Assembly (NCBI RefSeq): GCF_030813915.1
Contig: NZ_JAUSUJ010000009.1
Location: forward strand, 124,001 to 188,000
Length of the DNA stretch: 64,000 nucleotides
Reading direction: 5' to 3'
Origin: Rhodoplanes tepidamans
GTDB lineage: Bacteria > Pseudomonadota > Alphaproteobacteria > Rhizobiales > Xanthobacteraceae
Shown here: positions 1 to 64,000 of the stretch, one piece after another
How positions within the stretch are numbered: the first letter of the stretch is position 1
Layout: every line of letters begins with the position of its first letter
Notes under the pieces: model-generated
The model's database searches: none
What the model was told of the DNA's origin: nothing
What the model saw: the letters and a program-made list of their open reading frames with translations, nothing else
Translations under genes and position numbers: made by a program

Positions 1-50
1 GGACGGATCGGCCGACACGTCGGTCGCGGCCTGACGAGGTCGCGTCGGGG

Positions 51-662
51 TTACAGCACGCGCACGCCCGGCCCGTCCGGCACGAGGCCGGAACGACGGT
101 CCGCCGGGGCGCGATCGGAGCGCTGCTCCGGCGGCGGTTCGGCGTCCTCGTCGGCGGGCCGTTTCTTGAACCGCTTCAAGATGGTGTTCTCGGGGTCTTC
201 CGGCAACAGGGACATCAGCCACTGGCCGGTGCCGCGCAGCACCACCTGCGACCGGGCGTTGCGGACGGCGTCGGGCTGCGACTTCGCCGGGACCAGCCAG
301 TCGAAGAAGATGAAGGCGACGACCACGATCAGCAGGCCGCGGCCGAGCCCGAACAGGAAGCCCAGCGTGCGGTCGAGGGCGCCGATTCGGCTGTCCAGCA
401 CGCGGTCGGAGATGCGCACCGTGAGGGCCGAGACGATGATCAGGGTGAGCAGGAAGACGCCGCCCGCGGTGGCGCCCATCGCCACGTAGTCGTTGTTGAA
501 ATACTGCTTGGCCCAGGGCAGCAGCCGGGGAAACGAGTACAGCGTCGCGACCGCGGCGCAGCCCCAGGCGGCGATCGACAGCACCTCGCGCATGAAGCCG
601 CGCACCATGGCCAGCAGCCCCGAGATCAGCATCACGGCGATCAGGAAGATGTCGAGGTACAT
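51..662 (-). CDS. cvpA: CvpA family inner-membrane protein
   Basis: 203-residue integral membrane protein of the CvpA/colicin V production family, whose members sit in the inner membrane and are often encoded beside purF. About four hydrophobic segments are visible (near residues 5-20, 30-48, 60-80 and 100-125). The family hallmarks GFMREVLSIAAW near the N-terminus and GALDRTLGFLFGLGRG before the last segment are both present, followed by a charged, Pro-rich cytoplasmic tail. It lies downstream of radA on the same strand, as in many Hyphomicrobiales. purF, expected next, would fall outside the window. The biochemical role of the family is not settled. Confidence 0.93.
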   Translation of the reverse strand: MYLDIFLIAVMLISGLLAMVRGFMREVLSIAAWGCAAVATLYSFPRLLPWAKQYFNNDYVAMGATAGGVFLLTLIIVSALTVRISDRVLDSRIGALDRTLGFLFGLGRGLLIVVVAFIFFDWLVPAKSQPDAVRNARSQVVLRGTGQWLMSLLPEDPENTILKRFKKRPADEDAEPPPEQRSDRAPADRRSGLVPDGPGVRVL

Positions 663-977
663 CTGAGGCGGGCTCGTTCCATGGGGCCGCGGCCGGTCGC
701 CGACCGGCCGGCGGGATGCGGGCCCGTGTATAGAGCATTTTCCGTCGGCCTGGGAACCGGCGCGGCCAGAAATCCACGGCGCTGCCCACGGTTCCGGGAG
801 ACCTGTGGCAACCCGGTCATGGGTGGGAGGCGAACCTGTCGCGGCCGGCGCGCCGGACGGCGCGGGCCGGTGACCCGGCCACGGCCGCTGACCCTCTCCC
901 GCGAGGGGAGAGGGAAAAGGGTGCCGGTTTCCAAGGTAGGTCGAGCGATCGACCGGAGGTCTCGCTCGCGGGCGCCG
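663..977. other. cvpA-radA intergenic region
   Basis: 315 bases without a convincing gene. It must hold the cvpA promoter (minus strand) and the 3' flank of radA. The only clear structure is a hairpin at 892-914 with arms CCCTCTCCC and GGGGAGAGGG around GCGA, followed by GAAAAGGG. This resembles an intergenic palindrome that recurs in Hyphomicrobiales genomes and may also act as a terminator. Confidence 0.5.
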
Positions 978-2378
978 TCAGCTCCGCGCCTCCCGCCGCT
1001 GCGCCGGGCGGCCGGGGACGATGCGGGCGACGAGGTCGGTCAGGCTCGCGACCGGGGCGAGGGCGAGGCCGTCGCGCTCGGCCCCGCGGGTCGCGTCGGG
1101 GACCACGGCGCGGGCGAAGCCGAGCTTCTGGGCCTCCTTCAGCCGGGCCGGCGCATGCGACACCGGGCGTACCGCGCCGGACAGCGACACCTCGCCGAAA
1201 TGCACGGCGTCGGCGGGCAGGGGGGTCTTGGCGAGCGAGGAGACCAGCGCGGCCGCCGCGGCGAGGTCGGCCGCCGGCTCCTGGATGCGCAGGCCGCCGG
1301 CGACGTTGAGGTAGACGTCGTAACCGCCGAGCTTGACACCGCAATGGGCCTCGAGCACGGCCAGCACCATGGCCAGCCGGCTGGGATCCCAGCCGACCAC
1401 GGCGCGGCGCGGGGTGCCGAGCGAGGTCGGCGCGACCAGGGCCTGCATCTCGACCAGCAGCGGCCGGGTGCCCTCCATGCCGGCGAACACGGCGGTGCCG
1501 GGCGCACCGAGGTCGCGCTCGGACAGGAACAGGGCGGAGGGGTTGGCGACCTCGGAGAGGCCGCCGCCCGTCATCTCGAACACGCCGATCTCGTCGGTCG
1601 GGCCGAAGCGGTTCTTCACGGCGCGCAGGATGCGGAAGTGGTGGCCGCCTTCGCCTTCGAAGGAGAGCACCGCATCGACCATGTGCTCGACCACCCGGGG
1701 GCCGGCGATCTGGCCGTCCTTGGTGACGTGGCCGACCAGGATCACGGCGGCGCCGGCCCGCTTGGCGAAGCGGATGAGGAGCTGGGCGGAGGCCCGCACC
1801 TGGGTGACGGTGCCGGGCGAGGACTCCACCATGTCGGTCCACATGGTCTGGATGGAATCGATCACCACGAGGCGTGGAACCCTGCCTTGCGAGAGGGTTG
1901 CGACGATGTCCTCGACCGAGGTCTCGGCCGCGAGCTCGACCGGCAGCCTGGTCAGGCCGAGCCGCTCGGCGCGCAGCCGCACCTGCGCGACCGACTCCTC
2001 GCCCGTGATGTAGACGGCGCGGTGGCCGGCCGCGGCGAGCGCCCCGGCGATCTGGATCAGCAGGGTCGACTTGCCGATTCCCGGGTCGCCGCCGACCAGC
2101 AGCACCGAGCCGGGGACGAGGCCGCCGCCCGCGACGCGGTCGAACTCGGCATTGCCCGAGGCGATGCGCGGCGCCTCCTTCTGCTCGCCGGCGAGCGGGG
2201 CGAGGGGGAACGGCTTGCCCTTGCGCGGGGGGCGGCCGGGGCCGGAGAACATGCGCTCGGTGGCGGCGCTCTCCTCCGAGATGGTGTTCCACTCGCCGCA
2301 GGCGTCGCACTTGCCCTGCCAGCGCTTGTAGGCGGCGCCGCAGTTCTGGCAGACGAATTCGTCGGTCTTCTTGGCCAT
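978..2378 (-). CDS. radA: DNA repair protein RadA
   Basis: 466-residue RadA (Sms), a RecA-like ATPase that processes recombination intermediates through branch migration. The N-terminal zinc finger has Cys10, Cys13, Cys24 and Cys27 (CQNC...CDAC). Walker A is GGDPGIGKST, the family-specific KNRFGP motif follows the ATPase core, and the C-terminal Lon-protease-like domain is complete. The length is normal. Its usual partner alr lies about 4 kb away; a toxin-antitoxin pair, an FkbM gene and a DadA-like gene occupy the gap. Confidence 0.97.
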   Translation of the reverse strand: MAKKTDEFVCQNCGAAYKRWQGKCDACGEWNTISEESAATERMFSGPGRPPRKGKPFPLAPLAGEQKEAPRIASGNAEFDRVAGGGLVPGSVLLVGGDPGIGKSTLLIQIAGALAAAGHRAVYITGEESVAQVRLRAERLGLTRLPVELAAETSVEDIVATLSQGRVPRLVVIDSIQTMWTDMVESSPGTVTQVRASAQLLIRFAKRAGAAVILVGHVTKDGQIAGPRVVEHMVDAVLSFEGEGGHHFRILRAVKNRFGPTDEIGVFEMTGGGLSEVANPSALFLSERDLGAPGTAVFAGMEGTRPLLVEMQALVAPTSLGTPRRAVVGWDPSRLAMVLAVLEAHCGVKLGGYDVYLNVAGGLRIQEPAADLAAAAALVSSLAKTPLPADAVHFGEVSLSGAVRPVSHAPARLKEAQKLGFARAVVPDATRGAERDGLALAPVASLTDLVARIVPGRPAQRREARS

Positions 2379-2476
2379 GCCCGATACGGGCCTCGCGCCC
2401 CCGAGAAGTCAACGATTCGGCGAGCCGGGACCCGCCCGACCCTCGCAATCCGCCGCCGACGTGCTATATCAGGCTT

Positions 2477-2492
2477 ACTGCAATATCGCAGT
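2477..2492. promoter_or_regulatory. inverted repeat at Xre/RES promoter
   Basis: ACTGC-AATATC-GCAGT: perfect 5-bp arms with a 6-nt AT-rich spacer, ending 10 bases before the antitoxin ATG. Xre/RES operons are normally autorepressed by the antitoxin binding such repeats, so this is a plausible operator overlapping the core promoter. The role is inferred from position and symmetry only. Confidence 0.5.
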
Positions 2493-2502
2493 GAGGAGCG
2501 CC

Positions 2503-2907
2503 ATGTCTGCGTTACCGCAGGAGAGGACCGCGCCCGACGTCCTGGCCGTCGAGCACCATCGGGCGGCCGTGACGGGGTTCTTCGCGATCATGGACCGGTG
2601 GGGCGTCGACAACCGCACCGCGCGAAAACTCCTCGGCAATCCGGCGGAGCGCACCTTCTACGACTGGAAGCGCGGACGGGTGGGGCGGCTGCCGGACGAC
2701 ACGCTGCGGCGGATCGGCTGGGTCGCCGGCGTCTGGAAGGCGCTGCAGATCGTCTACTCCGATCCGGCGCTGGCCGACTCGTGGCCGAACCGGCCGAACG
2801 CCGCCTTCGGCGGGCAGGCGCCGCTCGCCCGCATGGCGGCCGGCGACGTCACCGATCTGGCCGCCGTACGGGCCTATCTCGATGCCGCCCGCGCCCCCTG
2901 GTCCTGA
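2503..2907 (+). CDS. Xre/MbcA-type antitoxin (DUF2384)
   Basis: 134-residue antitoxin partner of the downstream RES toxin. The ATG at 2503 follows a purine-rich GTGAGGAG. The region around residues 35-55 (NRTARKLLGNPAERTFYDWK) is a Xre-like helix-turn-helix. The C-terminal part has the antitoxin/toxin-binding (DUF2384) pattern, with FGGQAPLARM... leading to a final VRAYLDAAR helix. It overlaps the toxin gene by 26 bases, the usual arrangement for translational coupling. It likely neutralises the toxin by occluding its active site and represses its own promoter (family knowledge). Confidence is high because both partners are recognisable. Confidence 0.88.
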   Translation: MSALPQERTAPDVLAVEHHRAAVTGFFAIMDRWGVDNRTARKLLGNPAERTFYDWKRGRVGRLPDDTLRRIGWVAGVWKALQIVYSDPALADSWPNRPNAAFGGQAPLARMAAGDVTDLAAVRAYLDAARAPWS

Positions 2908-3610
2908 GCCGGCCGTGCCGGCCCGGCTGGTCGACTGGCCGCAGGCCTGGCGGATCATCGCCTCGCGCTATCCGCCCATCGACCTGTTCGAGCGGCTGAC
3001 GCCCGATACCGCGGTCTGGGACGCGTTGGCCGCGCTGGAGCAGGCGACCAACCCGCGCGTGCGCGACGCGCTCGGCGAGATCGCCCTCGTCCCGCCGGAG
3101 CGGCGGGTGAGCGGGCCGGGCGCCTCCTTCGTGATGGCGGCGTTCACGCATCTCAACCCGAAGGGCTCGCGCTTCTCCGACGGAACGTTCGGCGTCTACT
3201 ACGCGGCCGCCTCGCTCGACACCGCGATCGCCGAGACCGTGCACCATTTCGGCCGCTTCGCCGCCGACGCCGGCGACCCGCTGCGCCGCGAGGACATGCG
3301 GGTCCTGGTCGGCACCATGCGGCATCGACTGGACGACGTCGCGGCGCTGCCCGACGCCGATCGCGGCCCGCTGCTCGACCCGGAGTCCTATGCGGCGAGC
3401 CAGCCCTTCGGCCGTGCCCGGCGCGCCGCGGGCAGCGACGGCCTCGTCTATCCGAGCGTCCGCCATCCCGGCGGCGACTGCGTCGCCGCGTTCTGGCCCG
3501 ACGTGGTCGGCATCCCGGTCCAGGAGCGCCACCTGCAATACGAATGGGACGGGCGACGGGTGGCGCGATACTTCGACTACGCTCGCGGGGCCTGGATGCG
3601 GCTCGGCTGA
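2882..3610 (+). CDS. RES-domain toxin (NAD+-depleting)
   Basis: 242 residues. RES toxins degrade NAD+ (phosphorylase or glycohydrolase activity), stopping growth when the antitoxin is lost. The RES core is clear: GSRFSDGTFGVYYAA, then SLDTAIAETVHHFGRF, supplying the conserved Arg and Glu, with a Ser-bearing C-terminal segment near YAASQPFG and GLVYPSVRHPGGDC. The protein is longer than minimal RES toxins because of an N-terminal extension of about 60 residues. The gene sits between radA and alr, normally close neighbours, which is consistent with a mobile TA pair. Confidence 0.9.
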   Translation: MPPAPPGPEPAVPARLVDWPQAWRIIASRYPPIDLFERLTPDTAVWDALAALEQATNPRVRDALGEIALVPPERRVSGPGASFVMAAFTHLNPKGSRFSDGTFGVYYAAASLDTAIAETVHHFGRFAADAGDPLRREDMRVLVGTMRHRLDDVAALPDADRGPLLDPESYAASQPFGRARRAAGSDGLVYPSVRHPGGDCVAAFWPDVVGIPVQERHLQYEWDGRRVARYFDYARGAWMRLG

Positions 3611-3617
3611 ACCGCCG

Positions 3618-4712
3618 TCAACCGTCGAGGAGCTGGGCGGCGAGCGACGGCTTGCCGTACATCACCGCGGCGACCAGGGCCTGGGCGGCGCGGATCTCGG
3701 GGCGGTCGTCGGACCGGAAGAAGACCGCGTCGGCCCACAGGAGCCGGTCGGGCGAGGCGACGCCGCGTCCGTTGACGCAGGCGTAGCGGCTGCAGGTCGG
3801 AAAGTCGACGAAGTGGAAGCCGTGCGTCCGCAGGAAGGCGGCGACCTCGGGGAACAGCGGCTGGCCGCGGTAGATCGCCTCGAACTCGACCTCGCAGTGG
3901 ATGCAGGCGGTGTCGCGCAGCACCCGCGCGGCGCCCGTCAGGGCCATCAGCTCGGCGCCCTGGATGTCGAGCTTGAGCAGGTCGACCTGGCGCTCCGGCA
4001 GCACCGAGTCGAGCGTCCGGGTCTCGATCGCGACGGTGCGCACGGTGCGCAGCATGCAGAGATCGCGGAAGCGCGCGGTGACCGCCGGGTCGAGCGGGTA
4101 GAGCGACGAGGTGGCGTCGTTGCTGTTGACATGGAGCGTCTGGCGGGTGCCGTCGCCGATCGCGTAGGGCAGCAGCACCACGTCCTGGTCCGGCTCCGCC
4201 GCGAGGCGCTTCTCGATCTGGTCGGCGAGCGGCTCGAAGCCGGTGATCTCCACCGGGCAGAACCGCATCAGCGCGTCGTAGACATGGGTGCCCTGGCCGA
4301 GCGTCTGGGCACCGACGTCGACGATGCGCGGGCGCCGGCCGAGGGCCTGGTGCGCCTGCGCGGCGATGCGGTCGAGCGCCGGGCTGCGGGGCGGGTTCCG
4401 GAGGGCGTACTCCTCGCTCTCGACGATTCCCCGGATGGCGGTCGTCGGGTCGCCGCTGTCGGCGATCACGGTCGACCAGCTCGCCAGGCCTGCCGGATCG
4501 GGCTCCCGCTGCAGGAGGTGGCGATAGAGCAGGGCGACGACCTCCTGCGGAGTCATGGCGGGTCGGGCCGGGCGGGGCATCGCGGGTCTCGCGGACGCGG
4601 AAGGAGGGAGGCGGGGCGGTTCGGCCCGCGTCGACCGCGCGGACGCAGGCGGTGCGCCGGCCGGACCCCCGTCCGTGCTGTCCCCGAATATGGCCGCCGC
4701 CAGCCGTTCCAC
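3618..4712 (-). CDS. FkbM family methyltransferase with DUF4214 domain
   Basis: 364 residues from a GTG start at 4712; ATG alternatives at 4580 and 4556 would remove a Pro/Arg-rich leader and are equally possible, because no site has a strong ribosome binding sequence. Residues about 53-106 form a DUF4214 module (VALLYRHLLQREPDPAGLASW), common in secreted or surface-layer proteins. The rest is an FkbM SAM-dependent O-methyltransferase: IVDVGAQTLGQG (SAM loop), GFEPL, then VDLLKLDIQGAE. FkbM enzymes often methylate glycans or lipids, but the substrate here is unknown. The gene is convergent with the RES toxin (7 bases apart) and divergent from the oxidoreductase at 4882. Confidence 0.82.
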   Translation of the reverse strand: MERLAAAIFGDSTDGGPAGAPPASARSTRAEPPRLPPSASARPAMPRPARPAMTPQEVVALLYRHLLQREPDPAGLASWSTVIADSGDPTTAIRGIVESEEYALRNPPRSPALDRIAAQAHQALGRRPRIVDVGAQTLGQGTHVYDALMRFCPVEITGFEPLADQIEKRLAAEPDQDVVLLPYAIGDGTRQTLHVNSNDATSSLYPLDPAVTARFRDLCMLRTVRTVAIETRTLDSVLPERQVDLLKLDIQGAELMALTGAARVLRDTACIHCEVEFEAIYRGQPLFPEVAAFLRTHGFHFVDFPTCSRYACVNGRGVASPDRLLWADAVFFRSDDRPEIRAAQALVAAVMYGKPSLAAQLLDG

Positions 4713-4881
4713 AATCCGCCGACAGGGCTAGGCGGATGCGCGCGGGGGCGCCTTGCCGCGGAGGACCTGCCGGGATTATGGCAGACCCGGGTGCCGTGCG
4801 GGCCCCTTCGGCCGCGGCATCGTGCCTGCAGGGCGGCGGGGCCGACGACGTGCAGCGGCGCCCGGATCTGGACGTGTGTGG

Positions 4882-6126
4882 ATGACCGACGTGATCGTTC
4901 TCGGGGCCGGAATCGCCGGGGTGGCGGCCGCCCTGCACCTGCAGCGGCGCGGCCGCGCGGTGGCGCTGGTGGACCGGCAGGCGCCGGGGCGCGAGACCAG
5001 CTACGGCAATGCCGGCATCATCCAGAGCGAGGCGGTCGAGCCCTATCCGATGCCGCGCGATCTGGCGTCGCTGCTCGGCGTCGCCCTCGGCCGCGGCAAC
5101 GACGTGCGCTATGCGCTCGGGGCGCTGCCCGGGCATGCCGGTCCGCTGCTGCGCTACTGGTGGCATTCGGCCCCGGCGCGGCACCGCAGGCTGGCGGTCG
5201 CCTGGGCCGGGCTGATCGCCCGCGCCACCGCCGAACACCAGGACCTGATGACCGCCGCCGGCGTGCCGGACGATCTCGTCCGCCGCGGCGGCTTCCACGA
5301 CATGCACCGCTCGGAGAAGAAGCTCGATGCCGAGACGGTGCGGGCCGAGCGGCTGCACGCCACCTACGGGGTGAAGTTCCGGCGGCTGACGCCGACCGAG
5401 CTGCTGGCGGCCGAGCCTGGCCTGCGGCAGGCCGGGGTCGGCGCCATCCACTGGTGCGACGCCTGGGCGGTGCGGGATCCGGGTGCCCTGGTCGAGGCCT
5501 ATGCGAATCTGTTCGCCCGCTCCGGCGGCACCGTCGTGCACGGCGACGCCGACACGCTGGAGACGCGCCCCGGCGGCGGCTTCAGGGTGCGGACGGCGGA
5601 CGGCCCGCTGGAGGCGGCCGCCGTCGTGGTGGCGCTCGGGCCGTGGTCGCCGGCGCTGCTGCGGCGCTTCGGGGCCGCCATCCCGATGCTGCGCAAGCGC
5701 GGCTATCACCGCCACTACCGGGTCTGGCGCGGCCTCGACCGGCCGCTGCGCGATGCCGCCTTCGGCTATGTCGCGGCGCCGATGGCGGCGGGGCTGCGAC
5801 TCACCACCGGGGCGGAGTTCTCCGGGATCGAGGCGCCGGCGACGCCGGTGCAGCTCGGCCGCGCCGAGCAGGCCGCCCGCGACCTCGTCGACCTCGGGCC
5901 GCCGGTGGAGAACGCGCCGTGGCTCGGCACCCGGCCGTGCCTGCCCGACATGCTGCCGCTGATCGGCGAGGCGCCCGGCCATGCCGGCCTGTGGCTGCAT
6001 TTCGGCCACGGCCACCAGGGTTTCACCCTCGGCCCCGCGACCGGTCGCCTGCTCGCCGAGATGATGACGGGCGAGACGCCGGTGGTCGACCCGGCGCCGT
6101 TCCGGCCGGAACGCTGGTGGCGGTGA
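4882..6126 (+). CDS. FAD-dependent D-amino-acid dehydrogenase-like oxidoreductase
   Basis: 414 residues, DAO/DadA superfamily. The N-terminal dinucleotide-binding motif VIVLGAGIAGVAAALHLQRRG and the following YGNAGIIQ stretch are typical of DadA-type flavoproteins. The C-terminal GLWLHFGHGHQGFTLGPATGRLLAEMM closes the FAD site. These enzymes oxidise D-amino acids to keto acids, passing electrons to quinones. The gene is convergent with alr (alanine racemase), which together would allow L-alanine to be racemised and burnt. The pairing is suggestive but the substrate is inferred. The ATG at 4882 starts the domain directly. Confidence 0.82.
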   Translation: MTDVIVLGAGIAGVAAALHLQRRGRAVALVDRQAPGRETSYGNAGIIQSEAVEPYPMPRDLASLLGVALGRGNDVRYALGALPGHAGPLLRYWWHSAPARHRRLAVAWAGLIARATAEHQDLMTAAGVPDDLVRRGGFHDMHRSEKKLDAETVRAERLHATYGVKFRRLTPTELLAAEPGLRQAGVGAIHWCDAWAVRDPGALVEAYANLFARSGGTVVHGDADTLETRPGGGFRVRTADGPLEAAAVVVALGPWSPALLRRFGAAIPMLRKRGYHRHYRVWRGLDRPLRDAAFGYVAAPMAAGLRLTTGAEFSGIEAPATPVQLGRAEQAARDLVDLGPPVENAPWLGTRPCLPDMLPLIGEAPGHAGLWLHFGHGHQGFTLGPATGRLLAEMMTGETPVVDPAPFRPERWWR

Positions 6127-6137
6127 CGTCTCCGGCC

Positions 6138-6244
6138 GTCGTTCCGGGGCGCGGACCGCAGGTCCGCGAACCCGGAATCCGGCGGCGAATGGCGAGGTCT
6201 GGGCTGGATGCCGGGCTCGCCGCTGCGCGGCGCCCCGGAATGAC
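6138..6244. repeat. intergenic palindromic element
   Basis: The ends GTCGTTCCGGGGCGC (6138-6152) and GCGCCCCGGAATGAC (6230-6244) are inverted copies with one mismatch. The interior carries further partial symmetry (GAACCCGGAAT, GGATGCCGGGCTCGC). It fills the gap between two convergent genes, so it may end transcription from both sides. Elements of this form are dispersed in Hyphomicrobiales genomes. Confidence 0.65.
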
Positions 6245-6249
6245 CGTCC

Positions 6250-7446
6250 TCAGCTCCGCCAGCTGCGGTGGTAGCGGCGGCCGAGGCTGGTCAGGACCTC
6301 GTAGCTGATCTGGCTGCCGAACGGCGCGGCGGCGTCGACGCCGAACTCCTCGCCGAGCAGCGTCACCCAGTCGCCGCGGCGCGGCGACACCTCGGGCAGG
6401 GCGGTGACGTCGATGGCGAGCAGGTCCATGGAGATGCGGCCGACGATCGGGCACCGCTTGCCGACCACCACGGCCACCGGCTTGTCCTGTCCCACCGCGG
6501 CCGCGGCGCGCAGGAAGCCGTCGCCGTAGCCGACCGCCGCGACGGCGATGCGGGATTCGCGCGGCGCCGTCCACGAGGCGCCGTAGCCGACCGTCTCGCC
6601 GCGGCGCACCTTGCGGACCTGGACGACGCGCGCCTCCAGCCGCACCACCGGCCGCATCGGGTTCGGCGCGCCGGGGGTGGGGTTGATGCCGTAGAGGGCG
6701 GCGCCCGGCCGCACCATCTCGCAATGGGTCGACGGCCCGAGGAAGATGCCGGACGAGTTGGCCAGCGAGGCGTCGATGCCGCGGAACAGCATGCGGACCT
6801 CGCGGAACGCCTGGATCTGGCGGTCGTTGAGCGGGTGCGCGGTCTGCTCGGCGCAGGCGAGGTGGCTCATCACCAGCGCGATGCCGTGGTCGGGCGTGTC
6901 GACCCGCACCGCCAGCGCCGCCGCTTCCTCGAGCGACAGGCCGAGCCGGTTCATGCCGGTGTCGACATGCAGGGCGGCGCCGCCCCTCCAGGCGTTCACC
7001 CGGCAGAACGCGTCCCACTCGACCAGCTCCGGCATGCTGCCGATCACCGGCCGCACCCGGGCGTCGGCGAAGGCGGCGGAGCCGGCCGGCGGGATGCCGT
7101 TGAGCACGTAGATCACCGCCTCCGGCACGGCGCGGCGCAGCGTCCGCGCCTCGGTCAGGTGGGCGACGAAGAAGGTCCGGCAGCCGGCCCGGGCGAGCGC
7201 GCCGGCGACCTCGACGAGGCCGCAGCCATAGGCGTCGGCCTTGACCACGGCGGCGCAGTCGGCCGGCGCGACGCGGCGCGCGAGGTCGGTCCAGTTGGCG
7301 ACGATGGCGGCGAGGTCGATGGTCAGCACGCCGCCCGTCTCCATCACGGGCGGGCCGGCCTCGGCGACCGGGACGCTCGGCGGCGCGGCGGCGGCGCCGG
7401 CGGCCGCCTGGAGCTCGTCCGCGCGCGTCCTCTCCTGCACCGTCAT
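6250..7446 (-). CDS. alr: alanine racemase
   Basis: 398 residues, PLP-dependent interconversion of L- and D-alanine for peptidoglycan. The PLP lysine motif AAVVKADAYGCG follows an N-terminal LTIDLAAIVANW. The opposing catalytic tyrosine lies in GETVGYGASW, and the C-terminal domain ends normally (GSQISYEVLTSLGRRYHR). The ATG at 7446 is preceded by GGAGGG; a later ATG at 7344 would give the more usual length, so the first 34 Ala/Pro-rich residues are uncertain. It is part of the conserved dnaB-alr-radA-cvpA strand. Confidence 0.96.
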   Translation of the reverse strand: MTVQERTRADELQAAAGAAAAPPSVPVAEAGPPVMETGGVLTIDLAAIVANWTDLARRVAPADCAAVVKADAYGCGLVEVAGALARAGCRTFFVAHLTEARTLRRAVPEAVIYVLNGIPPAGSAAFADARVRPVIGSMPELVEWDAFCRVNAWRGGAALHVDTGMNRLGLSLEEAAALAVRVDTPDHGIALVMSHLACAEQTAHPLNDRQIQAFREVRMLFRGIDASLANSSGIFLGPSTHCEMVRPGAALYGINPTPGAPNPMRPVVRLEARVVQVRKVRRGETVGYGASWTAPRESRIAVAAVGYGDGFLRAAAAVGQDKPVAVVVGKRCPIVGRISMDLLAIDVTALPEVSPRRGDWVTLLGEEFGVDAAAPFGSQISYEVLTSLGRRYHRSWRS

Positions 7447-7544
7447 GGCACCCTCCGTTCGGCTCGGCCCCCATGGCCTGAGGACCGGCACTAGACCCGT
7501 TCGCCGCAGAGGACAAGGGCGGGGACGGGCAGGGCGCTCGCGCT

Positions 7545-7570
7545 CCTTCTCCCCGCATGCGGGGAGAAGG
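7545..7570. repeat. 26-bp perfect palindrome
   Basis: CCTTCTCCCCGCA followed directly by its exact complement, on the dnaB side of alr. This palindrome type is found many times in related genomes, usually between genes. It may stop or stabilise the dnaB transcript. Confidence 0.7.
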
Positions 7571-7607
7571 TCGGAACGAGGGGGCATCTCGGCACCGTCC
7601 GGCCTTC

Positions 7608-7766
7608 GTGTCCCGGACGCGGGGCAGCGCGCAGCGCTGCAGCGCGAGCCGGGACCCAGGAGCGGCACGGCAGGGCGCACCGACCGACGGGCTTCGGTGC
7701 GGCGCCCCTGGGTCCCGGCTCTGCGGCGGATCGGGCCTGCGGCCCGTTCCGCCTGGTCCGGGACAC
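7608..7766. repeat. nested inverted-repeat element
   Basis: A 159-bp element with outer arms GTGTCCCGGAC (7608-7618) and GTCCGGGACAC (7756-7766). Inner 15-bp arms GAGCCGGGACCCAGG (7646-7660) and CCTGGGTCCCGGCTC (7707-7721) are also perfect. The whole could fold into one long interrupted hairpin between dnaB and alr. It carries no gene. Confidence 0.75.
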
Positions 7767-7792
7767 GCGAGTCCGAGAGAGGGGGCCGGACC

Positions 7793-9292
7793 TCAATCCC
7801 CCATCCGCTCCGGCAGCTTGTCCTCGTCGGCGAGATCGGCGAAGCGGGTGACCTCGGCCTTGAACTGCAGCTGCACCGTGCCGGTCGGGCCGTGGCGCTG
7901 CTTGCCGATGATCACCTCGGCCTTGCCGTGCACGGCGTCCATCTCGGTCTGCCACTTGTAGTGCTCCTCGGTGCCAGGCCGCGGCTCCTTGTTCTTGAGG
8001 TAGTACTCCTCGCGGAACACGAAGATCACCACGTCGGCGTCCTGCTCGATCGAGCCGGATTCGCGCAGGTCCGAGAGCTGCGGGCGCTTGTCGTCGCGGC
8101 TCTCGACCTGGCGGGAGAGCTGGGAGAGGGCGATGATCGGCACCGCCAGCTCCTTGGCCAGCGCCTTGAGGCCGGTGGTGATCTCGGTGATCTCCTGGAC
8201 CCGGCTCTCGCCGGCGCGCTTCGCCGAGCCCGAGAGGAGCTGAATGTAGTCGATGACCAGGAGGTCGAGGCCGCGCTGGCGCTTGAGCCGCCGCGCCCGG
8301 GCCGCCAGCTGGGCGATGGCGAGGCCGCCGGTCTCGTCGATGTAGAGCGGCACCACCTCCATCTCGCGGGCGGCCTCGGCGATGCGGTCGAAGTCGTAGG
8401 CCTCGATCTCGCCGCGCCGGATCTTGTAGGACGGGATCTCGGTCTGCTCCGCGATGATGCGGGTGGCGAGCTGCTCGGCCGACATTTCCAGCGAGAAGAA
8501 GCCGACGATGCCGCCATTGGTGGATTCGATCCGCCCGTCCGGCCGCACGCCGCCCTCCCAGGCCTTCGCCACGTTGTAGGCGATGTTGGTGGCGAGCGAG
8601 GTCTTTCCCATGCCGGGGCGGCCGGCCAGGATGATGAGGTCGGAGCGCTGCAGCCCGCCCATCATGCGGTCGAGGTCGCGTAGGCCGGTGGAGATGCCGG
8701 ACAGCGAGCCGTCGCGCTGGTAGGCCTGGGCCGCCATGTCGACGGCCGAGGTGAGGGCCTGGGCGAAGCGCTGGAAGCCGCCGTCGTAGCGGCCCGATTC
8801 GGCGAGCTCGAACAGGCTCTTCTCGGCCGCCTCGATCTGGTCGCGGGGGCTCGAATCGACGGCCGCGTCGTAGGCCTCGTTGACCAGGTCCTCGCCGATG
8901 CCGATCAGCGCCCGGCGCAGCGCCAGGTCGTAGATGGTGCGGCCGTAGTCCATGGCGTTGATGACGGTCGTCGCCTCGGCGGCGAGCCGCGCCAGGTACT
9001 GGCTGCCGGTCAGGCCGGCGACGTCGAGGTCGGCCGGCAGGAAGGTCTTCAGGGTGACGGGCGTCGCGGTCTTGCCGGCCCGCACCAGGCTGGAGGCGAG
9101 CTCGAAGATCCGCTGGTGGATCGGCTCGAAGAAATGCGTCGGCTCGAGGAAGTCGGAGACCCGGTAGAACGCCTCGTTGTTCACCAGGATGGCGCCGAGC
9201 AGCGCCTGCTCGACCTCGATGTTGTGCGGCGCCGTGCGGAAGGCCGGCGTGGTTGCGGGGGTGAGCTTGCGGGCGACGGTCTCGAGGGCCAT
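7793..9292 (-). CDS. dnaB: replicative DNA helicase
   Basis: 499 residues, hexameric helicase at the replication fork. The N-terminal primase-interacting domain starts at PHNIEVEQALLGAIL. The RecA-like motor has Walker A GRPGMGKTSLA, Walker B LLVIDYIQLL, and the DLRESGSIEQDADVV motif with the arginine finger region. The ATG at 9292 (MALETVARK) is chosen over upstream in-frame codons, which would add an Arg-rich leader. rplI, its usual upstream neighbour in this order, lies 54 kb away at the far end of the window. Confidence 0.97.
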   Translation of the reverse strand: MALETVARKLTPATTPAFRTAPHNIEVEQALLGAILVNNEAFYRVSDFLEPTHFFEPIHQRIFELASSLVRAGKTATPVTLKTFLPADLDVAGLTGSQYLARLAAEATTVINAMDYGRTIYDLALRRALIGIGEDLVNEAYDAAVDSSPRDQIEAAEKSLFELAESGRYDGGFQRFAQALTSAVDMAAQAYQRDGSLSGISTGLRDLDRMMGGLQRSDLIILAGRPGMGKTSLATNIAYNVAKAWEGGVRPDGRIESTNGGIVGFFSLEMSAEQLATRIIAEQTEIPSYKIRRGEIEAYDFDRIAEAAREMEVVPLYIDETGGLAIAQLAARARRLKRQRGLDLLVIDYIQLLSGSAKRAGESRVQEITEITTGLKALAKELAVPIIALSQLSRQVESRDDKRPQLSDLRESGSIEQDADVVIFVFREEYYLKNKEPRPGTEEHYKWQTEMDAVHGKAEVIIGKQRHGPTGTVQLQFKAEVTRFADLADEDKLPERMGD

Positions 9293-9353
9293 GGCGGTCG
9301 GCGATCTGCTTCGGCGGTTCACTGTTCTTCTGGGCGGACGCGGGACGTCCGGT

Positions 9354-9379
9354 GACGCCGTGCGGCGTCGGATTTTTTT
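9354..9379 (+). terminator. terminator-shaped hairpin in dnaB leader, plus-strand sense
   Basis: GACGCC-GTGC-GGCGTC followed by GGA and seven T residues: a canonical intrinsic terminator in plus-strand sense. No plus-strand gene precedes it closely, and on the minus strand it sits in the 5' leader of dnaB. It could end an antisense or stray plus-strand transcript. Confidence 0.5.
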
Positions 9380-9594
9380 ACGCAAGCTCGCCAGGACTAC
9401 GCGGCACCAAGCTCGGGAGGCGCGGAGATAGCGCAAGCGCGCCCCGGGCGCGACCCCCGGCACGGCGCGAATCCGAATCGTCCCCACAGATCACCGCGGA
9501 AAAAATTGTCCCGAGCGTGTCCGCGCGATCGTGCTTGACTGTGGCGACTCGGAGGAGACGGGTGCCGGCGACCGGCACGGGGCGGGAAAAGCGA

Positions 9595-9621
9595 AACGGG
9601 CCCCGCGTGGCGGGACCCGTT
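9595..9621 (-). terminator. terminator of the DUF378 gene
   Basis: A 12-base stem with one mismatch (AACGGGCCCCGC / GCGGGACCCGTT, 3-nt loop). On the minus strand it is followed by a broken T-rich tail (TTTCGCTTTT). It lies about 100 bases past the stop of the 9720-9959 gene. Confidence 0.6.
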
Positions 9622-9719
9622 CCGGGACACGGGGGCGTCCGGCATCGGCCGATCCGGGCGCCTGCCGATCCGGGCGCCGGCGGCGGCCACCGCCGGACCG
9701 GCTGCCGGAGACGAACCCG

Positions 9720-9959
9720 CTACCGGGCCGTCGGGTAGCCGCGCTCCGCGTAGGGCTCGTCGCTCGAGATCGCCTTCGAGAACGGCACGAGCTGCCACAG
9801 CGCCGACACGCCGACCAGGACGTAGACGATGCGCGACAGCGCCGCACTCTGGCCGCCGAACAGGGCGGCGACGAGGTCGAACTGGAAGAGGCCGACGAGG
9901 CCCCAGTTGACGCCGCCAACGATGACGAGCAGCAGCGTGACGAGGTTGATGGCTTTCAT
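9720..9959 (-). CDS. DUF378 small membrane protein
   Basis: 79 residues with two hydrophobic segments (residues 5-22 and 42-58). The N-terminal MKAINLVTLLLVIVGGVNWG is the DUF378 signature; the GGVNWGLVG turn is characteristic. The function of the family is unknown. It follows aioA by 202 bases on the same strand, but a GC-rich hairpin in between suggests separate transcription. The start has AGGAGCC just upstream. Confidence 0.85.
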   Translation of the reverse strand: MKAINLVTLLLVIVGGVNWGLVGLFQFDLVAALFGGQSAALSRIVYVLVGVSALWQLVPFSKAISSDEPYAERGYPTAR

Positions 9960-10137
9960 GGCATGGCTCCTGTGAGAGGGGTCTCCCAGGAAAGAAAGGG
10001 CGGGCGTCCCGGTTGTTCCATCGCCTTGACAGCCAGGCCGTCGACCGAGGCGAACGGTCGCGCCGCCGCCGGCCCGGGCGGCGCCCGGCGGTGATCGGCG
10101 GCCGCCGGCCCGGCGACCGCGTCCCGCTCCGCACCGG

Positions 10138-10161
10138 CGGGACGCGCCGCGCGGCGTCCCG
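10138..10161 (-). terminator. hairpin directly after aioA
   Basis: CGGGACGC and GCGTCCCG arms with an 8-nt GC loop, abutting the aioA stop codon. There is no T tract, so it may stabilise the message end or work with Rho rather than act alone. Confidence 0.4.
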
Positions 10162-12696
10162 TCAGGTGCGATATTCCGGCGACTTGAAGCTGAGCCGGCG
10201 CGCCGCCTCCGGGGCCGCCGCGAGCTTGCGGATGTCGGCCCAGGTCTGCTTGTAGTTGGGGATCACCAGCTCGTTGACGCCGCCGTTGATGACGTTGCCC
10301 TGCACGCCGGTCGGATAGGCGAACAGCATGAAGGTCTGCCGCCGCTTCGCCGAGGGCGTCGGCTGGGCGATCGCCTGGGTCGAGCCGACGTCGTTGTGGA
10401 TCTCGACCAGGTCGCCGGCGGCGACGCCGAGCTCCTTCATGTCGTCGGGGTTCATCTCGATGAACGGGTAGGGCATGCGATCCATCACGAACTCGCTGTA
10501 CTGGTCCATGAAGGCGTTCTGCCACACCATGTTGGTGCGCCCGTTGTTGATCAGGAAGGCGAACCTGGCCTTCTGCTCGGCCTTGCCGGCGGCCTGCAGG
10601 CCGCGCCACGGTGTGATCATGAACCGGGCCTTGCCGTCCTTGGTCGAGAACCTGCCGTCGGTGTAGAGCCGCCTGGTCCCGACGATCCGGCCGTCCTGCA
10701 CGCCGGTCGCCGGCTCCTGGAAGCCGTTGGTGCCCATCGCCCGCAGGCGCGCATAGGTGACGTGCTCGCCGCCCTTCTCGTGCTTGTGGTAGCCGTCCAG
10801 GAAGGCGTCCTCCTCGGTGGTCCAGTCGAAGCCCTCGAACTGGTCCGCATAGGCCGTCTTGCCGCGCTCGCGCAGCACCCGCTCCATCGCCTTGGCGAGC
10901 CGGGCCGCGATCAGGCAGTCGGGCAGGGCGCTGCCGGGCGGATCCATGTAGCGCTCGGTGAGCCGCATGCGGCGCTCGCCGTTCATCGAGGTGAGGTTCA
11001 TCTCGCCGGCGATCGCCGCCGGCAGCCAGACATGGCTCGCCTGGCCGATCTGGGTCGGCACGATGTCGACGTCGACCGAGAACAGCCCGCCCTGGCGGAT
11101 CGCCGTCATGATCGCGTCGACCATCGCCTGGCGGTCGCCCCACGGCACCGTGTTCATGGCATCCTTCACCATGTCGGTGCGGCGCTTGTAGACCTGCTTG
11201 AACTTCATCGCGTTCAGCGTGGTCTTGTAGTGGTCGCAGGCCCACACGTGATGGACGCCGCCGCGGCCCTCGATCAGCAGCTTGTCGACATAGGCGGCGG
11301 GCCGGCCGACATGGGCGTCGGAGGGGCGCGAATAGCCCTCCTGGTGGCCGCCGAGCCGCACCACGCCGCCGCCGGGCCGGCCGACATTGCCGGTGGCGAG
11401 CGCGAGATTCACGATGGCGCCGTTGGTACGGTAGTTGTCGTTGCCCCAGATGATCCCCTTCTCGTAGCCGATCATGGTGCGGCGGCGCCGGCCGCCGGCC
11501 TTGGGCTCGGCGATCCACTGCGCCGCCTTGACGATGTCCTCGGGCTTCAGGCCGGTGATGCGGGCGGCCTCCTCGATCGTGGTGCGGTTGGCGGCGACCG
11601 CGGCGGCGAAGTCGGTCAGTGGGTCCGGCGCGCCGGGGCCGCCGCCGCCGGGCCGCGACATCAGCGCCGCGCCCTGCGCCGCCGGCACGGTGCTCGCCGC
11701 GATGAAGTCGCGGTCGATCCAGCCCTTGTCGGCGATGTAGGTGAGCAGCGCGTTGAACAGCACCAGATCGGTGCCGGGCTCGATGGCGAGGTGGAGCACC
11801 CGGTCCTTGCCGGCCTCCGTCTCGCAGGCCGCGACCGTGAGGGTGCGGCGCGGATCGACGACGACGATGCGGCCGGGCTCGACCGGCTCGCCCGGGAGCT
11901 CGCGGCGCTTCTTGTCGAGCGAGGTGCCGCGCAGGTTGGGGACCCAGTGGTTGAGGAAATAGTTGGTCTGGGTCTCCAGCGGGTTGGTGCCGACCGCGAC
12001 GATCGTGTCGGCGAGCTCGGCGTCCTCGTAGCAGTTGTTGAGCTCGCCGACGCCCATGTCGCGGGTCGCGTGGACCTCGGAATTGTAGGCCGGCCGGTTG
12101 TGGATGCGGACGTTCTTCACCTTCATGGCGCCGAAATACAGCTTGCCGGTGCCCCAGGTGTTCTCGTAGCCGCCGGCCGAGCCGCCGTGGTCGAACATCG
12201 AGACGAACAGGCCGTCCTCGCCCTGCTCGTCGATGACGGCGGCGGTGACGCGGGCGACGAGGTCGAGCGCGTCGTCCCAGTCGGTCGGCTGCATCGACCC
12301 GTAGCGCCACACCATCGGCGTGGTCAGGCGCGAGAGCTGGGTGCCGCGCTGGAGCGAGGTGTGGTTCTCGGCCATGCGGGCGCCGCGGATCGAGCCGAGG
12401 CCGGAGTTCACGACGCAGTCGGGATCGGGCTTGATGACCAGGTGGACGTCCTGCCCGTCCTGCCGGACGATGTTGTACATCGACGGCGCGTACCAGGCCG
12501 CCGTCTCGGCCGGCTGCTGCTGGCCGAGATCGACGCCGAGCTTGTTGGCCGTCGCGGCGACGCCGCCCTGCTGGTTGATCGGCCACGTGTAGGCCTTGTA
12601 GCCGCAGCCGACGATGCAGTAGTGGCAGGTGACGTTGTGCTCCTTGGCGCTGGTCGGGATGATCGGCAGGCGATCGACGTGGCGCTTGTAGGTCAT
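10162..12696 (-). CDS. aioA: arsenite oxidase, large molybdopterin subunit
   Basis: 844 residues, the usual AioA length. With AioB it oxidises As(III) to As(V) in the periplasm, passing electrons to a cytochrome or azurin. The N-terminus VTCHYCIVGCGYKAY carries the three cysteines (C-x2-C-x3-C) of the [3Fe-4S] cluster, and the rest matches the DMSO-reductase-type molybdopterin enzyme throughout (NPLETQTNYFLNHWVPN, RTNMVWQNAFMDQY). It has no signal peptide of its own; in this family it is co-exported with the Tat-bearing AioB. GAGGAG precedes the ATG, and aioB ends 10 bases upstream. Confidence 0.97.
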   Translation of the reverse strand: MTYKRHVDRLPIIPTSAKEHNVTCHYCIVGCGYKAYTWPINQQGGVAATANKLGVDLGQQQPAETAAWYAPSMYNIVRQDGQDVHLVIKPDPDCVVNSGLGSIRGARMAENHTSLQRGTQLSRLTTPMVWRYGSMQPTDWDDALDLVARVTAAVIDEQGEDGLFVSMFDHGGSAGGYENTWGTGKLYFGAMKVKNVRIHNRPAYNSEVHATRDMGVGELNNCYEDAELADTIVAVGTNPLETQTNYFLNHWVPNLRGTSLDKKRRELPGEPVEPGRIVVVDPRRTLTVAACETEAGKDRVLHLAIEPGTDLVLFNALLTYIADKGWIDRDFIAASTVPAAQGAALMSRPGGGGPGAPDPLTDFAAAVAANRTTIEEAARITGLKPEDIVKAAQWIAEPKAGGRRRRTMIGYEKGIIWGNDNYRTNGAIVNLALATGNVGRPGGGVVRLGGHQEGYSRPSDAHVGRPAAYVDKLLIEGRGGVHHVWACDHYKTTLNAMKFKQVYKRRTDMVKDAMNTVPWGDRQAMVDAIMTAIRQGGLFSVDVDIVPTQIGQASHVWLPAAIAGEMNLTSMNGERRMRLTERYMDPPGSALPDCLIAARLAKAMERVLRERGKTAYADQFEGFDWTTEEDAFLDGYHKHEKGGEHVTYARLRAMGTNGFQEPATGVQDGRIVGTRRLYTDGRFSTKDGKARFMITPWRGLQAAGKAEQKARFAFLINNGRTNMVWQNAFMDQYSEFVMDRMPYPFIEMNPDDMKELGVAAGDLVEIHNDVGSTQAIAQPTPSAKRRQTFMLFAYPTGVQGNVINGGVNELVIPNYKQTWADIRKLAAAPEAARRLSFKSPEYRT

Positions 12697-12706
12697 GGCG
12701 ATCTCC

Positions 12707-13228
12707 TCACAGCACGTTGTTGAGCCGGCCGTACAGGAGCTCGTCGACGCCCTCGGCCCAGATGTCGCCCTTGGCGTCGACGCGCAGCGCGTACTGCGCC
12801 AGGTTCTGGGTCGCGTGGCCCCAGATCTGCTGGCCGCCCTTCTCGCAGTCGTAGCGGCCGTAGTGCCCCGGGCAGTTGAGGGTCCTGTCCTCCTTGAGGT
12901 AGGCGAGCGGGAAGCCCTTGTGCGGACAGACCGTCGAGTAGCCGACGACGTCGCCGTCGGGGCCGGCGCCGCCGGGCACCCGGGTGCCGAGCTTGATCAG
13001 CACGCCGGGCGCGTCCTTGTCCGGATAGGCGACGGCGAGCGGCTCGTCGGTCTTCAGCTGGGAGAGATTGGCGAGGTGGTGCGAGGGATACTCGACCAGG
13101 GCCGGTGCCGGAGCGGCGCCCGCCTGCGGCGCCGTGGCGGCCGATGCGGCGGCCCCCGCCGCGGCGACACCGAGGCCGCCGAGGAACCGCCGGCGGCCCA
13201 CCTCGACCATCAGATCACAACCTTTCAT
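12707..13228 (-). CDS. aioB: arsenite oxidase, small Rieske subunit
   Basis: 173 residues. A Tat signal (GRRRFLGGLGVAAAGAAAS) exports the folded AioAB complex. The Rieske [2Fe-2S] ligands are in CPHKGF and CPGHYGRYD (C-x-H ... C-x2-H). The ATG at 13228 is preceded by GGGAGGA at ideal spacing; longer in-frame starts lack this. It is the first gene of the aioBA pair, with acr3 305 bases upstream on the same strand. No aioX/aioS/aioR regulators or dedicated AioC cytochrome are adjacent. Confidence 0.96.
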   Translation of the reverse strand: MKGCDLMVEVGRRRFLGGLGVAAAGAAASAATAPQAGAAPAPALVEYPSHHLANLSQLKTDEPLAVAYPDKDAPGVLIKLGTRVPGGAGPDGDVVGYSTVCPHKGFPLAYLKEDRTLNCPGHYGRYDCEKGGQQIWGHATQNLAQYALRVDAKGDIWAEGVDELLYGRLNNVL

Positions 13229-13533
13229 GACGTCCTCCCGAGGCATGCGACATGGAATCGTCGGCCTTTCGGCCGCGACAGTCCGTTCGGCGCCGTCGCG
13301 CGGCGCCGGAGATCCAGGTCGAGGAAGGGAAAGGGTGCCGGTCGTCACGACCGGACACCCGGTCAGGCGGAGTCCGCCGGCCCGGTCATCGCGTCTCTCT
13401 CCCTCGGTTCGTTCTTGGTTGTTATGAGTTCGAATCTATACGCCGGATACGCAACAGCCACTCACGCCCGCGTGACACCGTCCGGCCGTCCGCCGACGCG
13501 GACCCCGCAGTCGCTCCGTCCGCGGGCCGGCCG
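13229..13533. other. acr3-aioB intergenic region with palindrome
   Basis: 305 bases that should carry the aioBA promoter. A near-perfect palindrome TCACGC-CC-GCGTGA (13462-13475) and a TTCGAA core near 13433 are candidate regulator sites. A sigma-54 promoter, as used by some aioBA operons, was searched for by eye: no GG and GC pair at the required spacing was found. Confidence 0.45.
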
Positions 13534-14589
13534 TCAGGTCCGCGGGGCCGCCGTCGATCCGCGGACCGGCACGCCCTCGTACCAGTCCTTGCTGCGGTTG
13601 ACGATCCACACCACGGTCAGCATCACCGGAACCTCGATCAGCACGCCGACCACGGTGGCGAGCGCGGCGCCGGACTGGAAGCCGAACAGGCTGATCGCCG
13701 CCGCCACCGCGAGCTCGAAGAAGTTCGAGGCGCCGATCAGGGCCGACGGGCCGGCCACGCAGTGCTGCTCGCCGGCGAGGCGGTTGAGCAGATAGGCGAG
13801 GCCGGCGTTGAAATAGACCTGGATCAGGATCGGCACCGCGAGCAGCGCGATGATCAGCGGCTGGTCGAGAATCTGCTCGCCCTGGAAGCCGAACAGCAGG
13901 ACGAGGGTCGCCAGCAGCGCGACGAGCGACACCGGGGCGACCCGCGCCAGCACGGCGGTCAGCGCCGGCTGGCCGCCGGAGGCGAGCAGGCGCCGGCGCA
14001 GCACCTGGGCGATCGCCACCGGCACGACGATGTACAGCACCACCGACAGCACCAGCGTGTCCCACGGCACCGTGATGGCCGACAGGCCGAGCAGCAGGCC
14101 GACGATCGGCGCGAAGGCGAACACCATGATGACGTCGTTGACGGCGACCTGCGACAGCGTGAAGTGCGGCTCGCCCTTCGTGAGGTGCGACCACACGAAC
14201 ACCATGGCGGTGCAGGGCGCCGCCGCCAGGATGATCAGGCCGGCGATGTAGGAGTTGATCTGGTCGGCCGGCAGCCACGGGCGGAACAGGTATCCGACGA
14301 ACAGCCAGCCGAGCGCCGCCATGGAGAACGGCTTGACGGCCCAGTTGATGAACAGCGTCACGCCGATGCCGCGCCAGTGCTCGCGCACCTGCCCGAGCGC
14401 CGCGAAGTCGATCTTGATCAGCATCGGGATGATCATCAGCCAGATCAGCACCGCGACCGGCAGGTTGACCTTGGCGATCTCGGCGGCGCCGATCGCCTGG
14501 AAGACGCCCGGCATCACGTGCCCGAGGGCGATCCCGACCACGATGCACAGGGCGACCCAGACGGTCAGATAACGTTCGAACGTCGACAT
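13534..14589 (-). CDS. acr3: ACR3-type arsenite efflux permease
   Basis: 351 residues with about ten membrane segments. ACR3 pumps As(III) out of the cytoplasm using the proton gradient. Diagnostic stretches are IPMLIKIDF, INWAVKPFSMA, LAAAPCTAMVFVWSHL (with the conserved Cys used for As(III) binding) and QVAVNDVIMVF. The length matches the family. It lies 18 bases after arsC in the arsR-arsC-arsC-acr3 run, so transcription is probably controlled by the ArsR at 15553. Confidence 0.95.
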   Translation of the reverse strand: MSTFERYLTVWVALCIVVGIALGHVMPGVFQAIGAAEIAKVNLPVAVLIWLMIIPMLIKIDFAALGQVREHWRGIGVTLFINWAVKPFSMAALGWLFVGYLFRPWLPADQINSYIAGLIILAAAPCTAMVFVWSHLTKGEPHFTLSQVAVNDVIMVFAFAPIVGLLLGLSAITVPWDTLVLSVVLYIVVPVAIAQVLRRRLLASGGQPALTAVLARVAPVSLVALLATLVLLFGFQGEQILDQPLIIALLAVPILIQVYFNAGLAYLLNRLAGEQHCVAGPSALIGASNFFELAVAAAISLFGFQSGAALATVVGVLIEVPVMLTVVWIVNRSKDWYEGVPVRGSTAAPRT

Positions 14590-14607
14590 GTCGGTTCCTT
14601 CACGCGG

Positions 14608-15033
14608 TCACGCGGTGGCGAGGCGCCGTCCGGCGTCGTCGATCACCAGCTCGCCGTCCTCCTTGCGGAACGCGCCCCGCTGCGGCGGCAGCAGGTCGAG
14701 CACGAGCTCGGAGGGACGGCACAGGCGGACGCCCTTCGGGGTCACCACGAACGGCCGGTTGATCAGGATCGGATGCGCCACCATGGCGTCGAGAATGGCG
14801 TCGTCCGAGAGGGCGGGGTCGGCGAGGCCGAGCTCGTGGAAGGGCGTTCCCTTCTCGCGCAGGGCCTGCCGCGGGGTGAGGCCGGCGCGGGCGATCAGCG
14901 CGGCCAGCAGGGGCCGGCTCGGCGGGCATTTCAGGTACTCGATGACATGCGGCTCGACGCCGGCGTTGCGGATCATCGCCAGCGTGTTGCGCGACGTTCC
15001 GCACTGCGGATTGTGGTAGATGACGACGTCCAT
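14608..15033 (-). CDS. arsC: arsenate reductase, glutaredoxin-linked (ArsC R773 type)
   Basis: 141 residues. It reduces As(V) to As(III) with glutathione/glutaredoxin. The catalytic Cys11 is in NPQCGTSRNT, and the three oxyanion-binding arginines are recognisable in CPPSRP, LINRPF and RLCRPSE. Its ATG shares one base with the TGA of the preceding arsenate reductase gene (TGATG), implying coupled translation. Two mechanistically unrelated arsenate reductases side by side give both glutathione- and thioredoxin-dependent routes. Confidence 0.95.
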   Translation of the reverse strand: MDVVIYHNPQCGTSRNTLAMIRNAGVEPHVIEYLKCPPSRPLLAALIARAGLTPRQALREKGTPFHELGLADPALSDDAILDAMVAHPILINRPFVVTPKGVRLCRPSELVLDLLPPQRGAFRKEDGELVIDDAGRRLATA

Positions 15034-15560
15034 CAGGCGAGTTCCGCCCTGTGGCCGGTCGCCCCCTCCATGCGGCCGATGTCGCGGATCTTGCTGCCGA
15101 TCGCCAGCGGGTCGAGGCTGCGGATCGGCAGCGCCGTGAACACCGCGATTCGGTTCTTCAGATACTTGAAGGCCTGGACGAAGGCGCGCTTCTTCTCGAT
15201 CGCGATGCCCTCGACGGCGGCCGGATCCTCGATGCCCCAGTGCGCCGTCATCGGCTGGCCGGGCCACACCGGGCAGGCCTCGCTGGCGGCGTCGTCGCAG
15301 ACCGTGAAGACGAAATCCATCACCGGCGCGTCCGGGCGGGCGAACTCCTCCCAGCTCTTGGAGCGCAGCCCCTCGACCGGGTACTCGCCGTCCGCCAGCA
15401 CCTCGATGGCGATCGGATTGACCACCCCCTTGGGCTGGCTGCCGGCCGAGAACGCGTTGAAGCGGCCGGCGCCGAGCTTGCGCAGGATGCTCTCGGCCAT
15501 GATCGAGCGGGCCGTGTTGCCGGTGCACAGGAACAGGACGTTGTAGACGCGGTCAGCCAT
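15033..15560 (-). CDS. arsC: arsenate reductase, low-molecular-weight phosphatase type
   Basis: 175 residues. The phosphatase P-loop with nucleophilic Cys12 is CTGNTARS near the N-terminus. VCDDAASEACP supplies the two further cysteines of the intramolecular disulfide relay seen in thioredoxin-coupled ArsC. A C-terminal extension (about 35 residues beyond the common core) is typical of alphaproteobacterial members. It overlaps the upstream arsR by 8 bases and the downstream arsC by one base. Confidence 0.93.
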   Translation of the reverse strand: MADRVYNVLFLCTGNTARSIMAESILRKLGAGRFNAFSAGSQPKGVVNPIAIEVLADGEYPVEGLRSKSWEEFARPDAPVMDFVFTVCDDAASEACPVWPGQPMTAHWGIEDPAAVEGIAIEKKRAFVQAFKYLKNRIAVFTALPIRSLDPLAIGSKIRDIGRMEGATGHRAELA

Positions 15561-15909
15561 CGACGGACTCCTTCCTCGGACAGCACGGGGTGAGATCGGC
15601 GATCAGCGTGTTGCACAGCGCCGGATGCCCGCCGCAGCAGTCGGTCAGCAGGAACAGCACCACGGCGCGGAAGCGGTCGAGGCCGGCCCGGTAGACGATC
15701 GAGCGGCCGTTCCGCTCCGCCGTGGCGAGGCCGGCGCGCGCCAGCACGGCGAGATGCGCCGACATGGTGTTGGCCGGCACGGCCAGCATCCTGGCGATGT
15801 CGCCGGCCGGCAGCCCGTCCGGCTCGTGCTGCACGAGCAGCCGGAACACCTCCAGCCGGGTCGCCTGGGACAGGGCCGCGAGGGCCTCAATGACGGTGTC
15901 GGATTCCAT
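15553..15909 (-). CDS. arsR: ArsR repressor with C-terminal cysteine sensor
   Basis: 118-residue SmtB/ArsR winged-helix repressor. The helix-turn-helix covers about residues 35-60 (DIARMLAVPANTMSAHLAVL). It lacks the classic CxC in the DNA-recognition helix; instead it has a cysteine cluster in the C-terminal part (LLTDCCGGHPALC and LTPCCPRK), as in ArsR subtypes that bind As(III) near the C-terminus. It is the first gene of the arsR-arsC-arsC-acr3 run, with an inverted repeat just upstream of its ATG. Confidence 0.93.
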   Translation of the reverse strand: MESDTVIEALAALSQATRLEVFRLLVQHEPDGLPAGDIARMLAVPANTMSAHLAVLARAGLATAERNGRSIVYRAGLDRFRAVVLFLLTDCCGGHPALCNTLIADLTPCCPRKESVDG

Positions 15910-15911
15910 GA

Positions 15912-15927
15912 TTCCAGAATAATGGAA
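15912..15927 (-). promoter_or_regulatory. ArsR operator candidate upstream of arsR
   Basis: TTCCA-GAATAA-TGGAA, perfect 5-bp arms within an AT-rich island of GC-rich DNA, 2 bases before the arsR start codon on the minus strand. Position and symmetry fit an autorepression site. Confidence 0.6.
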
Positions 15928-15998
15928 ATGTTGTGCGCGTCAAGATCGCCGGGCCGCGACGGGGCCCGGCGACCAGCCGGGAAATGGCAAAACCGCCG

Positions 15999-16235
15999 CT
16001 AGGCGGCGAGCCAGCGGGCGACGTCCTCGGGCTTCGGCAGCCCGCCGGCGTGCACGACCTTGCCGTCGATCACGATGCCCGGCGTGGCGGCGATGCCGAA
16101 CCCGGCGATCGCCGCCATGTCGGTGACCTTCTCGACCGCGACCGCGATGCCGAGCCGGTCGGCCTCCTGCTGCACCATCTCGGCGGTGGCGGTGCAGCGC
16201 TTGCACCCCGGTCCCAGAACCTTGACATCCTTCAT
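15999..16235 (-). CDS. small thioredoxin-like redox protein
   Basis: 78 residues, thioredoxin fold with active-site CKRC (GPGCKRCTAT) and the cis-Pro loop ATPGIVIDG. It belongs to the redox-active disulfide protein 2 family that commonly accompanies DUF318/ArsP permeases. It lies 18 bases after the permease in the arsR-permease-thioredoxin run. A role in handling arsenic thiol chemistry or keeping permease cysteines reduced is inferred from context only. Confidence 0.88.
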   Translation of the reverse strand: MKDVKVLGPGCKRCTATAEMVQQEADRLGIAVAVEKVTDMAAIAGFGIAATPGIVIDGKVVHAGGLPKPEDVARWLAA

Positions 16236-16253
16236 GGACGAGACTCCCGAAAA

Positions 16254-17309
16254 TCACCCGAACAGGGCGTTGAACAGATAGCCGACCGCCAGGATGCCGA
16301 GCCCGACGACGCCGACGAACACGGCGATCAGGCGCACGGTGAGCACCTTGCGGAGGATGACGAGCTCCGGCGCCGACAGCGCGATCACGCTCATCATGAA
16401 GGCGAGGGTGGTGCCGAGCGCGGCGCCCTTGCCGAGCAGGGCCTCGACCACCGGCACGATGCCGGCGGCGTTGGAGTACATTGGAATGCCGAGGGCGACG
16501 GCCGCCGGCACCGACCACCAGGCGTCGCGGCCCATGATCGCGGCGAGCAGGGTCTCGGGCACCCAGCCGTGGATGAAGGCGCCGACCGCGATGCCGGCGA
16601 TCACCCAGGGCCAGACCCGGCCGACGATGTCGACCACGGCCTCGCGGCCGGCGTCGATGCGGTCGGCGAGCGTCAGGGTGGGCGCCTCGACGGCGGCGGG
16701 CGCGACGCGGAGATCCCGCACCCAGGGCTCGAGCCAGTCTTCGAGCTTCAGCCGGCCGATGACGGCGCCGGCCACGATCGCGAGCATCAGCCCGAAGCCC
16801 AGATAGGCGAGCGCCACCTGCCAGCCGAGCAGGGCGAACAGCAGGCCGAGCGCCACCTCGTTGACCATCGGGGCGGCGATCAGGAACGAGAAGGTGACGC
16901 CGAGCGGCACGCCGGCCGAGACGAAGCCGATGAACAGCGGCACGGCCGAGCAGGAGCAGAACGGCGTCACGATGCCGAGGCCGGCGGCCGCGACATTGCC
17001 GACGCCCTCGCGCCGGCCGGCGAGCAGCGCGCGGGTGCGCTCGGGCGAGAAGAAGCTGCGCACCACGCCCATGGCGAACACCACCAGGGTGAGCAGCAGC
17101 AGCACCTTCGGGGTGTCGTAGAGGAAGAAGGCGAGGGCCCGGCCGGGCGGGGCCTCGGCATCGAGCGGAAGCTGCCGGACGATCCATTCGGCCGCCGGCA
17201 GCAGGCTCGCATAGACGGCGGCCCAGAGGAGCAGGAGGCCGGCGAGAAGGGCGATCCGCGGTCCGGTCGCCCGGGGCAGGGCAGGCCGGCCGGGCGAGGC
17301 GGTGCTCAT
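16254..17309 (-). CDS. DUF318/ArsP-like permease
   Basis: 351 residues with about eight to ten membrane segments. The family signature is PFCSCSAVPLFIGFVSAG, followed by APMVNEVAL and GIPMYSNAAGIVPVVEALL. Related ArsP proteins export trivalent organoarsenicals, which would fit with arsM next door. Others in DUF318 have different or unknown substrates. The ATG overlaps the arsR2 stop (ATGA), indicating tight coupling. Confidence 0.88.
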   Translation of the reverse strand: MSTASPGRPALPRATGPRIALLAGLLLLWAAVYASLLPAAEWIVRQLPLDAEAPPGRALAFFLYDTPKVLLLLTLVVFAMGVVRSFFSPERTRALLAGRREGVGNVAAAGLGIVTPFCSCSAVPLFIGFVSAGVPLGVTFSFLIAAPMVNEVALGLLFALLGWQVALAYLGFGLMLAIVAGAVIGRLKLEDWLEPWVRDLRVAPAAVEAPTLTLADRIDAGREAVVDIVGRVWPWVIAGIAVGAFIHGWVPETLLAAIMGRDAWWSVPAAVALGIPMYSNAAGIVPVVEALLGKGAALGTTLAFMMSVIALSAPELVILRKVLTVRLIAVFVGVVGLGILAVGYLFNALFG

Positions 17310-17608
17310 GCGGCGCTCCTCTCCTGTGCGGCGGGGGCCGGCAGCGCCAGCGCGGCGTCGACCAGGGCCGCGACCTCCGGCGACAGCGTCCGGGTGCGGC
17401 GATAGCGCACCCACTGGGCGTCGCGCCGGTCGGTCACCAGGCCGGCGCTCTTGAGCACCCCCATGTGGCGCGACATCCGCGACTGGCTGGCGCCGACGAG
17501 GCGCATCAGCTCGCAGACGCAGTGCTCGCGCCCGTCCCACAGCAGGCGGACGGCGGCGAGACGGGTCGGCTCGGCGAGGGCGGTCAGGATCGTGAGGGCG
17601 TCGCTCAT
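17306..17608 (-). CDS. arsR: ArsR repressor with classic CxC sensor
   Basis: 100 residues. EHCVCELM in the segment leading into the recognition helix is the As(III)-binding CxC of the R773-type ArsR, unlike the first ArsR in this cluster. The helix-turn-helix continues as GASQSRMSRHMGVLK. It heads the arsR-permease-thioredoxin run and is divergent from arsM, sharing a 91-bp promoter region with an inverted repeat. Confidence 0.94.
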   Translation of the reverse strand: MSDALTILTALAEPTRLAAVRLLWDGREHCVCELMRLVGASQSRMSRHMGVLKSAGLVTDRRDAQWVRYRRTRTLSPEVAALVDAALALPAPAAQERSAA

Positions 17609-17624
17609 GGGTGAATATTACTCC

Positions 17625-17642
17625 TTGCGCATATGCGCGCAA
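17625..17642. promoter_or_regulatory. divergent arsR/arsM operator candidate
   Basis: TTGCGC-ATATGC-GCGCAA, perfect 6-bp arms, 16 bases from the arsR start and 57 from the arsM start. A single ArsR site here could control both directions. Confidence 0.6.
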
Positions 17643-17699
17643 GCGCAAATACTGCCGGCCGCGCCGCCCCCGTCCCGGACCCGCGCCCAGGAGAGCCCG

Positions 17700-18578
17700 A
17701 TGACCCAGCCCGACCCGCACAGCCCCGACGTGAAGGACGTGGTCCGCGAGACCTACGCGGCCGCTGCCCGGCAGGCCGCGTCCGGGCGCAGCGCCTGCTG
17801 CGGCCCGTCCGGCGCCGGCGGCTGCGACCCGATCACCACCGATCTCTACGACGCGGCGCAGGCCGAGGGGCTGCCGGCGGAGGCGCTGCTCGCCTCGCTC
17901 GGCTGCGGCAACCCGACCGCGCTCGCCGCGCTGAACGAGGGCGAGACCGTGCTGGATCTCGGCTCCGGCGGCGGCATCGACGTGCTGCTGTCGGCCCGCC
18001 GGGTCGGCCCGACCGGCAAGGCCTACGGCCTCGACATGACCGACGAGATGCTGGCGCTCGCCCGCGACAACCAGCGCAAGGCCGGCCTCGACAACGTCGT
18101 GTTCCTGAAGGGCGAGATCGAGGCGATCCCGCTGCCCGACGCCGCGGTCGACGTGATCATCTCCAACTGCGTCATCAATCTGTCGGCCGACAAGGACCGG
18201 GTGTTCCGCGAGGCGTTCCGGGTGCTGAAGCCGGGCGGCCGCCTGGCCGTCTCCGACGTGGTGACGCGCGGCGCCATTCCGGCGGCGCTGCAGGCCGACA
18301 TGCTGCTGTGGGTCGGCTGCCTCGCCGGCGCGCTCGACGAGGCCGACTACGTGGCGCGGCTCGCCGCGGCCGGCTTCACGGCGATCTCCATCACGCCGAC
18401 CCGCGTCTACGAGGTCGAGGACGCGCGCGACCTGCTGGTCGGCAGGGGCCACGACGTCGATGCGCTGGCCGAGCAGGTCGACGGCCGGTTCTTCGGCGCC
18501 TTCGTTCGCGCCGAGAAGCCGGCGCCGGACCGTGACGTCGGGGCCGGCCCCTGCTGCGGGCCGACCTGCTGCGCGTGA
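17700..18578 (+). CDS. arsM: arsenite S-adenosylmethionine methyltransferase
   Basis: 292 residues. ArsM methylates As(III) stepwise to volatile or excretable methylarsenicals. The SAM loop is VLDLGSGGGIDVLLSARRVG. Conserved As-binding cysteines are visible in SACCGPSGAGGC, SLGCGNP, SNCVINLS and VGCLAGAL. The protein ends in a second cysteine cluster, GPCCGPTCCA, that could add metal-binding capacity. CAGGAGAGCCCG precedes the ATG at 17700. It is divergent from arsR2, so is likely derepressed by arsenite. Confidence 0.95.
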   Translation: MTQPDPHSPDVKDVVRETYAAAARQAASGRSACCGPSGAGGCDPITTDLYDAAQAEGLPAEALLASLGCGNPTALAALNEGETVLDLGSGGGIDVLLSARRVGPTGKAYGLDMTDEMLALARDNQRKAGLDNVVFLKGEIEAIPLPDAAVDVIISNCVINLSADKDRVFREAFRVLKPGGRLAVSDVVTRGAIPAALQADMLLWVGCLAGALDEADYVARLAAAGFTAISITPTRVYEVEDARDLLVGRGHDVDALAEQVDGRFFGAFVRAEKPAPDRDVGAGPCCGPTCCA

Positions 18579-18740
18579 TCTGTCGACAGTCCTCGGCGGG
18601 CCACCTGTCCTGCGGCGCCGTGACGCCGTGACGCCTGTCCCGGCGGGCGCGGACGTTTGTCGCGGCCGGGAACCGCGCTATCGTGTCCGCCGCACCGCCG
18701 GCCGGCCGGCGGTGCGAAGCGAGGCGTGGACCGATGGCGA

Positions 18741-20504
18741 ATGGACGACGTGCCGCCTGACCAGGACGATCAGCTTCGGCTCGCCGTCGAGGCCGCCGGT
18801 CTCGGGGTCTTCACCCTCGATCTCGCCACCGACAGTGCGCCGAACCGCTCGCTGCAACACGACCGGCTGTTCGGCCATGCGGCGCTGCAGCCCGCCTGGG
18901 GGCAGGCGATCTGCGAACGTCACGTGATCGAGGAGGACCGGCCGCGGTTCCGCGACGCCTTCGCGGCGGCGCTCGAGACCGGCGTGCTCGCGGTCGAGCT
19001 GCGGGTGCGCTGGCCGGACGGGAGCGTCCACTGGCTGGCGCTGCGCGGCCGCACCCGGGCGGGTCCGGACGGACGGCCGGCCCGGATCGTCGGGTCCGTC
19101 GCCGACGTCACGGCGCAGAAGGGGGCCGAGCTGCGCCACCGGATGCTGCACGAGACGATGCGCGACGCCTATGTGCTGGTCGACATGGACGGGCACATCG
19201 TCGAGACGAACGCGCTGTACCGGGAACTCGTCGGCCACACGGCCGCGGAGCTCGCGGCGCTGACCTATCAGGATCTCACGCCGGAGCGCTGGCACGCCGC
19301 CGAGGCGGCGATCGTCCGCGAGCAGGTCCTGCCGCGCGGCCATTCCGACGTGTACGAGAAGGAGTATCGGCGCAAGGACGGGACGCTGGTGCCGGTCGAG
19401 CTGCGCACCGCGCTGGCCCGCGACGACGCCGGCCGGCCGATCGCCATGTGGGCGATCGTGCGCGACATCGGCGAGCGCAAACGCACCGAGGCGCAGCTCC
19501 GCCGCGGCTACGAGACCTATCTGGACCTGATCGAGAACGCGCCGTTCGGCGTCTATCTGATCGGCGACGATTTCCGGCTCGCCCAGGTGAGCGCCGGCGC
19601 CCGCAAGGTGTTCGGTTCGGTGACGCCGCTGATCGGCCGCGACTTCGCCGAGGTGCTGCGGATCGTCTGGTCCGAGCCCTTCGCCAGCGAGGCGATCGCC
19701 CGCTTCCGCCACACGCTCGCGACCGGCGAGCCGTTCCGGGCCCACGACACGACCGAGACCCGCGGCGACATCGGCGAGGTGGAGTCCTACGACTGGCAGA
19801 TCGAGCGGGTGGCGTTCCCCGACGGACGCCACGGCGTCGTCTGCTGGTTCTACGATCTCACCGAGCGCAAGCGCTACGAGCAGCGCATCGAGCTCCTGAT
19901 GCACGAGGTCAACCACCGCTCCAAGAACATGCTGAGCCTCCTGCAGGCGGTGGCGCGGCAGACGGCGGCGAGCTCGCCGGAGGAGTTCCTGTCGCGCTTC
20001 ACCGAGCGCATGCAGGCCCTCGCCGCGAGCCTCGATCTGCTCACCGGCAGCGGCTGGACGGGCGTTCCGCTCGACGAGCTGGTCCGGGCTCAGCTCGCGC
20101 ATTTCCGCGACAGCGTCGGCCGCCGCATCCGGCTCGACGGCGAGCCCGTGGTGGTCTCGGCCACGGCGGCCCAGACGATCGGCATGGCGCTGCACGAGCT
20201 GGCGACCAACGCCGGCAAGTATGGTGCGCTGTCGGGCGAGACCGGATGGGTCGCGGTGCGGTGGGGCCTGCGCGGTGACTCCGGTGCGCCGGACTTCTCC
20301 ATCGCCTGGACCGAGCACGACGGCCCGCCCGTCGTCCCGCCGACCCGCAAGGGCTTCGGCTCGGTGGTGATCGACCGTCTGGCACGCGGCGCCCTCGACG
20401 CCGACATCGCCCTCGACTACGCGCCCGGCGGCGTCGCCTGGCGGCTCACCTGCAAGGCCGCCGCCGTGCTGGAGCCGGGATCGCGGCCGGGCCCGGCGCG
20501 CTGA
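18741..20504 (+). CDS. PAS-domain HWE sensor histidine kinase
   Basis: 587 residues, no membrane segment, so a cytosolic sensor. Three PAS/PAC units are seen at about residues 10-123, 133-246 and 253-376; the second ends in the PAC pattern YRRKDGTLVPVELRTALARDD. The kinase core belongs to the HWE/HisKA_2 group: H-box MHEVNHRSKNMLSLLQAV near residue 388, N-box HELATNAGKYGALS near 485, and the IAWTEHDGPP motif that names the family, then KGFGSVVIDRLA. No response regulator is adjacent. The ATG at 18741 is chosen because upstream in-frame sequence is Arg-rich and unlike a PAS leader. Confidence 0.9.
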   Translation: MDDVPPDQDDQLRLAVEAAGLGVFTLDLATDSAPNRSLQHDRLFGHAALQPAWGQAICERHVIEEDRPRFRDAFAAALETGVLAVELRVRWPDGSVHWLALRGRTRAGPDGRPARIVGSVADVTAQKGAELRHRMLHETMRDAYVLVDMDGHIVETNALYRELVGHTAAELAALTYQDLTPERWHAAEAAIVREQVLPRGHSDVYEKEYRRKDGTLVPVELRTALARDDAGRPIAMWAIVRDIGERKRTEAQLRRGYETYLDLIENAPFGVYLIGDDFRLAQVSAGARKVFGSVTPLIGRDFAEVLRIVWSEPFASEAIARFRHTLATGEPFRAHDTTETRGDIGEVESYDWQIERVAFPDGRHGVVCWFYDLTERKRYEQRIELLMHEVNHRSKNMLSLLQAVARQTAASSPEEFLSRFTERMQALAASLDLLTGSGWTGVPLDELVRAQLAHFRDSVGRRIRLDGEPVVVSATAAQTIGMALHELATNAGKYGALSGETGWVAVRWGLRGDSGAPDFSIAWTEHDGPPVVPPTRKGFGSVVIDRLARGALDADIALDYAPGGVAWRLTCKAAAVLEPGSRPGPAR

Positions 20505-20536
20505 GGCCGGGCATGAAGCTGGCGCCGGGCATGAAA

Positions 20537-20563
20537 AGAGGCCGGCGCGGGGCGCCGGCCTCT
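20537..20563 (-). terminator. bidirectional hairpin, U tract on minus strand
   Basis: A perfect 12-bp stem (AGAGGCCGGCGC / GCGCCGGCCTCT) with a 3-nt loop between two convergent genes. On the minus strand it is followed by TTTTC, making it a good terminator for the 20634-20921 gene. Confidence 0.75.
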
Positions 20564-20633
20564 CGGGCGAGATCGCGGTGACGGGCCGCGACGCGGGGGC
20601 GAAACCGCGCCGCGGCGGCGCCTCGCGCTCCCG

Positions 20634-20921
20634 TCAGTAGTCGATGCCGCCCTTCGCCTGATCGTGACGGTCGGGGGCCGACAGGCTCGAATAGCCGGTG
20701 CCGTGGTAGCCGTAGCCCTGGGGCGCCCAGGCATAGGCGCCCCAGGCCGCCGACGGCACGCCCGGCGCCGCGGCGTAGGCGCCCCAGGCCTGCGGGGCCG
20801 GACCGACATCGCGGGCGGCCTGTCCCTGGCCGCGGCTGGCGGCGAGCGCGCCCGTGGCGGTCGCGACGGTCAGGACGGCGGCGAGGGCGAAGCGGGCGGG
20901 GGTGCGGACCTTGATCGACAT
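20634..20921 (-). CDS. exported protein with AWGAY repeats, unknown
   Basis: 95 residues. A signal peptide (residues 1-27, ending TGALAAS) is followed by a short mature chain rich in Gly, Tyr and Ala. It includes AWGAYAAAPG then AWGAYAWAPQGYGYHGTGY, i.e. repeated AWGAY units. I do not recognise a family. The start at 20921 is chosen because it begins the signal peptide. A strong terminator follows the gene. Confidence 0.6.
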   Translation of the reverse strand: MSIKVRTPARFALAAVLTVATATGALAASRGQGQAARDVGPAPQAWGAYAAAPGVPSAAWGAYAWAPQGYGYHGTGYSSLSAPDRHDQAKGGIDY

Positions 20922-21319
20922 GGTTGTTGGTCTCCGATCGTTCGGCGGCGCAGACGGATGAGGTCGCCACCGTGGGAGGGTCTTCGTTGTCCGTCGCGGC
21001 CTGATGTGCGGTGCGGCATGCGGCTTCGCCAATCAACAAAAGGTGTCCCGCGACGACGTTGAAAGACGCCTGAGGCAGAATATGGAGCCGCGGAAAGATG
21101 GCGAATCGTATTCGTCGGGCGGCCGAAGATGTCGAAACCTCGGCACTGGGATGGCGTCTGCTTGCTGCGGTGCAAATACGCTCGTGCGTGGCCGCAATCC
21201 CGGCCCGAATCTCGGATGCCGACGCGCGACGACGGTCGACGACACGGAGTCGCAAAGGGCGACGACGCCCGGCCGCGCGACAGCGCCCGGCGCCGCCGCA
21301 GGCCGGTGCCGGCGTCCCG
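20922..21319. other. intergenic region, nothing recognised
   Basis: 398 bases between the AWGAY protein and the nitroreductase. Locally lower GC near 21040-21190. It must include the promoter of the AWGAY gene. No RNA gene or convincing reading frame was found. Confidence 0.4.
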
Positions 21320-21889
21320 TCAGGCCTCGAAGCGGGTGACGATGTCGGCCAGCGCCGGGCGGGCGCGATCCTCGGGCGTGCCGGCGAAGCGGCCGATATG
21401 GACGAAGCCGATGAAGCGCTCGTGCTCCTCCAGGCCGAAGGCGCGCATCACCTGGGCGTCGTAGGCGAACCACTCGGTCAGCCAGCACGCGGCATAGCCG
21501 AGCGCGTGGGCGGCGAGCAGCAGGTTCTGGGCCGCCGCGGCGCCGGAGAGCTGCTGCTCCCAGGCCGGGATCTTCTGGCTCTCCACCGGGCTCGACACCA
21601 CGGCGACCACGACGGGCGCGCGGGCGAGCCGGTTGGTCTCGAAATAGATCTGGTCGCCGCTGGCGTCCGGATACTTGGCCGCATAGGCCGAGGCGATGGC
21701 GGCGCCGGCCTCCTCGCGGTGGTCGCCCTCGAAGACGATGAAGCGCCACGGCACCAGCTTGCCGTGGTCGGGCACCCGCGCGGCGATGCCCAGCATGGTG
21801 TCGAGATCCTCGGCGGTCGGCGGCGGACCGGAGAGCTGGTCGGGCTTGACGGAACGGCGGGTCTTGAGGAGCGCGAGGGCGTCGGTCAT
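21320..21889 (-). CDS. nitroreductase family protein (YdjA-like)
   Basis: 189-residue FMN-dependent oxidoreductase. The N-terminal LLKTRRSVKPDQL supplies the FMN phosphate-binding arginines, VPDHGKLVPWRFIVF is the active-site helix region typical of the YdjA subgroup, and AAAAQNLLLAAHALGYAACW is the conserved dimer helix. Likely substrates are nitroaromatics or quinones; the physiological one is unknown. It is complete and monocistronic, divergent from the exported protein at 22007. Confidence 0.9.
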   Translation of the reverse strand: MTDALALLKTRRSVKPDQLSGPPPTAEDLDTMLGIAARVPDHGKLVPWRFIVFEGDHREEAGAAIASAYAAKYPDASGDQIYFETNRLARAPVVVAVVSSPVESQKIPAWEQQLSGAAAAQNLLLAAHALGYAACWLTEWFAYDAQVMRAFGLEEHERFIGFVHIGRFAGTPEDRARPALADIVTRFEA

Positions 21890-22006
21890 GTGGGGAAACT
21901 CTCCCGTGGCGCGGTAATGGAAACGGCCGTCCGGCTACCATACGCAGGACAGCCGATAAAGGCCGCGCGGCATGAAATTGCCTCAAAGTGCCGCCTATCT
22001 GACTCG

Positions 22007-23161
22007 ATGGGCAGGGCAGGGGGTGGCTCGATCCGATTCGTGGGCGGTTTCACCCGCGTCGCCATGGGCGTCGCGGCGGTGCTGACGCTCGCCTGCGCGG
22101 CCTCGCCGGCCGCCGCCCAGAACCGCCCCGAGCAGGCGATCGTCGGCGCGATGCAGCGCTTCGTGAACTCGCTGCCGTTCGGCGGCCTGCTGTCGCCCTC
22201 CCAGAACCAGAAGTCGCCGCCGCCGGGCCTCGGCCTGATGTCGCCGCCGGGCGGCGTGCCGGGTCCGGCTCCGCTGCCGGCCGGGCCGCAGCTCCAGTCG
22301 CTCGCCCCGGCGCCGGCCGGACCGGTGGCGCCGCTGCCGCTCGGCCCCGGGCCGCAGCTCTCCGTCCCGCCCGCCGCCGCGACGATCTCGCCGGCCGTGC
22401 CGCGCGACGTGCCGCTCTCGCTCGCCGCCCGCTACGGCCGCGACAGCGCGCCCGTGAACGGCGGCGTGGTGTGGCGCGTCTACGCGGTGCGGCCCGACAT
22501 CACCGGCGCGTTCCGGCCGCTGCGCGAGGACCGCACGCCCACCCCGAATCTGGCGCTGCCGCCGGGCGACTACGTGGTGCACGTCGCCTTCGGGCTCGCC
22601 AGCGCCGCCAAGACGGTGTCGCTGCGCAACGAGCCGGTGCGCGAGGTGTTCGACCTGCCGGCCGGCGGCGTGCGCATCGAGGGCCGGGTCGGCGACGCCC
22701 GCATCCCGCACGGGCAGATCGCCTTCGACATCTTCAGCGGCAGCCAGTTCGAGACCGGCGACAAGCGCCAGGTCGCCTCCGGCATCGCCACCGGCGACGT
22801 CGTGGTGGTGCCCGAGGGCACCTATCACATCGTCTCGAACTACGGCGACTCGAACGCCGTGGTGCGCTCCGACATCAAGGTGCAGGCCGGCAAGCTCACC
22901 GACGTGACGGTGACGCACCGGGCCGCCGTGATCACCCTCAAGCTGGTCGGCGAGCGCGGCGGCGAGGCGCTCGCCAACACCAGCTGGACCGTGCTGACGC
23001 CGGGCGGCGACGTCATCAAGGAGACGGTCGGCGCCTTCCCGCGCGTCGTGCTGGCGGAGGGCGACTACCGCGCCATCGCCCGCAACGAGGGCCGCACCGT
23101 CGAGCGCGAGTTCAAGGTCATCACCGGCGTCGACGGCGAGATCGAGCTTCTGGCCCGCTGA
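22007..23161 (+). CDS. exported Pro-rich/beta-domain protein, unknown
   Basis: 384 residues. The signal peptide ends near AASPAAAQ (residues about 18-40), giving a periplasmic or surface protein. A Pro/Gly/Leu-rich linker (roughly 60-135) precedes a C-terminal half that looks like repeated carboxypeptidase-regulatory-like beta-sandwiches (LPPGDYVVHVAFG, VPEGTYHIVSNYG, LAEGDYRAIARNEG, each a P/AxGxY turn). Such domains are structural. No ribosome site favours 22007; ATG 22064 (MGVAAVLTL) is an alternative that keeps the signal sequence. The function is unknown. Confidence 0.7.
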   Translation: MGRAGGGSIRFVGGFTRVAMGVAAVLTLACAASPAAAQNRPEQAIVGAMQRFVNSLPFGGLLSPSQNQKSPPPGLGLMSPPGGVPGPAPLPAGPQLQSLAPAPAGPVAPLPLGPGPQLSVPPAAATISPAVPRDVPLSLAARYGRDSAPVNGGVVWRVYAVRPDITGAFRPLREDRTPTPNLALPPGDYVVHVAFGLASAAKTVSLRNEPVREVFDLPAGGVRIEGRVGDARIPHGQIAFDIFSGSQFETGDKRQVASGIATGDVVVVPEGTYHIVSNYGDSNAVVRSDIKVQAGKLTDVTVTHRAAVITLKLVGERGGEALANTSWTVLTPGGDVIKETVGAFPRVVLAEGDYRAIARNEGRTVEREFKVITGVDGEIELLAR

Positions 23162-23338
23162 CCGGGCCCTGGCCCGATGGCAGGCTGGCCCCGCTGATCG
23201 GGCGGCGGCGCCGTCGTGGACCTTCGCGGAACCCGCGAGATGCCGATTTCACGCGACAAGGCGCCGGCTTCGCGCCATCCTGGCAGATGGAATTGCCACT
23301 CGCGACTTTTGGCCGCCGTGCCGACTTCGGGATTGCCC

Positions 23339-23713
23339 ATGCCGCTGCGTCGTCGTTTCGCGCCCCTCGCCCTCGCCGTTCTGCTCGCGTCCGTCGCCGG
23401 GCCGGCGCCGGCCGAGTGGCTGTTCGCGCAGGGGCAGGGGCCGCGTCCGGGCGTGGCGTCGCCGGCCGATCCGGCCCGCGGCGCCGCGATCGCGCAGCGC
23501 TGGTGCGCCACCTGCCACGTCACCGCGGTCGACCAGACCCAGGCGACCGGCGAGGCCACGCCGTTCCCGAGCATCGCCCGCCGCAACACGTTCGACGCGG
23601 CCGCCCTGGCGCTGTTCCTGCTCGACCCGCATCCGCGGATGCCGGACATGAACCTCACCCGCGCCGAGGCCGCCGACCTCGCCGCCTATGTCCGCAGCCT
23701 GGCGCCGAAGTGA
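23339..23713 (+). CDS. small periplasmic cytochrome c
   Basis: 124 residues: signal peptide (residues 1-25, ending PAPAEW), then one heme-binding CATCH motif near residue 59 and a downstream Met (PRMPDMNLTRAEAADL) as probable sixth ligand, the pattern of class I cytochrome c. It could carry electrons from a periplasmic dehydrogenase. Arsenite oxidase is the nearest candidate in the window, but it lies 10 kb away, so a link is speculative. Confidence 0.88.
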   Translation: MPLRRRFAPLALAVLLASVAGPAPAEWLFAQGQGPRPGVASPADPARGAAIAQRWCATCHVTAVDQTQATGEATPFPSIARRNTFDAAALALFLLDPHPRMPDMNLTRAEAADLAAYVRSLAPK

Positions 23714-23719
23714 CGGTGG

Positions 23720-23953
23720 TCAGCGCGGCCGGATGGGCCCGACCACGTCGTAGATCACCGGCACGCCGTCGATCGTCTGCGGCAGCGCGGACGAGTCGGC
23801 CGGCCGACTGCGCAGATTGACCTTCAAGGCGGGATCGGCGCCGGACAGCCCGATCCCGAGCCCGACCACGTCGACATCTTTCGGTGCCACCTCGGCAAAC
23901 CGTTTCTTGGCTCGGCGCACGGCCGCGATCTTGCTGTCGTCCATGAGAGGCAT
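23720..23953 (-). CDS. small protein linked to the trypsin-like gene, unknown
   Basis: 77 residues, starting on the base after the stop of the protease gene (TAG then ATG), so translation is surely coupled. There is a helical N-terminus (KIAAVRRAKKRFAEV) and a compact beta part ending VPVIYDVVGPIRPR. Segments such as VVGLGIGLSGADPALKVNLRS resemble the small domain that accompanies protease-like proteins of this group. No signal peptide. The function is unknown. Confidence 0.65.
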   Translation of the reverse strand: MPLMDDSKIAAVRRAKKRFAEVAPKDVDVVGLGIGLSGADPALKVNLRSRPADSSALPQTIDGVPVIYDVVGPIRPR

Positions 23954-24964
23954 CTAGGGACTCGCGAGCTCGATCGCCAGCTTGCGGAGGACGGGTCCGA
24001 TCGGATTGGCATAGGTGAGCCCCCGGCCGTTCGTGCCGCCGGTGTCGCTCCCGGCGAACAGAAGCGCACAGCCGCGGCCGTCGCGGTCGAGGATCAGCGA
24101 GCCGGAATCGCCACCTGCGCTGAATGGACCGCGCCCAGTCGACTCGATCTCGATCTGATCGTCGAACGACAATGCTCCGGCGTCGTAGTCGACCACCACA
24201 TTGTCGAGCTCGATCGCCGTGACCCGCCCCCGCGTCGTGCCTGTCGTCCGGCCGAGCTTGGCGACCTCGACGCCCGGCAGCAGCGGCGCGACACGCGGTC
24301 CCGCCAGACGGCCGAGATCATGGTAGTCGAGCGGGTCGACTGCGATCGCCCGCCGGACCTCCGCCACCGCGGCGTCCATCACGTTGGCCGTCCGCGGCTT
24401 CAACTTCACGAACCTCGTGAGCTTGGCGACGACGTCACCCGGGCGGTGCCCGCCATCGTAGGCGCCCGGCTGCAGGATGGCGTCGCCCGCCTCCGCGTCG
24501 TTCTCGTTGGCGAGAACGTGATTGTTGCTCAGGATCACGGTCCGGCCGGATCGGCGGTCGATCGCGAGGGCACCGATGGTTCCTGCCGTGATCCGGAGGT
24601 GGCCGACTGACGCTCCGGCGACCAGGGGGCGAACTCTGGACTGGTACCAGGGTCGCTTTTGACGGATCACGCGGCCGACGAAGCGGATGTCGACCTCGTT
24701 TCGCGCGCGCTTGCGGATGCGGTCGATGAGATCCTCGGCGGCCTCGAGGGAGCGGCGCTACAGCCGCACCGCGAGCGTCACGTCGCCGGCGCCGCGTCCC
24801 GCCGCCAATCCGAGGGCGAGCTGAGGCTCGACGCCGGTTCGTGCCTTTTCGAGCGAAAGGACAGTCACCGAGAGCCCGCCCTGTGCCCGGATGGCCTCGA
24901 TGGCTCCGGGCACGATCCGGGTGGCGATCTCCGCTTTCAAGGCGCGCGCCGAGTCGATCTTCAC
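23954..24964 (-). pseudogene. trypsin-like serine protease, cut by in-frame amber codon
   Basis: One open frame of 337 codons from GTG 24964 (behind AAGGAGG) to 23954, with a single TAG at 24758-24760. The first 68 codons form a helical N-terminus (MKIDSARALKAEIA...). After the TAG the frame continues without shift (RRSLEAAEDLIDRIRKRARN) and runs into the protease fold: ILSNNHVLANEND holds the catalytic His, TANVMDAAVAEV the likely Asp, and AGGDSGSLILD the catalytic Ser. A single C-to-T change from CAG would explain it. A shorter product could start at GTG 24670 and keep the whole catalytic domain. Alternatives are a sequencing error or readthrough. Confidence 0.8.
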
Positions 24965-25044
24965 CGGGGCCCCTCCTTCGGAAGGGTCTCATCGTGCGCG
25001 TAAAAATAGAAAAAGTCACACCCTCGCGTCGACGGCGCGCGCTC

Positions 25045-25419
25045 TCACCGCAGCGGGGCGGCGGGGGGCGGGCCGGCGTTCGGCGGGCGTCGCGGCGGGG
25101 CGCCGTTCGGCGGCGGCGCAGGCGGACCCGCGGCCATGCAGCTGATCGAGCCGATGCTGGCGGGCCCGTACTGGACGTAGCCGGACTGGGTCGGCGCCGA
25201 GTGCGGCACGTTGATCGGCAGGTACAGGTAGCACACGGTGCCGTCGGCCGGATCGCGCCAGCGCTGGATCACCGTGTCGGCGAGCGGCCCGGCGAACTGT
25301 CGCTCGAGCTGCATGCGCGGCATCTTCGACCACTCCGCCTGCTGGGCGGTGGCCGGGACGGCGGCCGTCGAGACGACGACGGCACCGAGCGGAGCAGACA
25401 GACGCTTCAGGACGTGCAC
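25045..25419 (-). CDS. conserved exported hypothetical protein
   Basis: 124 residues from GTG 25419, just behind GAGG; this start opens a signal peptide (VHVLKRLSAPLGAVVVSTAAVPATAQ). The mature part MQLERQFAGPLADTVIQRW, then DGTVCYLYLPI and SGYVQYGPASIGSISC, has two Cys that may form a disulfide. I recall similar small exported proteins in Hyphomicrobiales but know of no function. The C-terminus is a Pro-rich low-complexity tail. TAA1 lies upstream on the same strand but is probably a separate unit. Confidence 0.7.
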   Translation of the reverse strand: MHVLKRLSAPLGAVVVSTAAVPATAQQAEWSKMPRMQLERQFAGPLADTVIQRWRDPADGTVCYLYLPINVPHSAPTQSGYVQYGPASIGSISCMAAGPPAPPPNGAPPRRPPNAGPPPAAPLR

Positions 25420-25584
25420 GGGACCTCGGGGATTGTCACGTCGCCGGCCGCGCGAACCGTCTCGCCGCGGGACAGGCGACTGCACCTGCAACTCGAACGT
25501 TCTCGCCGGCCGGCTCGGACCGCCCGCCGGTCGAAAAATCTACCGCATGCCTCCGGGCGCGCAACCGGGCCACCGTGTCGCGGC

Positions 25585-27906
25585 TCAGTTCAGCGTCAGC
25601 GACGCGCCGGCGACGACGCCGTAGTCGCTCACGTCCGGCGCGCCCGAGAAGGCGGCGTTGACACGCCAGCGGTCGCTCACCGCGTAGCCCAGTCCGACGG
25701 CGAGACCCGACTGGCCGCGGTAGTGGCCGAACGCGGCGGCGAGCGACGCCTTGCCGGGCCGGTTGTCGTAGCGCAGGCCGGTGGCGGCGAGCGCCAGCGC
25801 CGTGCCGGAGCGCGCCTCGCGCTGGTTGTCGTCCACCCGGGTCTGCAGGCCGGAGACCTGGCTCTGCAGGCCGGCGATGCTCGAGCCGAAGCCGGCGGTC
25901 GCGGCCTGGAGCTGGGCGACGTTGACGGCGTCGGTGGCGTTGACGCCGGCGGCCACGTTGGTGACCCGCCGCTCGCTGCCGCTGGCGCCGACCGACACGG
26001 TGTTCGCCTCGCTCGCCACCGAGCCGGCGCCGAGCGCGACGCTGTTGGCCGCCGTCACGGTCGCGCCGTTGCCGATGGCGGTGCCGTTGGCGACCGTCGC
26101 CGACGCGCCGGGGCCGACCGCGGTGCTGCCCGCGCCGGTCGCCACCGCGTAGTCGCCGAAGGCGGCGCCGCCATTGGCGGCCGAGGCCGCGGTGCCGACC
26201 GCGACCGAGCCGGTGGCGCTCGCCCCGGTGCCGATCGCGATGGCGTTCTGGCCGGTCGACGCTGCGCCGAGCCCGATGGCGAGCGCGCCGGCCGCCGAGG
26301 CCAGCGCATTGGTGCCGATCGCCACCGCGTTGTCGCCGCTCGCCGTGGCGCCGCTGCCGGCCGCCAGCGACGCGGTGCCGGAGGCGGTCGAGGCGGCGCC
26401 CAGTGCGGTGGCACTGGTGCCCGAGGCGGTCGCCGACGGCCCGAAGGCCGCGCTGTTGGTGCCGGACGCGGTGCTCGAAGCGCCGACCGCGGTGGCGCCG
26501 TTGCCGGCCGCGCTCGCCCCGCCGCCGATCGCCACCGCCTCGCTGCCGCCGGCCGAGGCGGCCGCCGCGCTCGAATTCACCGCCGTGTAGGCGGAGGCGG
26601 CGGCGAGCGTGGTGATCTGGGTCTGCAGGCTGGTCGTGGTGGTCTGCAGCGCCGTGACCGAGGTCTGTAGCGCCGTGATGTCGGTCGCGTAGGTGGCGAG
26701 CATGGTGCCGTAGGAGGCGAGGGTGGTGCCGTAGCCGGACAGCGCGGCGTCGACCGCGGCGAAGCTGTCGGCGATGGTCGCGTAGGCGGTGCCCTGGATC
26801 GTGTAGCTCGCCGCCGCGATGGTGCCGTCGGCGTTGAGCGTGGTACCGAGGATCTGCGCCATGGTCGCGTTGGTGCCGTAGAGCTGCTTCCCCGTCACCG
26901 CGTCGGTCGAGCTGGCCGACAGCCGGCCGTCGGCGACGTTGACGATGCGCCGCTCGGTGCCGGCCGCGCCGACCGACACCGTCTCGGCCTCGTCGGCGAT
27001 CGAGTTGGCACCGATCGCCACGCTGTTGTGACCCGTGACCGTGGCCCGCGCCCCGATCGCGACGGCGTTCTGCGTCGTGGCCGCTGCCGTGGTGCCGAAC
27101 GCGATGCTGTCCTGTCCGCTGGCGTAACTCTGGCGTCCCATCGCGAGGGCGGAGTCTCCCGCGGCCACGGCGCTGCTGCCGACCGCCACGGCAGAGCTCG
27201 CGCTCGCCGACGCGCTCGCACCGATCGCCGTGCTGACGTCTCCGGTGGCGAAGCTGTAGCTGCCGAGCGCCGTCGAGGCGAGGCCGGACGCCGTGTTGCC
27301 GGCCCCGAGCGCCGTGGACCCGAGCCCGGATGCGACGGCGCTGGCCCCGAAGGCGGAGCTGGAGTCCGCGCCCGCCGTCGCGCTCGCCCCCATCGCGGTG
27401 CCGCTCGCCTTGGCGCTGCTGCCGCTGCCCACCGCGACGCCGAAGGCGCCGGTGACGCTCGCGGCGTTGCCGAGCGCCACGCCGCTGAAGCCCTCGTCGC
27501 TGACCCGCGACCGGTTGCCGATGGCGATGGCGTTCGCCGCCCCGGAGTCGACGAAGGCGGCATTGCCGGCCCCGCTCGCCGAATTGCCACCGATGGCGAT
27601 CGAGTTCGCCGCGTTCGCCTGCGCATTGGCTCCGGTCGCGGTCGCATAGTTGCCGTTCGCCACCGCCTGCGGCCCGCAAGCGGTCGAGGCGGTCCCGGTG
27701 GCCGTCGCGGCGTAGGCGTTGCCATTGGCATCGACACAGGCCAGCTGCGCCGCGGCGCCGTGCGGCAGCGCCGCCACGGCGATCACGGCGGCCGAGGCGA
27801 GCAGGGCGCCGCGGCCCATCGCCCGGCGCCGCCGCCGGCCCGCCGTGCCGCACAGGCCCGCGATCGTGCTCCGGGCCGTCGCCTGTCGCCAGCAGTCCGT
27901 CGCCAT
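25585..27906 (-). CDS. trimeric autotransporter adhesin (YadA-like), TAA1
   Basis: 773 residues. Long signal peptide (about residues 1-53, with an RRRRR n-region and ending HGAAAQ) followed by LACVDANG. The head is a run of ~14-residue YadA repeats (ATGANAQANAANSIAIGGNS). A first neck lies at ERRIVNVADG (~residue 322), a coiled-coil stalk (YGTTLASYGTMLATYATDI) follows, then more head repeats and a second neck DAVNVAQL (~660). The last ~100 residues are the outer-membrane YadA anchor, ending SLTLN. The products trimerise at the cell surface and mediate attachment. The class I upstream element lies 57 bases before the ATG. Confidence 0.92.
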   Translation of the reverse strand: MATDCWRQATARSTIAGLCGTAGRRRRRAMGRGALLASAAVIAVAALPHGAAAQLACVDANGNAYAATATGTASTACGPQAVANGNYATATGANAQANAANSIAIGGNSASGAGNAAFVDSGAANAIAIGNRSRVSDEGFSGVALGNAASVTGAFGVAVGSGSSAKASGTAMGASATAGADSSSAFGASAVASGLGSTALGAGNTASGLASTALGSYSFATGDVSTAIGASASASASSAVAVGSSAVAAGDSALAMGRQSYASGQDSIAFGTTAAATTQNAVAIGARATVTGHNSVAIGANSIADEAETVSVGAAGTERRIVNVADGRLSASSTDAVTGKQLYGTNATMAQILGTTLNADGTIAAASYTIQGTAYATIADSFAAVDAALSGYGTTLASYGTMLATYATDITALQTSVTALQTTTTSLQTQITTLAAASAYTAVNSSAAAASAGGSEAVAIGGGASAAGNGATAVGASSTASGTNSAAFGPSATASGTSATALGAASTASGTASLAAGSGATASGDNAVAIGTNALASAAGALAIGLGAASTGQNAIAIGTGASATGSVAVGTAASAANGGAAFGDYAVATGAGSTAVGPGASATVANGTAIGNGATVTAANSVALGAGSVASEANTVSVGASGSERRVTNVAAGVNATDAVNVAQLQAATAGFGSSIAGLQSQVSGLQTRVDDNQREARSGTALALAATGLRYDNRPGKASLAAAFGHYRGQSGLAVGLGYAVSDRWRVNAAFSGAPDVSDYGVVAGASLTLN

Positions 27907-27963
27907 GCCGAGACCCTCGTGCCCGAACCCGAGGGTCCCACCTGTTATGCCCGCGGGTGGTCC

Positions 27964-27986
27964 GGCAATTGTGGAATTTTGGGTGG
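27964..27986 (-). promoter_or_regulatory. class I adhesin upstream element, copy 1
   Basis: Contains GGCAATTGTGGAATTTTGGG. The same 23-bp block, with at most two differences, is found upstream of TAA3 (34953) and of the adhesin fragment at 38385, always 56-57 bases before the start codon. Here it also lies between TAA1 and the divergent regulator-like gene at 28051. Role unknown; probably promoter or operator. Confidence 0.65.
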
Positions 27987-28050
27987 ATTTGCTAGCCTGA
28001 CGGGATAAGGGTGGGTGTATGCCATTCATTGTACGTCGGTGAAAATACCA

Positions 28051-28944
28051 ATGACGTTCGGGGTTTCTCCCTCCGCGGTCGCCGCCATGCGGGCCCGTCC
28101 GGGGTTCTCGGCGGGGATGCGGACCCATGCGAACGGCGTCGTCGCGTTGTTTCGCGGCAACACGGTCCTGAACCTGCTGATGAACGACCGCGCCCGTGCG
28201 CTGTTCATGCTGGTCGCGCTGTACCTCCACCACCACGGCGGCGGCGATGGCCGGCCCGGCCTGACGGTCGGCGCCCTGAAGGACATGTGCGTGAAGCTCG
28301 CCTTGTGCAGCCGCGGCCGCTGCGAGGCGATGCTCGCGGTGCTGCGGGCGGCGGGCTATCTCGAGCCGGCCGCGGACCCCGATCGCCGCCGCCGTCTGCT
28401 GGTGCCGACCGAGCGGCTGCTCGACCTGCAGAAGAAGCGGTGGGAGGCGCATTTCGCGGCGCTGGCCGAGGTGGTCCCGGCGGCATCCCGGTTCTCCGCC
28501 GCGCTCGCCCGCCCGGAGTTCGTGCCGGCCTTCGTCGGCGCCCTCGGCGAGCCCTATATCGCGGGCTTCCGGCTGCTGCAGCACGCGCCCTGCCTGGCGT
28601 CCATCTCGGACCGCAACGGCGGCATCCCGGTGCTGTTCGCGCTCGCCCTCGAAGGTCCCGAGGACGGCCCGTTCCCGCCGACGGAACCGGTCCGGCTGTC
28701 GATCAACGCGCTGGCGACGCAGTTCGGCGTCTCGCGCAAGCACGTGCTCACCCTGCTGCGCGAGCTCGAGGCCGGCGGCCTGCTGGTGCGCGGCCCCGAG
28801 CCGGACCGCGTGACCTTCCGGCCGCCGCTGCGCGAGGGCCTCGAGCTCCTGACTGCCACCATCTTCGTGTTCTTCGTGCAGGCCGGCGAGCGGGCGCTCG
28901 CCGCGATCGGCGACACCGCCGTCGTCGTCGAGCCGGCGATCTGA
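28051..28944 (+). CDS. winged-helix regulator-like protein, unknown
   Basis: 297 residues from ATG 28051; a GTG at 28015 would add 12 residues. Two winged-helix-like parts are visible. One is near the N-terminus (ALFMLVALYLHHHGG ... GALKDMCVKLALCSRGRCEAMLAVLRAAGYLEP). A clear one near residue 230 (LSINALATQFGVSRKHVLTLLRELEAGGLL) resembles MarR/GntR recognition helices. The C-terminus is hydrophobic (TATIFVFFVQAGERAL). It is divergent from TAA1 and shares the intergenic region holding the class I element, so it is a candidate regulator of the adhesins. No family name can be given with confidence. Confidence 0.7.
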   Translation: MTFGVSPSAVAAMRARPGFSAGMRTHANGVVALFRGNTVLNLLMNDRARALFMLVALYLHHHGGGDGRPGLTVGALKDMCVKLALCSRGRCEAMLAVLRAAGYLEPAADPDRRRRLLVPTERLLDLQKKRWEAHFAALAEVVPAASRFSAALARPEFVPAFVGALGEPYIAGFRLLQHAPCLASISDRNGGIPVLFALALEGPEDGPFPPTEPVRLSINALATQFGVSRKHVLTLLRELEAGGLLVRGPEPDRVTFRPPLREGLELLTATIFVFFVQAGERALAAIGDTAVVVEPAI

Positions 28945-29008
28945 TCACGTCGCGGCGCCGGCGCCCGGCGACGCGGCCCGACCTCGGCCTGCCGCGGACA
29001 CGATCCGG

Positions 29009-31501
29009 TCAGAACTCCACCGCGACGCCGCCGCGGGCGATGTGCTCGGCGCCGCCCGCATTGGCGTAGCTGCCGTGCACGATCAGCGGCACCGTCGTGT
29101 TCAGCCGGTGGGCCAGGGCGACGCCGAGCGCCGTCTCGCCGTGGAAGTGGCTGGTGTTGAGCGACATGGTCGTCCGGCCCGGCGCCGACGGGGTCATCGC
29201 CACGGCGAGCGCGGCCGCGCCGGCGATGCCGCGGCGGGCCTCGCGCTGGTTGTCGGTGATCTGGCTCTGCAGGCCGGCGACCTGGGTCTGCAGGCCCGTG
29301 ATGGTCGAGCCGAAGCCGGCAGTCGCGGCCTGGAGCTGGGCGACGTTGACGGCGTCGGTGGCGTTGACGCCGGCCGCCACGTTGGTGACCCGCCGCTCGC
29401 TGCCTGCGGCGCCCACCGACACGGTGTTGGCCTCGCTCGCCACCGCGCCGGCGCCGAGCGCCACGCTGTTCGCCGCCGTCACGGTCGCGCCGCTGCCGAT
29501 CGCGGTGCCGCTGGCCACCGTGGCCGAGGCATTGGGCCCGACCGCCGTGCTGCTCGAGCCGGTCGCGACCGCGAAGTCGCCGAAGGCGGCGCCGCCATTG
29601 GCGGCCGCGGCGGCGGTGCCGACCGCGACCGAGCCGGTGGCGCTGGCGCCGGTGCCGATCGCGATGGCATTGGCGCCGGTCGACGATGCGCCGAGCCCGA
29701 CGGCGAGCGCGCCGGCCGCCGAGGCGAGGGCGTTCGAGCCGATCGCCACCGCGTTGTCGCCGCTCGCCGTGGCGCTGCTGCCCGCCGCCAGGGAGGCGAC
29801 GCCGGATGCCGATGCCGACGCCCCGAGCGCGGTGGCGCTGGCCCCGGACGCGGCGGCGGAGGCGCCGTAGGCGGCGCTGTTGGTGCCCGACGCGGTGCTC
29901 GCCGCGCCGACCGCGGTGGCGCCGTTGCCGGCGGAGCTCGCCCCGCCGCCGATCGCCACCGCCTCGCTGCCGCCGGCGACCGCCGCCGCGGCGCTGGAGT
30001 TGACGGCCGTGTAGGCGGAGGCCGCGGCGAGCGTGTTGATCTGGGTCTGCAGGCTGGTGGCCGTCGTCTGCAGCGTCGTTACCGAGGTCTGCAGCGCCGT
30101 GATGCTGGTGCCGTAGGTGGCGATCGTGGTGCCGTAGCCCGAGAGCGCGCTGTCGACCGCCGCGAAGGTGTCGGCGATGGTCGCGTAGGCGGTGCCGCCG
30201 ATCGTGTAGCTCGCCGCCCCGATGGTGCCGTCGGCGTTCAATGTCGCGCCGAGGATCTGCGCCATGGAGGCGTTGGTGCCGTAGAGCTGGCGACCCGTGA
30301 CGGCATCGGTCGAGCTCGTCGACAGCGTGCCGTCGCCGACATTGACGATCCGGCGCTCGTTGCCGGCCGAGCCGACCGACACCGTGTCGGCCGCGGTGGC
30401 GAGCGAGCCGGCGCCCAGAGCCACCGAATTGCTGCCGCTCGCCACCGCGCCGGTGCCGATCGCGGTGGCGCTCGCCGCCGTCGCCTGGGCGGTGGCGCCG
30501 AGTGCCGTGGCGCTCGCCGCATTGGCGCGCGAGGTGGTGCCGAGCGCGGTCGCGTTGGTCTGCCCGGCGGCGGTCGCGCCGGCCTGGGCGCCCTGGCCGA
30601 TCGCCGTCGTGTTGTTGTTGGTGAAGGCGTTGCTGCCGCTGGAGTCGTAGCCGGCGAACGCGTTGTACCCGACGGCGCTACTGTTCTCCCCGGCGGCCCG
30701 CCCGTTGCTGCCCAGCGCGGTGCTGCCGAACGCCGAGGCCGCGCTGCTGACGCCGACCGCCGTCGAGGCGAGGCCGGAGGCGGTCGAGCCGGCACCGGCC
30801 GCGATGCTGTTGCCGCCCGAGGCCGTGCTGCCGACGCCGAGCGCCGTGGAGCCGCCGCCGGACGCGATGCTCGACGCGCCGAAGGCAGAGGCGTTGATGG
30901 CATTGGCGCGCGACTCGGCGCCGACCGCGGTGGCGTTGATCTGGCCCGCCGCCGTCGCGCCGGCCTGGGCGTCGCCGCCGATCGCGGTCGCGTTGTCGTT
31001 CTCGTAGGCGCTCCCGGCGGTGCCGCCGGCTTTCGAGAGATAGCCGACCGTGACGGAGTTGGCGCCGCGGGCGATCGTCTCGCCGGGTGCGCTGGCGACG
31101 CCGCCGATGGCGATGGCCCCGGTGCCGGTGGCCGCCGCGCCCGAGCCCAGCACGGTCGAGTTCGCGCCCGGCGTGACGTAGCGGTTGGCGTCGACGCCGA
31201 TGGCGGTCGATCCCGACGCGCTGGCGTTCGAGTTGGCGCCGATGGCGATCGAGAAGTCGCCGCTGCTGTTGGCATTGAGGCCGTAGGCCGTGCTGCCGTT
31301 GCCGGTGGCGATGGAGCCGGTGCCGCAGGCGAGCTCCGCGGTGGCCGTGTACTGCAGACAGGTGATCGGCGTGCCGGTGCCGCCGACCGTCTGAGCCGCT
31401 GCCGGGACCGTCAGCGGACCCGCCAGGCACGCGCAGCTCGCCAGCAGGGCCGCATCGATCGTTCTGGCGCCCCGCCGCCCCCTTCCAACCGTCGTCCGCA
31501 T
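29009..31501 (-). CDS. trimeric autotransporter adhesin (YadA-like), TAA2
   Basis: 830 residues. The signal peptide ends PAAAQ, followed by TVGGTGTPITCLQYTATAE, the class II mature N-terminus shared with TAA4. Head repeats (SIAIGANSNASASGSTAIG) run to a first neck ERRIVNVGDG (~384). Then come coiled coil, a second head block nearly identical to those of TAA1 and TAA3, a neck DAVNVAQL (~717), and a membrane anchor ending ARGGVAVEF. The ATG at 31501 follows GGGGGGACG. The class II upstream element is 78 bases before the start. Surface adhesion is inferred from the family. Confidence 0.92.
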   Translation of the reverse strand: MRTTVGRGRRGARTIDAALLASCACLAGPLTVPAAAQTVGGTGTPITCLQYTATAELACGTGSIATGNGSTAYGLNANSSGDFSIAIGANSNASASGSTAIGVDANRYVTPGANSTVLGSGAAATGTGAIAIGGVASAPGETIARGANSVTVGYLSKAGGTAGSAYENDNATAIGGDAQAGATAAGQINATAVGAESRANAINASAFGASSIASGGGSTALGVGSTASGGNSIAAGAGSTASGLASTAVGVSSAASAFGSTALGSNGRAAGENSSAVGYNAFAGYDSSGSNAFTNNNTTAIGQGAQAGATAAGQTNATALGTTSRANAASATALGATAQATAASATAIGTGAVASGSNSVALGAGSLATAADTVSVGSAGNERRIVNVGDGTLSTSSTDAVTGRQLYGTNASMAQILGATLNADGTIGAASYTIGGTAYATIADTFAAVDSALSGYGTTIATYGTSITALQTSVTTLQTTATSLQTQINTLAAASAYTAVNSSAAAAVAGGSEAVAIGGGASSAGNGATAVGAASTASGTNSAAYGASAAASGASATALGASASASGVASLAAGSSATASGDNAVAIGSNALASAAGALAVGLGASSTGANAIAIGTGASATGSVAVGTAAAAANGGAAFGDFAVATGSSSTAVGPNASATVASGTAIGSGATVTAANSVALGAGAVASEANTVSVGAAGSERRVTNVAAGVNATDAVNVAQLQAATAGFGSTITGLQTQVAGLQSQITDNQREARRGIAGAAALAVAMTPSAPGRTTMSLNTSHFHGETALGVALAHRLNTTVPLIVHGSYANAGGAEHIARGGVAVEF

Positions 31502-31579
31502 CGTCCCCCCGCACCACTCCGGCGCGCCGAAGCGCATCCGCCTAGACCGGTACGACGAGAGTAATCCATCCCGGTACCC

Positions 31580-31610
31580 GCGTGTGTTGCGGCGAGGCGA
31601 CAGCCGCCTG
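31580..31610 (-). promoter_or_regulatory. class II adhesin upstream element, copy 1
   Basis: 31 bases beginning GCGTGTGTTGCGGCG, identical to the TAA4 copy at 44646 except for three positions, and at the same distance (78 against 77 bases) from the start codon. It includes GCGGC and GCCGC arms that could pair. Function unknown. Confidence 0.6.
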
Positions 31611-31680
31611 CTATCTGTGATCTGCGACCGGCCAATATTCGCGTTTTGCGGTATTGAAATACGGGGTGATGCCGAGCGGC

Positions 31681-34600
31681 TCAGAACTCGCCGCCGAGCC
31701 CGACGTAACCGGTGTGATCGCGGCCGCCGCCGTTACCGTAGCCCGCCACGATGGCGAGCGGCGTCGTGGTGGTGAGCCGGTGCGCCATGCCGAAGCCGAC
31801 CCCGAACTCGCCGTTGAAGGTCGCGCCGCGCACCTGCCAGGTGGTCCTGCCGGCCGCCGACGGCATCGGGGCGCTGGCGGTCGCCACCGCGGCGGCGACG
31901 CCGCGGCGGGCCTCGCGCTGGTTGTCGGTGATCTGGCTCTGCAGGCCGGCGACCTGGGTTTGCAGGCCGGCGATGGTGGAGTTGAAGCCGGCGGTCGCGG
32001 CCTGGAGCTGGGCGACGTTGACGGCGTCGGTGGCGTTGACGCCGGCCGCCACGTTGGTGATCCGCCGCTCGCTGCCGCTGGCGCCGACGGACACGGTGTT
32101 GCTCTCGCTCGCGACCGAGCCGGCGCCGAGCGCGACGCTGTTGGCCGCCGTGACGGTCGCGCCGCTGCCGATGGCGGTGCCGTTGGCGACCGTCGCCGAC
32201 GCACTGGGGCCGACCGCGGTGCTGCCCGCGCCGGTCGCCACCGCATAGTCGCCGAAGGCGGCGCCGCCATTGGCGGCCGCGGCGGCGGTGCCGACCGCGA
32301 CCGAGCCGGTGGCGCTGGCGCCGGTGCCGATCGCGATGGCATTGGCGCCGGTCGACGACGCGCCGAGCCCGACGGCGAGCGCGCCGGCCGCCGAGGCGAG
32401 CGCGTTGGTGCCGATCGCCACCGCGTTGTCGCCGCTCGCCGTGGCGCTGCTGCCCGCCGCCAGGGAGGCCATGCCGGAGGCGGTCGAGGAGGCACCGAGC
32501 GCCGTCGCGCTGGTGCCCGAGGCGGTCGCCGACGCGCCGAAGGCCGCACTGTTGGTGCCCGAGGCGGTGCTCGAAGCGCCGACCGCGGTGGCACCGTTGC
32601 CGGCCGCGCTCGCCCCGCCGCCGATCGCCACCGCCTCGCTGCCGCCGGCCGAGGCGGCCGCCGCGGTCGAGTTGACGGCCGTGTAGGCGGAGGCGGCGAC
32701 CAGGGTCGAGACCTGGGTCTGCAGCACCGTCACCGAGGTCTGCAGCGTGGTGATGCCGGTGCCATAGCTCGACAGCGCCGCGTCGATGGCCGCGAAGCTG
32801 TCGGCGATGGTCGAATAGGTCGTCCCGGCGATCGTGTAGCTCGGCGTCGCGATGGTGCCGTCGGCGTTCAGCGTGGTGCCGAGGATCTGCGCCATCGTGG
32901 CGTTGGTGCCGTAGAGCTGGCTGCCCGTCACGGCCTCGGTCGAGGCCGCCGACACGGTGCCGGCCGCGACGCCGGTGAGGACGCGGCTGCCGTCGGTGCC
33001 GGTGAAGTCGACCGAGCCGCCGCCGGTCGTCGCCGCCACCGTGATGGTCTTGGTGGTCGCATCCTGCTGCACCAGGCCGATGGTGCCGCCGGTGATCTGC
33101 GAGGTCAGGCCGGTGAGCGAGGCGTCGACCGCCGTGAAGGCCCCGGCGACGCTCGTGTAGGCGGTGCCGCCGATCGTGTAGCTCGCCGCCGCGATGGTGC
33201 CGTCGGCGTTGAGCGTGGTGCCGAGGATCTGCGCCATCGTGGCGTTGGTGCCGTAGAGCTGCTGGCCCGTCACGGCGTCGGTCGAGGTCGCCGACAGCGT
33301 GCCGGCCGCGACGTTGACGATCTTGCGCTGATTGCTGCTCGAGCCGACCGACACGGTGTTGGCGACGTCGGCGACCGAGCCGGCGCCGAGCGCGACCGCA
33401 TTGGTGCCGCTCGCGGTGCTGCTCGCGCCGATCGCCGTGCTGTTGGTGCCGCTCGCCTCGCTTCCGGTGCCGAAGGCCGTGGCGTACTGCGCCGTGGCCG
33501 AGCTGGCCCATCCCACCGCGGTCGCCCACGGCCCGGAGGCGTTGGCGTCAGAGCCGATGGTCGTCGCGTACATGCCGCTCGCCGTCGCGTTGAAGCCGAT
33601 CGCGATGCTGCTGTCGCCCGAGGCCAGCGCTCCGCCGCCGAGCGCGGTCGAGTAGCCCCCCTTCGCGGTGGCGGCCCAGCCGACCGCGGTGTCCCAGCTT
33701 CCGGCGGAGCTGTCGTTTCCGAGCGCCGTCGCGTAGCTGCCGCTCGCCTTGCTGTTCGTCCCGTAGGCGGAGGCGTAGGAGCCCGCCGCGGTGCTGTCGT
33801 AGCCGGTCGCGGTCGCCCCCGTGCCGCTCGCGGTGCTGCTCGCGCCGAGCGCCGTGCTGTTGGCGGCGCTGGCCGAGCTCCAGGTGCCGTAGGCCGAGGC
33901 GAGCTGCCCCGCCGCCGAGCTGGTCGATCCCGCCGCGATCGCCCACGACCCGGTGGCGGTCGAGAACGGGCCGACGGCTGTCGCCTCGTAGCCGCTCGCC
34001 GTCGTGTAAAGGCCGATCGCGATGCTGCTGTCGCCCGAGGCCACAGATGCGCTGCCGAGCGCGGTCGCGGAGCTCCCACTCGCGTTGGCGGATCCGCCGA
34101 CCGCAGTTCCATAGTCCGTGGCGCTGCTGTTGGACCCGAGTGCCGTCGAGGAGGTGCCGCTCGCATTGCTGTTCGTGCCGTAGGCGGACGCGTAGTTGCC
34201 GCTGGCGGAGCTGCCGGAGCCGGACGCGATCGCGTAATCGCCGGTCGCCGTCGCGCCGCGGCCCAGCGCGAGGCTGTTCGCACCGCTCGCCGAGGCCGTG
34301 TACCCGAACGCCGCCGCGTAGTCGCCGCTCGCCGAGGCCTCGGCGCCGACCGCGGTGGCGCCGACGCCGCTCGCCGTGCTCTGGGTCCCGTAGGCCGTGG
34401 CGTAGCTCGCCAGGGCCGCGCTCTTGTAGCCGGACGCGATCGAATCCGCGCCGGTGGCCTGGGCGAAATATCCGACCGCCGTCGCATAAAAGGCGCTCGC
34501 CGTGGTCGAGGCACCCAGGGCGGTCGCGTATTCGCCCGAGGCGGCGCTCTCGGATCCGACCGCCGTCGTATAGGTTCCGCTCGCCGCGCTCTTGTAGCCG

Positions 34601-34896
34601 GCCGCCACCGCCGCCGCGCCCGAGGCCTGGGCATAGGGGCCTAAGCTCGCCGAGACGTTGCCGCTCGCCACCGCCGAATAGCCGCAGGCGATCGAGGCGA
34701 TGCCGGTGGCCGAGGCACCGCCGTTGTCGCCGTTCTCGTCGGCGCAGGCCATCTGGGCCGCGGCGGCGTGCGGGAGCCCGGCCACCGCGACCACGGCGAT
34801 GGAGGCGAGCAGTACCAGACGTCGCTCCACCGATCGCTGCCGGCCGCCGACCCGGCAGCCGCTGCCGGTCGACGTGTTCTCCAACTCGCGGCTCAT
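31681..34896 (-). CDS. trimeric autotransporter adhesin (YadA-like), TAA3
   Basis: 1071 residues, the largest adhesin here. Signal peptide ends PHAAAAQ; mature MACADENGDNGGASATG marks class I. Nearly 500 residues of YadA head repeats follow, e.g. YASAYGTNSNASGTSSTALG. A connector includes VDFTGTDGSRVLTG (~residues 610-640), then stalk, a second head block, neck DAVNVAQL (~953) and a YadA anchor ending DHTGYVGLGGEF. MSRELEN at 34896 is preceded by GAGGGG. The gene is minus-strand, 375 bases from the LysR gene; that gap carries the class I element. Confidence 0.93.
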   Translation of the reverse strand: MSRELENTSTGSGCRVGGRQRSVERRLVLLASIAVVAVAGLPHAAAAQMACADENGDNGGASATGIASIACGYSAVASGNVSASLGPYAQASGAAAVAAGYKSAASGTYTTAVGSESAASGEYATALGASTTASAFYATAVGYFAQATGADSIASGYKSAALASYATAYGTQSTASGVGATAVGAEASASGDYAAAFGYTASASGANSLALGRGATATGDYAIASGSGSSASGNYASAYGTNSNASGTSSTALGSNSSATDYGTAVGGSANASGSSATALGSASVASGDSSIAIGLYTTASGYEATAVGPFSTATGSWAIAAGSTSSAAGQLASAYGTWSSASAANSTALGASSTASGTGATATGYDSTAAGSYASAYGTNSKASGSYATALGNDSSAGSWDTAVGWAATAKGGYSTALGGGALASGDSSIAIGFNATASGMYATTIGSDANASGPWATAVGWASSATAQYATAFGTGSEASGTNSTAIGASSTASGTNAVALGAGSVADVANTVSVGSSSNQRKIVNVAAGTLSATSTDAVTGQQLYGTNATMAQILGTTLNADGTIAAASYTIGGTAYTSVAGAFTAVDASLTGLTSQITGGTIGLVQQDATTKTITVAATTGGGSVDFTGTDGSRVLTGVAAGTVSAASTEAVTGSQLYGTNATMAQILGTTLNADGTIATPSYTIAGTTYSTIADSFAAIDAALSSYGTGITTLQTSVTVLQTQVSTLVAASAYTAVNSTAAAASAGGSEAVAIGGGASAAGNGATAVGASSTASGTNSAAFGASATASGTSATALGASSTASGMASLAAGSSATASGDNAVAIGTNALASAAGALAVGLGASSTGANAIAIGTGASATGSVAVGTAAAAANGGAAFGDYAVATGAGSTAVGPSASATVANGTAIGSGATVTAANSVALGAGSVASESNTVSVGASGSERRITNVAAGVNATDAVNVAQLQAATAGFNSTIAGLQTQVAGLQSQITDNQREARRGVAAAVATASAPMPSAAGRTTWQVRGATFNGEFGVGFGMAHRLTTTTPLAIVAGYGNGGGRDHTGYVGLGGEF

Positions 34897-35271
34897 GAGA
34901 CAGTCCCCTCGCACCCCGTATCGGGTTCTACTTTTCGGCTTCGGGAGGGGCCGGCAATTGTGGAATTTTGGGCGGGTTTTTGCGTCGGTCGCACCGCAGG
35001 GCCGTCACCGCATCACGGCTAAGTCGTTTGCGGACGATCGGTTTGCGCCGTCACGAGACAGCGGTGAAACATGCGATCGGGCAGCTCCGCCGCGCGATCG
35101 CACCGGCAGCGTTGCCTCCCCGCCACACGGCGTCCAGCGGCAGGACGGGTCTCGGACGCGAATTTTTGCAAATGGCCGAGGTCGACGGCGTCCGTGACCT
35201 CGTCGCTGGTCGCCCCTCGGTGGGATGTCGCTCGCCGGGACGCCGACATCGCCGAAAAGGCGTCGTCGGAT
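34897..35271. other. TAA3 upstream region, duplicated at 38601-38900
   Basis: 375 bases without a gene. It contains the class I element (34953-34975). Beyond the element, similarity continues with the region upstream of the adhesin fragment at 38385: shared stretches include CGCGATCG and CAGCGTTGCC near 35092-35116, matching CGCGATCG...CGGCGTTGCC near 38800-38822. The adhesin gene was therefore duplicated together with roughly 250 bases of leader. Confidence 0.6.
34953..34975 (-). promoter_or_regulatory. class I adhesin upstream element, copy 2
   Basis: GGCAATTGTGGAATTTTGGG followed by CGG, 56 bases before the TAA3 start codon. Differs from copy 1 at one base and from copy 3 at one base. Confidence 0.65.
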
Positions 35272-36213
35272 TCAGGCGTCCGGCGCCGTGTTCCTCAGGC
35301 CGAGCCGAAGACTGCGCAGGTCGGCCGCGACCACCTGCCGGAGAATGTCGACGAACTGGAGGGCCAGCCGGGAGCGCTCGTCGCCCGGCGGATAGACGGC
35401 CGAGAACTCGAACGGCAGGCCGGGCTTGAACCGGCGGATCTCCACCTGATCACGTCCCGGTCCGAGCACGGCGAACGGATCCGTTATGGCGAGGCCCAGT
35501 CCGGCGGCCACATAGCCGACGACCGTGGAGGAATAGAGCGTGCCGAGACGGATGCGCGGCCGCACGCCGGTCGCCCGTAACGCCTCCTCCACCCGCAGTC
35601 GCAGCAGACTGCTGCTGCCCAGCGAGACGAAATCCTCGCCGTCGAGGTCGCGGACATGGATCACCTTGCCGCGGGCCAGCCGGTGGCCGCGCGGCATCAC
35701 GCACACCGCCTCGACGGCGGCGAGTGGCGTGTGGGCAACGTCGGCGCGGTCGGCCGGGATCGAGCTCAGCCCGAGATCCAGCTGCCCGTGGCTCACCATT
35801 TCGACGATGTCGAGCGAGCTGTCGGAGTGGATCGAGACGGTGACGTCGGGATGGCGACCGAGAAAGGCCTGCACGGCGCGCGGCAGGCAGCCGGTCGACA
35901 GCGTCAGCATCGCGCCGATCCGCAGATGGCCGGTCCTGAGCTCGCGGATCGCCCGCGCAGCCTCGCGGATGTGCGCCACGCCACTGAAATAGCGCTCGAC
36001 CTCACGATGGAGCTGACGAGCCTCGGCCGTCGGTGAGATGTGGGTGCCGGAGCGACGGAACAGCGGCAGGTCGAGCTCGATCTCCAGGTCGCGGATCAGC
36101 CGTGTCACGGCTGGTTGCGAGATGGTCATCAGCTTGCCGGCGGCGGTCATGCTGCCTGTCAGCATGACTGCTCTGAAGGCTTCGATGCGACGAAAATTGA
36201 GCGGACGCTGCAT
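35272..36213 (-). CDS. LysR family transcriptional regulator
   Basis: 313 residues. The N-terminal helix-turn-helix is FRRIEAFRAVMLTGSMTAAG then LMTISQPAVTRLIRDLE (about 8-55), and the effector domain runs from about residue 95 to 300 (LRIGAMLTLSTGCLP). It is divergent from the DUF4392-TTT genes, the usual LysR arrangement for controlling a neighbouring catabolic operon. The 130-bp intergenic region is AT-rich with a CGAA-N7-TTCG repeat. The effector is unknown. Confidence 0.93.
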   Translation of the reverse strand: MQRPLNFRRIEAFRAVMLTGSMTAAGKLMTISQPAVTRLIRDLEIELDLPLFRRSGTHISPTAEARQLHREVERYFSGVAHIREAARAIRELRTGHLRIGAMLTLSTGCLPRAVQAFLGRHPDVTVSIHSDSSLDIVEMVSHGQLDLGLSSIPADRADVAHTPLAAVEAVCVMPRGHRLARGKVIHVRDLDGEDFVSLGSSSLLRLRVEEALRATGVRPRIRLGTLYSSTVVGYVAAGLGLAITDPFAVLGPGRDQVEIRRFKPGLPFEFSAVYPPGDERSRLALQFVDILRQVVAADLRSLRLGLRNTAPDA

Positions 36214-36248
36214 AAGTTTTCATCATAACATTAGAGCATTCACCGATA

Positions 36249-36263
36249 CGAACATTGTATTCG
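36249..36263. promoter_or_regulatory. LysR-type binding site candidate
   Basis: CGAA-CATTGTA-TTCG lies between the divergent LysR gene and the DUF4392 gene, 36 bases from the LysR start. It contains the T-N11-A-like symmetry expected of LysR sites. Confidence 0.45.
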
Positions 36264-36343
36264 ACATTATTCGAGGCCGTCACGACAATTCCGTTCTCGC
36301 ACCCGCCGGGGTTCGTGAGAGGGTACGAAAAGGAATTGCCGAC

Positions 36344-37390
36344 ATGCCGGATATCTCGGGAGAGTACATCGATCGCCTGGTGACGGTGGAGATGCGCAAC
36401 CGCGCCATGAACCACAACATCGTCCGGCAGATCTATGACGAGGCGCGGCGAGAAGGCGGCGGCCGGCCGATCACCACGCGGGTCGCCGAGGCGCTGATCG
36501 CCGCCGTCAGGCCGGGCGACACCGTCCTCATCACGGTCGGCGCCGGTTATGCTCCGGAAGTGCCGAACGGAGAAAGCGACGGCCCGCCCGGCGGGGCCGT
36601 GCTGGCGCGGGCGCTCTACTGGGGCCTGAAGGCGGTGCCGGTCTACGTGACGGAGCGCTGTCACGAGCCGCCGATGCTGGCGTCGAGCCGCGCCGCCGGT
36701 CTGATGATCCGCGACTACGATCTGTGCAAGACCCGCCGCCTCGGCGCGGCCAGCGTGACGGCGCCGGAACGCCAGGACGAAGTCGGCCCGTGGGCCCGCA
36801 AGCTGTTCGACGACTACCAGCCGAAGGCGGTCGTCGCCATCGAGCGGCTCGGGTCCAACGAGCACGGCTACATCAACTATTCGACCGGTGTCCGACCGGA
36901 GAACTGCGTCGACCTGAAGCCCGTCTTCGAGGAGGCCGCGGCGCGCCGCATCGTCTCGATCGGCATCGGCGACAACGGCAACGAAATCGGCTTCGGGCGC
37001 ATCCATCCGTTCATGAAGAGGTTCCACCCCTACGGCAGTCGCACGCAATACTGCGACGACGCCGGCGCCGTCACCACCACGGCGACCGACATCCTGCTGC
37101 CCGCCTCGGTGTCGAACTGGGGCGCCTACGGGGTCGCGGCGATGCTCGCCGTGCTGCTCGATAATCCCGAACTGATTCACTCCGCCGAGATGGAGCGCCA
37201 GATTCTGACGGCGTGCCTCGATGCCGGTGGCTGGGAGATGCGCTACTGCTCGTCGCGGTTCATCGTCGACGGGATCGAGGGCGAGGCTTCGATGGCCTTG
37301 GTCCGCCTTCTGCGCGAACTGGTGCGGCTCAACATCGCCAAGCCCGATCGCGGTCTCTCCCACGGCGTCTACGAACCGCAAGGAACATGA
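36344..37390 (+). CDS. DUF4392 protein, D-glutamate cyclase-like
   Basis: 348 residues. Similar to the DUF4392 domain, which in vertebrate DGLUCY converts D-glutamate to 5-oxo-D-proline. Recognisable parts are VLITVGAGYAPEVPNGE near residue 60, VAIERLGSNEHGYINYSTG, and the glycine-rich SIGIGDNGNEIGFG. AAAAGGAA precedes the ATG. The gene leads the run into a TTT binding protein 2 bases later, so a small-acid catabolic role is likely. Whether the substrate is D-glutamate itself is inferred from the family. Confidence 0.85.
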   Translation: MPDISGEYIDRLVTVEMRNRAMNHNIVRQIYDEARREGGGRPITTRVAEALIAAVRPGDTVLITVGAGYAPEVPNGESDGPPGGAVLARALYWGLKAVPVYVTERCHEPPMLASSRAAGLMIRDYDLCKTRRLGAASVTAPERQDEVGPWARKLFDDYQPKAVVAIERLGSNEHGYINYSTGVRPENCVDLKPVFEEAAARRIVSIGIGDNGNEIGFGRIHPFMKRFHPYGSRTQYCDDAGAVTTTATDILLPASVSNWGAYGVAAMLAVLLDNPELIHSAEMERQILTACLDAGGWEMRYCSSRFIVDGIEGEASMALVRLLRELVRLNIAKPDRGLSHGVYEPQGT

Positions 37391-37391
37391 C

Positions 37392-38384
37392 ATGAGACTG
37401 AGCACGACGTCTGCAGCGGCGCGGTTCTTCCTGCTGGCGGTACCGCTGCTTCTCGGCGCCCTCACGCTGCCGGCGCGTGCACAGGAGTATCCGACTCACG
37501 CCATCAGGATCATCGTGCCCTACGCGCCCGGGGGGCAGGGCGACATCACCGCACGCCTGGTGGCGGAGGGTCTGCGCACGCGACTTCCGCAGACCGTCGT
37601 CGTCGAGAACCGGCCGGGCGCCAACGGCACCATCGGCACCGCGCAGGTCGCGCAGGCGGCCCCCGACGGCCATACGCTGCTGCTGGTGGTGGCTTCGCAC
37701 GTGCTGACCAAGGCGCTGATGCCGAACGTCACCTTCGATCCGGTCAAGAGCTTCGTTCCGATCACCATGACGGCGCGCACGCCGGTGGTGATGGTCGTGT
37801 CCCCGACGCTGCCGGTGAAGACGCTCGCCGAGTTCGTCGCCTATGCTCGATCGAAGCCGGGCGAACTGGTCTACGCGTCGGCCGGCTCCGGAAGCAATGT
37901 TCACGTGTTCGCACAGTGGTTCAATCAGCTGGCCAAGCTGAACATGATCCATGTGCCCTACAAGGGCAGCGCCGCAGCCCATTCCGATCTGATCGCGGGC
38001 CGCGCCCACATGGTCTTCGACACGCTCCCGTCCGTGCAGGGGCACGTCGCCCAGGGCAACCTCAAGCTCGTCGCTGTCGGTGGGACCACGCGCCTGCCGC
38101 AATATCCGGACGTTCCGACCATCGCCGAATCCGGCTATCCGGAGTTCGAGGCGGCATCGTGGGGCGTCGTGCTCGCACCCGCCGGAACGCCGAAGCCGAT
38201 CGTCGACAAGCTCAATCGCGAGATCGTCGCGGTCCTCCGGTCGCCGGAGGTCAAGGAGCGCTTCGCGTCCTTCGGGTCCGAGGTGGTCGCGAACTCTCCG
38301 GCGGAGATGCTGACCATCCTGCAGGCGGAGGAGAGGCGGGCCAGCGCCCTCGTGCGCGAGCTCGGCATCGAGATCGGCCAGTAA
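37392..38384 (+). CDS. TTT-family (Bug) periplasmic substrate-binding protein
   Basis: 330 residues. The signal peptide ends LPARAQ (about residue 31), followed by the Bug signature YPTHAIRIIVPYAPGGQGD, ENRPGANGTIGTAQV and MIHVPYKGSAAAHSDLIAG. These proteins bind small carboxylates for tripartite tricarboxylate transporters, but no TctA/TctB membrane genes are present, as is common for Bug proteins. The start is 2 bases past the DUF4392 stop. The last codons (GIEIGQ) and stop lie inside a direct repeat also found at 42111. Confidence 0.93.
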   Translation: MRLSTTSAAARFFLLAVPLLLGALTLPARAQEYPTHAIRIIVPYAPGGQGDITARLVAEGLRTRLPQTVVVENRPGANGTIGTAQVAQAAPDGHTLLLVVASHVLTKALMPNVTFDPVKSFVPITMTARTPVVMVVSPTLPVKTLAEFVAYARSKPGELVYASAGSGSNVHVFAQWFNQLAKLNMIHVPYKGSAAAHSDLIAGRAHMVFDTLPSVQGHVAQGNLKLVAVGGTTRLPQYPDVPTIAESGYPEFEAASWGVVLAPAGTPKPIVDKLNREIVAVLRSPEVKERFASFGSEVVANSPAEMLTILQAEERRASALVRELGIEIGQ

Positions 38385-38539
38385 GCCGCCGAACGCGGCG
38401 CTGCTGATCCCGCTCACGGTCGCCGACGAGCCGCCGCCATCGGTGCTTTCGCAGACGAACCGGGCGCGCGCGCCGCTCGGCAGCGCCGCCATGGAGAGCA
38501 CGGCGACGGAGGCGAGCAGCACCAGACGGTGCTGGGGCC
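38362..38539. repeat. direct repeat, copy A
   Basis: 178 bases matching 42111-42324 with three substitutions and one 36-base deletion after 38426. The deletion in copy A is bordered by CGGTCGCCGA, which occurs twice in copy B, pointing to slipped-strand loss. The repeat covers the last codons of the TTT gene and an adhesin N-terminal fragment. Confidence 0.85.
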
Positions 38540-38600
38540 GCCGCCCGCGTCCGCTCCGGCCCGCGGTGCCGGCCGGCGTCTCCTGCATCCCGCGCGTCAT
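38385..38600 (-). pseudogene. truncated class I adhesin, N-terminal fragment A
   Basis: On the minus strand, ATG 38600 opens MTRGMQETPAGTAGRSGRGR, then the adhesin signal peptide RLVLLASVAVLSMAALPSG and a class I mature start ARFVCESTDGGGSSAT. After about 70 codons homology ends where the TTT gene begins. The head, stalk and anchor are missing, so it cannot make an adhesin. It keeps its class I upstream element and the duplicated leader. The reading frame happens to stay open antisense through the TTT gene, but that part is not adhesin-like. Confidence 0.8.
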
Positions 38601-38657
38601 GACGGCATCCCCGCGTACCCCGTGTGCGGAGTCAACCTTTCGGCTCGGGGTCGGGAC

Positions 38658-38680
38658 GGCAATTGTGGAAATTTGGGCGG
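38658..38680 (-). promoter_or_regulatory. class I adhesin upstream element, copy 3
   Basis: GGCAATTGTGGAAATTTGGG plus CGG, 57 bases before the start codon of the truncated adhesin. Retained although the gene is broken. Confidence 0.6.
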
Positions 38681-39113
38681 AATATTCCGACGGCCGCGCC
38701 GGCACGCCAGCATCGCGCGGACGCTAAACCGTTCATGGACGGCCGGCTTCCGGCTGTCGCGCGACACCGGTGTGTCGTCGGCCCGGGCGGCTGCACCACG
38801 CGATCGAACGCGCGGCGTTGCCCTGCCGCAACACGGCAACACGCCCCTTGGGTCTCCGAGATTGCCGCCGTCGAGCATGAGAGCGATGAAGTCGCTGCTC
38901 CCGGACCATAAAAAGTCGGGCAGGTCGCGCCGCATCTCAGCGAGCATGTACGGGGAGTCGGCAGTCTCTCGCGAATGCGAGCCGCGTCCAGCCGTTGCGC
39001 GGCCCGCCTCAACACCGGCTTGAAGCCGCGGATGCCGAGTCGAGTAACGGCTTCTCACCTTGATCACCACGCGGCGTGATCTGCCGCGTATCGAACGTCA
39101 GGAGGCCCAGGAT

Positions 39114-39183
39114 GTGTCTATCGAAGATCGAGTGTGTCTGTCGAGGACCGAGAGTGTCTGTCGAAGATAGAGTGTGTCTGTCG
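39114..39183. repeat. 20-bp tandem repeat, 3.5 units
   Basis: Units GTGTCTATCGAAGATCGAGT, GTGTCTGTCGAGGACCGAGA and GTGTCTGTCGAAGATAGAGT at 39114, 39134 and 39154, then a half unit. Lies in the 1.1-kb gene-free stretch between the adhesin fragment and the MFS gene. Confidence 0.85.
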
Positions 39184-39216
39184 GCCGATTGAATGCCTCT
39201 GTGCTCGGACCACAAC

Positions 39217-39312
39217 TCCGGGTACCATAATCAAACCGGATAGGCTTCTGAAATATACTTATGCTTCCGGGTCCCATAACAAAACTGGATAGGCCTCCAA
39301 ATATTTCATATA
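39217..39312. repeat. imperfect ~49-bp tandem duplication, AT-rich
   Basis: TCCGGGTACCATAATCAAAC at 39217 and TCCGGGTCCCATAACAAAAC at 39266 head two adjacent copies, continuing as GGATAGGCTTCTGAAATATA and GGATAGGCCTCCAAATATTT. It precedes the MFS gene and probably includes its promoter. Composition is markedly more AT-rich than the window average. Confidence 0.75.
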
Positions 39313-39486
39313 GGGGAATCCCGGCTGACTCACCTATTGTTTTTCTGCACGGCGGTAAGGGATGCGATCATTCCGCATTCAACCAAACAGCGATACCCCC
39401 GAGCTGTGCAATTACCGCTATCGGTCGTGCAATTGTGCCGTGTGTCGCGGTTGCAGCCACGCCGGCAGGTAAAACGGGGGAGAGTC

Positions 39487-40803
39487 ATGTCTGGCGACGA
39501 AGAGACGTCCGTCATCGAAAGAGAAGCGATGCGGAAGATTCGATGGAGAATCTTTCCGTTCATGACGATCGGGATGGCAACCTGCTTCCTTGATCGCGTC
39601 AATATCGGGTTCGCCGCCCTGCAAATGAACGCGGATATAGGCTTGACGCCCACGGCGTTCGGGTTTGCCGCAGGGGTTTTCTTCTTCGGCTATTTCTTTT
39701 TCGAAGTTCCCAGTAATCTGGCGCTCGCCAAATACGGTCCGCGACTTTGGCTGTTTCGCATCATGCTGACCTGGGGCCTGGTCTGCATGGCGACCGCCTG
39801 GGTGACCACGCCGTTCCAGCTCTATATCGTTCGTTTCCTGTTGGGCGTCGCCGAAGCGGGCTTTTTCCCGGGACTGGTCTATTACGTCACGCTCTGGTTC
39901 CGCGGGCGCGAGCATGCCCGGGCTGTCTCCTTCATCGTGTTGGGATCCTATTCGGCTGCGATGCTGGCCGGCCCGTTGTCGGGTTGGCTGATGCAGTTTA
40001 CGCCTTTTGGTTTCAAGGGCTGGCAATGGCTGTTCCTCGTCGAAGGAGCGATACCATTCCTATTCAGCTTCGTGCTGCTCGCCCTCTGGACCGACCGGCC
40101 CGAGAAAGCCAAATGGCTCACGCCCGAGGAGCGCGACTGGGTCGTGAAGAGTATCGCGGCCGAAGAGGCAACCCGGGATACGCCCCGGAAGATCACGTTG
40201 CGGGAGGCCCTGACTCGTCCGGGCACGCTCGTGCTGACGCTGGTCTACTTCCTGTGGGCCGTCGGACAACTGGGCCTGCTGTTCTGGATGCCGCAACTCG
40301 TCAAGAACGTCGGCACCGGCCTCTCGTCCCTGCAGATCGGCTTCGTCACCGTGCTTCCCACGCTGTGCATGACGGTGGCGATGCTGCTGTGGGCCAGGCA
40401 TTCGGACAAGACAGGGGAACGGCATTGGCACATCGTCGTGGCTGCCCTGGTCGGAGCGGCGGGCCTCTATCTCGTTCCGTTCTGTGACAGCCTCATAACG
40501 GCGGTGGGGGCGATGTCCCTGGCCGCGATCGGCCTTGGCGGCTGCCAGGCGACCTTCTGGACCGCCAGCACGGAGTTGCTCGGCCCGAAGGAGAAGGCGG
40601 CCGGACTGGCCCTGATCAATTCCGGCTCGGCGTTGGGTGGGTTCGTGGGCCCGTATGTCGCCGGTATCGCCCGCGATCTGAGTGGCAACTATTGGATCGC
40701 CATGATGATCCTGGCGACCGCGCCGGTACTGATGGCGGTCCTGATCCACGGGTTCTACTCGATGAAGCAGTCGGCACCCGCGCAGGTTTCGAAATCTACC
40801 TGA
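39487..40803 (+). CDS. MFS transporter, anion:cation symporter (ACS) family
   Basis: 438 residues, twelve membrane segments. The ACS pattern is plain: FLDRVNIGFAALQMNADIGL, EVPSNLALAKYGPRLWLFRI and VRFLLGVAEAGFFPGLVYYV. These permeases import organic anions such as hexuronates, tartrate or aromatic acids with protons. GGGGGAGAGTC precedes the ATG. The dehydrogenase follows 178 bases later. GC content and codon use look lower than in neighbouring housekeeping genes, which fits acquired DNA. Confidence 0.93.
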   Translation: MSGDEETSVIEREAMRKIRWRIFPFMTIGMATCFLDRVNIGFAALQMNADIGLTPTAFGFAAGVFFFGYFFFEVPSNLALAKYGPRLWLFRIMLTWGLVCMATAWVTTPFQLYIVRFLLGVAEAGFFPGLVYYVTLWFRGREHARAVSFIVLGSYSAAMLAGPLSGWLMQFTPFGFKGWQWLFLVEGAIPFLFSFVLLALWTDRPEKAKWLTPEERDWVVKSIAAEEATRDTPRKITLREALTRPGTLVLTLVYFLWAVGQLGLLFWMPQLVKNVGTGLSSLQIGFVTVLPTLCMTVAMLLWARHSDKTGERHWHIVVAALVGAAGLYLVPFCDSLITAVGAMSLAAIGLGGCQATFWTASTELLGPKEKAAGLALINSGSALGGFVGPYVAGIARDLSGNYWIAMMILATAPVLMAVLIHGFYSMKQSAPAQVSKST

Positions 40804-40981
40804 TGGGAGCGATATCGACCCGGCGCGCAGCTCGGCTGCGCGCCGGGGGCACGCGTCTATCATCTCGGCACACCGGTCGAGGTGTGAGACGTCAGCGCCG
40901 ACAATCGAACCGTATTGGTCACCCAGATCACGCCGTACCGCATCGACCGGTGAGGCGATTGGGCAATCGTGGGAGAAATGT

Positions 40982-41944
40982 ATGAATCCGGATGTTCCAA
41001 AGCCCAGTGTTCTCGCGCTCGGCGCATTTCCTCCGGGGATGCTGACGACCATGGGCGAGCAGTTCACGCTTCATTACTTCACGGACTTTCCGTTGCCGCA
41101 CGACGCGTTGCTGCCCGAGGTGGCGGCTGGCATTCGCGGCCTTGCCACCGAAGCCAATCGGGGCGCTCCTCGTGATCTGATCGATCGCCTTCCGAATCTC
41201 GAGATCATTTCCACGTTCGGAGTCGGCGTCGACGCTGTCGATATTCCAGCCGCACGCGCGCGGGGCATCGCGCTCACCAACACGCCGGGCGTCATCGCCG
41301 ATGACGTCGCCGATCTCGCGATCGGATTGATGATCGCGGCGGCGCGCGAGATCGTCGCCGCCGACAGCTATGCTCGCGAGGGACGCTGGACCGCCAAGAC
41401 GAGTTACGGACTGGCCCGTAGCGTCACCGGAAAACGTCTCGGTATCATCGGCCTGGGCGCCATCGGCAACGCCGTCGCCGAGCGCGCCTGCGGTTTCCGG
41501 ATGAAGATCGCCTATTCGGACGTCGAACCGAAATCATCCGTGCCGTACTCCTATGTCGCCGATCCTGTCGAGCTTGCCCGTAACAGCGACTTTTTGGTCG
41601 TCGCCTGTTTCGGCGGCCCGTCGACACGTCATCTGGTGTCTGCCGAGGTCATTGAGGCCTTGGGCGCGAAGGGCACGCTGATCAACATCGCGCGCGGAAG
41701 CATCGTCGACGAGGGGGCGATGATAGACGCGCTGAAATCCGGCCGTCTCGGAGCCGCGGGGCTCGACGTGTTCGAGAACGAACCCGATATTCCAGCCGAG
41801 CTTCTCGCGATGCCGAATGTCGTCCTGCAACCACACGTCGGTACGGCCACGACGGAGACGCGCGAGTTGATGGGCCGGATGGTGATCGACAACCTGGCCG
41901 CCAAGTTCGCGGGGAAGCCTTTGCCAAACGAGTTGTCGGCCTAG
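40982..41944 (+). CDS. D-isomer-specific 2-hydroxyacid dehydrogenase
   Basis: 320 residues, glyoxylate/hydroxypyruvate reductase-like (GyaR/GhrB group). NAD(P)-binding motif GLGAIGNAVAERA near residue 155. The catalytic triad is supplied by NIARGSIVDE (Arg), FENEPDIP (Glu) and LQPHVGTAT (His). It probably oxidises or reduces a hydroxyacid imported by the MFS protein just upstream. Complete, ending just before a strong terminator at 42027. Confidence 0.94.
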   Translation: MNPDVPKPSVLALGAFPPGMLTTMGEQFTLHYFTDFPLPHDALLPEVAAGIRGLATEANRGAPRDLIDRLPNLEIISTFGVGVDAVDIPAARARGIALTNTPGVIADDVADLAIGLMIAAAREIVAADSYAREGRWTAKTSYGLARSVTGKRLGIIGLGAIGNAVAERACGFRMKIAYSDVEPKSSVPYSYVADPVELARNSDFLVVACFGGPSTRHLVSAEVIEALGAKGTLINIARGSIVDEGAMIDALKSGRLGAAGLDVFENEPDIPAELLAMPNVVLQPHVGTATTETRELMGRMVIDNLAAKFAGKPLPNELSA

Positions 41945-42026
41945 AGCATGGTCGTTTCGAGCCGAAGCGTATTCAGCGTTGGCCCCAGTCGACAGCCCGA
42001 TGATCTCTCGCGGCTGTAGAATGAGA

Positions 42027-42057
42027 AACCGCCGCGCGATGGGCTCGCGCGGCGGTT
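42027..42057 (+). terminator. terminator of the MFS-dehydrogenase unit
   Basis: A 12-bp perfect stem AACCGCCGCGCG / CGCGCGGCGGTT with a 7-nt loop, 83 bases past the dehydrogenase stop. The tail lacks a long T run (TTCC). Confidence 0.6.
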
Positions 42058-42110
42058 CCGGAGGTGTCTGGTCGTCTGTCCGATCGCGGACGCCGCCGCG
42101 CCTGGTTCAG

Positions 42111-42324
42111 TCGGCATCGAGATCGGCCAGTAAGCCGCCGAACGCGGCGCTGCTGATCCCGCTCACGGTCGCCGAATTGCCGCAGGCGATCGAGTTCGTC
42201 GCGGTCGCCGACGAGCCGCCGCCGTCGGTGCTTTCGCAGACGAACCGGGCGCGCGCGCCGCTCGGCAGCGCCGCCATGGAGAGCACGGCCACCGAGGCGA
42301 GCAGCACCAGACGGTGCTGGGGCC
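42111..42324 (-). pseudogene. truncated class I adhesin, N-terminal fragment B (direct repeat copy B)
   Basis: 214 bases, the fuller copy of the repeat at 38362. On the minus strand it encodes PQHRLVLLASVAVLSMAALP, then FVCESTDGGGSSAT and the extra NSIACGNSATVSG that copy A has lost. It starts exactly at the base after the TAA4 stop codon, with no start codon or promoter of its own, and its far end still contains the last codons of the TTT gene seen at copy A. It is therefore a duplicated junction fragment, not a gene. Confidence 0.8.
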
Positions 42325-44568
42325 TCACCAGAACAGGGCGACGCCGCCGCGGGCGCCGACCACGCCGGTCTCGAATCCGAGCCCGACGGACCCGCTCGCC
42401 TGGACCTGATAGGTCCGGGTGTCGTGCAGGACGCCGGTGATGCCGAAGCCCGCGGCGCCGCGGCCGTCATAGGCCGCGACATTGCCGAATACGCCCACCC
42501 GGCGGCCGTTCGGCACGGCGGGGACGCCGCCCGCCGCCATGGCGACCGCGACCCCGTCCTTCAGGCGGCTGGTGTCCTCCTGCAGGCCCGCCACCTGTGT
42601 CTGCAGACTCGTGATGCTCGATCCGAACCCGGCCGCGACGCTCTGGAGCTGGCCGACATTGACGGCATCGGTCGTGTTGACGCCGGCCGCCACGTTGGTG
42701 ACCCGCCGCTCGCTGCCGCTGGCGCCGACCGACACGGTGTTGCTCTCGCTCGCGACCGAGCCGGCCCCGATCGCGACGCTGTTCGCCGCCGTGACGGTGG
42801 CGCCGTTGCCGACGGCGACGCCGTTCGCCACCGTGGCCGACGCATTCGGTCCGACCGCGGTGCTGTTCGACCCGGTCGCGACCGCATAGTCGCCAAATGC
42901 GGCGCCGCCGTTGCCGGCGGAGGCGGCGGCGCCGACCGCGACCGAGCCGGTGGCGACCGCGCCGGTGCCGATCGCGATGGCGTTGACCCCGGTGGCCTGC
43001 GCGCCGGTGCCTTGCGCCATCGCGTTGGCCGCGGTCGCCTGGGCCCCGGACCCGACCGCCACCGCTCCGTCGGCGCTCGCCAGCGCGGTGGTGCCTTGCG
43101 CGATGGCGTTCGTCGCGGTCGCCTGGCTGCCGTTGCCGATCGCCACGGCGTTGGTTCCGGTCGCGTAGGCGGCAGCGCCGGCACCCGTTGCGGCATTGCC
43201 GCCGATCGCGATGGCGTTCGCTCCCTGCGCCTGCGCATTGGCGCCGATCGCGGTGGCATAGGTGCGGCCGCTGGCGGTCGTGCCAGCGAGCGCGCCGGCG
43301 CCGAGCGCCAGCGTGCCTTCGTTGCCGAACGTGCCGCCGGCATTTGCCAACGCCCCGAAGGCGGCGGAGATCCGGCCCGACGCGGTTCCCCCGGCGCCGA
43401 TCGCGGCGGCGGAGTCGCCGGTCACGCTCAGGCCGTTGCCGATCGCGATCGCATTGGGGGCGTCGACATAGTTGTCCGAGCCGATCACCGAGGCGCCGGC
43501 CGCGGTGGTCGTCACGGCGACCGTGTTGTTCGAGCCGATCACCTGGATCTTGCCGACGCCGCCCATGCCGGAGACGTTGACGTTGTTGTTGCCGCCGTAG
43601 ACGAAGCTCGCATTGGCGTTGACCGTGTTGAGATTGCCGATGGCGAAGCTGCCGGTGCCGGCGACCCGAAGCCCGACGCCGATCGCCCCGCTTTCGGTTC
43701 CGGTCACGGTGTTGAAGCTGCCCAGCGCGATGCTGCCCCTGCTGTTGGCGTCGACCTTGCTGCCGTTGCCGATCGCGATCGCGTTGTTCGAGGTCGCGTC
43801 GACGAAGGCCGCGCTGCCTGCACCGCTGCCGGCGCCGATCGCGATCGAGCTCGTCGCGTTGGCCTGCGCGCCGGCCCCCAGCGCCGTGGCGGACGCGGCG
43901 TTGGCGAGGGCCGACCAACCGACCGCCGTCGCGTTGGCCTGGCCCGCGGCGCCGGTGCCGGCCTGCGCGCCCATGCCGATCGCCGTCGTGTTGTCGTTGG
44001 TGAAGTCATTGTTGCCCGAGAGGTCGTAGCCGGCGAACGAGTTGTATCCGAACGCGCTGCTGTTGTTCCCGGCGGCGTGGCCATCCTTGCCGACCACGGT
44101 GCTGCCGAATCCCGACGCGTTCGCCCCGAAGCCCACCGCTGTCGAGGCGAAATTTGAGGCGCTCGAGCCGGCGCCGGCCGCGGTGCTCTCACCCTGCGAG
44201 GCGGTGCTGCCGACGCCGAGCGCCGTGGCGCCACCGCCCGACGCCGTGCTCGCTTGGCCGATCGCCGTGGTGTTGACGTTGGTCGCGCTCGCGCCCGCGC
44301 CGACCGCGGTCGTGGTGTTCCCGGTGGCGCTCGCACCGATGCCGTAAGCCGTGCTGCTGGTACCGGTGGCGACCGAGCCGGTGCCGCAGGCGAGTTGGGC
44401 CGAGCCCGCGTTCTGCAGGCAGTCCGCCGTCGTGCCGGTGCCGCCGACCGTCTGGGCGAAGGAGACCGTCGATACGGCGAACTCACCGGCGAGGGCGCAG
44501 CTCAGCGCGAGGGCCGTCTCGACCACCCGGCCGCCCGCCCGCCGCATCCGTGCCCGTGCCGTCATCAT
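42325..44568 (-). CDS. trimeric autotransporter adhesin (YadA-like), TAA4
   Basis: 747 residues. The signal peptide ends STVSFAQ, followed by TVGGTGTTADCLQ, the class II start shared with TAA2. It has a long head of YadA repeats (SAIAIGAGS-type, e.g. ASATALGAGAQANATSSIAIG) and an internal region GGNNNVNVSGMGGVGKIQVIG that departs from the repeats. A single neck DAVNVGQL lies at ~638, then coiled coil and a membrane anchor ending GARGGVALFW. Unlike TAA1-3 it lacks the duplicated stalk block with MAQILG. The class II element lies 77 bases upstream. Confidence 0.92.
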   Translation of the reverse strand: MMTARARMRRAGGRVVETALALSCALAGEFAVSTVSFAQTVGGTGTTADCLQNAGSAQLACGTGSVATGTSSTAYGIGASATGNTTTAVGAGASATNVNTTAIGQASTASGGGATALGVGSTASQGESTAAGAGSSASNFASTAVGFGANASGFGSTVVGKDGHAAGNNSSAFGYNSFAGYDLSGNNDFTNDNTTAIGMGAQAGTGAAGQANATAVGWSALANAASATALGAGAQANATSSIAIGAGSGAGSAAFVDATSNNAIAIGNGSKVDANSRGSIALGSFNTVTGTESGAIGVGLRVAGTGSFAIGNLNTVNANASFVYGGNNNVNVSGMGGVGKIQVIGSNNTVAVTTTAAGASVIGSDNYVDAPNAIAIGNGLSVTGDSAAAIGAGGTASGRISAAFGALANAGGTFGNEGTLALGAGALAGTTASGRTYATAIGANAQAQGANAIAIGGNAATGAGAAAYATGTNAVAIGNGSQATATNAIAQGTTALASADGAVAVGSGAQATAANAMAQGTGAQATGVNAIAIGTGAVATGSVAVGAAASAGNGGAAFGDYAVATGSNSTAVGPNASATVANGVAVGNGATVTAANSVAIGAGSVASESNTVSVGASGSERRVTNVAAGVNTTDAVNVGQLQSVAAGFGSSITSLQTQVAGLQEDTSRLKDGVAVAMAAGGVPAVPNGRRVGVFGNVAAYDGRGAAGFGITGVLHDTRTYQVQASGSVGLGFETGVVGARGGVALFW

Positions 44569-44645
44569 CGCCCCCGCCGTTGCTCACGCTCGGACCGAGT
44601 CCGGAACGCGCTAGGCCGGGGCTATAGTAGCGAAGTCGGATGCTG

Positions 44646-44676
44646 GCGTGTGTTGCGGCGGGGAGACAACCGCCTG
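44646..44676 (-). promoter_or_regulatory. class II adhesin upstream element, copy 2
   Basis: 31 bases beginning GCGTGTGTTGCGGCG, three mismatches from the TAA2 copy at 31580, at matching distance from the TAA4 start codon. Confidence 0.6.
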
Positions 44677-44742
44677 GAAATCGCGATTGAGCGGTCGCGA
44701 GCCTCCATCGTTAGTGGTAAAATGATCCACTGAGGCGGCTGA

Positions 44743-44788
44743 TCAGAACTCGCCGCCCAGCCCGAAATAGCCGGTATGCCCGGTGCCG
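44743..44788 (-). pseudogene. adhesin C-terminal remnant
   Basis: Read on the minus strand, the last codons spell GTGHTGYFGLGGEF and stop, nearly the same as the TAA3 ending (DHTGYVGLGGEF). Nothing adhesin-like remains upstream. This is the tail of a deleted fifth adhesin gene, lying between TAA4 and thrS. Confidence 0.75.
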
Positions 44789-44809
44789 CTGCCTTAGCGG
44801 GCATACCGG
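44771..44809. repeat. 12-bp perfect inverted repeat
   Basis: CCGGTATGCCCG and CGGGCATACCGG separated by 15 bases; one arm lies in the adhesin remnant. It could fold as a strong hairpin downstream of thrS (minus strand), but has no T tract. It may instead mark the deletion junction. Confidence 0.75.
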
Positions 44810-44926
44810 CGGGCGCGGCACCGTTTGATGAAGGCCGTCTGCTGCCGCCGAGCGGGTGCTCGCCGCGACCGAACCGCGCGGGTGGAGCCGGCGATGCAAT
44901 CGCCGGCCCGCTCGCCGGTGCCCGGA

Positions 44927-46915
44927 TCACTCCGCCGCGACGACCGGCGTCTCGGCTTTCAGCCGCTTGAGATCGGGCGGTACCGCCTCGTCGACGAGTG
45001 CGGCGAGCGCCTGGTCGAGCGGCACCACGGTCGACTTGTCGGAGCCGAGCCGGCGGATCGACACGGTGCGCTCCGCCGCCTCCTTCTTGCCGACCACCAG
45101 CAGCACCGGGACCTTGGCGAGCGAGTGCTCGCGGACCTTGTAGTTGATCTTCTCGTTGCGCAGGTCGATGCCGACCCGCAGGCCCAGGCGGCGCGCCGCC
45201 GCGACCGCCTCCCTGGCGTAGTCGTCGCCGTCCGAGGTGATGGTCGCCACCACGGCCTGCACGGGCGCGAGCCACAGCGGGAAGTGGCCGGCGTGGTGCT
45301 CGATCAGGATGCCGAGGAAGCGCTCCATCGAGCCGCAGATCGCCCGGTGCACCATCACGGGGGTCTTCTTCTGCCCGTCGGCGTCGATGTAGAAGGCGCC
45401 GAACCGCTCCGGCAGGTTGAAGTCCACCTGGGTGGTGCCGCACTGCCAGTCGCGGCCGATGGCGTCGCGCAGCACGTACTCGAACTTGGGCCCGTAGAAC
45501 GCGCCTTCGCCGGGATTGACCGCGGTCTTGATCTTGCCGCCCGACTGCGCGGCGATCTGCTCCAGCACGCGGCCCATCACCTCTTCGGCGTGATCCCACG
45601 AGGCGTCGGAGCCGACCCGCTTCTCCGGCCGGGTCGAGAGCTTGACGGTGAGGTCGCCCGAGAAGCCGAAGTCCTCGTAGGTGCTGAGGATCAGGTCGTT
45701 GATCTTCAGGCACTCCTCGGCGAGCTGGTCCTCGTTGCAGAAGATGTGCGCGTCATCCTGGGTGAAGCCGCGCACCCGCATCAGGCCGTGCATGGCGCCG
45801 GACGGCTCGTAGCGGTGCACCAGGCCGAACTCGGCGAGGCGGATCGGCAGGTCGCGATAGCTCTTCAGCCCGTGCTTGAAGATCAGCACGTGGCCCGGGC
45901 AGTTCATCGGCTTGATGGCGAACCAGCGCTTGTCCTCGGCCTCGTCGCCCGCCGACTGTGCCGCGAACATGTTCTCCCGGTACCACTCCCAGTGGCCGGA
46001 GGTCTCCCACAGGACCTTGTCGAGCATCTGCGGCGCGTTGACCTCGTCGTAGTCGCCGGCGAGGCGGCGGCGCATGTAGGCGACGACCGACTGGAACATC
46101 GACCAGCCCTTGGCGTGCCAGAACACGACGCCCGGGCCTTCCTCCTGGAAGTGGAAGAGATCGAGCTCGCGGCCGAGCTTGCGGTGGTCGCGCTTCTCCG
46201 CCTCCTCGATCTGCTTGAGATAGGCGTCGAGGTCCTCCTGCCTGGCCCAGGCGGTGCCGTAGATGCGGGTCAGCATCGGGTTGTTGGAGTCGCCGCGCCA
46301 GTAGGCGCCCGCGACCTTCATCAGCTTGAACGCGGTGCCGATCTTGCCGGTGGAGGTCATGTGCGGGCCGCGGCACAGGTCGAACCAGTCGCCCTGCTTG
46401 TAGATCTTGATGGTCTGATCCTCGGGGATCGCGTCGACCAGCTCGACCTTGAAGTTCTCCCCCTTGTCCCGGAAGACCTGCTTGGCCTCGTCGCGCGACC
46501 ACACCTCCTTGGTGAACGGCCGGTCGCGCGCGATGATCTCCTTCATCTTCTTCTCGATCGCGGCGAAGTCGTCCGGGGTGAACGGCTCGTTGCGGAAGAA
46601 GTCGTAGTAGAAGCCGTTCTGGATCACCGGGCCGATGGTCACCTGGGTCCCGGGCCACAGGCTCTGCACGGCCTCGGCCATCACGTGGGCGGCGTCGTGG
46701 CGGATCAGCTCGAGGGCGCGCGGGTCGTCGCGCGACACGAACTCGATTTTCGCATCGTGCTCGATCGGGTCGGCGAGGTCGGCGAGCACGCCGTCGAGCG
46801 CCATCGCGACGGTGCGCTTGGCGAGCGAGGGCGAGATGCCTTTGGCGATGTCGAGGCCGGTGATGCCGGTGGGGTACTCCCGACGCGCGCCGTCGGGGAA
46901 GGTCAGGGCGACCAT
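44927..46915 (-). CDS. thrS: threonyl-tRNA synthetase
   Basis: 662 residues, full length: TGS domain (residues 1-60), editing domain with the H-x3-H site ([13 protein letters not shown], about 73-77), class II catalytic core and anticodon-binding domain. Catalytic zinc ligands are recognisable in [13 protein letters not shown] and later His residues ([14 protein letters not shown]). It charges tRNA-Thr and is essential. It is an ordinary housekeeping gene between the adhesin cluster and the TAXI array. Confidence 0.98.
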
Positions 46916-47585
46916 GCAAGACTCCTGTTGCTCACTCGCTGCCTACGAACGCAGGTAAGCGGATTTCTTCGATGCCAGCGGCATATAGCAGGGCAGGGCC
47001 GAAGCGCAAGGCGGGCCTGCCGCGGCCCGGCGGCATGGCTGCGGCGGCCGTCCGCCCGCCCGCGGGGGCGCCGTCCGCGGTGGCCGGGGTTCGACTTTCG
47101 TATAGCCTATCGAGCCGCCGGACGGCCGACTCCCGTCGGCTATATCGAGTATCTTGCGTGTATCATGAAAGTGGATGGAACCGCGGGATGTCCTCGAATC
47201 CGAGGTCCGTCGTGTGATGTCGTGCGATCGCGGTGAGTTCGGTATAAGTGTAGGAAATGTCATATATAAATTATCAGGGGTCGGGCCCGAGTCTTTGTTC
47301 AAAAGTCCCAACAAAAGATAAAACATAAAGATCGTGCCGGCCTTTTCCATGGCGAGGGGCGAGCCGGGGCCGGCGCCGCTGTCGATTCGTTAGCCTTGAT
47401 GGCAAAGTTGCCAAATCCGCGTGTAAAGGTATATTCGACAACCGATGGATTAGCGCGCAGATTATAGCCCACGAAGCGCCGCCAGGGCGACGACCGACGG
47501 CGTGTGCCGTCGAGAAACGACAAGCGCCAGAGCTGGATTGCGGGCCGCTGTTTGTGTGTCGGGCTCGCGGCACGGGAACGATTTC
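46916..47585. other. thrS-TAXI1 divergent intergenic region
   Basis: 670 bases, unusually AT-rich at 47240-47480. It must hold the thrS promoter and that of the first cassette. CAAAGTTGCCAAAT at 47403-47416, preceded by ATTCGTTAG at 47385, recurs upstream of the second cassette (50354) and, weaker, the third (54034). No gene is convincing; the minus-strand frame at 46943-47350 has no recognisable features. Confidence 0.5.
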
Positions 47586-48836
47586 ATGACTCGACGGGAT
47601 TTCTTGCCTCGGACGGCTCGACGGCTTCGCGGCGGGCGTCACTGGACCGGCCTGCGGCGCATGGCCGTGGCCGCGGCGGCGATCGTCGCGGCGGCCGCAT
47701 GCGTCACGGCGCTCGGCACCGCGCCGTCGGCCGCGCAGTCGCGGCCGGGCTACGACACGGGCCGCCCCGAGCAGCCGACCCACGCGACGCGGCGTGGGCC
47801 CTCCGAGGCGGCGCTCGGCTCGATCGGCGACCGGGTGAACGCCAACACGGTCACCATCGTCTCCGGCAACATCAACGGCACCTACCTGACCATCGCCTAC
47901 GATCTCTCCGCCGTGCTGGACGACGGCGACTCCTTCCGGGTGCTGCCGGTGATCGGCAAGGGCGGCGGACAGAACATCCGCGACGTGCGCTTCCTGCGGG
48001 GCGTCGACCTCGGCATCACCCAGTCGAACCTGCTGCGCTACTTCCAGCGCACCAACGAGGTCGGCCGCATCGACGACAAGCTCGCCTACGTCGCCCGGTT
48101 GTTCAACGAGGAGATGCATCTCGTGGTGCGGGCGGACTCGGGCGTCCACACGATCGCCGATCTGGCCGGCCAGAAGGTGAACTTCAGCGACGCCGGCAGC
48201 GGCACCCAGCTCACCACCCGCGACGTGTTCACCCGGCTCGAAATCGCCCCGGTCGAGGTCAACATGGGCCAGGCGGACGCGTTCGAGAAGCTGCAGTCGG
48301 GCGAGATCGCCGCCACCGTGCTGATCGCCGGCAAGCCGGCGGCGGCGATGCGCAAGCTCGGCGCCACCTTCCGGATGCTGCCGATCGCCTTCGCCAGGCC
48401 GCTGCAGGGCGACTACCTGCCGGCGCGTCTGACCAGCGAGGACTACCCGGGCGTGATCCCGCCCGGCGAGGCGGTCGACACGATTGCGGTCGGGACCGTG
48501 CTGTTCGCCTACAACTGGCCCCGCAACACCGACCGCTACCGCCGCATCGCCGCCTTCGTCGACCGGTTCTTCCCGCGGCTCGCCGAGTTCCAGAAGCCGC
48601 CGCGCCATCCGAAATGGCGCGAGACCAATCTCAACGCGACGGTGCCGGGCTGGATCCGCTTTCCGGCCGCACAGGAGTGGCTGGAGCGCAACGTCGCCGC
48701 CGACACCACCCGCGAGCAGTTCGAGCGCTTCCTCGCGGCGCGCGGCCCGGTGGCCGGCGACATCGACTCGCCGGCCGAGCGCGAGCGGCTGTTCCAGAAC
48801 TTCCTTCAGTGGAACCAGTCGCGCGAGCGCCGCTGA
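47586..48836 (+). CDS. TAXI family periplasmic binding protein, TAXI1
   Basis: 416 residues. Signal peptide to about residue 55 (ending APSAAQ) with an early TRRDFL that resembles a Tat motif. The TAXI fold follows: TVTIVSGNINGTYLTIAYDL (ligand-loop start), GGGQNIRDVRFLRGVDLGI, then VVRADSGVHTIADLAGQKV. TAXI proteins normally feed TRAP transporters, but no TRAP membrane subunit is near. The C-terminus ends in a shared tail, NFLQWNQSRERR. It is followed 54 bases later by a Sel1-repeat membrane protein, the same pairing as in the three downstream cassettes. Confidence 0.9.
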   Translation: MTRRDFLPRTARRLRGGRHWTGLRRMAVAAAAIVAAAACVTALGTAPSAAQSRPGYDTGRPEQPTHATRRGPSEAALGSIGDRVNANTVTIVSGNINGTYLTIAYDLSAVLDDGDSFRVLPVIGKGGGQNIRDVRFLRGVDLGITQSNLLRYFQRTNEVGRIDDKLAYVARLFNEEMHLVVRADSGVHTIADLAGQKVNFSDAGSGTQLTTRDVFTRLEIAPVEVNMGQADAFEKLQSGEIAATVLIAGKPAAAMRKLGATFRMLPIAFARPLQGDYLPARLTSEDYPGVIPPGEAVDTIAVGTVLFAYNWPRNTDRYRRIAAFVDRFFPRLAEFQKPPRHPKWRETNLNATVPGWIRFPAAQEWLERNVAADTTREQFERFLAARGPVAGDIDSPAERERLFQNFLQWNQSRERR

Positions 48837-48890
48837 CATGAGCGCCCGCGCGACCCGATCGCCCTGCACGAGGAACGGGGAGGAGTACCG

Positions 48891-49973
48891 ATGAGTACCC
48901 CGATCGACGACGATTTCGACCCGCGCATCCGCTACGCACCGCCCTGGGTGCGCGATCCCGACGCACAGGCGCCGTCCGGCCGGCTGCCGGAGAACGGCCC
49001 GGACGACCGGCGTCGCGATCCGCGTCTCGACGCCGAAGCCGGTCCGGTCCGCGCGCCCGATCCGGCGCCGGCCGTGCTGTCGTTCACCGCGGCCCCGAGC
49101 ATGGCACCCACCGCCATCGAGCGCGACGCGCCGGTGCGGCGGGGCGCTTCGGGGCGCGCCGGCGACGGCGCATCGCGCGAGCGGCCGGCGCGGTCGACGC
49201 GCGACCCGCAGCGGAGCGTGCCGGAGCCGCCCCGGACCGGAAGCCGGGTCTCGGCCCGGGGGGCGACCCGGGCCGCGACGCCGTCGGCGTCACGGCGGAT
49301 GCGCCCGGTGCTGATGAGCGTCGCCGCCGCCGCCGTCACGGCAGCGGCGGTGTCGGCGCTGCTGACCGGTCCGGCCGTCCCGCCGCCGGGTGCCGAGCGG
49401 GCCGCGGCGCCCGGTCAGCCCGTCGCCAAGACCGACCGCTCGCGGCTCGGCGATCCGCGCGACGGTGCCGATCCGGCCCGGCCGGACGAGCCCGTGCGGG
49501 CGGCCGAGCCGGCGCGGCCGGCCGAGCCGGTCCGCTCCGCCGCGCCGGAGCGCCGCCAGGGCGACGAGGCGGTCGTGCAGGCGGCGGTTGGATCGGTCGC
49601 GGCGGTCTTGCCGGCGCCGACCGCGCCGCCCGCACCGGTGGCCCCGGCGGTCGCCGTGCCGTCCCGGCCGGCAGCGCCGAGCCTCGTGCTGCCGCCGGGC
49701 GAGATGCTGGTGCTGATCAAGCGCGGCCAGGACGCCATCGAGGCCGGCGACATCGCCGGCGCCCGGCTGCTGCTGACCCGCGCCGCCGAGGCCGGGAACG
49801 CGCACGCGGCGCTGCTGCTCGGCACCACCTACGATCCGGCGGCGCTGCGCGAGCGCAAGGTGCTCGGCCTCGCCGGCGATCCGCAGCAGGCCCGGTTCTG
49901 GTACGAGCGTGCCGCCGACCTCGGCTCCACCGACGCCGGGCGAAGGCTGGACGATCTGGCGCGCGGCCGCTGA
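48891..49973 (+). CDS. membrane-anchored Sel1-repeat protein, cassette 1
   Basis: 360 residues. Starts MSTPIDDDFDPRIRYAPPW, the N-terminal box shared by all four paralogues. It is followed by a charged, disordered cytosolic stretch, one membrane segment (about 137-160, VLMSVAAAAVTAAAVSALL), a Pro/Ala/Arg-rich linker and a C-terminal Sel1-type repeat region (MLVLIKRGQDAIEAGDIAGARLLLTRAAEAG ... ARFWYERAADLGSTDAG). Unlike its paralogues it lacks the GDVAIREL box and the beta domain before the Sel1 part. GGGGAGGAG precedes the ATG. The periplasmic Sel1 part could contact the TAXI protein; this is inference. Confidence 0.82.
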   Translation: MSTPIDDDFDPRIRYAPPWVRDPDAQAPSGRLPENGPDDRRRDPRLDAEAGPVRAPDPAPAVLSFTAAPSMAPTAIERDAPVRRGASGRAGDGASRERPARSTRDPQRSVPEPPRTGSRVSARGATRAATPSASRRMRPVLMSVAAAAVTAAAVSALLTGPAVPPPGAERAAAPGQPVAKTDRSRLGDPRDGADPARPDEPVRAAEPARPAEPVRSAAPERRQGDEAVVQAAVGSVAAVLPAPTAPPAPVAPAVAVPSRPAAPSLVLPPGEMLVLIKRGQDAIEAGDIAGARLLLTRAAEAGNAHAALLLGTTYDPAALRERKVLGLAGDPQQARFWYERAADLGSTDAGRRLDDLARGR

Positions 49974-50862
49974 GCGCCGCGTCGCCGCGGCGTCGTCGCC
50001 GCGGTGGCGGCCGTGGACGTGACCGACCGGCCGTGAGTCCGGTCGGTCGTCGCGCTGCGGGGCGCGGGTCGCGCCGCGGCTCACGTCAGATCGCGGTCCT
50101 CGCCCCATCGCGAAGACTACGGACCGCGGCTCGTGCGCGCGCCGCCTCGGGCGGTTCGGCATGGCCGGTCGACGGGCCGGCGACGGTGCCGGTGAATCGC
50201 GGTCAACCGCGCGGCAGCAAATAACAATCGGCGCAAGTCGAAATCGAAAAGAGCGGCCGTGTTTGCTCGGTCGCGACAAGCATTCGAGGCCTCGTGATCC
50301 GCAACATGCAGGGAGGCGAGGCACTTCGGGTTAAGAATTCGTTAGTGCGATCACAAAGTGGCCAAATTGCAGAGTCACGGTTTTGCTCGGGGACAGGGGG
50401 AGCTCGACCGGACAGCACGGTTCAAACATCACAATCGAAATCCTCGACCGGATCCGCCGGACGCATCGTCGATCGACGTCGTGATCGACATCGTCGGCCG
50501 GGATCGCGATCGAGACGGTCGCTCCGGCGACGTCCTGCCCATGGCGTGGTCGACGTCTCGACCGTCGTCGTGCCGGCGTGACGGTGTCGCGGCGAGCCGC
50601 ATGCGTCGTCGGCCGCGAGGCCGCGGCGCGCACGGAACGGCGCGCGCTCCGGCGCGCGGCGCGGATGCCTGCGAGTCGCGTGTGCGAGTCTTGTGTCAGT
50701 CGGCGCGAGTGAGTGCGTGTGAGAGTGCGTCAGTGCGTGAGTACGTGAGCACGAGTGCGTGAGTGTGAGTGCGTGAGTGCGTGAGTTTGTGAGTTCGTGA
50801 GTTCGTGAGCGTGAGTGTGTGAGCGTGGAGAAGTTCGGCATCCGGAGCACGGGGAACGCTTC
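49974..50862. other. intergenic region between cassettes 1 and 2
   Basis: 889 bases with no supported gene. It includes the CAAAGTGGCCAAAT motif (50354-50367) preceded by ATTCGTTAG (50337-50345), and ends in a degenerate GTGAGTGC tract directly before the TAXI2 start. Long frames on the minus strand here extend through the downstream genes and are coding shadows. Confidence 0.5.
50704..50826. repeat. degenerate GTGAGTGC low-complexity tract
   Basis: About 120 bases built from GTGAGTGCGTGAGT-like units with small variations (GAGTTCGTGAGTTCGTGAG). It ends 36 bases before the TAXI2 ATG, so it lies in the untranslated leader or promoter. Length changes by slippage could alter expression. Confidence 0.8.
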
Positions 50863-52119
50863 ATGGATGAAGGCCTGCAGCGGGCGTGCTGGTGGCATGC
50901 CTGTTCTCGCGTCCTGACGGCAGCGGCGGCCGCTGCGGCCTTCTTCGCCATGATCGGTCTCGGGCTCGCAACCGTGCCCTCCGCCGCCGCGCAGGCGTCG
51001 CCGCCGCGCGCGGCGGCGGAGGTCTCCCAGGCGGTCGGAAGCGCCGGGCGGCCGCGTTCGGCGCCGCGCCGGTCGACCGGCGAGCCGGCGCTCGGGCCGC
51101 TCGCCGAGCAGGCCAATGCCGACACGCTGACGATCGTCGCCGACGGTGTGGAGACGACGGCGCTCGCCGCCGCCGCCGATGTCGCCGCGGTGATCGACGG
51201 CGGCGAGGGCCTGCGGGTTCTGCCGATCGCCGGCCGCGGCGGCGGCCAGGCGATCCGCGACGTGCGCCTGCTGAAGGGCGTCGATCTCGGCATCGCGCCG
51301 GCCACGGCGCTCGGCCTGCTGCAGCGGTCGAACGCGATCGGCCGGATCGACGACAAGATCAGCGTCGTCACCAAGCTGTTCAACGAAGAGATCCACGTCG
51401 TGGTGCGGACGGATTCGCCGGCCGGCACGGTCGCGGATCTGGCCGGCAAGCCGGTGGCGCTCGGCGAGACGGGCTCCGCCACCGCGCTGACGGCGGGCGA
51501 CGTCTTCGACAAGCTCGGCGTCGCGGTGGACGGCGTCAACCTGCCGGGCGCCGACGCGCTGGAGAAGCTGCGCGCCGGCGAGATCGCCGCCGCCGTGCTG
51601 GTGTCGGGCAAGCCGGCCGCCGCGATGGCGCGGCTTCCGGCCGGGACGTTCCGGCTGCTGCCGCTCGACTACGCCAAGCCGCTGCAGGCCGACTATCTCC
51701 CGGCGAGGCTGACGGCCGACGACTATCCGGGCCTCGTCGCGCCGGACGCCGCGGTCGCCACCGTGGCGGTCGGCACCGTGCTGTTCGCGCCGACCTGGCC
51801 GAAGGGATCGGAGCGCTACAAGCGCATCGAGCGCTTCGTCGGAGCCCTGTTCCCGAAGCTCGCCGAGCTGCAGAAGCGGCCGCGCCATCCCAAGTGGCTG
51901 GAGACGAGCCTCGCCGCGACGGTGCCGGGCTGGTCGCGCTTTCCGGCCGCCGAGGAGTGGCTGCGCCGGAACGCGCCGCCGACGCAGATCTCGCGCGAGC
52001 AGTTCGAGAGGTTCCTGGCGAGCCGCCGCGTCGCGGCGGACGACGCCGCGACGACGGTCGACCGCGAAAAGCTGTTTCAGGAGTTCTTGCGCTGGAACGA
52101 GACGCGTGAGCGCCGCTGA
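50863..52119 (+). CDS. TAXI family periplasmic binding protein, TAXI2 (divergent)
   Basis: 418 residues. Signal peptide ends VPSAAAQ (near residue 46). The TAXI core is kept (GRGGGQAIRDVRLLKGVDLGI, NEEIHVVVRTDSPAGTVADLAGKPV), but the first ligand loop, SGNINGTYLTIAYD in TAXI1, reads VADGVETTALAAAAD here, losing the usual glycines and aromatics. The pocket may therefore be altered or non-functional. The C-terminal tail FLRWNETRERR is conserved. The gene is 45 bases upstream of its Sel1 partner. Confidence 0.88.
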   Translation: MDEGLQRACWWHACSRVLTAAAAAAAFFAMIGLGLATVPSAAAQASPPRAAAEVSQAVGSAGRPRSAPRRSTGEPALGPLAEQANADTLTIVADGVETTALAAAADVAAVIDGGEGLRVLPIAGRGGGQAIRDVRLLKGVDLGIAPATALGLLQRSNAIGRIDDKISVVTKLFNEEIHVVVRTDSPAGTVADLAGKPVALGETGSATALTAGDVFDKLGVAVDGVNLPGADALEKLRAGEIAAAVLVSGKPAAAMARLPAGTFRLLPLDYAKPLQADYLPARLTADDYPGLVAPDAAVATVAVGTVLFAPTWPKGSERYKRIERFVGALFPKLAELQKRPRHPKWLETSLAATVPGWSRFPAAEEWLRRNAPPTQISREQFERFLASRRVAADDAATTVDREKLFQEFLRWNETRERR

Positions 52120-52164
52120 CCGCCGGCGTCCGGTGTTCCGCGCCCGTCGGGTGGAGGAGTTGTC

Positions 52165-53931
52165 ATGAGTGCCCCGATCGACGACCAAGGCTTCAGCGAC
52201 GCCTTGCGCTATGCGCCGCCCTGGGCCCGTCGGATCGCCCCCGAGACGGCCGACGCGGACCTGCGCACCGCGACGCCGGAGCCGGCCGTCGACGCGACCG
52301 GGGCGGGCTTCGACCTCGCCGACGACCTCGCAGCGGACGACACCGCCCCCGACGATCCGGCGCGCGACGACCCGGGACAGGCCGGCGTCCCGCACGACGA
52401 CGACCCGGGTGCGGACCTCGCGCGCCCCGACTTCGCACAGGCCGACTTCGCACACGACGACTTCGGACGCCCCGAGGTCCCGCCTTCGCCCGTCGCGCCG
52501 GGTGGCGCCGGCCCCGAGGTCATTCTCGGCGTGCGGTTCGGCGACACGCCGACGCTGCCGCAGGATCTCGACGAGCTCGCCGCCGCGCGCAGGCGCGCCC
52601 GACGGGCGGCCGCGGGGAACCGCGGCGTCGAGGCTGGGCGCGAGGCGGGGCAGGGGACGGCGCCGGTCGATCGCGCCGCCGAATCCATGCCGGCCCCGGA
52701 GGCCGCGGGCGCCGACGCGGTGCCGCTGCCGCGCGCGCCGGCCCTGGCCGAGCCGCCGCGCCAGGAGGAGCAGCGCCCACCCGCCGTCTGGCTGGTCGCC
52801 GAGACCGCGCCGATCCGCACCGAGCCGCCGCGGCAGGAGCCGCCGCCGGTGGTCGAGTCGCCCGCCACGGTGCCGTCGCCCGGTGATCCCGGCGGCTTCG
52901 GCTGGCTCAGGCCGCGGCCGTTCGAGGGCGACGTGGCGGTGCGCGAGATGTCCCGGCGCCTGGCGCTCGATCCGCACGGCGTGCCCGAGCCGCCGCGCCC
53001 CGACCGGCTGCGGGTGCCGTGGCGGGGCGCCGCCGCGCTCGCCGCCCTGGCCGGAGTCTCGGCCGCCGTGGCGCTCGCCCTGGTGACGGTGCTGTTCCCC
53101 GGGCCCGTGCCGGCCGGGCGGGACCAGGCGCGCGGACCGGCGCTCGCCAGCACCAAGACGGACCGCGCCCTGATGGCCGGCCTGGAGCGGGCCGCGCCGG
53201 TGCGGCTGGTGCTGGTCGAGCTGCGTCGCGCGGCGCGCGGCGAGGAGGTGCCGCTCGGCATCACCCTGACCCGCGGCCTCGGCGAAGGCACGCTGGTGCT
53301 GACCGGCCTGGTGCCGGGCAGCCGCCTGACCGTCGGCATGCCGGCGGGGCCGGAGAGCTGGCGGGTGCCGCTCGCCGAGCTCGGCCGCGCCGCCGTGGTG
53401 CCGCCCGCGGACTTCGTCGGTGCCCTGGAGCTCGGGCTCGAGCTGCGTCTCGCCGACGACACGGTCGCCGATCGCGGCACCATGCGGATCGAGTGGAACG
53501 GTGCGGTGATCATGGCGCTCGGCGCCGAGGGGACGGCAGCCCGGGCCGCCCCGGCCGCGCTGCGCGGCACGACCGCGGCCCGGCCCGGCGCGGCCCGGCC
53601 GGACCCGGCGCCTGCCGTGGCCCCGGCGGTACCGGTCCCGGCGGTCGACCCGGAGGAGATCGCCATCCTCATCGACCGGGGCAAGACGTTCCTGGCCCGC
53701 GGCGACCTCGCCGCCGCCCGGCTGCTTCTGCGCCGTGCCGCCGAAGCCGGCGACGCCGCCGCGGCACTGCTGCTCGGCTCGACCTTCGACCCGGCCGCGC
53801 TGAAGCAGCTCGAGGTGCTGGGCGCGGTCGGCGACGCCGCCCAGGCGCGGATCTGGTACCGGCGGGCGGCCGAGCTCGGCTCGGCCGACGCCGCCCGCAA
53901 GCTCGGAGCGCTCGGCGATCGGGCGCCCTGA
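52165..53931 (+). CDS. membrane-anchored Sel1-repeat protein, cassette 2
   Basis: 588 residues, the longest of the four. N-terminal box MSAPIDDQGFSDALRYAPPW, then an Asp-rich stretch with four pentapeptide-like units (ADLARPDFAQADFAHDDF). The box RPFEGDVAVREMSRRLAL lies before one membrane segment (about 290-312). Next is a beta domain (LVLTGLVPGSRLTVG ... VVPPADFVG) resembling single Ig-like repeats of large adhesins, then the Sel1 region near the C-terminus (LLLRRAAEAGDAAAALLLG ... IWYRRAAELGSADAARKL). GTGGAGGAG precedes the ATG. Confidence 0.82.
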   Translation: MSAPIDDQGFSDALRYAPPWARRIAPETADADLRTATPEPAVDATGAGFDLADDLAADDTAPDDPARDDPGQAGVPHDDDPGADLARPDFAQADFAHDDFGRPEVPPSPVAPGGAGPEVILGVRFGDTPTLPQDLDELAAARRRARRAAAGNRGVEAGREAGQGTAPVDRAAESMPAPEAAGADAVPLPRAPALAEPPRQEEQRPPAVWLVAETAPIRTEPPRQEPPPVVESPATVPSPGDPGGFGWLRPRPFEGDVAVREMSRRLALDPHGVPEPPRPDRLRVPWRGAAALAALAGVSAAVALALVTVLFPGPVPAGRDQARGPALASTKTDRALMAGLERAAPVRLVLVELRRAARGEEVPLGITLTRGLGEGTLVLTGLVPGSRLTVGMPAGPESWRVPLAELGRAAVVPPADFVGALELGLELRLADDTVADRGTMRIEWNGAVIMALGAEGTAARAAPAALRGTTAARPGAARPDPAPAVAPAVPVPAVDPEEIAILIDRGKTFLARGDLAAARLLLRRAAEAGDAAAALLLGSTFDPAALKQLEVLGAVGDAAQARIWYRRAAELGSADAARKLGALGDRAP

Positions 53932-54442
53932 CCGGCGGACCGGGCGAGCTTTTGCAGGTTTTCCGGGGCGCGCCGCAGGATGCGGTGCGATCGGGAATGC
54001 TTTCGGATGCAAGGGGTGAGAATTTTGCTGCGTTCACAGTTCGCCAGATTTGAGCCGTATTTTCTACATCTGGCGGCCGCAAGTTTCTTGGTTTGGCCCG
54101 ATCCGTATCTCCGACCGTCGGGCGGTAACCAATCATAAAGGTTTTCGACGAAACAGAAAAGCTATCCAGTTCAACGACTTATCTCGATAAATTCCAGGAG
54201 TTCGAAGCCGGCCGCCCGTCGGGGCCGGGGACACCCGCCATGGGGTTCGGCGGGTGCGAGCCGTCGCGAGTCGGCTAAGCCGATAGGGCCAAAATAATGA
54301 TCTTTGCTTAACCGAGGTGTTTATTTTGTTGCGAGGTATGATATTATGTGTAAGGTTTCGGTGTTCAGTGGGAATTGCGTAGCCATGGACTGCTGTGGTC
54401 GCGATCCGGTCCGCTCCCCTCGTCGTTGATGCGGGAGCGCGG
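53932..54442. other. intergenic region between cassettes 2 and 3
   Basis: 511 bases, AT-rich at 54100-54190 and 54285-54370. CACAGTTCGCCAGATT (54036-54051) is a weaker match to the CAAAGTNGCCAAAT motif before cassettes 1 and 2. No gene is supported. Confidence 0.45.
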
Positions 54443-54832
54443 ATGGAGTCGGTAGGACACATGTGCATGCGCCGGCGGTGGCCTGGCGCAGTGCGGAGCT
54501 TGGCGGCGGTAGCGACCGGCCGCCCGGCGGTCCGCATCGAAGGCCCCGCGGCGGCGCAGTCGCACCGCGGACCCGTGTCCGGCCCCCACGGCAGGGGCGC
54601 GCCCGACCTCGTCGCAAATTCCGATTCCGTCGCCGATTCCGATCTCGTCTCCGATCCCGCGCCCGCCGCCGATCGCCGCGGCCGTCGTCGGCGTCTCGAC
54701 CGGATCGTCGCGGCGCGCGACGCGGTCGCGTCGCGTGATCCGGCGTCGCCCGGGCGCCGGCGGGCCGAGATCGACCGGGCGATTCACGACCTCGTGCCGT
54801 GGAACTGGACGGCGATGCGCGCACGCCGGTGA
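54443..54832 (+). pseudogene. shrunken TAXI gene, cassette 3
   Basis: A 129-codon open frame in the place where the other cassettes have a ~410-residue TAXI gene. The leader GATGCGGGAGCGCGG and start match those of TAXI3 (GACGCGGGAGCGAGG). The first ~35 codons form a signal-peptide-like segment (PGAVRSLAAVATG ... PAAAQS). The end, RRAEIDRAIHDLVPWNWTAM then RARR, aligns with the TAXI3 end (HAEVEQMFREFMQWKDTRPRR). Everything between, i.e. the ligand-binding fold, is gone and replaced by an Asp/Ser/Arg-rich linker. It may be an internal deletion remnant still translated to keep the Sel1 gene coupled. Confidence 0.7.
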
Positions 54833-54864
54833 GGAGGGCGAGCCCGATGGATGGGGGGACGACC

Positions 54865-56103
54865 GTGACGACACCGATGGACGACGATCACGATCCGCGC
54901 ACCAAGTATGCGCCGCGCTGGGCACGGCCGATCGTCGACGAGGCCGACATGGAGCCGGAGCCCGAGGCGCCCGACATTCCCGACTACATTCTGCGGTCGC
55001 GCCTGCGGGTGGACGATGCGCCGCCCTCCGCGCCGGTGGCGCCCGGCGCCCGGCCGGTGCGCGGCGCCGAGCCCGCCGACGAGTGGCCCCGCCGGGGCGG
55101 GCGGCCGTTCGAGGGCGACGTCGCCATCCGCGAGCTCAACGAGCGGCTGGCCCTGCATCCCGACATCGTGCCGGAGCCGCGGCGTGCTCCGCGCCGGCGC
55201 TGGGGCCGGACCATCGGCCGGGCCGCCCTGACGCTGACCGGCGCGGTCGGCCTCGCCGCCGGCCTGATGGTGTTCGGAATGCCGCTGCTCGACCGCGAGA
55301 TGTCGGGCGGGGTGCGGACCGCCTTCCGGCCGGCCTCGCCGCGCCCGGCCGCCGAGCCGGCGGCACCGGCGGTCCCGGCTCGCCTGTCGATCGGCGCGGG
55401 TCGCTTCGCCGCCGCCAACGAGATCGTCCCGCTCCCGGTCTCGCCGTCGTATCCGATCGATGGCCACCTGGCGGTGGGCGGGCTTCCGGCCGGCGCCCGG
55501 CTCACCACGGGCGCCCCGCTGGCGCCGAACGGCTGGCTGGTGCCGATCGCGCTTCTGCCCCAGACCTCGATCGTCCCGCCGCCCGATTTCGTCGGGCCGA
55601 TCAACCTGGTGATGGAGCTGCGCCGCCCCGACGACACGGTGCTGGACCGCGGCACGCTGCAGATCGCCTGGGGCCACACCGCCGCGCCGGCGGCACCGCC
55701 GGTCCAGGCGTCGGCCGCCACGCCGGCCGCGGCCTCGGCCGTCCCGTCGTCGCCCGCCACGGAGAGCGTGGCCGCGACCACACCGGCGACGCCGGCCGCC
55801 GGGCCGGTCAGGCGGCTCGATCCCGAGGAGACCGCCGCGTTGATCAAGCGTGGCCAGGAGCTGCTCGCCAGCGGCGACCTCGCTTCGGCGCGGTTGATGC
55901 TCCGGCGTGCCGCCGAGGGCGGCAGCGCGGCGGCGGCCCTGCTGCTCGGCAGCACCTACGACCCGGCGACCTTCCGGCAGCTGGTCGTGATCGGCGAGAC
56001 GCCGGACCAGGCGCAGGCTCACTTCTGGTATCAGCGCGCCGCCGAGCTCGGCTCGACCGACGCCGCCCGCCGGCTCGACTTGCTCGCCCGCGGCGTCCGC
56101 TGA
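54865..56103 (+). CDS. membrane-anchored Sel1-repeat protein, cassette 3
   Basis: 412 residues from GTG 54865, chosen because it aligns with the starts of the paralogues (MTTPMDDDHDPRTKYAPRW) and follows GGGGGGACGACC; an ATG at 54847 would add six residues. Then come the box RPFEGDVAIRELNERLALHP, a single membrane segment (about 122-145) and a beta domain (HLAVGGLPAGARLTTGAPL ... SIVPPPDFVG). A Pro/Ala linker leads to Sel1 repeats (LIKRGQELLASGDLASARLM ... HFWYQRAAELGSTDAARRL). It is intact although its TAXI partner is reduced. Confidence 0.82.
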   Translation: MTTPMDDDHDPRTKYAPRWARPIVDEADMEPEPEAPDIPDYILRSRLRVDDAPPSAPVAPGARPVRGAEPADEWPRRGGRPFEGDVAIRELNERLALHPDIVPEPRRAPRRRWGRTIGRAALTLTGAVGLAAGLMVFGMPLLDREMSGGVRTAFRPASPRPAAEPAAPAVPARLSIGAGRFAAANEIVPLPVSPSYPIDGHLAVGGLPAGARLTTGAPLAPNGWLVPIALLPQTSIVPPPDFVGPINLVMELRRPDDTVLDRGTLQIAWGHTAAPAAPPVQASAATPAAASAVPSSPATESVAATTPATPAAGPVRRLDPEETAALIKRGQELLASGDLASARLMLRRAAEGGSAAAALLLGSTYDPATFRQLVVIGETPDQAQAHFWYQRAAELGSTDAARRLDLLARGVR

Positions 56104-56910
56104 TCACACGGCCCGGAGGCCGGCGCCGGCTGCCGGCCCGACCTCCGGCGGATCGTGGTCGGATCGACCGCGGCATTGTCTGCGCTGCATCGGCACCGTC
56201 CCGAGGATTTCCGCCCGCGTTCTCCCGCCGGAAGCCGCCGCGCCGGTCATGTCCTTCCGCGTCTCCCCGCCCATCCCGGGCTCCTGGTCCGTGCCGGGCT
56301 CCGGACCCGCACCGGGCTCCTGGCTCGTACCGATCGGCGCGTGCGTCGGCGCCCGCCGGCGACCGTGGGCATGCCCGCGGCGTCGGGGCGGGACGCGGCG
56401 GCGACGAGGTGGTTATTCGGGCTGGGCCCAAAAGCCGGCCCTGCTCGGGAGCCACGCGACGGTCCGGTTATTGCCACACTGTCGGTGGAGCGAAATAGGG
56501 TGAACCTTTTTCAGGTTGTGATCGCGCCGGACCGATAAGGGCGCGGGCGCGTGACGCTCGCTCGTCAATTCTTCTCGTCATCTTTTGCTGTCGATAAAAA
56601 CAAACTAATGTCAGGTACATGTGTAGATATTGTGCGGATAAATTAGCATTTAATCACGTTCGTTATTGCAGGTTGTGCGGTGGTGCAAGAGTCCGAAAAT
56701 GTAACACGAGCGGGCTAGTCGCAGCCATGTTTACGATAAATTGCATAGCTGTCCAATCAATGATGAATCTTTCTTGTTGCATGGTATGAAAACGGTAGGT
56801 TAGCAGTGAATACTCTTTGGAAGTCTCGGTAGGGTCGGGTATGGCGTTGCGTCGGCCGGTTGTCGGCCACGATCCGGTTCGCGCCCACGAGAGAAGACGC
56901 GGGAGCGAGG
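56104..56910. other. intergenic region between cassettes 3 and 4
   Basis: 807 bases; 56560-56850 is strongly AT-rich for this genome. No convincing gene; the short frames present lack domain or codon support. It should include the promoter of cassette 4. Confidence 0.45.
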
Positions 56911-58128
56911 ATGGATCGGTTCGGTGGAGAGTGCGGGCGGCGTGAGCGGCCCGGTATCGCACGTCGCATGATCGGGGTCGCGACCGCGGCCGTCGCGCTG
57001 GCGGCCTGGTTCGGCCAACCCGCGGCGGCGCAGCCGCGCCATGGCGCCGAGGACAAGGCGCCGCTCGTGCTCACGCAGGCGCAGTCGCGTGTGTCCGGGC
57101 TGCCGGCCGGCTACGGCGAGCGCATGAACAACAACACGCTCACGGTCATGACGAGCGCGCCCGGCGGCGGCTGGCTGCTGCTCGGCCACGATATCGCGAC
57201 GGTGCTGGACGACGGCGAGGAGATGCGCATCCTGCCCCTGGTCGGGCGGGGCGGCGGTCAGAATGTCCGCGACGTGCGCTTCCTGAAAGGGGTCGATCTC
57301 GGCATCGTGCAGCTCAACGTGCTGACCGAGATGCAGCGCACCAACGAGATCGGCCGGCTCGACGACAAGATTTCCTACATCGCCAAGCTGTCCAACGACG
57401 AGATGCATGTCGTCGTCCGGGCGGACTCGGGCATCAACTCGCTCGCCGACCTGAACGGCAAGCGAGTGAACGTCCACAACGCCGGCAGCGGCACGGCGAT
57501 GCTGGCGCCGAGCGTGTTCGCCAAGCTCGGGGTGCAGCCGATCCTGACCAACATGCCGCAGGCCGACGCGCTCCTGAAGATGAAGTCGGGCGAGATCGCC
57601 GCGACGATCCTGATCTCGGGCAAGCCGCTGTCGCCGTATCAGCGGCTCGCAGCCGGGTCGGGATATCGTCTTCTCCCGATTCCCTACAGCCGGCAGCTGC
57701 ACAGCGAGTTTCTGCCCGCGACGCTGTCGTCCGCGGATTACCCGAACCTCATCGCCGCGGGGCAGGAGGTGGAGACGATCGCGGTCAGCACCCTGCTGAT
57801 CGCCTACAACTGGCCGAAGAACACCGATCGCTATCGCCGCATCGCCAACTTCGTGCACCGTTTCTTCGAGCACATCGAACAGTTTCAGAAGCCGCCGCGC
57901 CATCCGAAGTGGCGGGAGATCAATCTGCACGCCTCGGTGCCCGGCTGGCACCGGTTCCCGGCCGCCGAGGAGTGGCTGCAGCACAACTCGCAGGCGCGCG
58001 AGATCAGACAGCAGTTCGATCGCTTCCTCCTGGCGCGGGACGGCAACGCGCGTCCGCAGAGCCATGCCGAGGTCGAGCAGATGTTCCGTGAATTCATGCA
58101 GTGGAAGGACACCCGTCCGCGCCGCTGA
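56911..58128 (+). CDS. TAXI family periplasmic binding protein, TAXI3
   Basis: 405 residues. The signal peptide ends QPAAAQ (about residue 35). The core is well conserved with TAXI1: MTSAPGGGWLLLGHDIATVL, GRGGGQNVRDVRFLKGVDLGIV, VVRADSGINSLADLNGKRV and MKSGEIAATILISGKPL. It ends FMQWKDTRPRR. The leader GGGAGCGAGG gives a good ribosome site. The Sel1 partner follows 42 bases later. The ligand is unknown. Confidence 0.9.
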   Translation: MDRFGGECGRRERPGIARRMIGVATAAVALAAWFGQPAAAQPRHGAEDKAPLVLTQAQSRVSGLPAGYGERMNNNTLTVMTSAPGGGWLLLGHDIATVLDDGEEMRILPLVGRGGGQNVRDVRFLKGVDLGIVQLNVLTEMQRTNEIGRLDDKISYIAKLSNDEMHVVVRADSGINSLADLNGKRVNVHNAGSGTAMLAPSVFAKLGVQPILTNMPQADALLKMKSGEIAATILISGKPLSPYQRLAAGSGYRLLPIPYSRQLHSEFLPATLSSADYPNLIAAGQEVETIAVSTLLIAYNWPKNTDRYRRIANFVHRFFEHIEQFQKPPRHPKWREINLHASVPGWHRFPAAEEWLQHNSQAREIRQQFDRFLLARDGNARPQSHAEVEQMFREFMQWKDTRPRR

Positions 58129-58170
58129 GCATCGCGTGCGGCTCGGATGACGACTGGAAGGGGGTGGAGC

Positions 58171-59334
58171 GTGACGGCATCGATCGACGACAGCGACCCG
58201 CGTGTATCCTACCCACCGCCATGGGGACGGCCGGTCGGCGAGGAGCCCTACGCCGAGGCGCCCTACGCCGAGGCGCATGACGATGCCGCCGACCTGTCCG
58301 ACCTCGGGCAGCGCGTGCGCAGCCGCACCGACGCGGCGCCGGTCGCCGGGCCGGCGCGTGCGTCCGCCGCACCGGAACGGGCGCGCCGGGGGGCCCGGCC
58401 GTACGATGGCGACGTCGCCATCCGCGAGCTCGAGGAGCGGCTGAGCCTCGATCCAGACCTCGTCCCCGAACCGCGGCGGGCGCCGCGGTCCGGCGTGTGG
58501 CGGACCATCGGCCGGGTCGCGCTGGTGCTGAGTGGCGCGGCAGCGCTGGCGGGCGGAGCCGTGGTGTTCGGCCTCCCGGCGCTGGAGCGTGCCGGCTCGG
58601 GGACGTCGCAGCAGGCCGCGCCGGTGAGCATGACGCTCGGCAGTGGCCGGGTCGCCGGCATCGACGAGCCGATTCCGCTAGCGGTCGGGCTGTCGCGTCC
58701 GGTCGATGGCCATCTGGCGATCGGCGGCCTTCCGTTCGGCATGCGGCTCACCACGGGCAGGCCGCTGGCGCCGGACGGCTGGCTGGTGCCGGTTTCCCTG
58801 ATCGGGCAGACATCGGTCGTTCCGCCGCGCGGCTTCTCGGGACGTGCCAACCTGGTCGTCGAGCTGCGCCGGCCCGACGACGCGGTGCTGGCTCGGGCCA
58901 ACCTGCAGCTCGGCTGGTCGGAGCCGGCGCCGCCCCCGCGGCCGGTGCAGAACGCCCCGGCCGGCGCGGTGACGCCGTCCGCGACGAGCGTGCCGCCGGC
59001 GTTCACGGCCCGGCCGATGCGGCCCGGCCCGGCCGCCACCGCGGCCCCGCCGATCGACCCCAACGAAGCCGCAGCCATGATCAAGCGGGCCGAGGATCTC
59101 GTCAGCCGCGGCGATCTCGCCTCGGCCCGGCTGCTGCTGCGGCGTTCCGCGTCCGGCAACGGGCACGCGGCGCTGCTGCTGGGGATGACCTACGATCCCG
59201 ACACCTTCTCGCAACTCTCCGTCATCGGCGAGGTGCCGGACCCGGAGAAGGCCCAGTTCTGGTATCAGCGCGCCGCCGAGCTCGGCTCGTCGGACGCCGC
59301 CCGCAAGCTGGAGGCGCTGGCGCGCGGCCGCTGA
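58171..59334 (+). CDS. membrane-anchored Sel1-repeat protein, cassette 4
   Basis: 387 residues from GTG 58171, by alignment with the paralogues (MTASIDDSDPRVSYPPPW) and because GGGGGTGGAGC precedes it. Box RPYDGDVAIRELEERLSLDP, one membrane segment (about 115-140), beta domain (HLAIGGLPFGMRLTTG ... SVVPPRGFSG), Pro/Ala linker and Sel1 repeats (MIKRAEDLVSRGDLASARLL ... FWYQRAAELGSSDAARKL). Its last 70 bases overlap the convergent yidD gene. Confidence 0.82.
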   Translation: MTASIDDSDPRVSYPPPWGRPVGEEPYAEAPYAEAHDDAADLSDLGQRVRSRTDAAPVAGPARASAAPERARRGARPYDGDVAIRELEERLSLDPDLVPEPRRAPRSGVWRTIGRVALVLSGAAALAGGAVVFGLPALERAGSGTSQQAAPVSMTLGSGRVAGIDEPIPLAVGLSRPVDGHLAIGGLPFGMRLTTGRPLAPDGWLVPVSLIGQTSVVPPRGFSGRANLVVELRRPDDAVLARANLQLGWSEPAPPPRPVQNAPAGAVTPSATSVPPAFTARPMRPGPAATAAPPIDPNEAAAMIKRAEDLVSRGDLASARLLLRRSASGNGHAALLLGMTYDPDTFSQLSVIGEVPDPEKAQFWYQRAAELGSSDAARKLEALARGR

Positions 59335-59696
59335 GCATCGTCGCATGCGCAAGCCGCCGGCGCGGTCCGCACCGGCGGCTCGGCGAGCGTGCCGCGCCAG
59401 CGGCCGTAACGCCAGGGCAGCCACCAGCGGGCGCCCGCCGGCAGCTCGGCCGGCACGAAGTCGAGCCCCCGGGTGCCGAACGGGTGGCAGCGGCAGAACC
59501 GCGCCAGCGTCATCCAGCCGCCGGCCCACAGGCCGAACCGGTCGATCGCCTCGTCCCCGTAGACCGAGCAGGTCGGCAGGTGCCGGCACTGCGTCCCCAC
59601 GAACGGCGACAGCGTGAGCTGATACGCCCGGATCAGGCCGCGGGCGGCGATCCGCGGCAGCCGGGACACGAGGTCGGCGGTCGGGTGGTGTGGCAT
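59265..59696 (-). CDS. yidD: membrane protein insertion efficiency factor YidD
   Basis: 143 residues. YidD helps YidC insert inner-membrane proteins. The signature is intact: LIRAYQLTLSPFVGTQCRHLPTCSVYGDEAI, then GGWMTLARFCRCHPFGTRG, with the three conserved cysteines. The C-terminal ~55 residues beyond the core are Arg/Ala-rich and overlap the convergent Sel1 gene, so their coding value is doubtful; the real protein may effectively be shorter. Confidence 0.88.
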   Translation of the reverse strand: MPHHPTADLVSRLPRIAARGLIRAYQLTLSPFVGTQCRHLPTCSVYGDEAIDRFGLWAGGWMTLARFCRCHPFGTRGLDFVPAELPAGARWWLPWRYGRWRGTLAEPPVRTAPAACACDDAQRPRASASSLRAASDEPSSAAR

Positions 59697-59973
59697 CGTC
59701 CTTGCAACATAGATCGCCGCGGTCGCGGGGCAAGGGGAATGCCGCGAAGCACTCGTTCAGGTCAGGAAAGTATTTTTGTACCTGCAGGGCAGCATCCCGC
59801 CTTCGCAGTGCCGCAAAAGGACCGCTTGCGATGGTCGATTGCGTACGTAAGATCACAGTTGCGCGAAAGTCTCGTCATGTGGCGAGATTGCCGATGCTGG
59901 AAGATCCAACAAGAACAAGAAGAAATCTAACGTGTACCGAACACGCGTTGCTGAAACGGCACGGGGAACCTCG

Positions 59974-61260
59974 ATGAAGCGGTGCTGGGTCGTGAAGCGA
60001 TCCTGGGTCGGCGCGGTCGCTCTGGCGATCTTCGCGATGCCGGTGGTCGCCGGCACGCCGGAGCTTCCGGCCAACCCCCGCATCCTGCCGATGCAGTTCG
60101 TCCTGCAGGAGCCGGCCGCGAGCTGCGCCGCCGACTGCCGGCCGCTCGTCTTCGCCGCCGGAATGATCACGTCCGACACGCCGCGCCGCTTCGAGGCCTT
60201 CGCGGTCGAGCGCGGCCTGCGCGACGGCACGGTGGTGCTCGACTCCGACGGCGGCTCGGTGCTCGGCGCACTGGCGCTCGGGCGATCGATCCGGCGCCTC
60301 GGGCTCGACACCACGGTCGGCCGCGCCGACCGGTCGGGCGGGGCCGGACGGGCCGCGACCGTCGCCCCGGCGAACTGCGAATCCATGTGCGCCTTCGTGC
60401 TGCTCGGCGGGACGCACCGCGAGGTGCCGGCCCGCTCGCGCGTCCTCGTCCATCAGATCTGGCTCGGCGACCGCCGCGACGACGCCGTCGCCGCGTCCTA
60501 CTCGGCCGAGGATCTGGTGCTGGTGCAGCGCGACATCGGCGCCATCGTCCGCTACACGGCCGAGATGTCGGGCAATCTCGGCGGCGCCGCCGAGCTGATC
60601 GAGATCGCGCTGCGCATCCCGCCCTGGGAGCCGATGCGGCTGCTCACCCGCGACGAGCTGCGCCGGACCGGCCTCGACCGCGAGACCGTGCCGGTCGCCG
60701 CCCGCCAGACCTCGGCGGCCGTGGTGCCGGCATCGCTGACGCCCGACCGGGTGCCGGCGATGAGCGAGCGCGGCTGGAGCGCGGTCGAGGGGAGCAGCGG
60801 GCCGATGCTGGTGCGCCGGCACCCGCTGACCGTCGAGGGCGAGCGGATCGGCACCTTCGACCTCAGCCTGAGCTGCGGCGACGCCGCCGGCACCTACGCC
60901 CTGACCTATGCGGAGAAGCGGCACGGCGGCGCCGGCGGGGCCGACGCGCCGACGCTGGAGAACGCCCGCCTGTGGATCGAGCAGAGCGAGGTGCCGTTCG
61001 AGATCCTGTCGTCGCGCAGCGACGGCGCGCGGGCCGAGAGCGTCGCGATCGCCACCGTTCCGGCGGCGCTGGTGCGCACCTTCGCCGGCGCGGCCACCCG
61101 TTCGCTGTCGGTGCAGACCAGGGCGCCCGGCGGCGCCGCGACCTCGACCCGGATCGGCAATGCCGGCATCGGCAAGGTGTTCGCCAAGCTGGAGACGGCC
61201 TGCGGGCGGGGCAACGGCAAGCGCGACGCCCATGCCCGCCTGGAGGCGGCGGCGCGCTGA
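59974..61260 (+). CDS. exported ClpP-fold protein, unknown
   Basis: 428 residues. Signal peptide to about residue 28 (ALAIFAMPVVAGT). The N-terminal half has the ClpP/crotonase serine-protease pattern: GTVVLDSDGGSVLGALALG, then CESMCAFVLLGGTHREVPA with the probable catalytic Ser, and RVLVHQIWLG with His. The C-terminal half (from about 260) is a beta-rich domain (LSLSCGDAAGTYALTYAEK). Similar periplasmic ClpP-like proteins are widespread in Hyphomicrobiales without a known role. The ATG at 59974 gives the best signal peptide. Confidence 0.8.
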   Translation: MKRCWVVKRSWVGAVALAIFAMPVVAGTPELPANPRILPMQFVLQEPAASCAADCRPLVFAAGMITSDTPRRFEAFAVERGLRDGTVVLDSDGGSVLGALALGRSIRRLGLDTTVGRADRSGGAGRAATVAPANCESMCAFVLLGGTHREVPARSRVLVHQIWLGDRRDDAVAASYSAEDLVLVQRDIGAIVRYTAEMSGNLGGAAELIEIALRIPPWEPMRLLTRDELRRTGLDRETVPVAARQTSAAVVPASLTPDRVPAMSERGWSAVEGSSGPMLVRRHPLTVEGERIGTFDLSLSCGDAAGTYALTYAEKRHGGAGGADAPTLENARLWIEQSEVPFEILSSRSDGARAESVAIATVPAALVRTFAGAATRSLSVQTRAPGGAATSTRIGNAGIGKVFAKLETACGRGNGKRDAHARLEAAAR

Positions 61261-61306
61261 GTCGGCACGCGCCGGGAGGGGCCGGTGCGGCCGGCGCGCA
61301 GGCGCG

Positions 61307-61747
61307 CTACGCCCCGTTGCGGGCCGCCGCGATCTGGTCCAGCGCCGAGCACACTGCATCGAACGTGAGCAATGTCGACGCGTGGCGTGCCTTGAATTCG
61401 CGCACCGGTTCCAGGACCGCGATGTCGGCCCAGCGGCCGTCCGGCGGCGGTCCGTTCTCCTTGAGCATCCGGCGCACCGTCTCGCGCAGCGCCCGCAGCT
61501 CGCCGGCGGTGGCGCCGACGACATGGCTCGCCATGATCGAGGAGGACGCCTGGCCGAGCGCGCAGGCCTTCACGACATGGCCGAAATCGACCACCGTGTC
61601 GCCCTCCACCTTGAGGTCCACCGTGACGGTGGATCCGCACAGCTTCGAATGGGCCGTCGCCGTGCCGTCGGGCGCGTCGAGGCGCCCGAGACGCGGGATG
61701 TTGCCGGCCAGCTCGAGGATGCGGCGGTTGTAGACGTCGTTCAGCAT
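61307..61747 (-). CDS. iron-sulfur cluster assembly scaffold, NifU/SufU-like
   Basis: 146 residues from ATG 61747 ([18 protein letters not shown]), the usual start of this family; a longer frame to 61798 adds a polar leader. The three cluster-binding cysteines are in [19 protein letters not shown] and DAVCSALDQ. It assembles transient Fe-S clusters on the SUF pathway. It is divergent from folE, an arrangement seen in many Hyphomicrobiales. Confidence 0.9.
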
Positions 61748-62073
61748 GGCGTGCGGGTCCGGGCGGGCTGCGGGTCGATTTGCCTCGACCTCTGTCACCG
61801 ACTATACCCCGTCATATAGGATGCCGACCGGGTCAGGCGAGAGGTGCTTGCGCCCGGGTCCGTCCGGTCCCACATGGATCCCGTCCGGTCGCGCTGCGGC
61901 CGGGCAGTCGAGATCGGCGCATGCCGGGCCCGTCCGGGGAGGCTCCGCCGAGAAAGTCGCCGTCCCTTCGGTGCGCGGCTGGCCGGTCCGGGCAGCCCGC
62001 GTCGCGTGCGACGTGCGGTCGGTGGACCGGTGCGACGCCTGTCGGCGTCGGCCGAACGGAGACGTCGCTCGCG
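61748..62073. other. scaffold-folE divergent promoter region
   Basis: 326 bases holding both promoters. An AT-rich core ATATAGGATG near 61814 stands out. Nothing else recognised. Confidence 0.4.
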
Positions 62074-62730
62074 ATGGACCACGTGATCAAGACCCTGACC
62101 CCCGCCGCGCGACCGCCCGAGGCGCCGGGGGAGGTTCCGGCCGCGCCGCTGCGCGCGCGTCCCTCGCGGGCCGAGGCGGAGGCGGCGGTGCGGGTGCTGC
62201 TCGGCTACATCGGCGACGATCCCGACCGCGAGGGTCTCGTCGACACGCCGCGCCGCGTCGTGTCCGCCTATGACGAGCTGTTCGGCGGCTATCACGAGAA
62301 TCCCGGCGAGGTGCTGGAGCGCACCTTCTCGGAGATCGGCACCTACGACGACATCGTGCTGGTGCGCGACATTCCGTTCGCCTCGCACTGCGAGCACCAC
62401 ATGATGCCGTTCGTCGGCCGCGCCCATGTCGGCTATCTGCCGGTCGAGCGCGTCGTCGGCCTCTCCAAGATCGCCCGCCTGATCGACATCTTCGCCAAGC
62501 GCCTGCAGACGCAGGAGCGGCTGTCGTCGATGATCGTCACCGAGATCGACACGGTGCTCAAGCCGCGCGGCGTCGCCGTGATGCTGGAGGCGGAGCACAC
62601 CTGCATGTCGATGCGGGGCGTGCAGAAGGCCGGCAGCCGCACCATCACGACCCAGTTCACCGGCGTGTTCCGCGACGATCCGAAGGAGCAGTTCCGGTTC
62701 GTCAGCCTGGTGCGCAACGGAATCGGCTGA
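62074..62730 (+). CDS. folE: GTP cyclohydrolase I
   Basis: 218 residues. First step of tetrahydrofolate synthesis, GTP to dihydroneopterin triphosphate. Zinc-binding and catalytic motifs are complete: [20 protein letters not shown] and [14 protein letters not shown]. The N-terminal ~35 residues are a Pro/Ala-rich extension. It is followed by hisI on the same strand 103 bases later, the usual Hyphomicrobiales order. Confidence 0.97.
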
Positions 62731-62833
62731 CTCCGCTCTCGGAGTAGAGCCATCACGGCCGGCGCCGCGGGCAGGGGACCGACGCGCGGCATCGTCGGCT
62801 TCTGACGTCGTCCCCGCCCGGACCTTGCCTATC

Positions 62834-63313
62834 ATGAAGAGCGTGTTCGCACCGCGCGGCACCACCGAGCAGATCGAGGAGGGGCGCGTCTTCGCCCCCA
62901 AGTTCGACGCCGACGGGCTGATCCCGGCGATCGTCGCCGACGCCTGGTCGGGGGACGTGCTGATGCTCGCCTGGATGAACGACGACGCGCTGGTGCGCTC
63001 GATCGAGACCTGCGAGGCGTGGTTCTACAGCCGCTCGCGCGGCAAGCTGTGGAAGAAGGGCGAGTCGTCCGGCCACGTGCTGCGCATCATCGAGCTGAAG
63101 GTCGACTGCGACCAGGACGCGCTGCTGCTGCGCGTCGAGCAGACCGGGCCGGGCGTCTGCCACACCGGCCGCGCCTCCTGCTTCTACCGCGCCGTCTCGC
63201 TGCGCGAGACGGCCGGCCACACGCTCGTGCTGCAGTTCAAGAAGGCCGAGAAGGTGTTCGATCCGGACGCCGTCTACGGCGCGGGTGCCGGCGCGGAGAC
63301 GAAGGGCGAGTAG
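62834..63313 (+). CDS. hisI: phosphoribosyl-AMP cyclohydrolase
   Basis: 159 residues, third step of histidine biosynthesis. Zinc and active-site motifs [28 protein letters not shown] and [15 protein letters not shown] are present. Monofunctional, without the HisE domain, as is normal for alphaproteobacteria. ATG 62834 is preferred over a TTG at 62825. Ends at a strong hairpin shared with rplI. Confidence 0.96.
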
Positions 63314-63345
63314 CGCCGCCGCCGCCGGCGCGGATCACCAAGCAA

Positions 63346-63370
63346 AACGGCCGGGCGGTGCCCGGCCGTT
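63346..63370. terminator. bidirectional terminator between hisI and rplI
   Basis: A perfect 11-bp stem AACGGCCGGGC / GCCCGGCCGTT with GGT loop. An A run on one side and TTCGTGTTT on the other suit termination in both directions for the two convergent genes. Confidence 0.8.
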
Positions 63371-63408
63371 CGTGTTTCGAGGATCGAGCGTGTGTCGGCG
63401 CAGGCCGA

Positions 63409-63984
63409 TCACTCCTCCTCCTGGCCGGCCTGGCCGGCTTCCGGATTCTCGAAGAACTCCTCGGCCGCCGCCTCGGCGACCTCGCGGTCCTCGCGGCGCG
63501 CCGTGACGTCCTCGCCGCGCTTGATGCGCTCGGCCTCGTCGGCGTTGCGCGCGACGACGACGGAGACCGTCACCTCGAGCTCCGGATGCAGCACGATCGG
63601 AACGCTGTGCTGGCCGATGGTCTTGATCGGGGCGTTGATGGCGACCTGGCTGCGGTCGATCGAGACGCCGCCCTCGCCGAGCAGCTCGGCGATGTCGCGG
63701 GTGGTCACCGAGCCGTAGAGCTGGCCGGTGTCGGAGGCCTGGCGCAGCACGACGAAGCTCTGGCCCTCGAGCTTGCCGCCGACCTTCTCGGCCTCGACCT
63801 TGCGCTCCAGGTTGCGGGCCTCGAGCTGCGCCTTCATGCCCTCGAACTTGGCGAGATTGGCCTTGGTGGCGCGCAGCGCGCGACCCTGCGGCAGCAGGAA
63901 GTTGCGGGCGAAGCCGTCGCGCACCCGCACGACGTCGCCCATCTGCCCGTGCTTGCCGACGCGCTCCAGCAGAATCACTTCCAT
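63409..63984 (-). CDS. rplI: 50S ribosomal protein L9
   Basis: 191 residues. N-terminal rRNA-binding motif [36 protein letters not shown] is canonical L9 (read from 63984), followed by the long connecting helix and C-terminal domain. An acidic tail ending QAGQEEE extends it, typical of alphaproteobacteria. GAAGGAGAA precedes the ATG. In this order rplI usually stands just upstream of dnaB; here dnaB is 54 kb away on the same strand. Confidence 0.97.
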
Positions 63985-64000
63985 GTCGTTTCTCCTTCTC

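Follow-up and report, generated by a model that had tools for sequence, protein, structure and literature searches.

Tandem TAXI-SEL gene pairs in Rhodoplanes tepidamans: a binding protein and a single-pass membrane protein, co-inherited in Alphaproteobacteria, that may form a receptor rather than an uptake system

Within the 64,000-nucleotide stretch of Rhodoplanes tepidamans DNA analysed here (the window), four tandem units lie with every gene on the forward strand, each consisting of a TAXI gene followed by a gene for a paralogous single-pass membrane protein that we name SEL (Table 1). The coordinates confirm the earlier note's description of three intact TAXI genes and one remnant, each preceding a SEL gene with the same strand, order and short spacing of 32-54 bases (54, 45, 32 and 42 bases in units 1 to 4); the TAXI gene is intact in units 1, 2 and 4 and collapsed in unit 3. 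The array is bounded by genes that we take, from reading the sequence, to be thrS and yidD. Any connection between the 8-base tandem repeat upstream of TAXI2 and function would be conjectural, and an Rfam search of positions 44000-60500 gave no RNA element match at E 0.1.

Table 1. Coordinates of the TAXI-SEL array and its boundaries in the window
Feature	Position	Strand	Description
Left boundary gene, thrS-like	44927..46915	-	Syntenic anchor
TAXI1	47586..48836	+	TAXI-type solute-binding protein, signal-peptide-like N-terminus; pocket Y and Q; start possibly 47661
SEL1	48891..49973	+	YAPPW motif in the disordered N-part; single helix; Sel1-like domain at the C-terminus; Ig-like domain missing
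Degenerate 8-base tandem repeat	50703..50823	.	5' of TAXI2
TAXI2	50863..52119	+	Pocket A and P; clusters with R. elegans and R. serenus proteins; longer frame begins 50815
SEL2	52165..53931	+	Longest of the four SELs; YAPPW motif, helix, Ig-like domain, Sel1-like domain
TAXI3 remnant	about 54395..54832	+	Both ends of a TAXI gene recognisable, core lost; weak coding score
SEL3	54865..56103	+	YAPRW motif, helix, Ig-like domain, Sel1-like domain; GTG start set by SEL1/SEL4 alignment
TAXI4	about 56968..58128	+	Divergent TAXI protein, predicted structure; pocket W and Q; start uncertain (56860-56968)
SEL4	58171..59334	+	YPPPW motif; predicted model with helix 109-133, Ig-like beta domain 154-249, Sel1-like helical domain 297-386
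Right boundary gene, yidD-like	59265..59696	-	3' end overlaps SEL4 end

The NCBIfam model TRAP_TAXI (TIGR02122) places TAXI1 and TAXI4 above its cut-off of 84.35 bits (92.6 and 91.9) and TAXI2 below it (70.3), and all three exceed the Pfam NMT1_3 cut-off of 27 (65.9, 48.8 and 74.7 bits for TAXI1, TAXI2 and TAXI4). Signal-like N-termini, read by eye, suggest that these proteins are exported. The predicted structure of TAXI4 (pLDDT 89.2) has a two-lobed TAXI-type fold, and the seven PDB chains that match it best all belong to the TAXI family, whether named TAXI or 'immunogenic protein'; glutamate-binding TAXIs are its best fold matches, with TM-scores by target of 0.79-0.82 against glutamate-bound VcGluP and T. 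thermophilus TAXI. The key pocket residues of VcGluP are given as Y45 and Q93 in the available part of PMC11574862, and our pocket comparison, covering 52 aligned proteins, is confined to their equivalents. By alignment TAXI1 keeps both, TAXI4 is half changed and TAXI2 has neither. An aromatic residue occupies the Y45-equivalent in 45/52 proteins and glutamine the Q93-equivalent in 32/52, with arginine at the latter in ten SEL-first rows (Bradyrhizobium, Methylobacterium and others); the aromatic and glutamine pair is present in 30 and missing from 22. Both the loss in TAXI2 and these 22 proteins weigh against a receptor function. The TAXI4 model also carries two extra C-terminal helices (331-357 and 366-382). 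This tail was rejected as a SEL docking site: it is found in 77 of 85 paired rows but also in 26 of 29 unpaired ones, labels that differ slightly from those of the tree described below (contig ends of L191-L210), and its absence from eight paired proteins further argues that it is unrelated to pairing. In two-sequence comparisons the TAXI3 remnant matches TAXI4 over its first ~34 residues (E 6e-6) and last ~39 (E 0.006), its best match to TAXI1 reaching an E of only 0.13; since only the ends match TAXI4 and the coding score is weak (16, versus 109-223 for the seven intact genes), we read it as a putative core-deleted pseudogene.

SEL proteins combine a disordered N-terminal part, one helix, usually an Ig-like domain and a C-terminal Sel1-like domain. 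The earlier note had described such a shared layout, headed by a conserved DPR-YAPPW N-terminus; the helix, the C-terminal domain and the usual Ig-like domain were all recovered, although alignments show the Ig-like domain to be missing from SEL1 and the DPR part from the motif of SEL2. Its 'Sel1 repeats' amount to one Sel1-like domain of ~95 residues per protein, with individual Pfam scores (21.7-25.8) under the cut-off of 30.7, although a profile from relatives matches a solved Sel1 repeat protein at E 6e-22. A Foldseek search with the SEL model returned nothing at E 1e-3 or better. In all four proteins the single helix-like segment has the higher positive charge on its N side; among 80 adjacent SEL frames such a segment precedes the Sel1-like domain in 68, with the N side more positive in 54, nine ties and five of opposite sense. 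The cytosolic segment of the window's SELs bears YAPxW and GDVAIREL motifs. The former was discarded as a universal SEL motif, Y[AP]PxW occurring in just 6 of the 99 SEL proteins called, the window itself contributing four, with one further instance beyond this count read in L214. In four relatives (L110, L112, L114 and L168) the called SEL, its start uncertain, begins near the Ig-like domain without a clear long cytosolic part, so that signalling across the membrane through this part may not belong to the conserved core.

The pairing of TAXI and SEL is real and deep. Across 397 genomes of the order, the TAXI clade occurs in 101, the SEL domain in 114 and both in 92 (Fisher p 2e-57), and at genus level the figures are 49, 51 and 42 of 142 genera (p 7e-20). 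A check proposed in the earlier note, that related TAXI genes should mostly accompany SEL, bore out its expectation: 64 of the 80 nearest-relative loci hold both genes on the same strand, directly adjacent in 63, and a partly hand-chosen tree of 131 clade TAXIs comprises 85 paired, 28 alone and 18 too close to a contig end to judge. Order-wide, for 92 of the 150 TAXI matches listed, one of the 150 listed SEL matches lies no more than 6 kb away, on the same strand in 91. By their flanks the 74 same-strand adjacent loci resolve into 29 contexts: one of 23 loci, one of 21, three with two loci each and 24 with one, these last in part representing short contigs. Both gene orders, TAXI-first and SEL-first, are found in varied surroundings. 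The context of 23 has thrS in the flank of 21 loci and that of 21 is from Bradyrhizobium; TAXI-SEL-TAXI-SEL arrays of L110, L112 and L114 share the window's thrS-side context. In a 398-genome sample of the phylum the TAXI clade is confined to Alphaproteobacteria. Each partner also exists without the other, an observation that weighs against a receptor: no match to the TAXI clade was obtained in 22 of the 114 genomes with SEL, 9 of the 101 TAXI-clade genomes have no SEL, and SEL stands without an adjoining TAXI in window unit 3, in L064 and L077, and in one genome (G002) where it lies between thrS and yidD (L086) and no clade TAXI was found.

The reported lack of a TRAP permease near the array was corroborated for DctM, to which nothing matched on the 227-kb contig that carries the window; the genome's 16 matches (15 over the cut-off) all lie on other contigs, and its ordinary TAXI (C10:149-1012) adjoins a DctM gene (C10:1530-2792). 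Nor does such a permease flank the pair in relatives: DctM is present in only 2 of 120 loci (L051-L170, with a clade TAXI called in 109 and gene calls incomplete in a few), at 3.1 kb and about 10 kb, never adjacent. These searches, together with one of 30 genomes, rule out a nearby TRAP permease as a general feature. GltS (PF03616) was similarly ruled out as a partner, being missing from 29 of the 30 genomes, the window's included. Neighbour clustering yielded locus-specific families, none of the 30 listed being common to all contexts, and the idea of a third conserved gene was dropped for this list. Among these families no kinase, chemoreceptor or regulator is prominent; the lack of a sensor-type gene there weighs against a receptor, as do a fused-type DctM 3.1 kb downstream of the pair in G028 and an ABC transporter operon downstream of it in G172 and, judged by gene lengths, in G223. 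Fusions also occur among relatives: two proteins join a clade TAXI domain to Cache, and two others to Peripla_BP_6.

We propose, with a probability of roughly 0.45, that TAXI-SEL units are non-transport extracytoplasmic receptor pairs in which a ligand-loaded TAXI docks on SEL. Computation supports the genes, the predicted folds, the topology of SEL, the deep linkage, the lack of a local DctM and the divergence at key pocket positions; export, docking, ligand class and read-out we infer. TAXI, once exported, would close on a small molecule that is probably a carboxylate, for instance an amino acid, and, passing it to no permease, would dock on the periplasmic Ig-like and Sel1-like part of SEL, which as a co-encoded single-pass protein would tether it to the inner membrane. 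The liganded state might then be read through SEL, either by its cytosolic segment across the membrane or by a further periplasmic protein bound to the Sel1-like domain. Of the earlier note's suggestion of ligand sensing or surface assembly instead of uptake, the sensing part gains support, short of demonstration, from the Cache and Peripla_BP_6 fusions and the rarity of GltS, and surface assembly has little beyond one SH3 domain. Since TAXI-SEL recurs mostly without the transporter that such binding proteins usually serve, its role may be one in sensing or regulation, not described before, and not one in uptake. Its view of the four copies as selected for diversity or dose is better served by diversity, because the copies are old and unlike at key pocket positions; in the window's genome they could provide several ligand inputs of one design. 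A bolder version, which we consider doubtful, would make TAXI-SEL a so far undescribed kind of ligand receptor in Alphaproteobacteria, with one helix and no kinase, where a dedicated, ligand-closed TAXI binds the Ig/Sel1 part and switches the disordered cytosolic segment of SEL, with pockets changed by lineage and arrays multiplying inputs.

Unlikely, but a serious contender, is that TAXI feeds a permease encoded elsewhere (TRAP, TTT or ABC), with SEL doing no more than tether it or bring it to this transporter. DctM genes exist in 29 of the 30 genomes tested (including that of the window), other clade TAXIs lie beside or divergent from TctCBA (L061, which belongs to the window's genome, and L073, with TctA by Pfam; L067 by family clustering), one pair precedes an ABC operon (L213), and TAXI-GltS offers a precedent for a non-TRAP permease in the available text of PMC12344293. 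However, no permease consistently adjoins the pair and GltS is nearly always missing; G245 has TAXI-SEL pairs without a DctM match (in an assembly 88% complete), and the TctCBA-linked proteins are not SEL-paired, those of L061 and L067 being alone and that of L073 near a contig end. The one-contig genome G172, with two TAXI-SEL pairs, speaks for the receptor, as its single DctM match adjoins a DctP of its own.

An envelope scaffold, in which TAXI and SEL are structural or chaperone-like assembly parts and ligand binding is secondary or lost, strikes us as improbable. It would accommodate the bacterial SH3 domain at the end of the scanned Methyloceanibacter L117 SEL (that of L127 being alike in alignment), the lost pocket of TAXI2, the Cu/Zn superoxide dismutase to which one clade TAXI is joined (L194), and the rhizobial Sel1/TPR proteins RgsF and ExoR, linked to polar growth and envelope control in the accessible portions of PMC7327166 and PMC4550343. 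The prevalent aromatic at the Y45-equivalent and the ligand-binding nature of the Cache and Peripla_BP_6 fusion partners argue against it, and division or peptidoglycan genes are not prominent among the listed neighbour families. Very improbable is a neutral linkage, with shared ancestry of one locus and an array produced by drift after tandem duplication: the two large contexts account for 23 and 21 of the 74 adjacent loci and one window copy is a pseudogene, yet adjacency is kept in both gene orders and further unrelated contexts, which with the genus-level co-occurrence largely refutes it.

The receptor pair proposed here can be set beside several known systems. PodJ has a cytosolic part, one helix and then a periplasmic Sel1 part. 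ExoR, in the available part of PMC4550343, shares with SEL a periplasmic Sel1-like part in Alphaproteobacteria; unlike both, SEL is co-encoded with TAXI, and its Sel1-like part is just one short domain, most often behind an Ig-like domain. The window TAXIs share the family profile, and TAXI4 its predicted fold, with the TAXI-TRAP binding proteins VcGluP and T. thermophilus TAXI, and 30 of the 52 aligned proteins retain both key pocket residues if any aromatic counts for Y, but they differ in having no nearby DctM and in the added C-terminal helices. As described in the accessible text of PMC12344293, the TAXI-GltS system of Bordetella pertussis likewise has a TAXI that parted from the TRAP permease in favour of a different co-encoded protein, and it too was recognised through genome context and fusions; that partner is a transporter, whereas SEL is single-pass with no recognised transport domain. 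BctC of Bordetella, a binding protein acting on a sensor as cited in the available part of PMC5994714, parallels our proposal in that a periplasmic binding protein serves signalling and not transport alone, although no histidine kinase was seen beside the TAXI-SEL pair and SEL has no known output domain.

A literature search covering an open-access library found no paper linking TAXI and Sel1. The accessible part of PMC5994714 reports 434 TctC-type binding proteins in a Rhodoplanes genome close to that of the window. The curated model matched by clade TAXIs names them TRAP transporter subunits; as the clade is inherited throughout Alphaproteobacteria together with a non-transporter partner, such names can mislead. 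With its two defined genes, TAXI-SEL lends itself to tests of the role of orphan binding proteins.

The array resides on a contig of 226,678 bases (C9) in a genome of 6.86 Mb and consists of four units, each joining a TAXI-type solute-binding protein to a single-pass Sel1-like protein (SEL), all on the plus strand and flanked by genes which, from reading their sequences, we take to be thrS-like and yidD-like. The earlier description of four tandem cassettes with constant order and strand and gaps of 32-54 bases was borne out, coordinates and gaps agreeing: the order is TAXI1-SEL1, TAXI2-SEL2, TAXI3 remnant-SEL3 and TAXI4-SEL4, with 54, 45, 32 and 42 bases between TAXI and SEL, and ~460-890 bases precede each unit. 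TAXI1, TAXI2 and TAXI4 score 65.9, 48.8 and 74.7 bits against NMT1_3 (cut-off 27), and the TAXI3 remnant keeps both TAXI ends and lacks the core. In alignments all four SEL proteins share one helix and a C-terminal Sel1-like domain, with an Ig-like domain in three; a Y[AP]PxW motif near the N-terminus is common to all, preceded by DPR in three, and a GDVA[IV]RE segment lies N-terminal to the helix in three. Among the surrounding genes, YadA_head was found in all four YadA-like adhesins and a membrane anchor above or near cut-off in two; two relatives of this family adjoin thrS in R. elegans (L084).

Coordinates of array-flanking genes and of other features in the window and in compared loci
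Feature	Sequence	Position	Strand	Remark
YadA-like adhesin gene	window	25585-27906	-	thrS side of array
YadA-like adhesin gene	window	29009-31537	-	thrS side of array
YadA-like adhesin gene	window	31681-34896	-	thrS side of array
D-glutamate cyclase-like gene with TctC and MFS genes	window	36344-40803	+	adjoining
YadA-like adhesin gene	window	42325-44547	-	thrS side of array
thrS-like gene	window	44927-46915	-	bounds array on one side
yidD-like gene	window	59265-59696	-	bounds array on other side
Protein beside yidD	window	59974-61260	+	family in 14 loci including the window; no Pfam match at E 0.001
Clade TAXI beside TctC-TctB-TctA	L061	9078-13568		contig C15 of the window's own genome
Caspase-like (Peptidase_C14) protein	L079	5630-6895	+	C-terminal SEL domain
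Second TAXI-family protein	L149	9992-11440		~480 residues; like genes in 16 loci
TAXI, SEL, ABC permease, ATPase, NMT1-type binding protein	L213	1920-6570	-	one strand

The array forms part of a distinct TAXI clade, since matches to TAXI4 in 60 genomes (its own included) fall into two separated groups, at least 195 versus at most 65 bits, the lower including a contig-end fragment of one clade member. Profile searches of 397 genomes of the order (E up to 1e-25 for the clade, 1e-8 for the SEL domain) detected the clade in 101 and SEL in 114; both occur in 92 genomes, compared with 29 expected (101 x 114 / 397), the TAXI alone in 9 and SEL alone in 22. At the level of genera (n = 142), 49 have the clade, 51 SEL and 42 both. 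Among the matches listed (150 each for TAXI and SEL), 92 TAXI matches lie no more than 6 kb from a SEL match, 91 of them sharing its strand, and these close neighbours come from 74 genomes, 35 genera and 19 families; nearest-distance labelling gives the wrong gene order within the window's own array.

The expectation that relatives regularly pair this TAXI with a SEL gene held: 64 of the 80 nearest named loci (close kin by selection) carry a same-strand SEL, 63 of them next door and one two genes away. Among the remaining 16, the available sequence stops ~0.9 kb or less from the TAXI in nine, SEL genes are on the other strand only in three, and no SEL was found at L107, L115, L116 and L151 despite both flanks being present, gene calls at L115 being poor. 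Leaving out known duplicates, 74 loci with directly adjacent pairs (a single pair with TAXI leading in 35 and with SEL leading in 34, more than one pair in five) are spread over 29 flank contexts. A tree of 131 clade TAXIs contains 85 with a paired SEL gene, 28 without one and 18 close to a contig end; members lacking a pair are scattered across it. In a phylum sample of 398 genomes (E up to 1e-40) the clade was found in 17, all of them Alphaproteobacteria, 13 belonging to the same order and four to different ones; a pattern scan, our sole reach into other phyla, kept 80 loci, all titled alphaproteobacterial except one titled 'Proteobacteria'. That TAXI and SEL genes share a function is well supported.

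Equally well supported is that the pair has no dedicated TRAP permease, as had been proposed for the array. The genome has 16 matches to the TRAP permease subunit DctM and none on C9; its ordinary TAXI, on contig C10, does adjoin a DctM match and so serves as an internal positive control. No TRAP permease flanks the array in relatives, DctM genes occurring in two of the 120 loci L051-L170 (a set in which a few loci are entered twice and 11 have no clade TAXI called), at 3.1 kb in L065 and ~10 kb in L055. The one-contig genome G172 contains a single DctM match, accompanied by a DctP gene of its own, and its two TAXI-SEL pairs lie far away. GltS, the other known TAXI partner (PMC12344293), occurs in one of 30 genomes and is absent from that of the window. 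Counting against a clean story without transporters, TctCBA genes adjoin unpaired clade TAXIs at L061, L067 and L073, which possibly serve a TTT permease, and an ABC operon lies downstream of one TAXI-SEL pair in G172 and, judging from gene lengths, of one in G223. L218 resembles the L213 arrangement, likewise judged by gene lengths. The second TAXI-family protein typified by L149 has a membrane-anchor-like N-terminus and is encoded some three genes away from the pair.

The tree groupings, branch lengths and identities indicate that the array units are old and differentially kept, with no recent burst. A thrS-side pair is common in relatives: in the largest context group, 21 loci are flanked by a member of the thrS family, and a single pair lies between thrS and the folE/hisI side in L051, L052 and L053. 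TAXI2 clusters with proteins of the congeneric R. elegans DSM 11907 (G001) and R. serenus DSM 18633 (G003) at 100% SH-aLRT, and SEL2 with proteins of both and one from G004 at 98%; given these matching groupings, TAXI2 and SEL2 seem to have travelled together. The highest identity of TAXI1 (68%) is to a protein outside the genus (L092), TAXI4 forms a long branch, SEL3 and SEL4 cluster weakly (89%), and G002 retains SEL alone at this locus. TAXI-SEL-TAXI-SEL arrays occur in the same thrS-side context at L110, L112 and L114, their second TAXIs coming from a distant branch.

The TAXI4 model (52-row alignment, pLDDT 89.2, pTM 0.80) best matches solved TAXI proteins (TM-score by target 0.79-0.82, identity 19-21%), including 9ibo (VcGluP with glutamate) and 8u79 and 1us4 (T. 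thermophilus TAXI with glutamate), from which it differs by two extra C-terminal helices. The residues mattering most in VcGluP, Y45 and Q93 (PMC11574862), were mapped through alignment with 1us4 and correspond to Y and Q in TAXI1, W and Q in TAXI4, and A and P in TAXI2. Across 52 aligned proteins, 45 have an aromatic residue at the first position; at the second, 32 have Q and 10 have R, and 30 combine the aromatic residue with Q. All 10 R rows are from loci with SEL ahead of TAXI; SEL-first rows that keep Q include at least L162, L164 and L165. This residue pattern suggests that the pocket works in many members, that the ligand changes between lineages, and that it has changed or been lost in the TAXI2 type. 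In the SEL4 model (36 rows, pLDDT 76.5, pTM 0.40) the chain is largely disordered up to residue 108. A helix spans residues 109-133 and a beta domain residues 154-249 (~97 pLDDT), beyond which a loose linker leads to helices at 297-386 (~90-98 pLDDT). Helix-flanking charges place the Sel1-like end on the outer side in each of the window's four SEL proteins. Among 80 SEL frames adjacent to a TAXI, 11 lack a helix and one is too short for a call; in the 68 whose helix is clear, the charges give that orientation in 54, a tie in nine and the opposite in five.

The proposal of sensing rather than uptake fared less evenly. Clade TAXIs are fused to Cache (L071, L072), Peripla_BP_6 (L191, L192) and Cu/Zn superoxide dismutase (L194) domains, and one SEL (L117) carries a bacterial SH3 domain; as ligand-binding modules, Cache and Peripla_BP_6 favour sensing, although Peripla_BP_6 proteins serve ABC uptake as well. 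For the output we only lean towards sensing, since the analysis turned up no output partner for TAXI-SEL and some SEL proteins appear to have no cytosolic part. Searches of open-access literature found no paper joining TAXI and Sel1; the nearest precedents come from TAXI-GltS (PMC12344293) and from binding proteins signalling through sensors, such as BctC as cited in PMC5994714. We favour a receptor pair, in which a ligand-loaded TAXI would plausibly dock onto SEL as its membrane-anchored partner.
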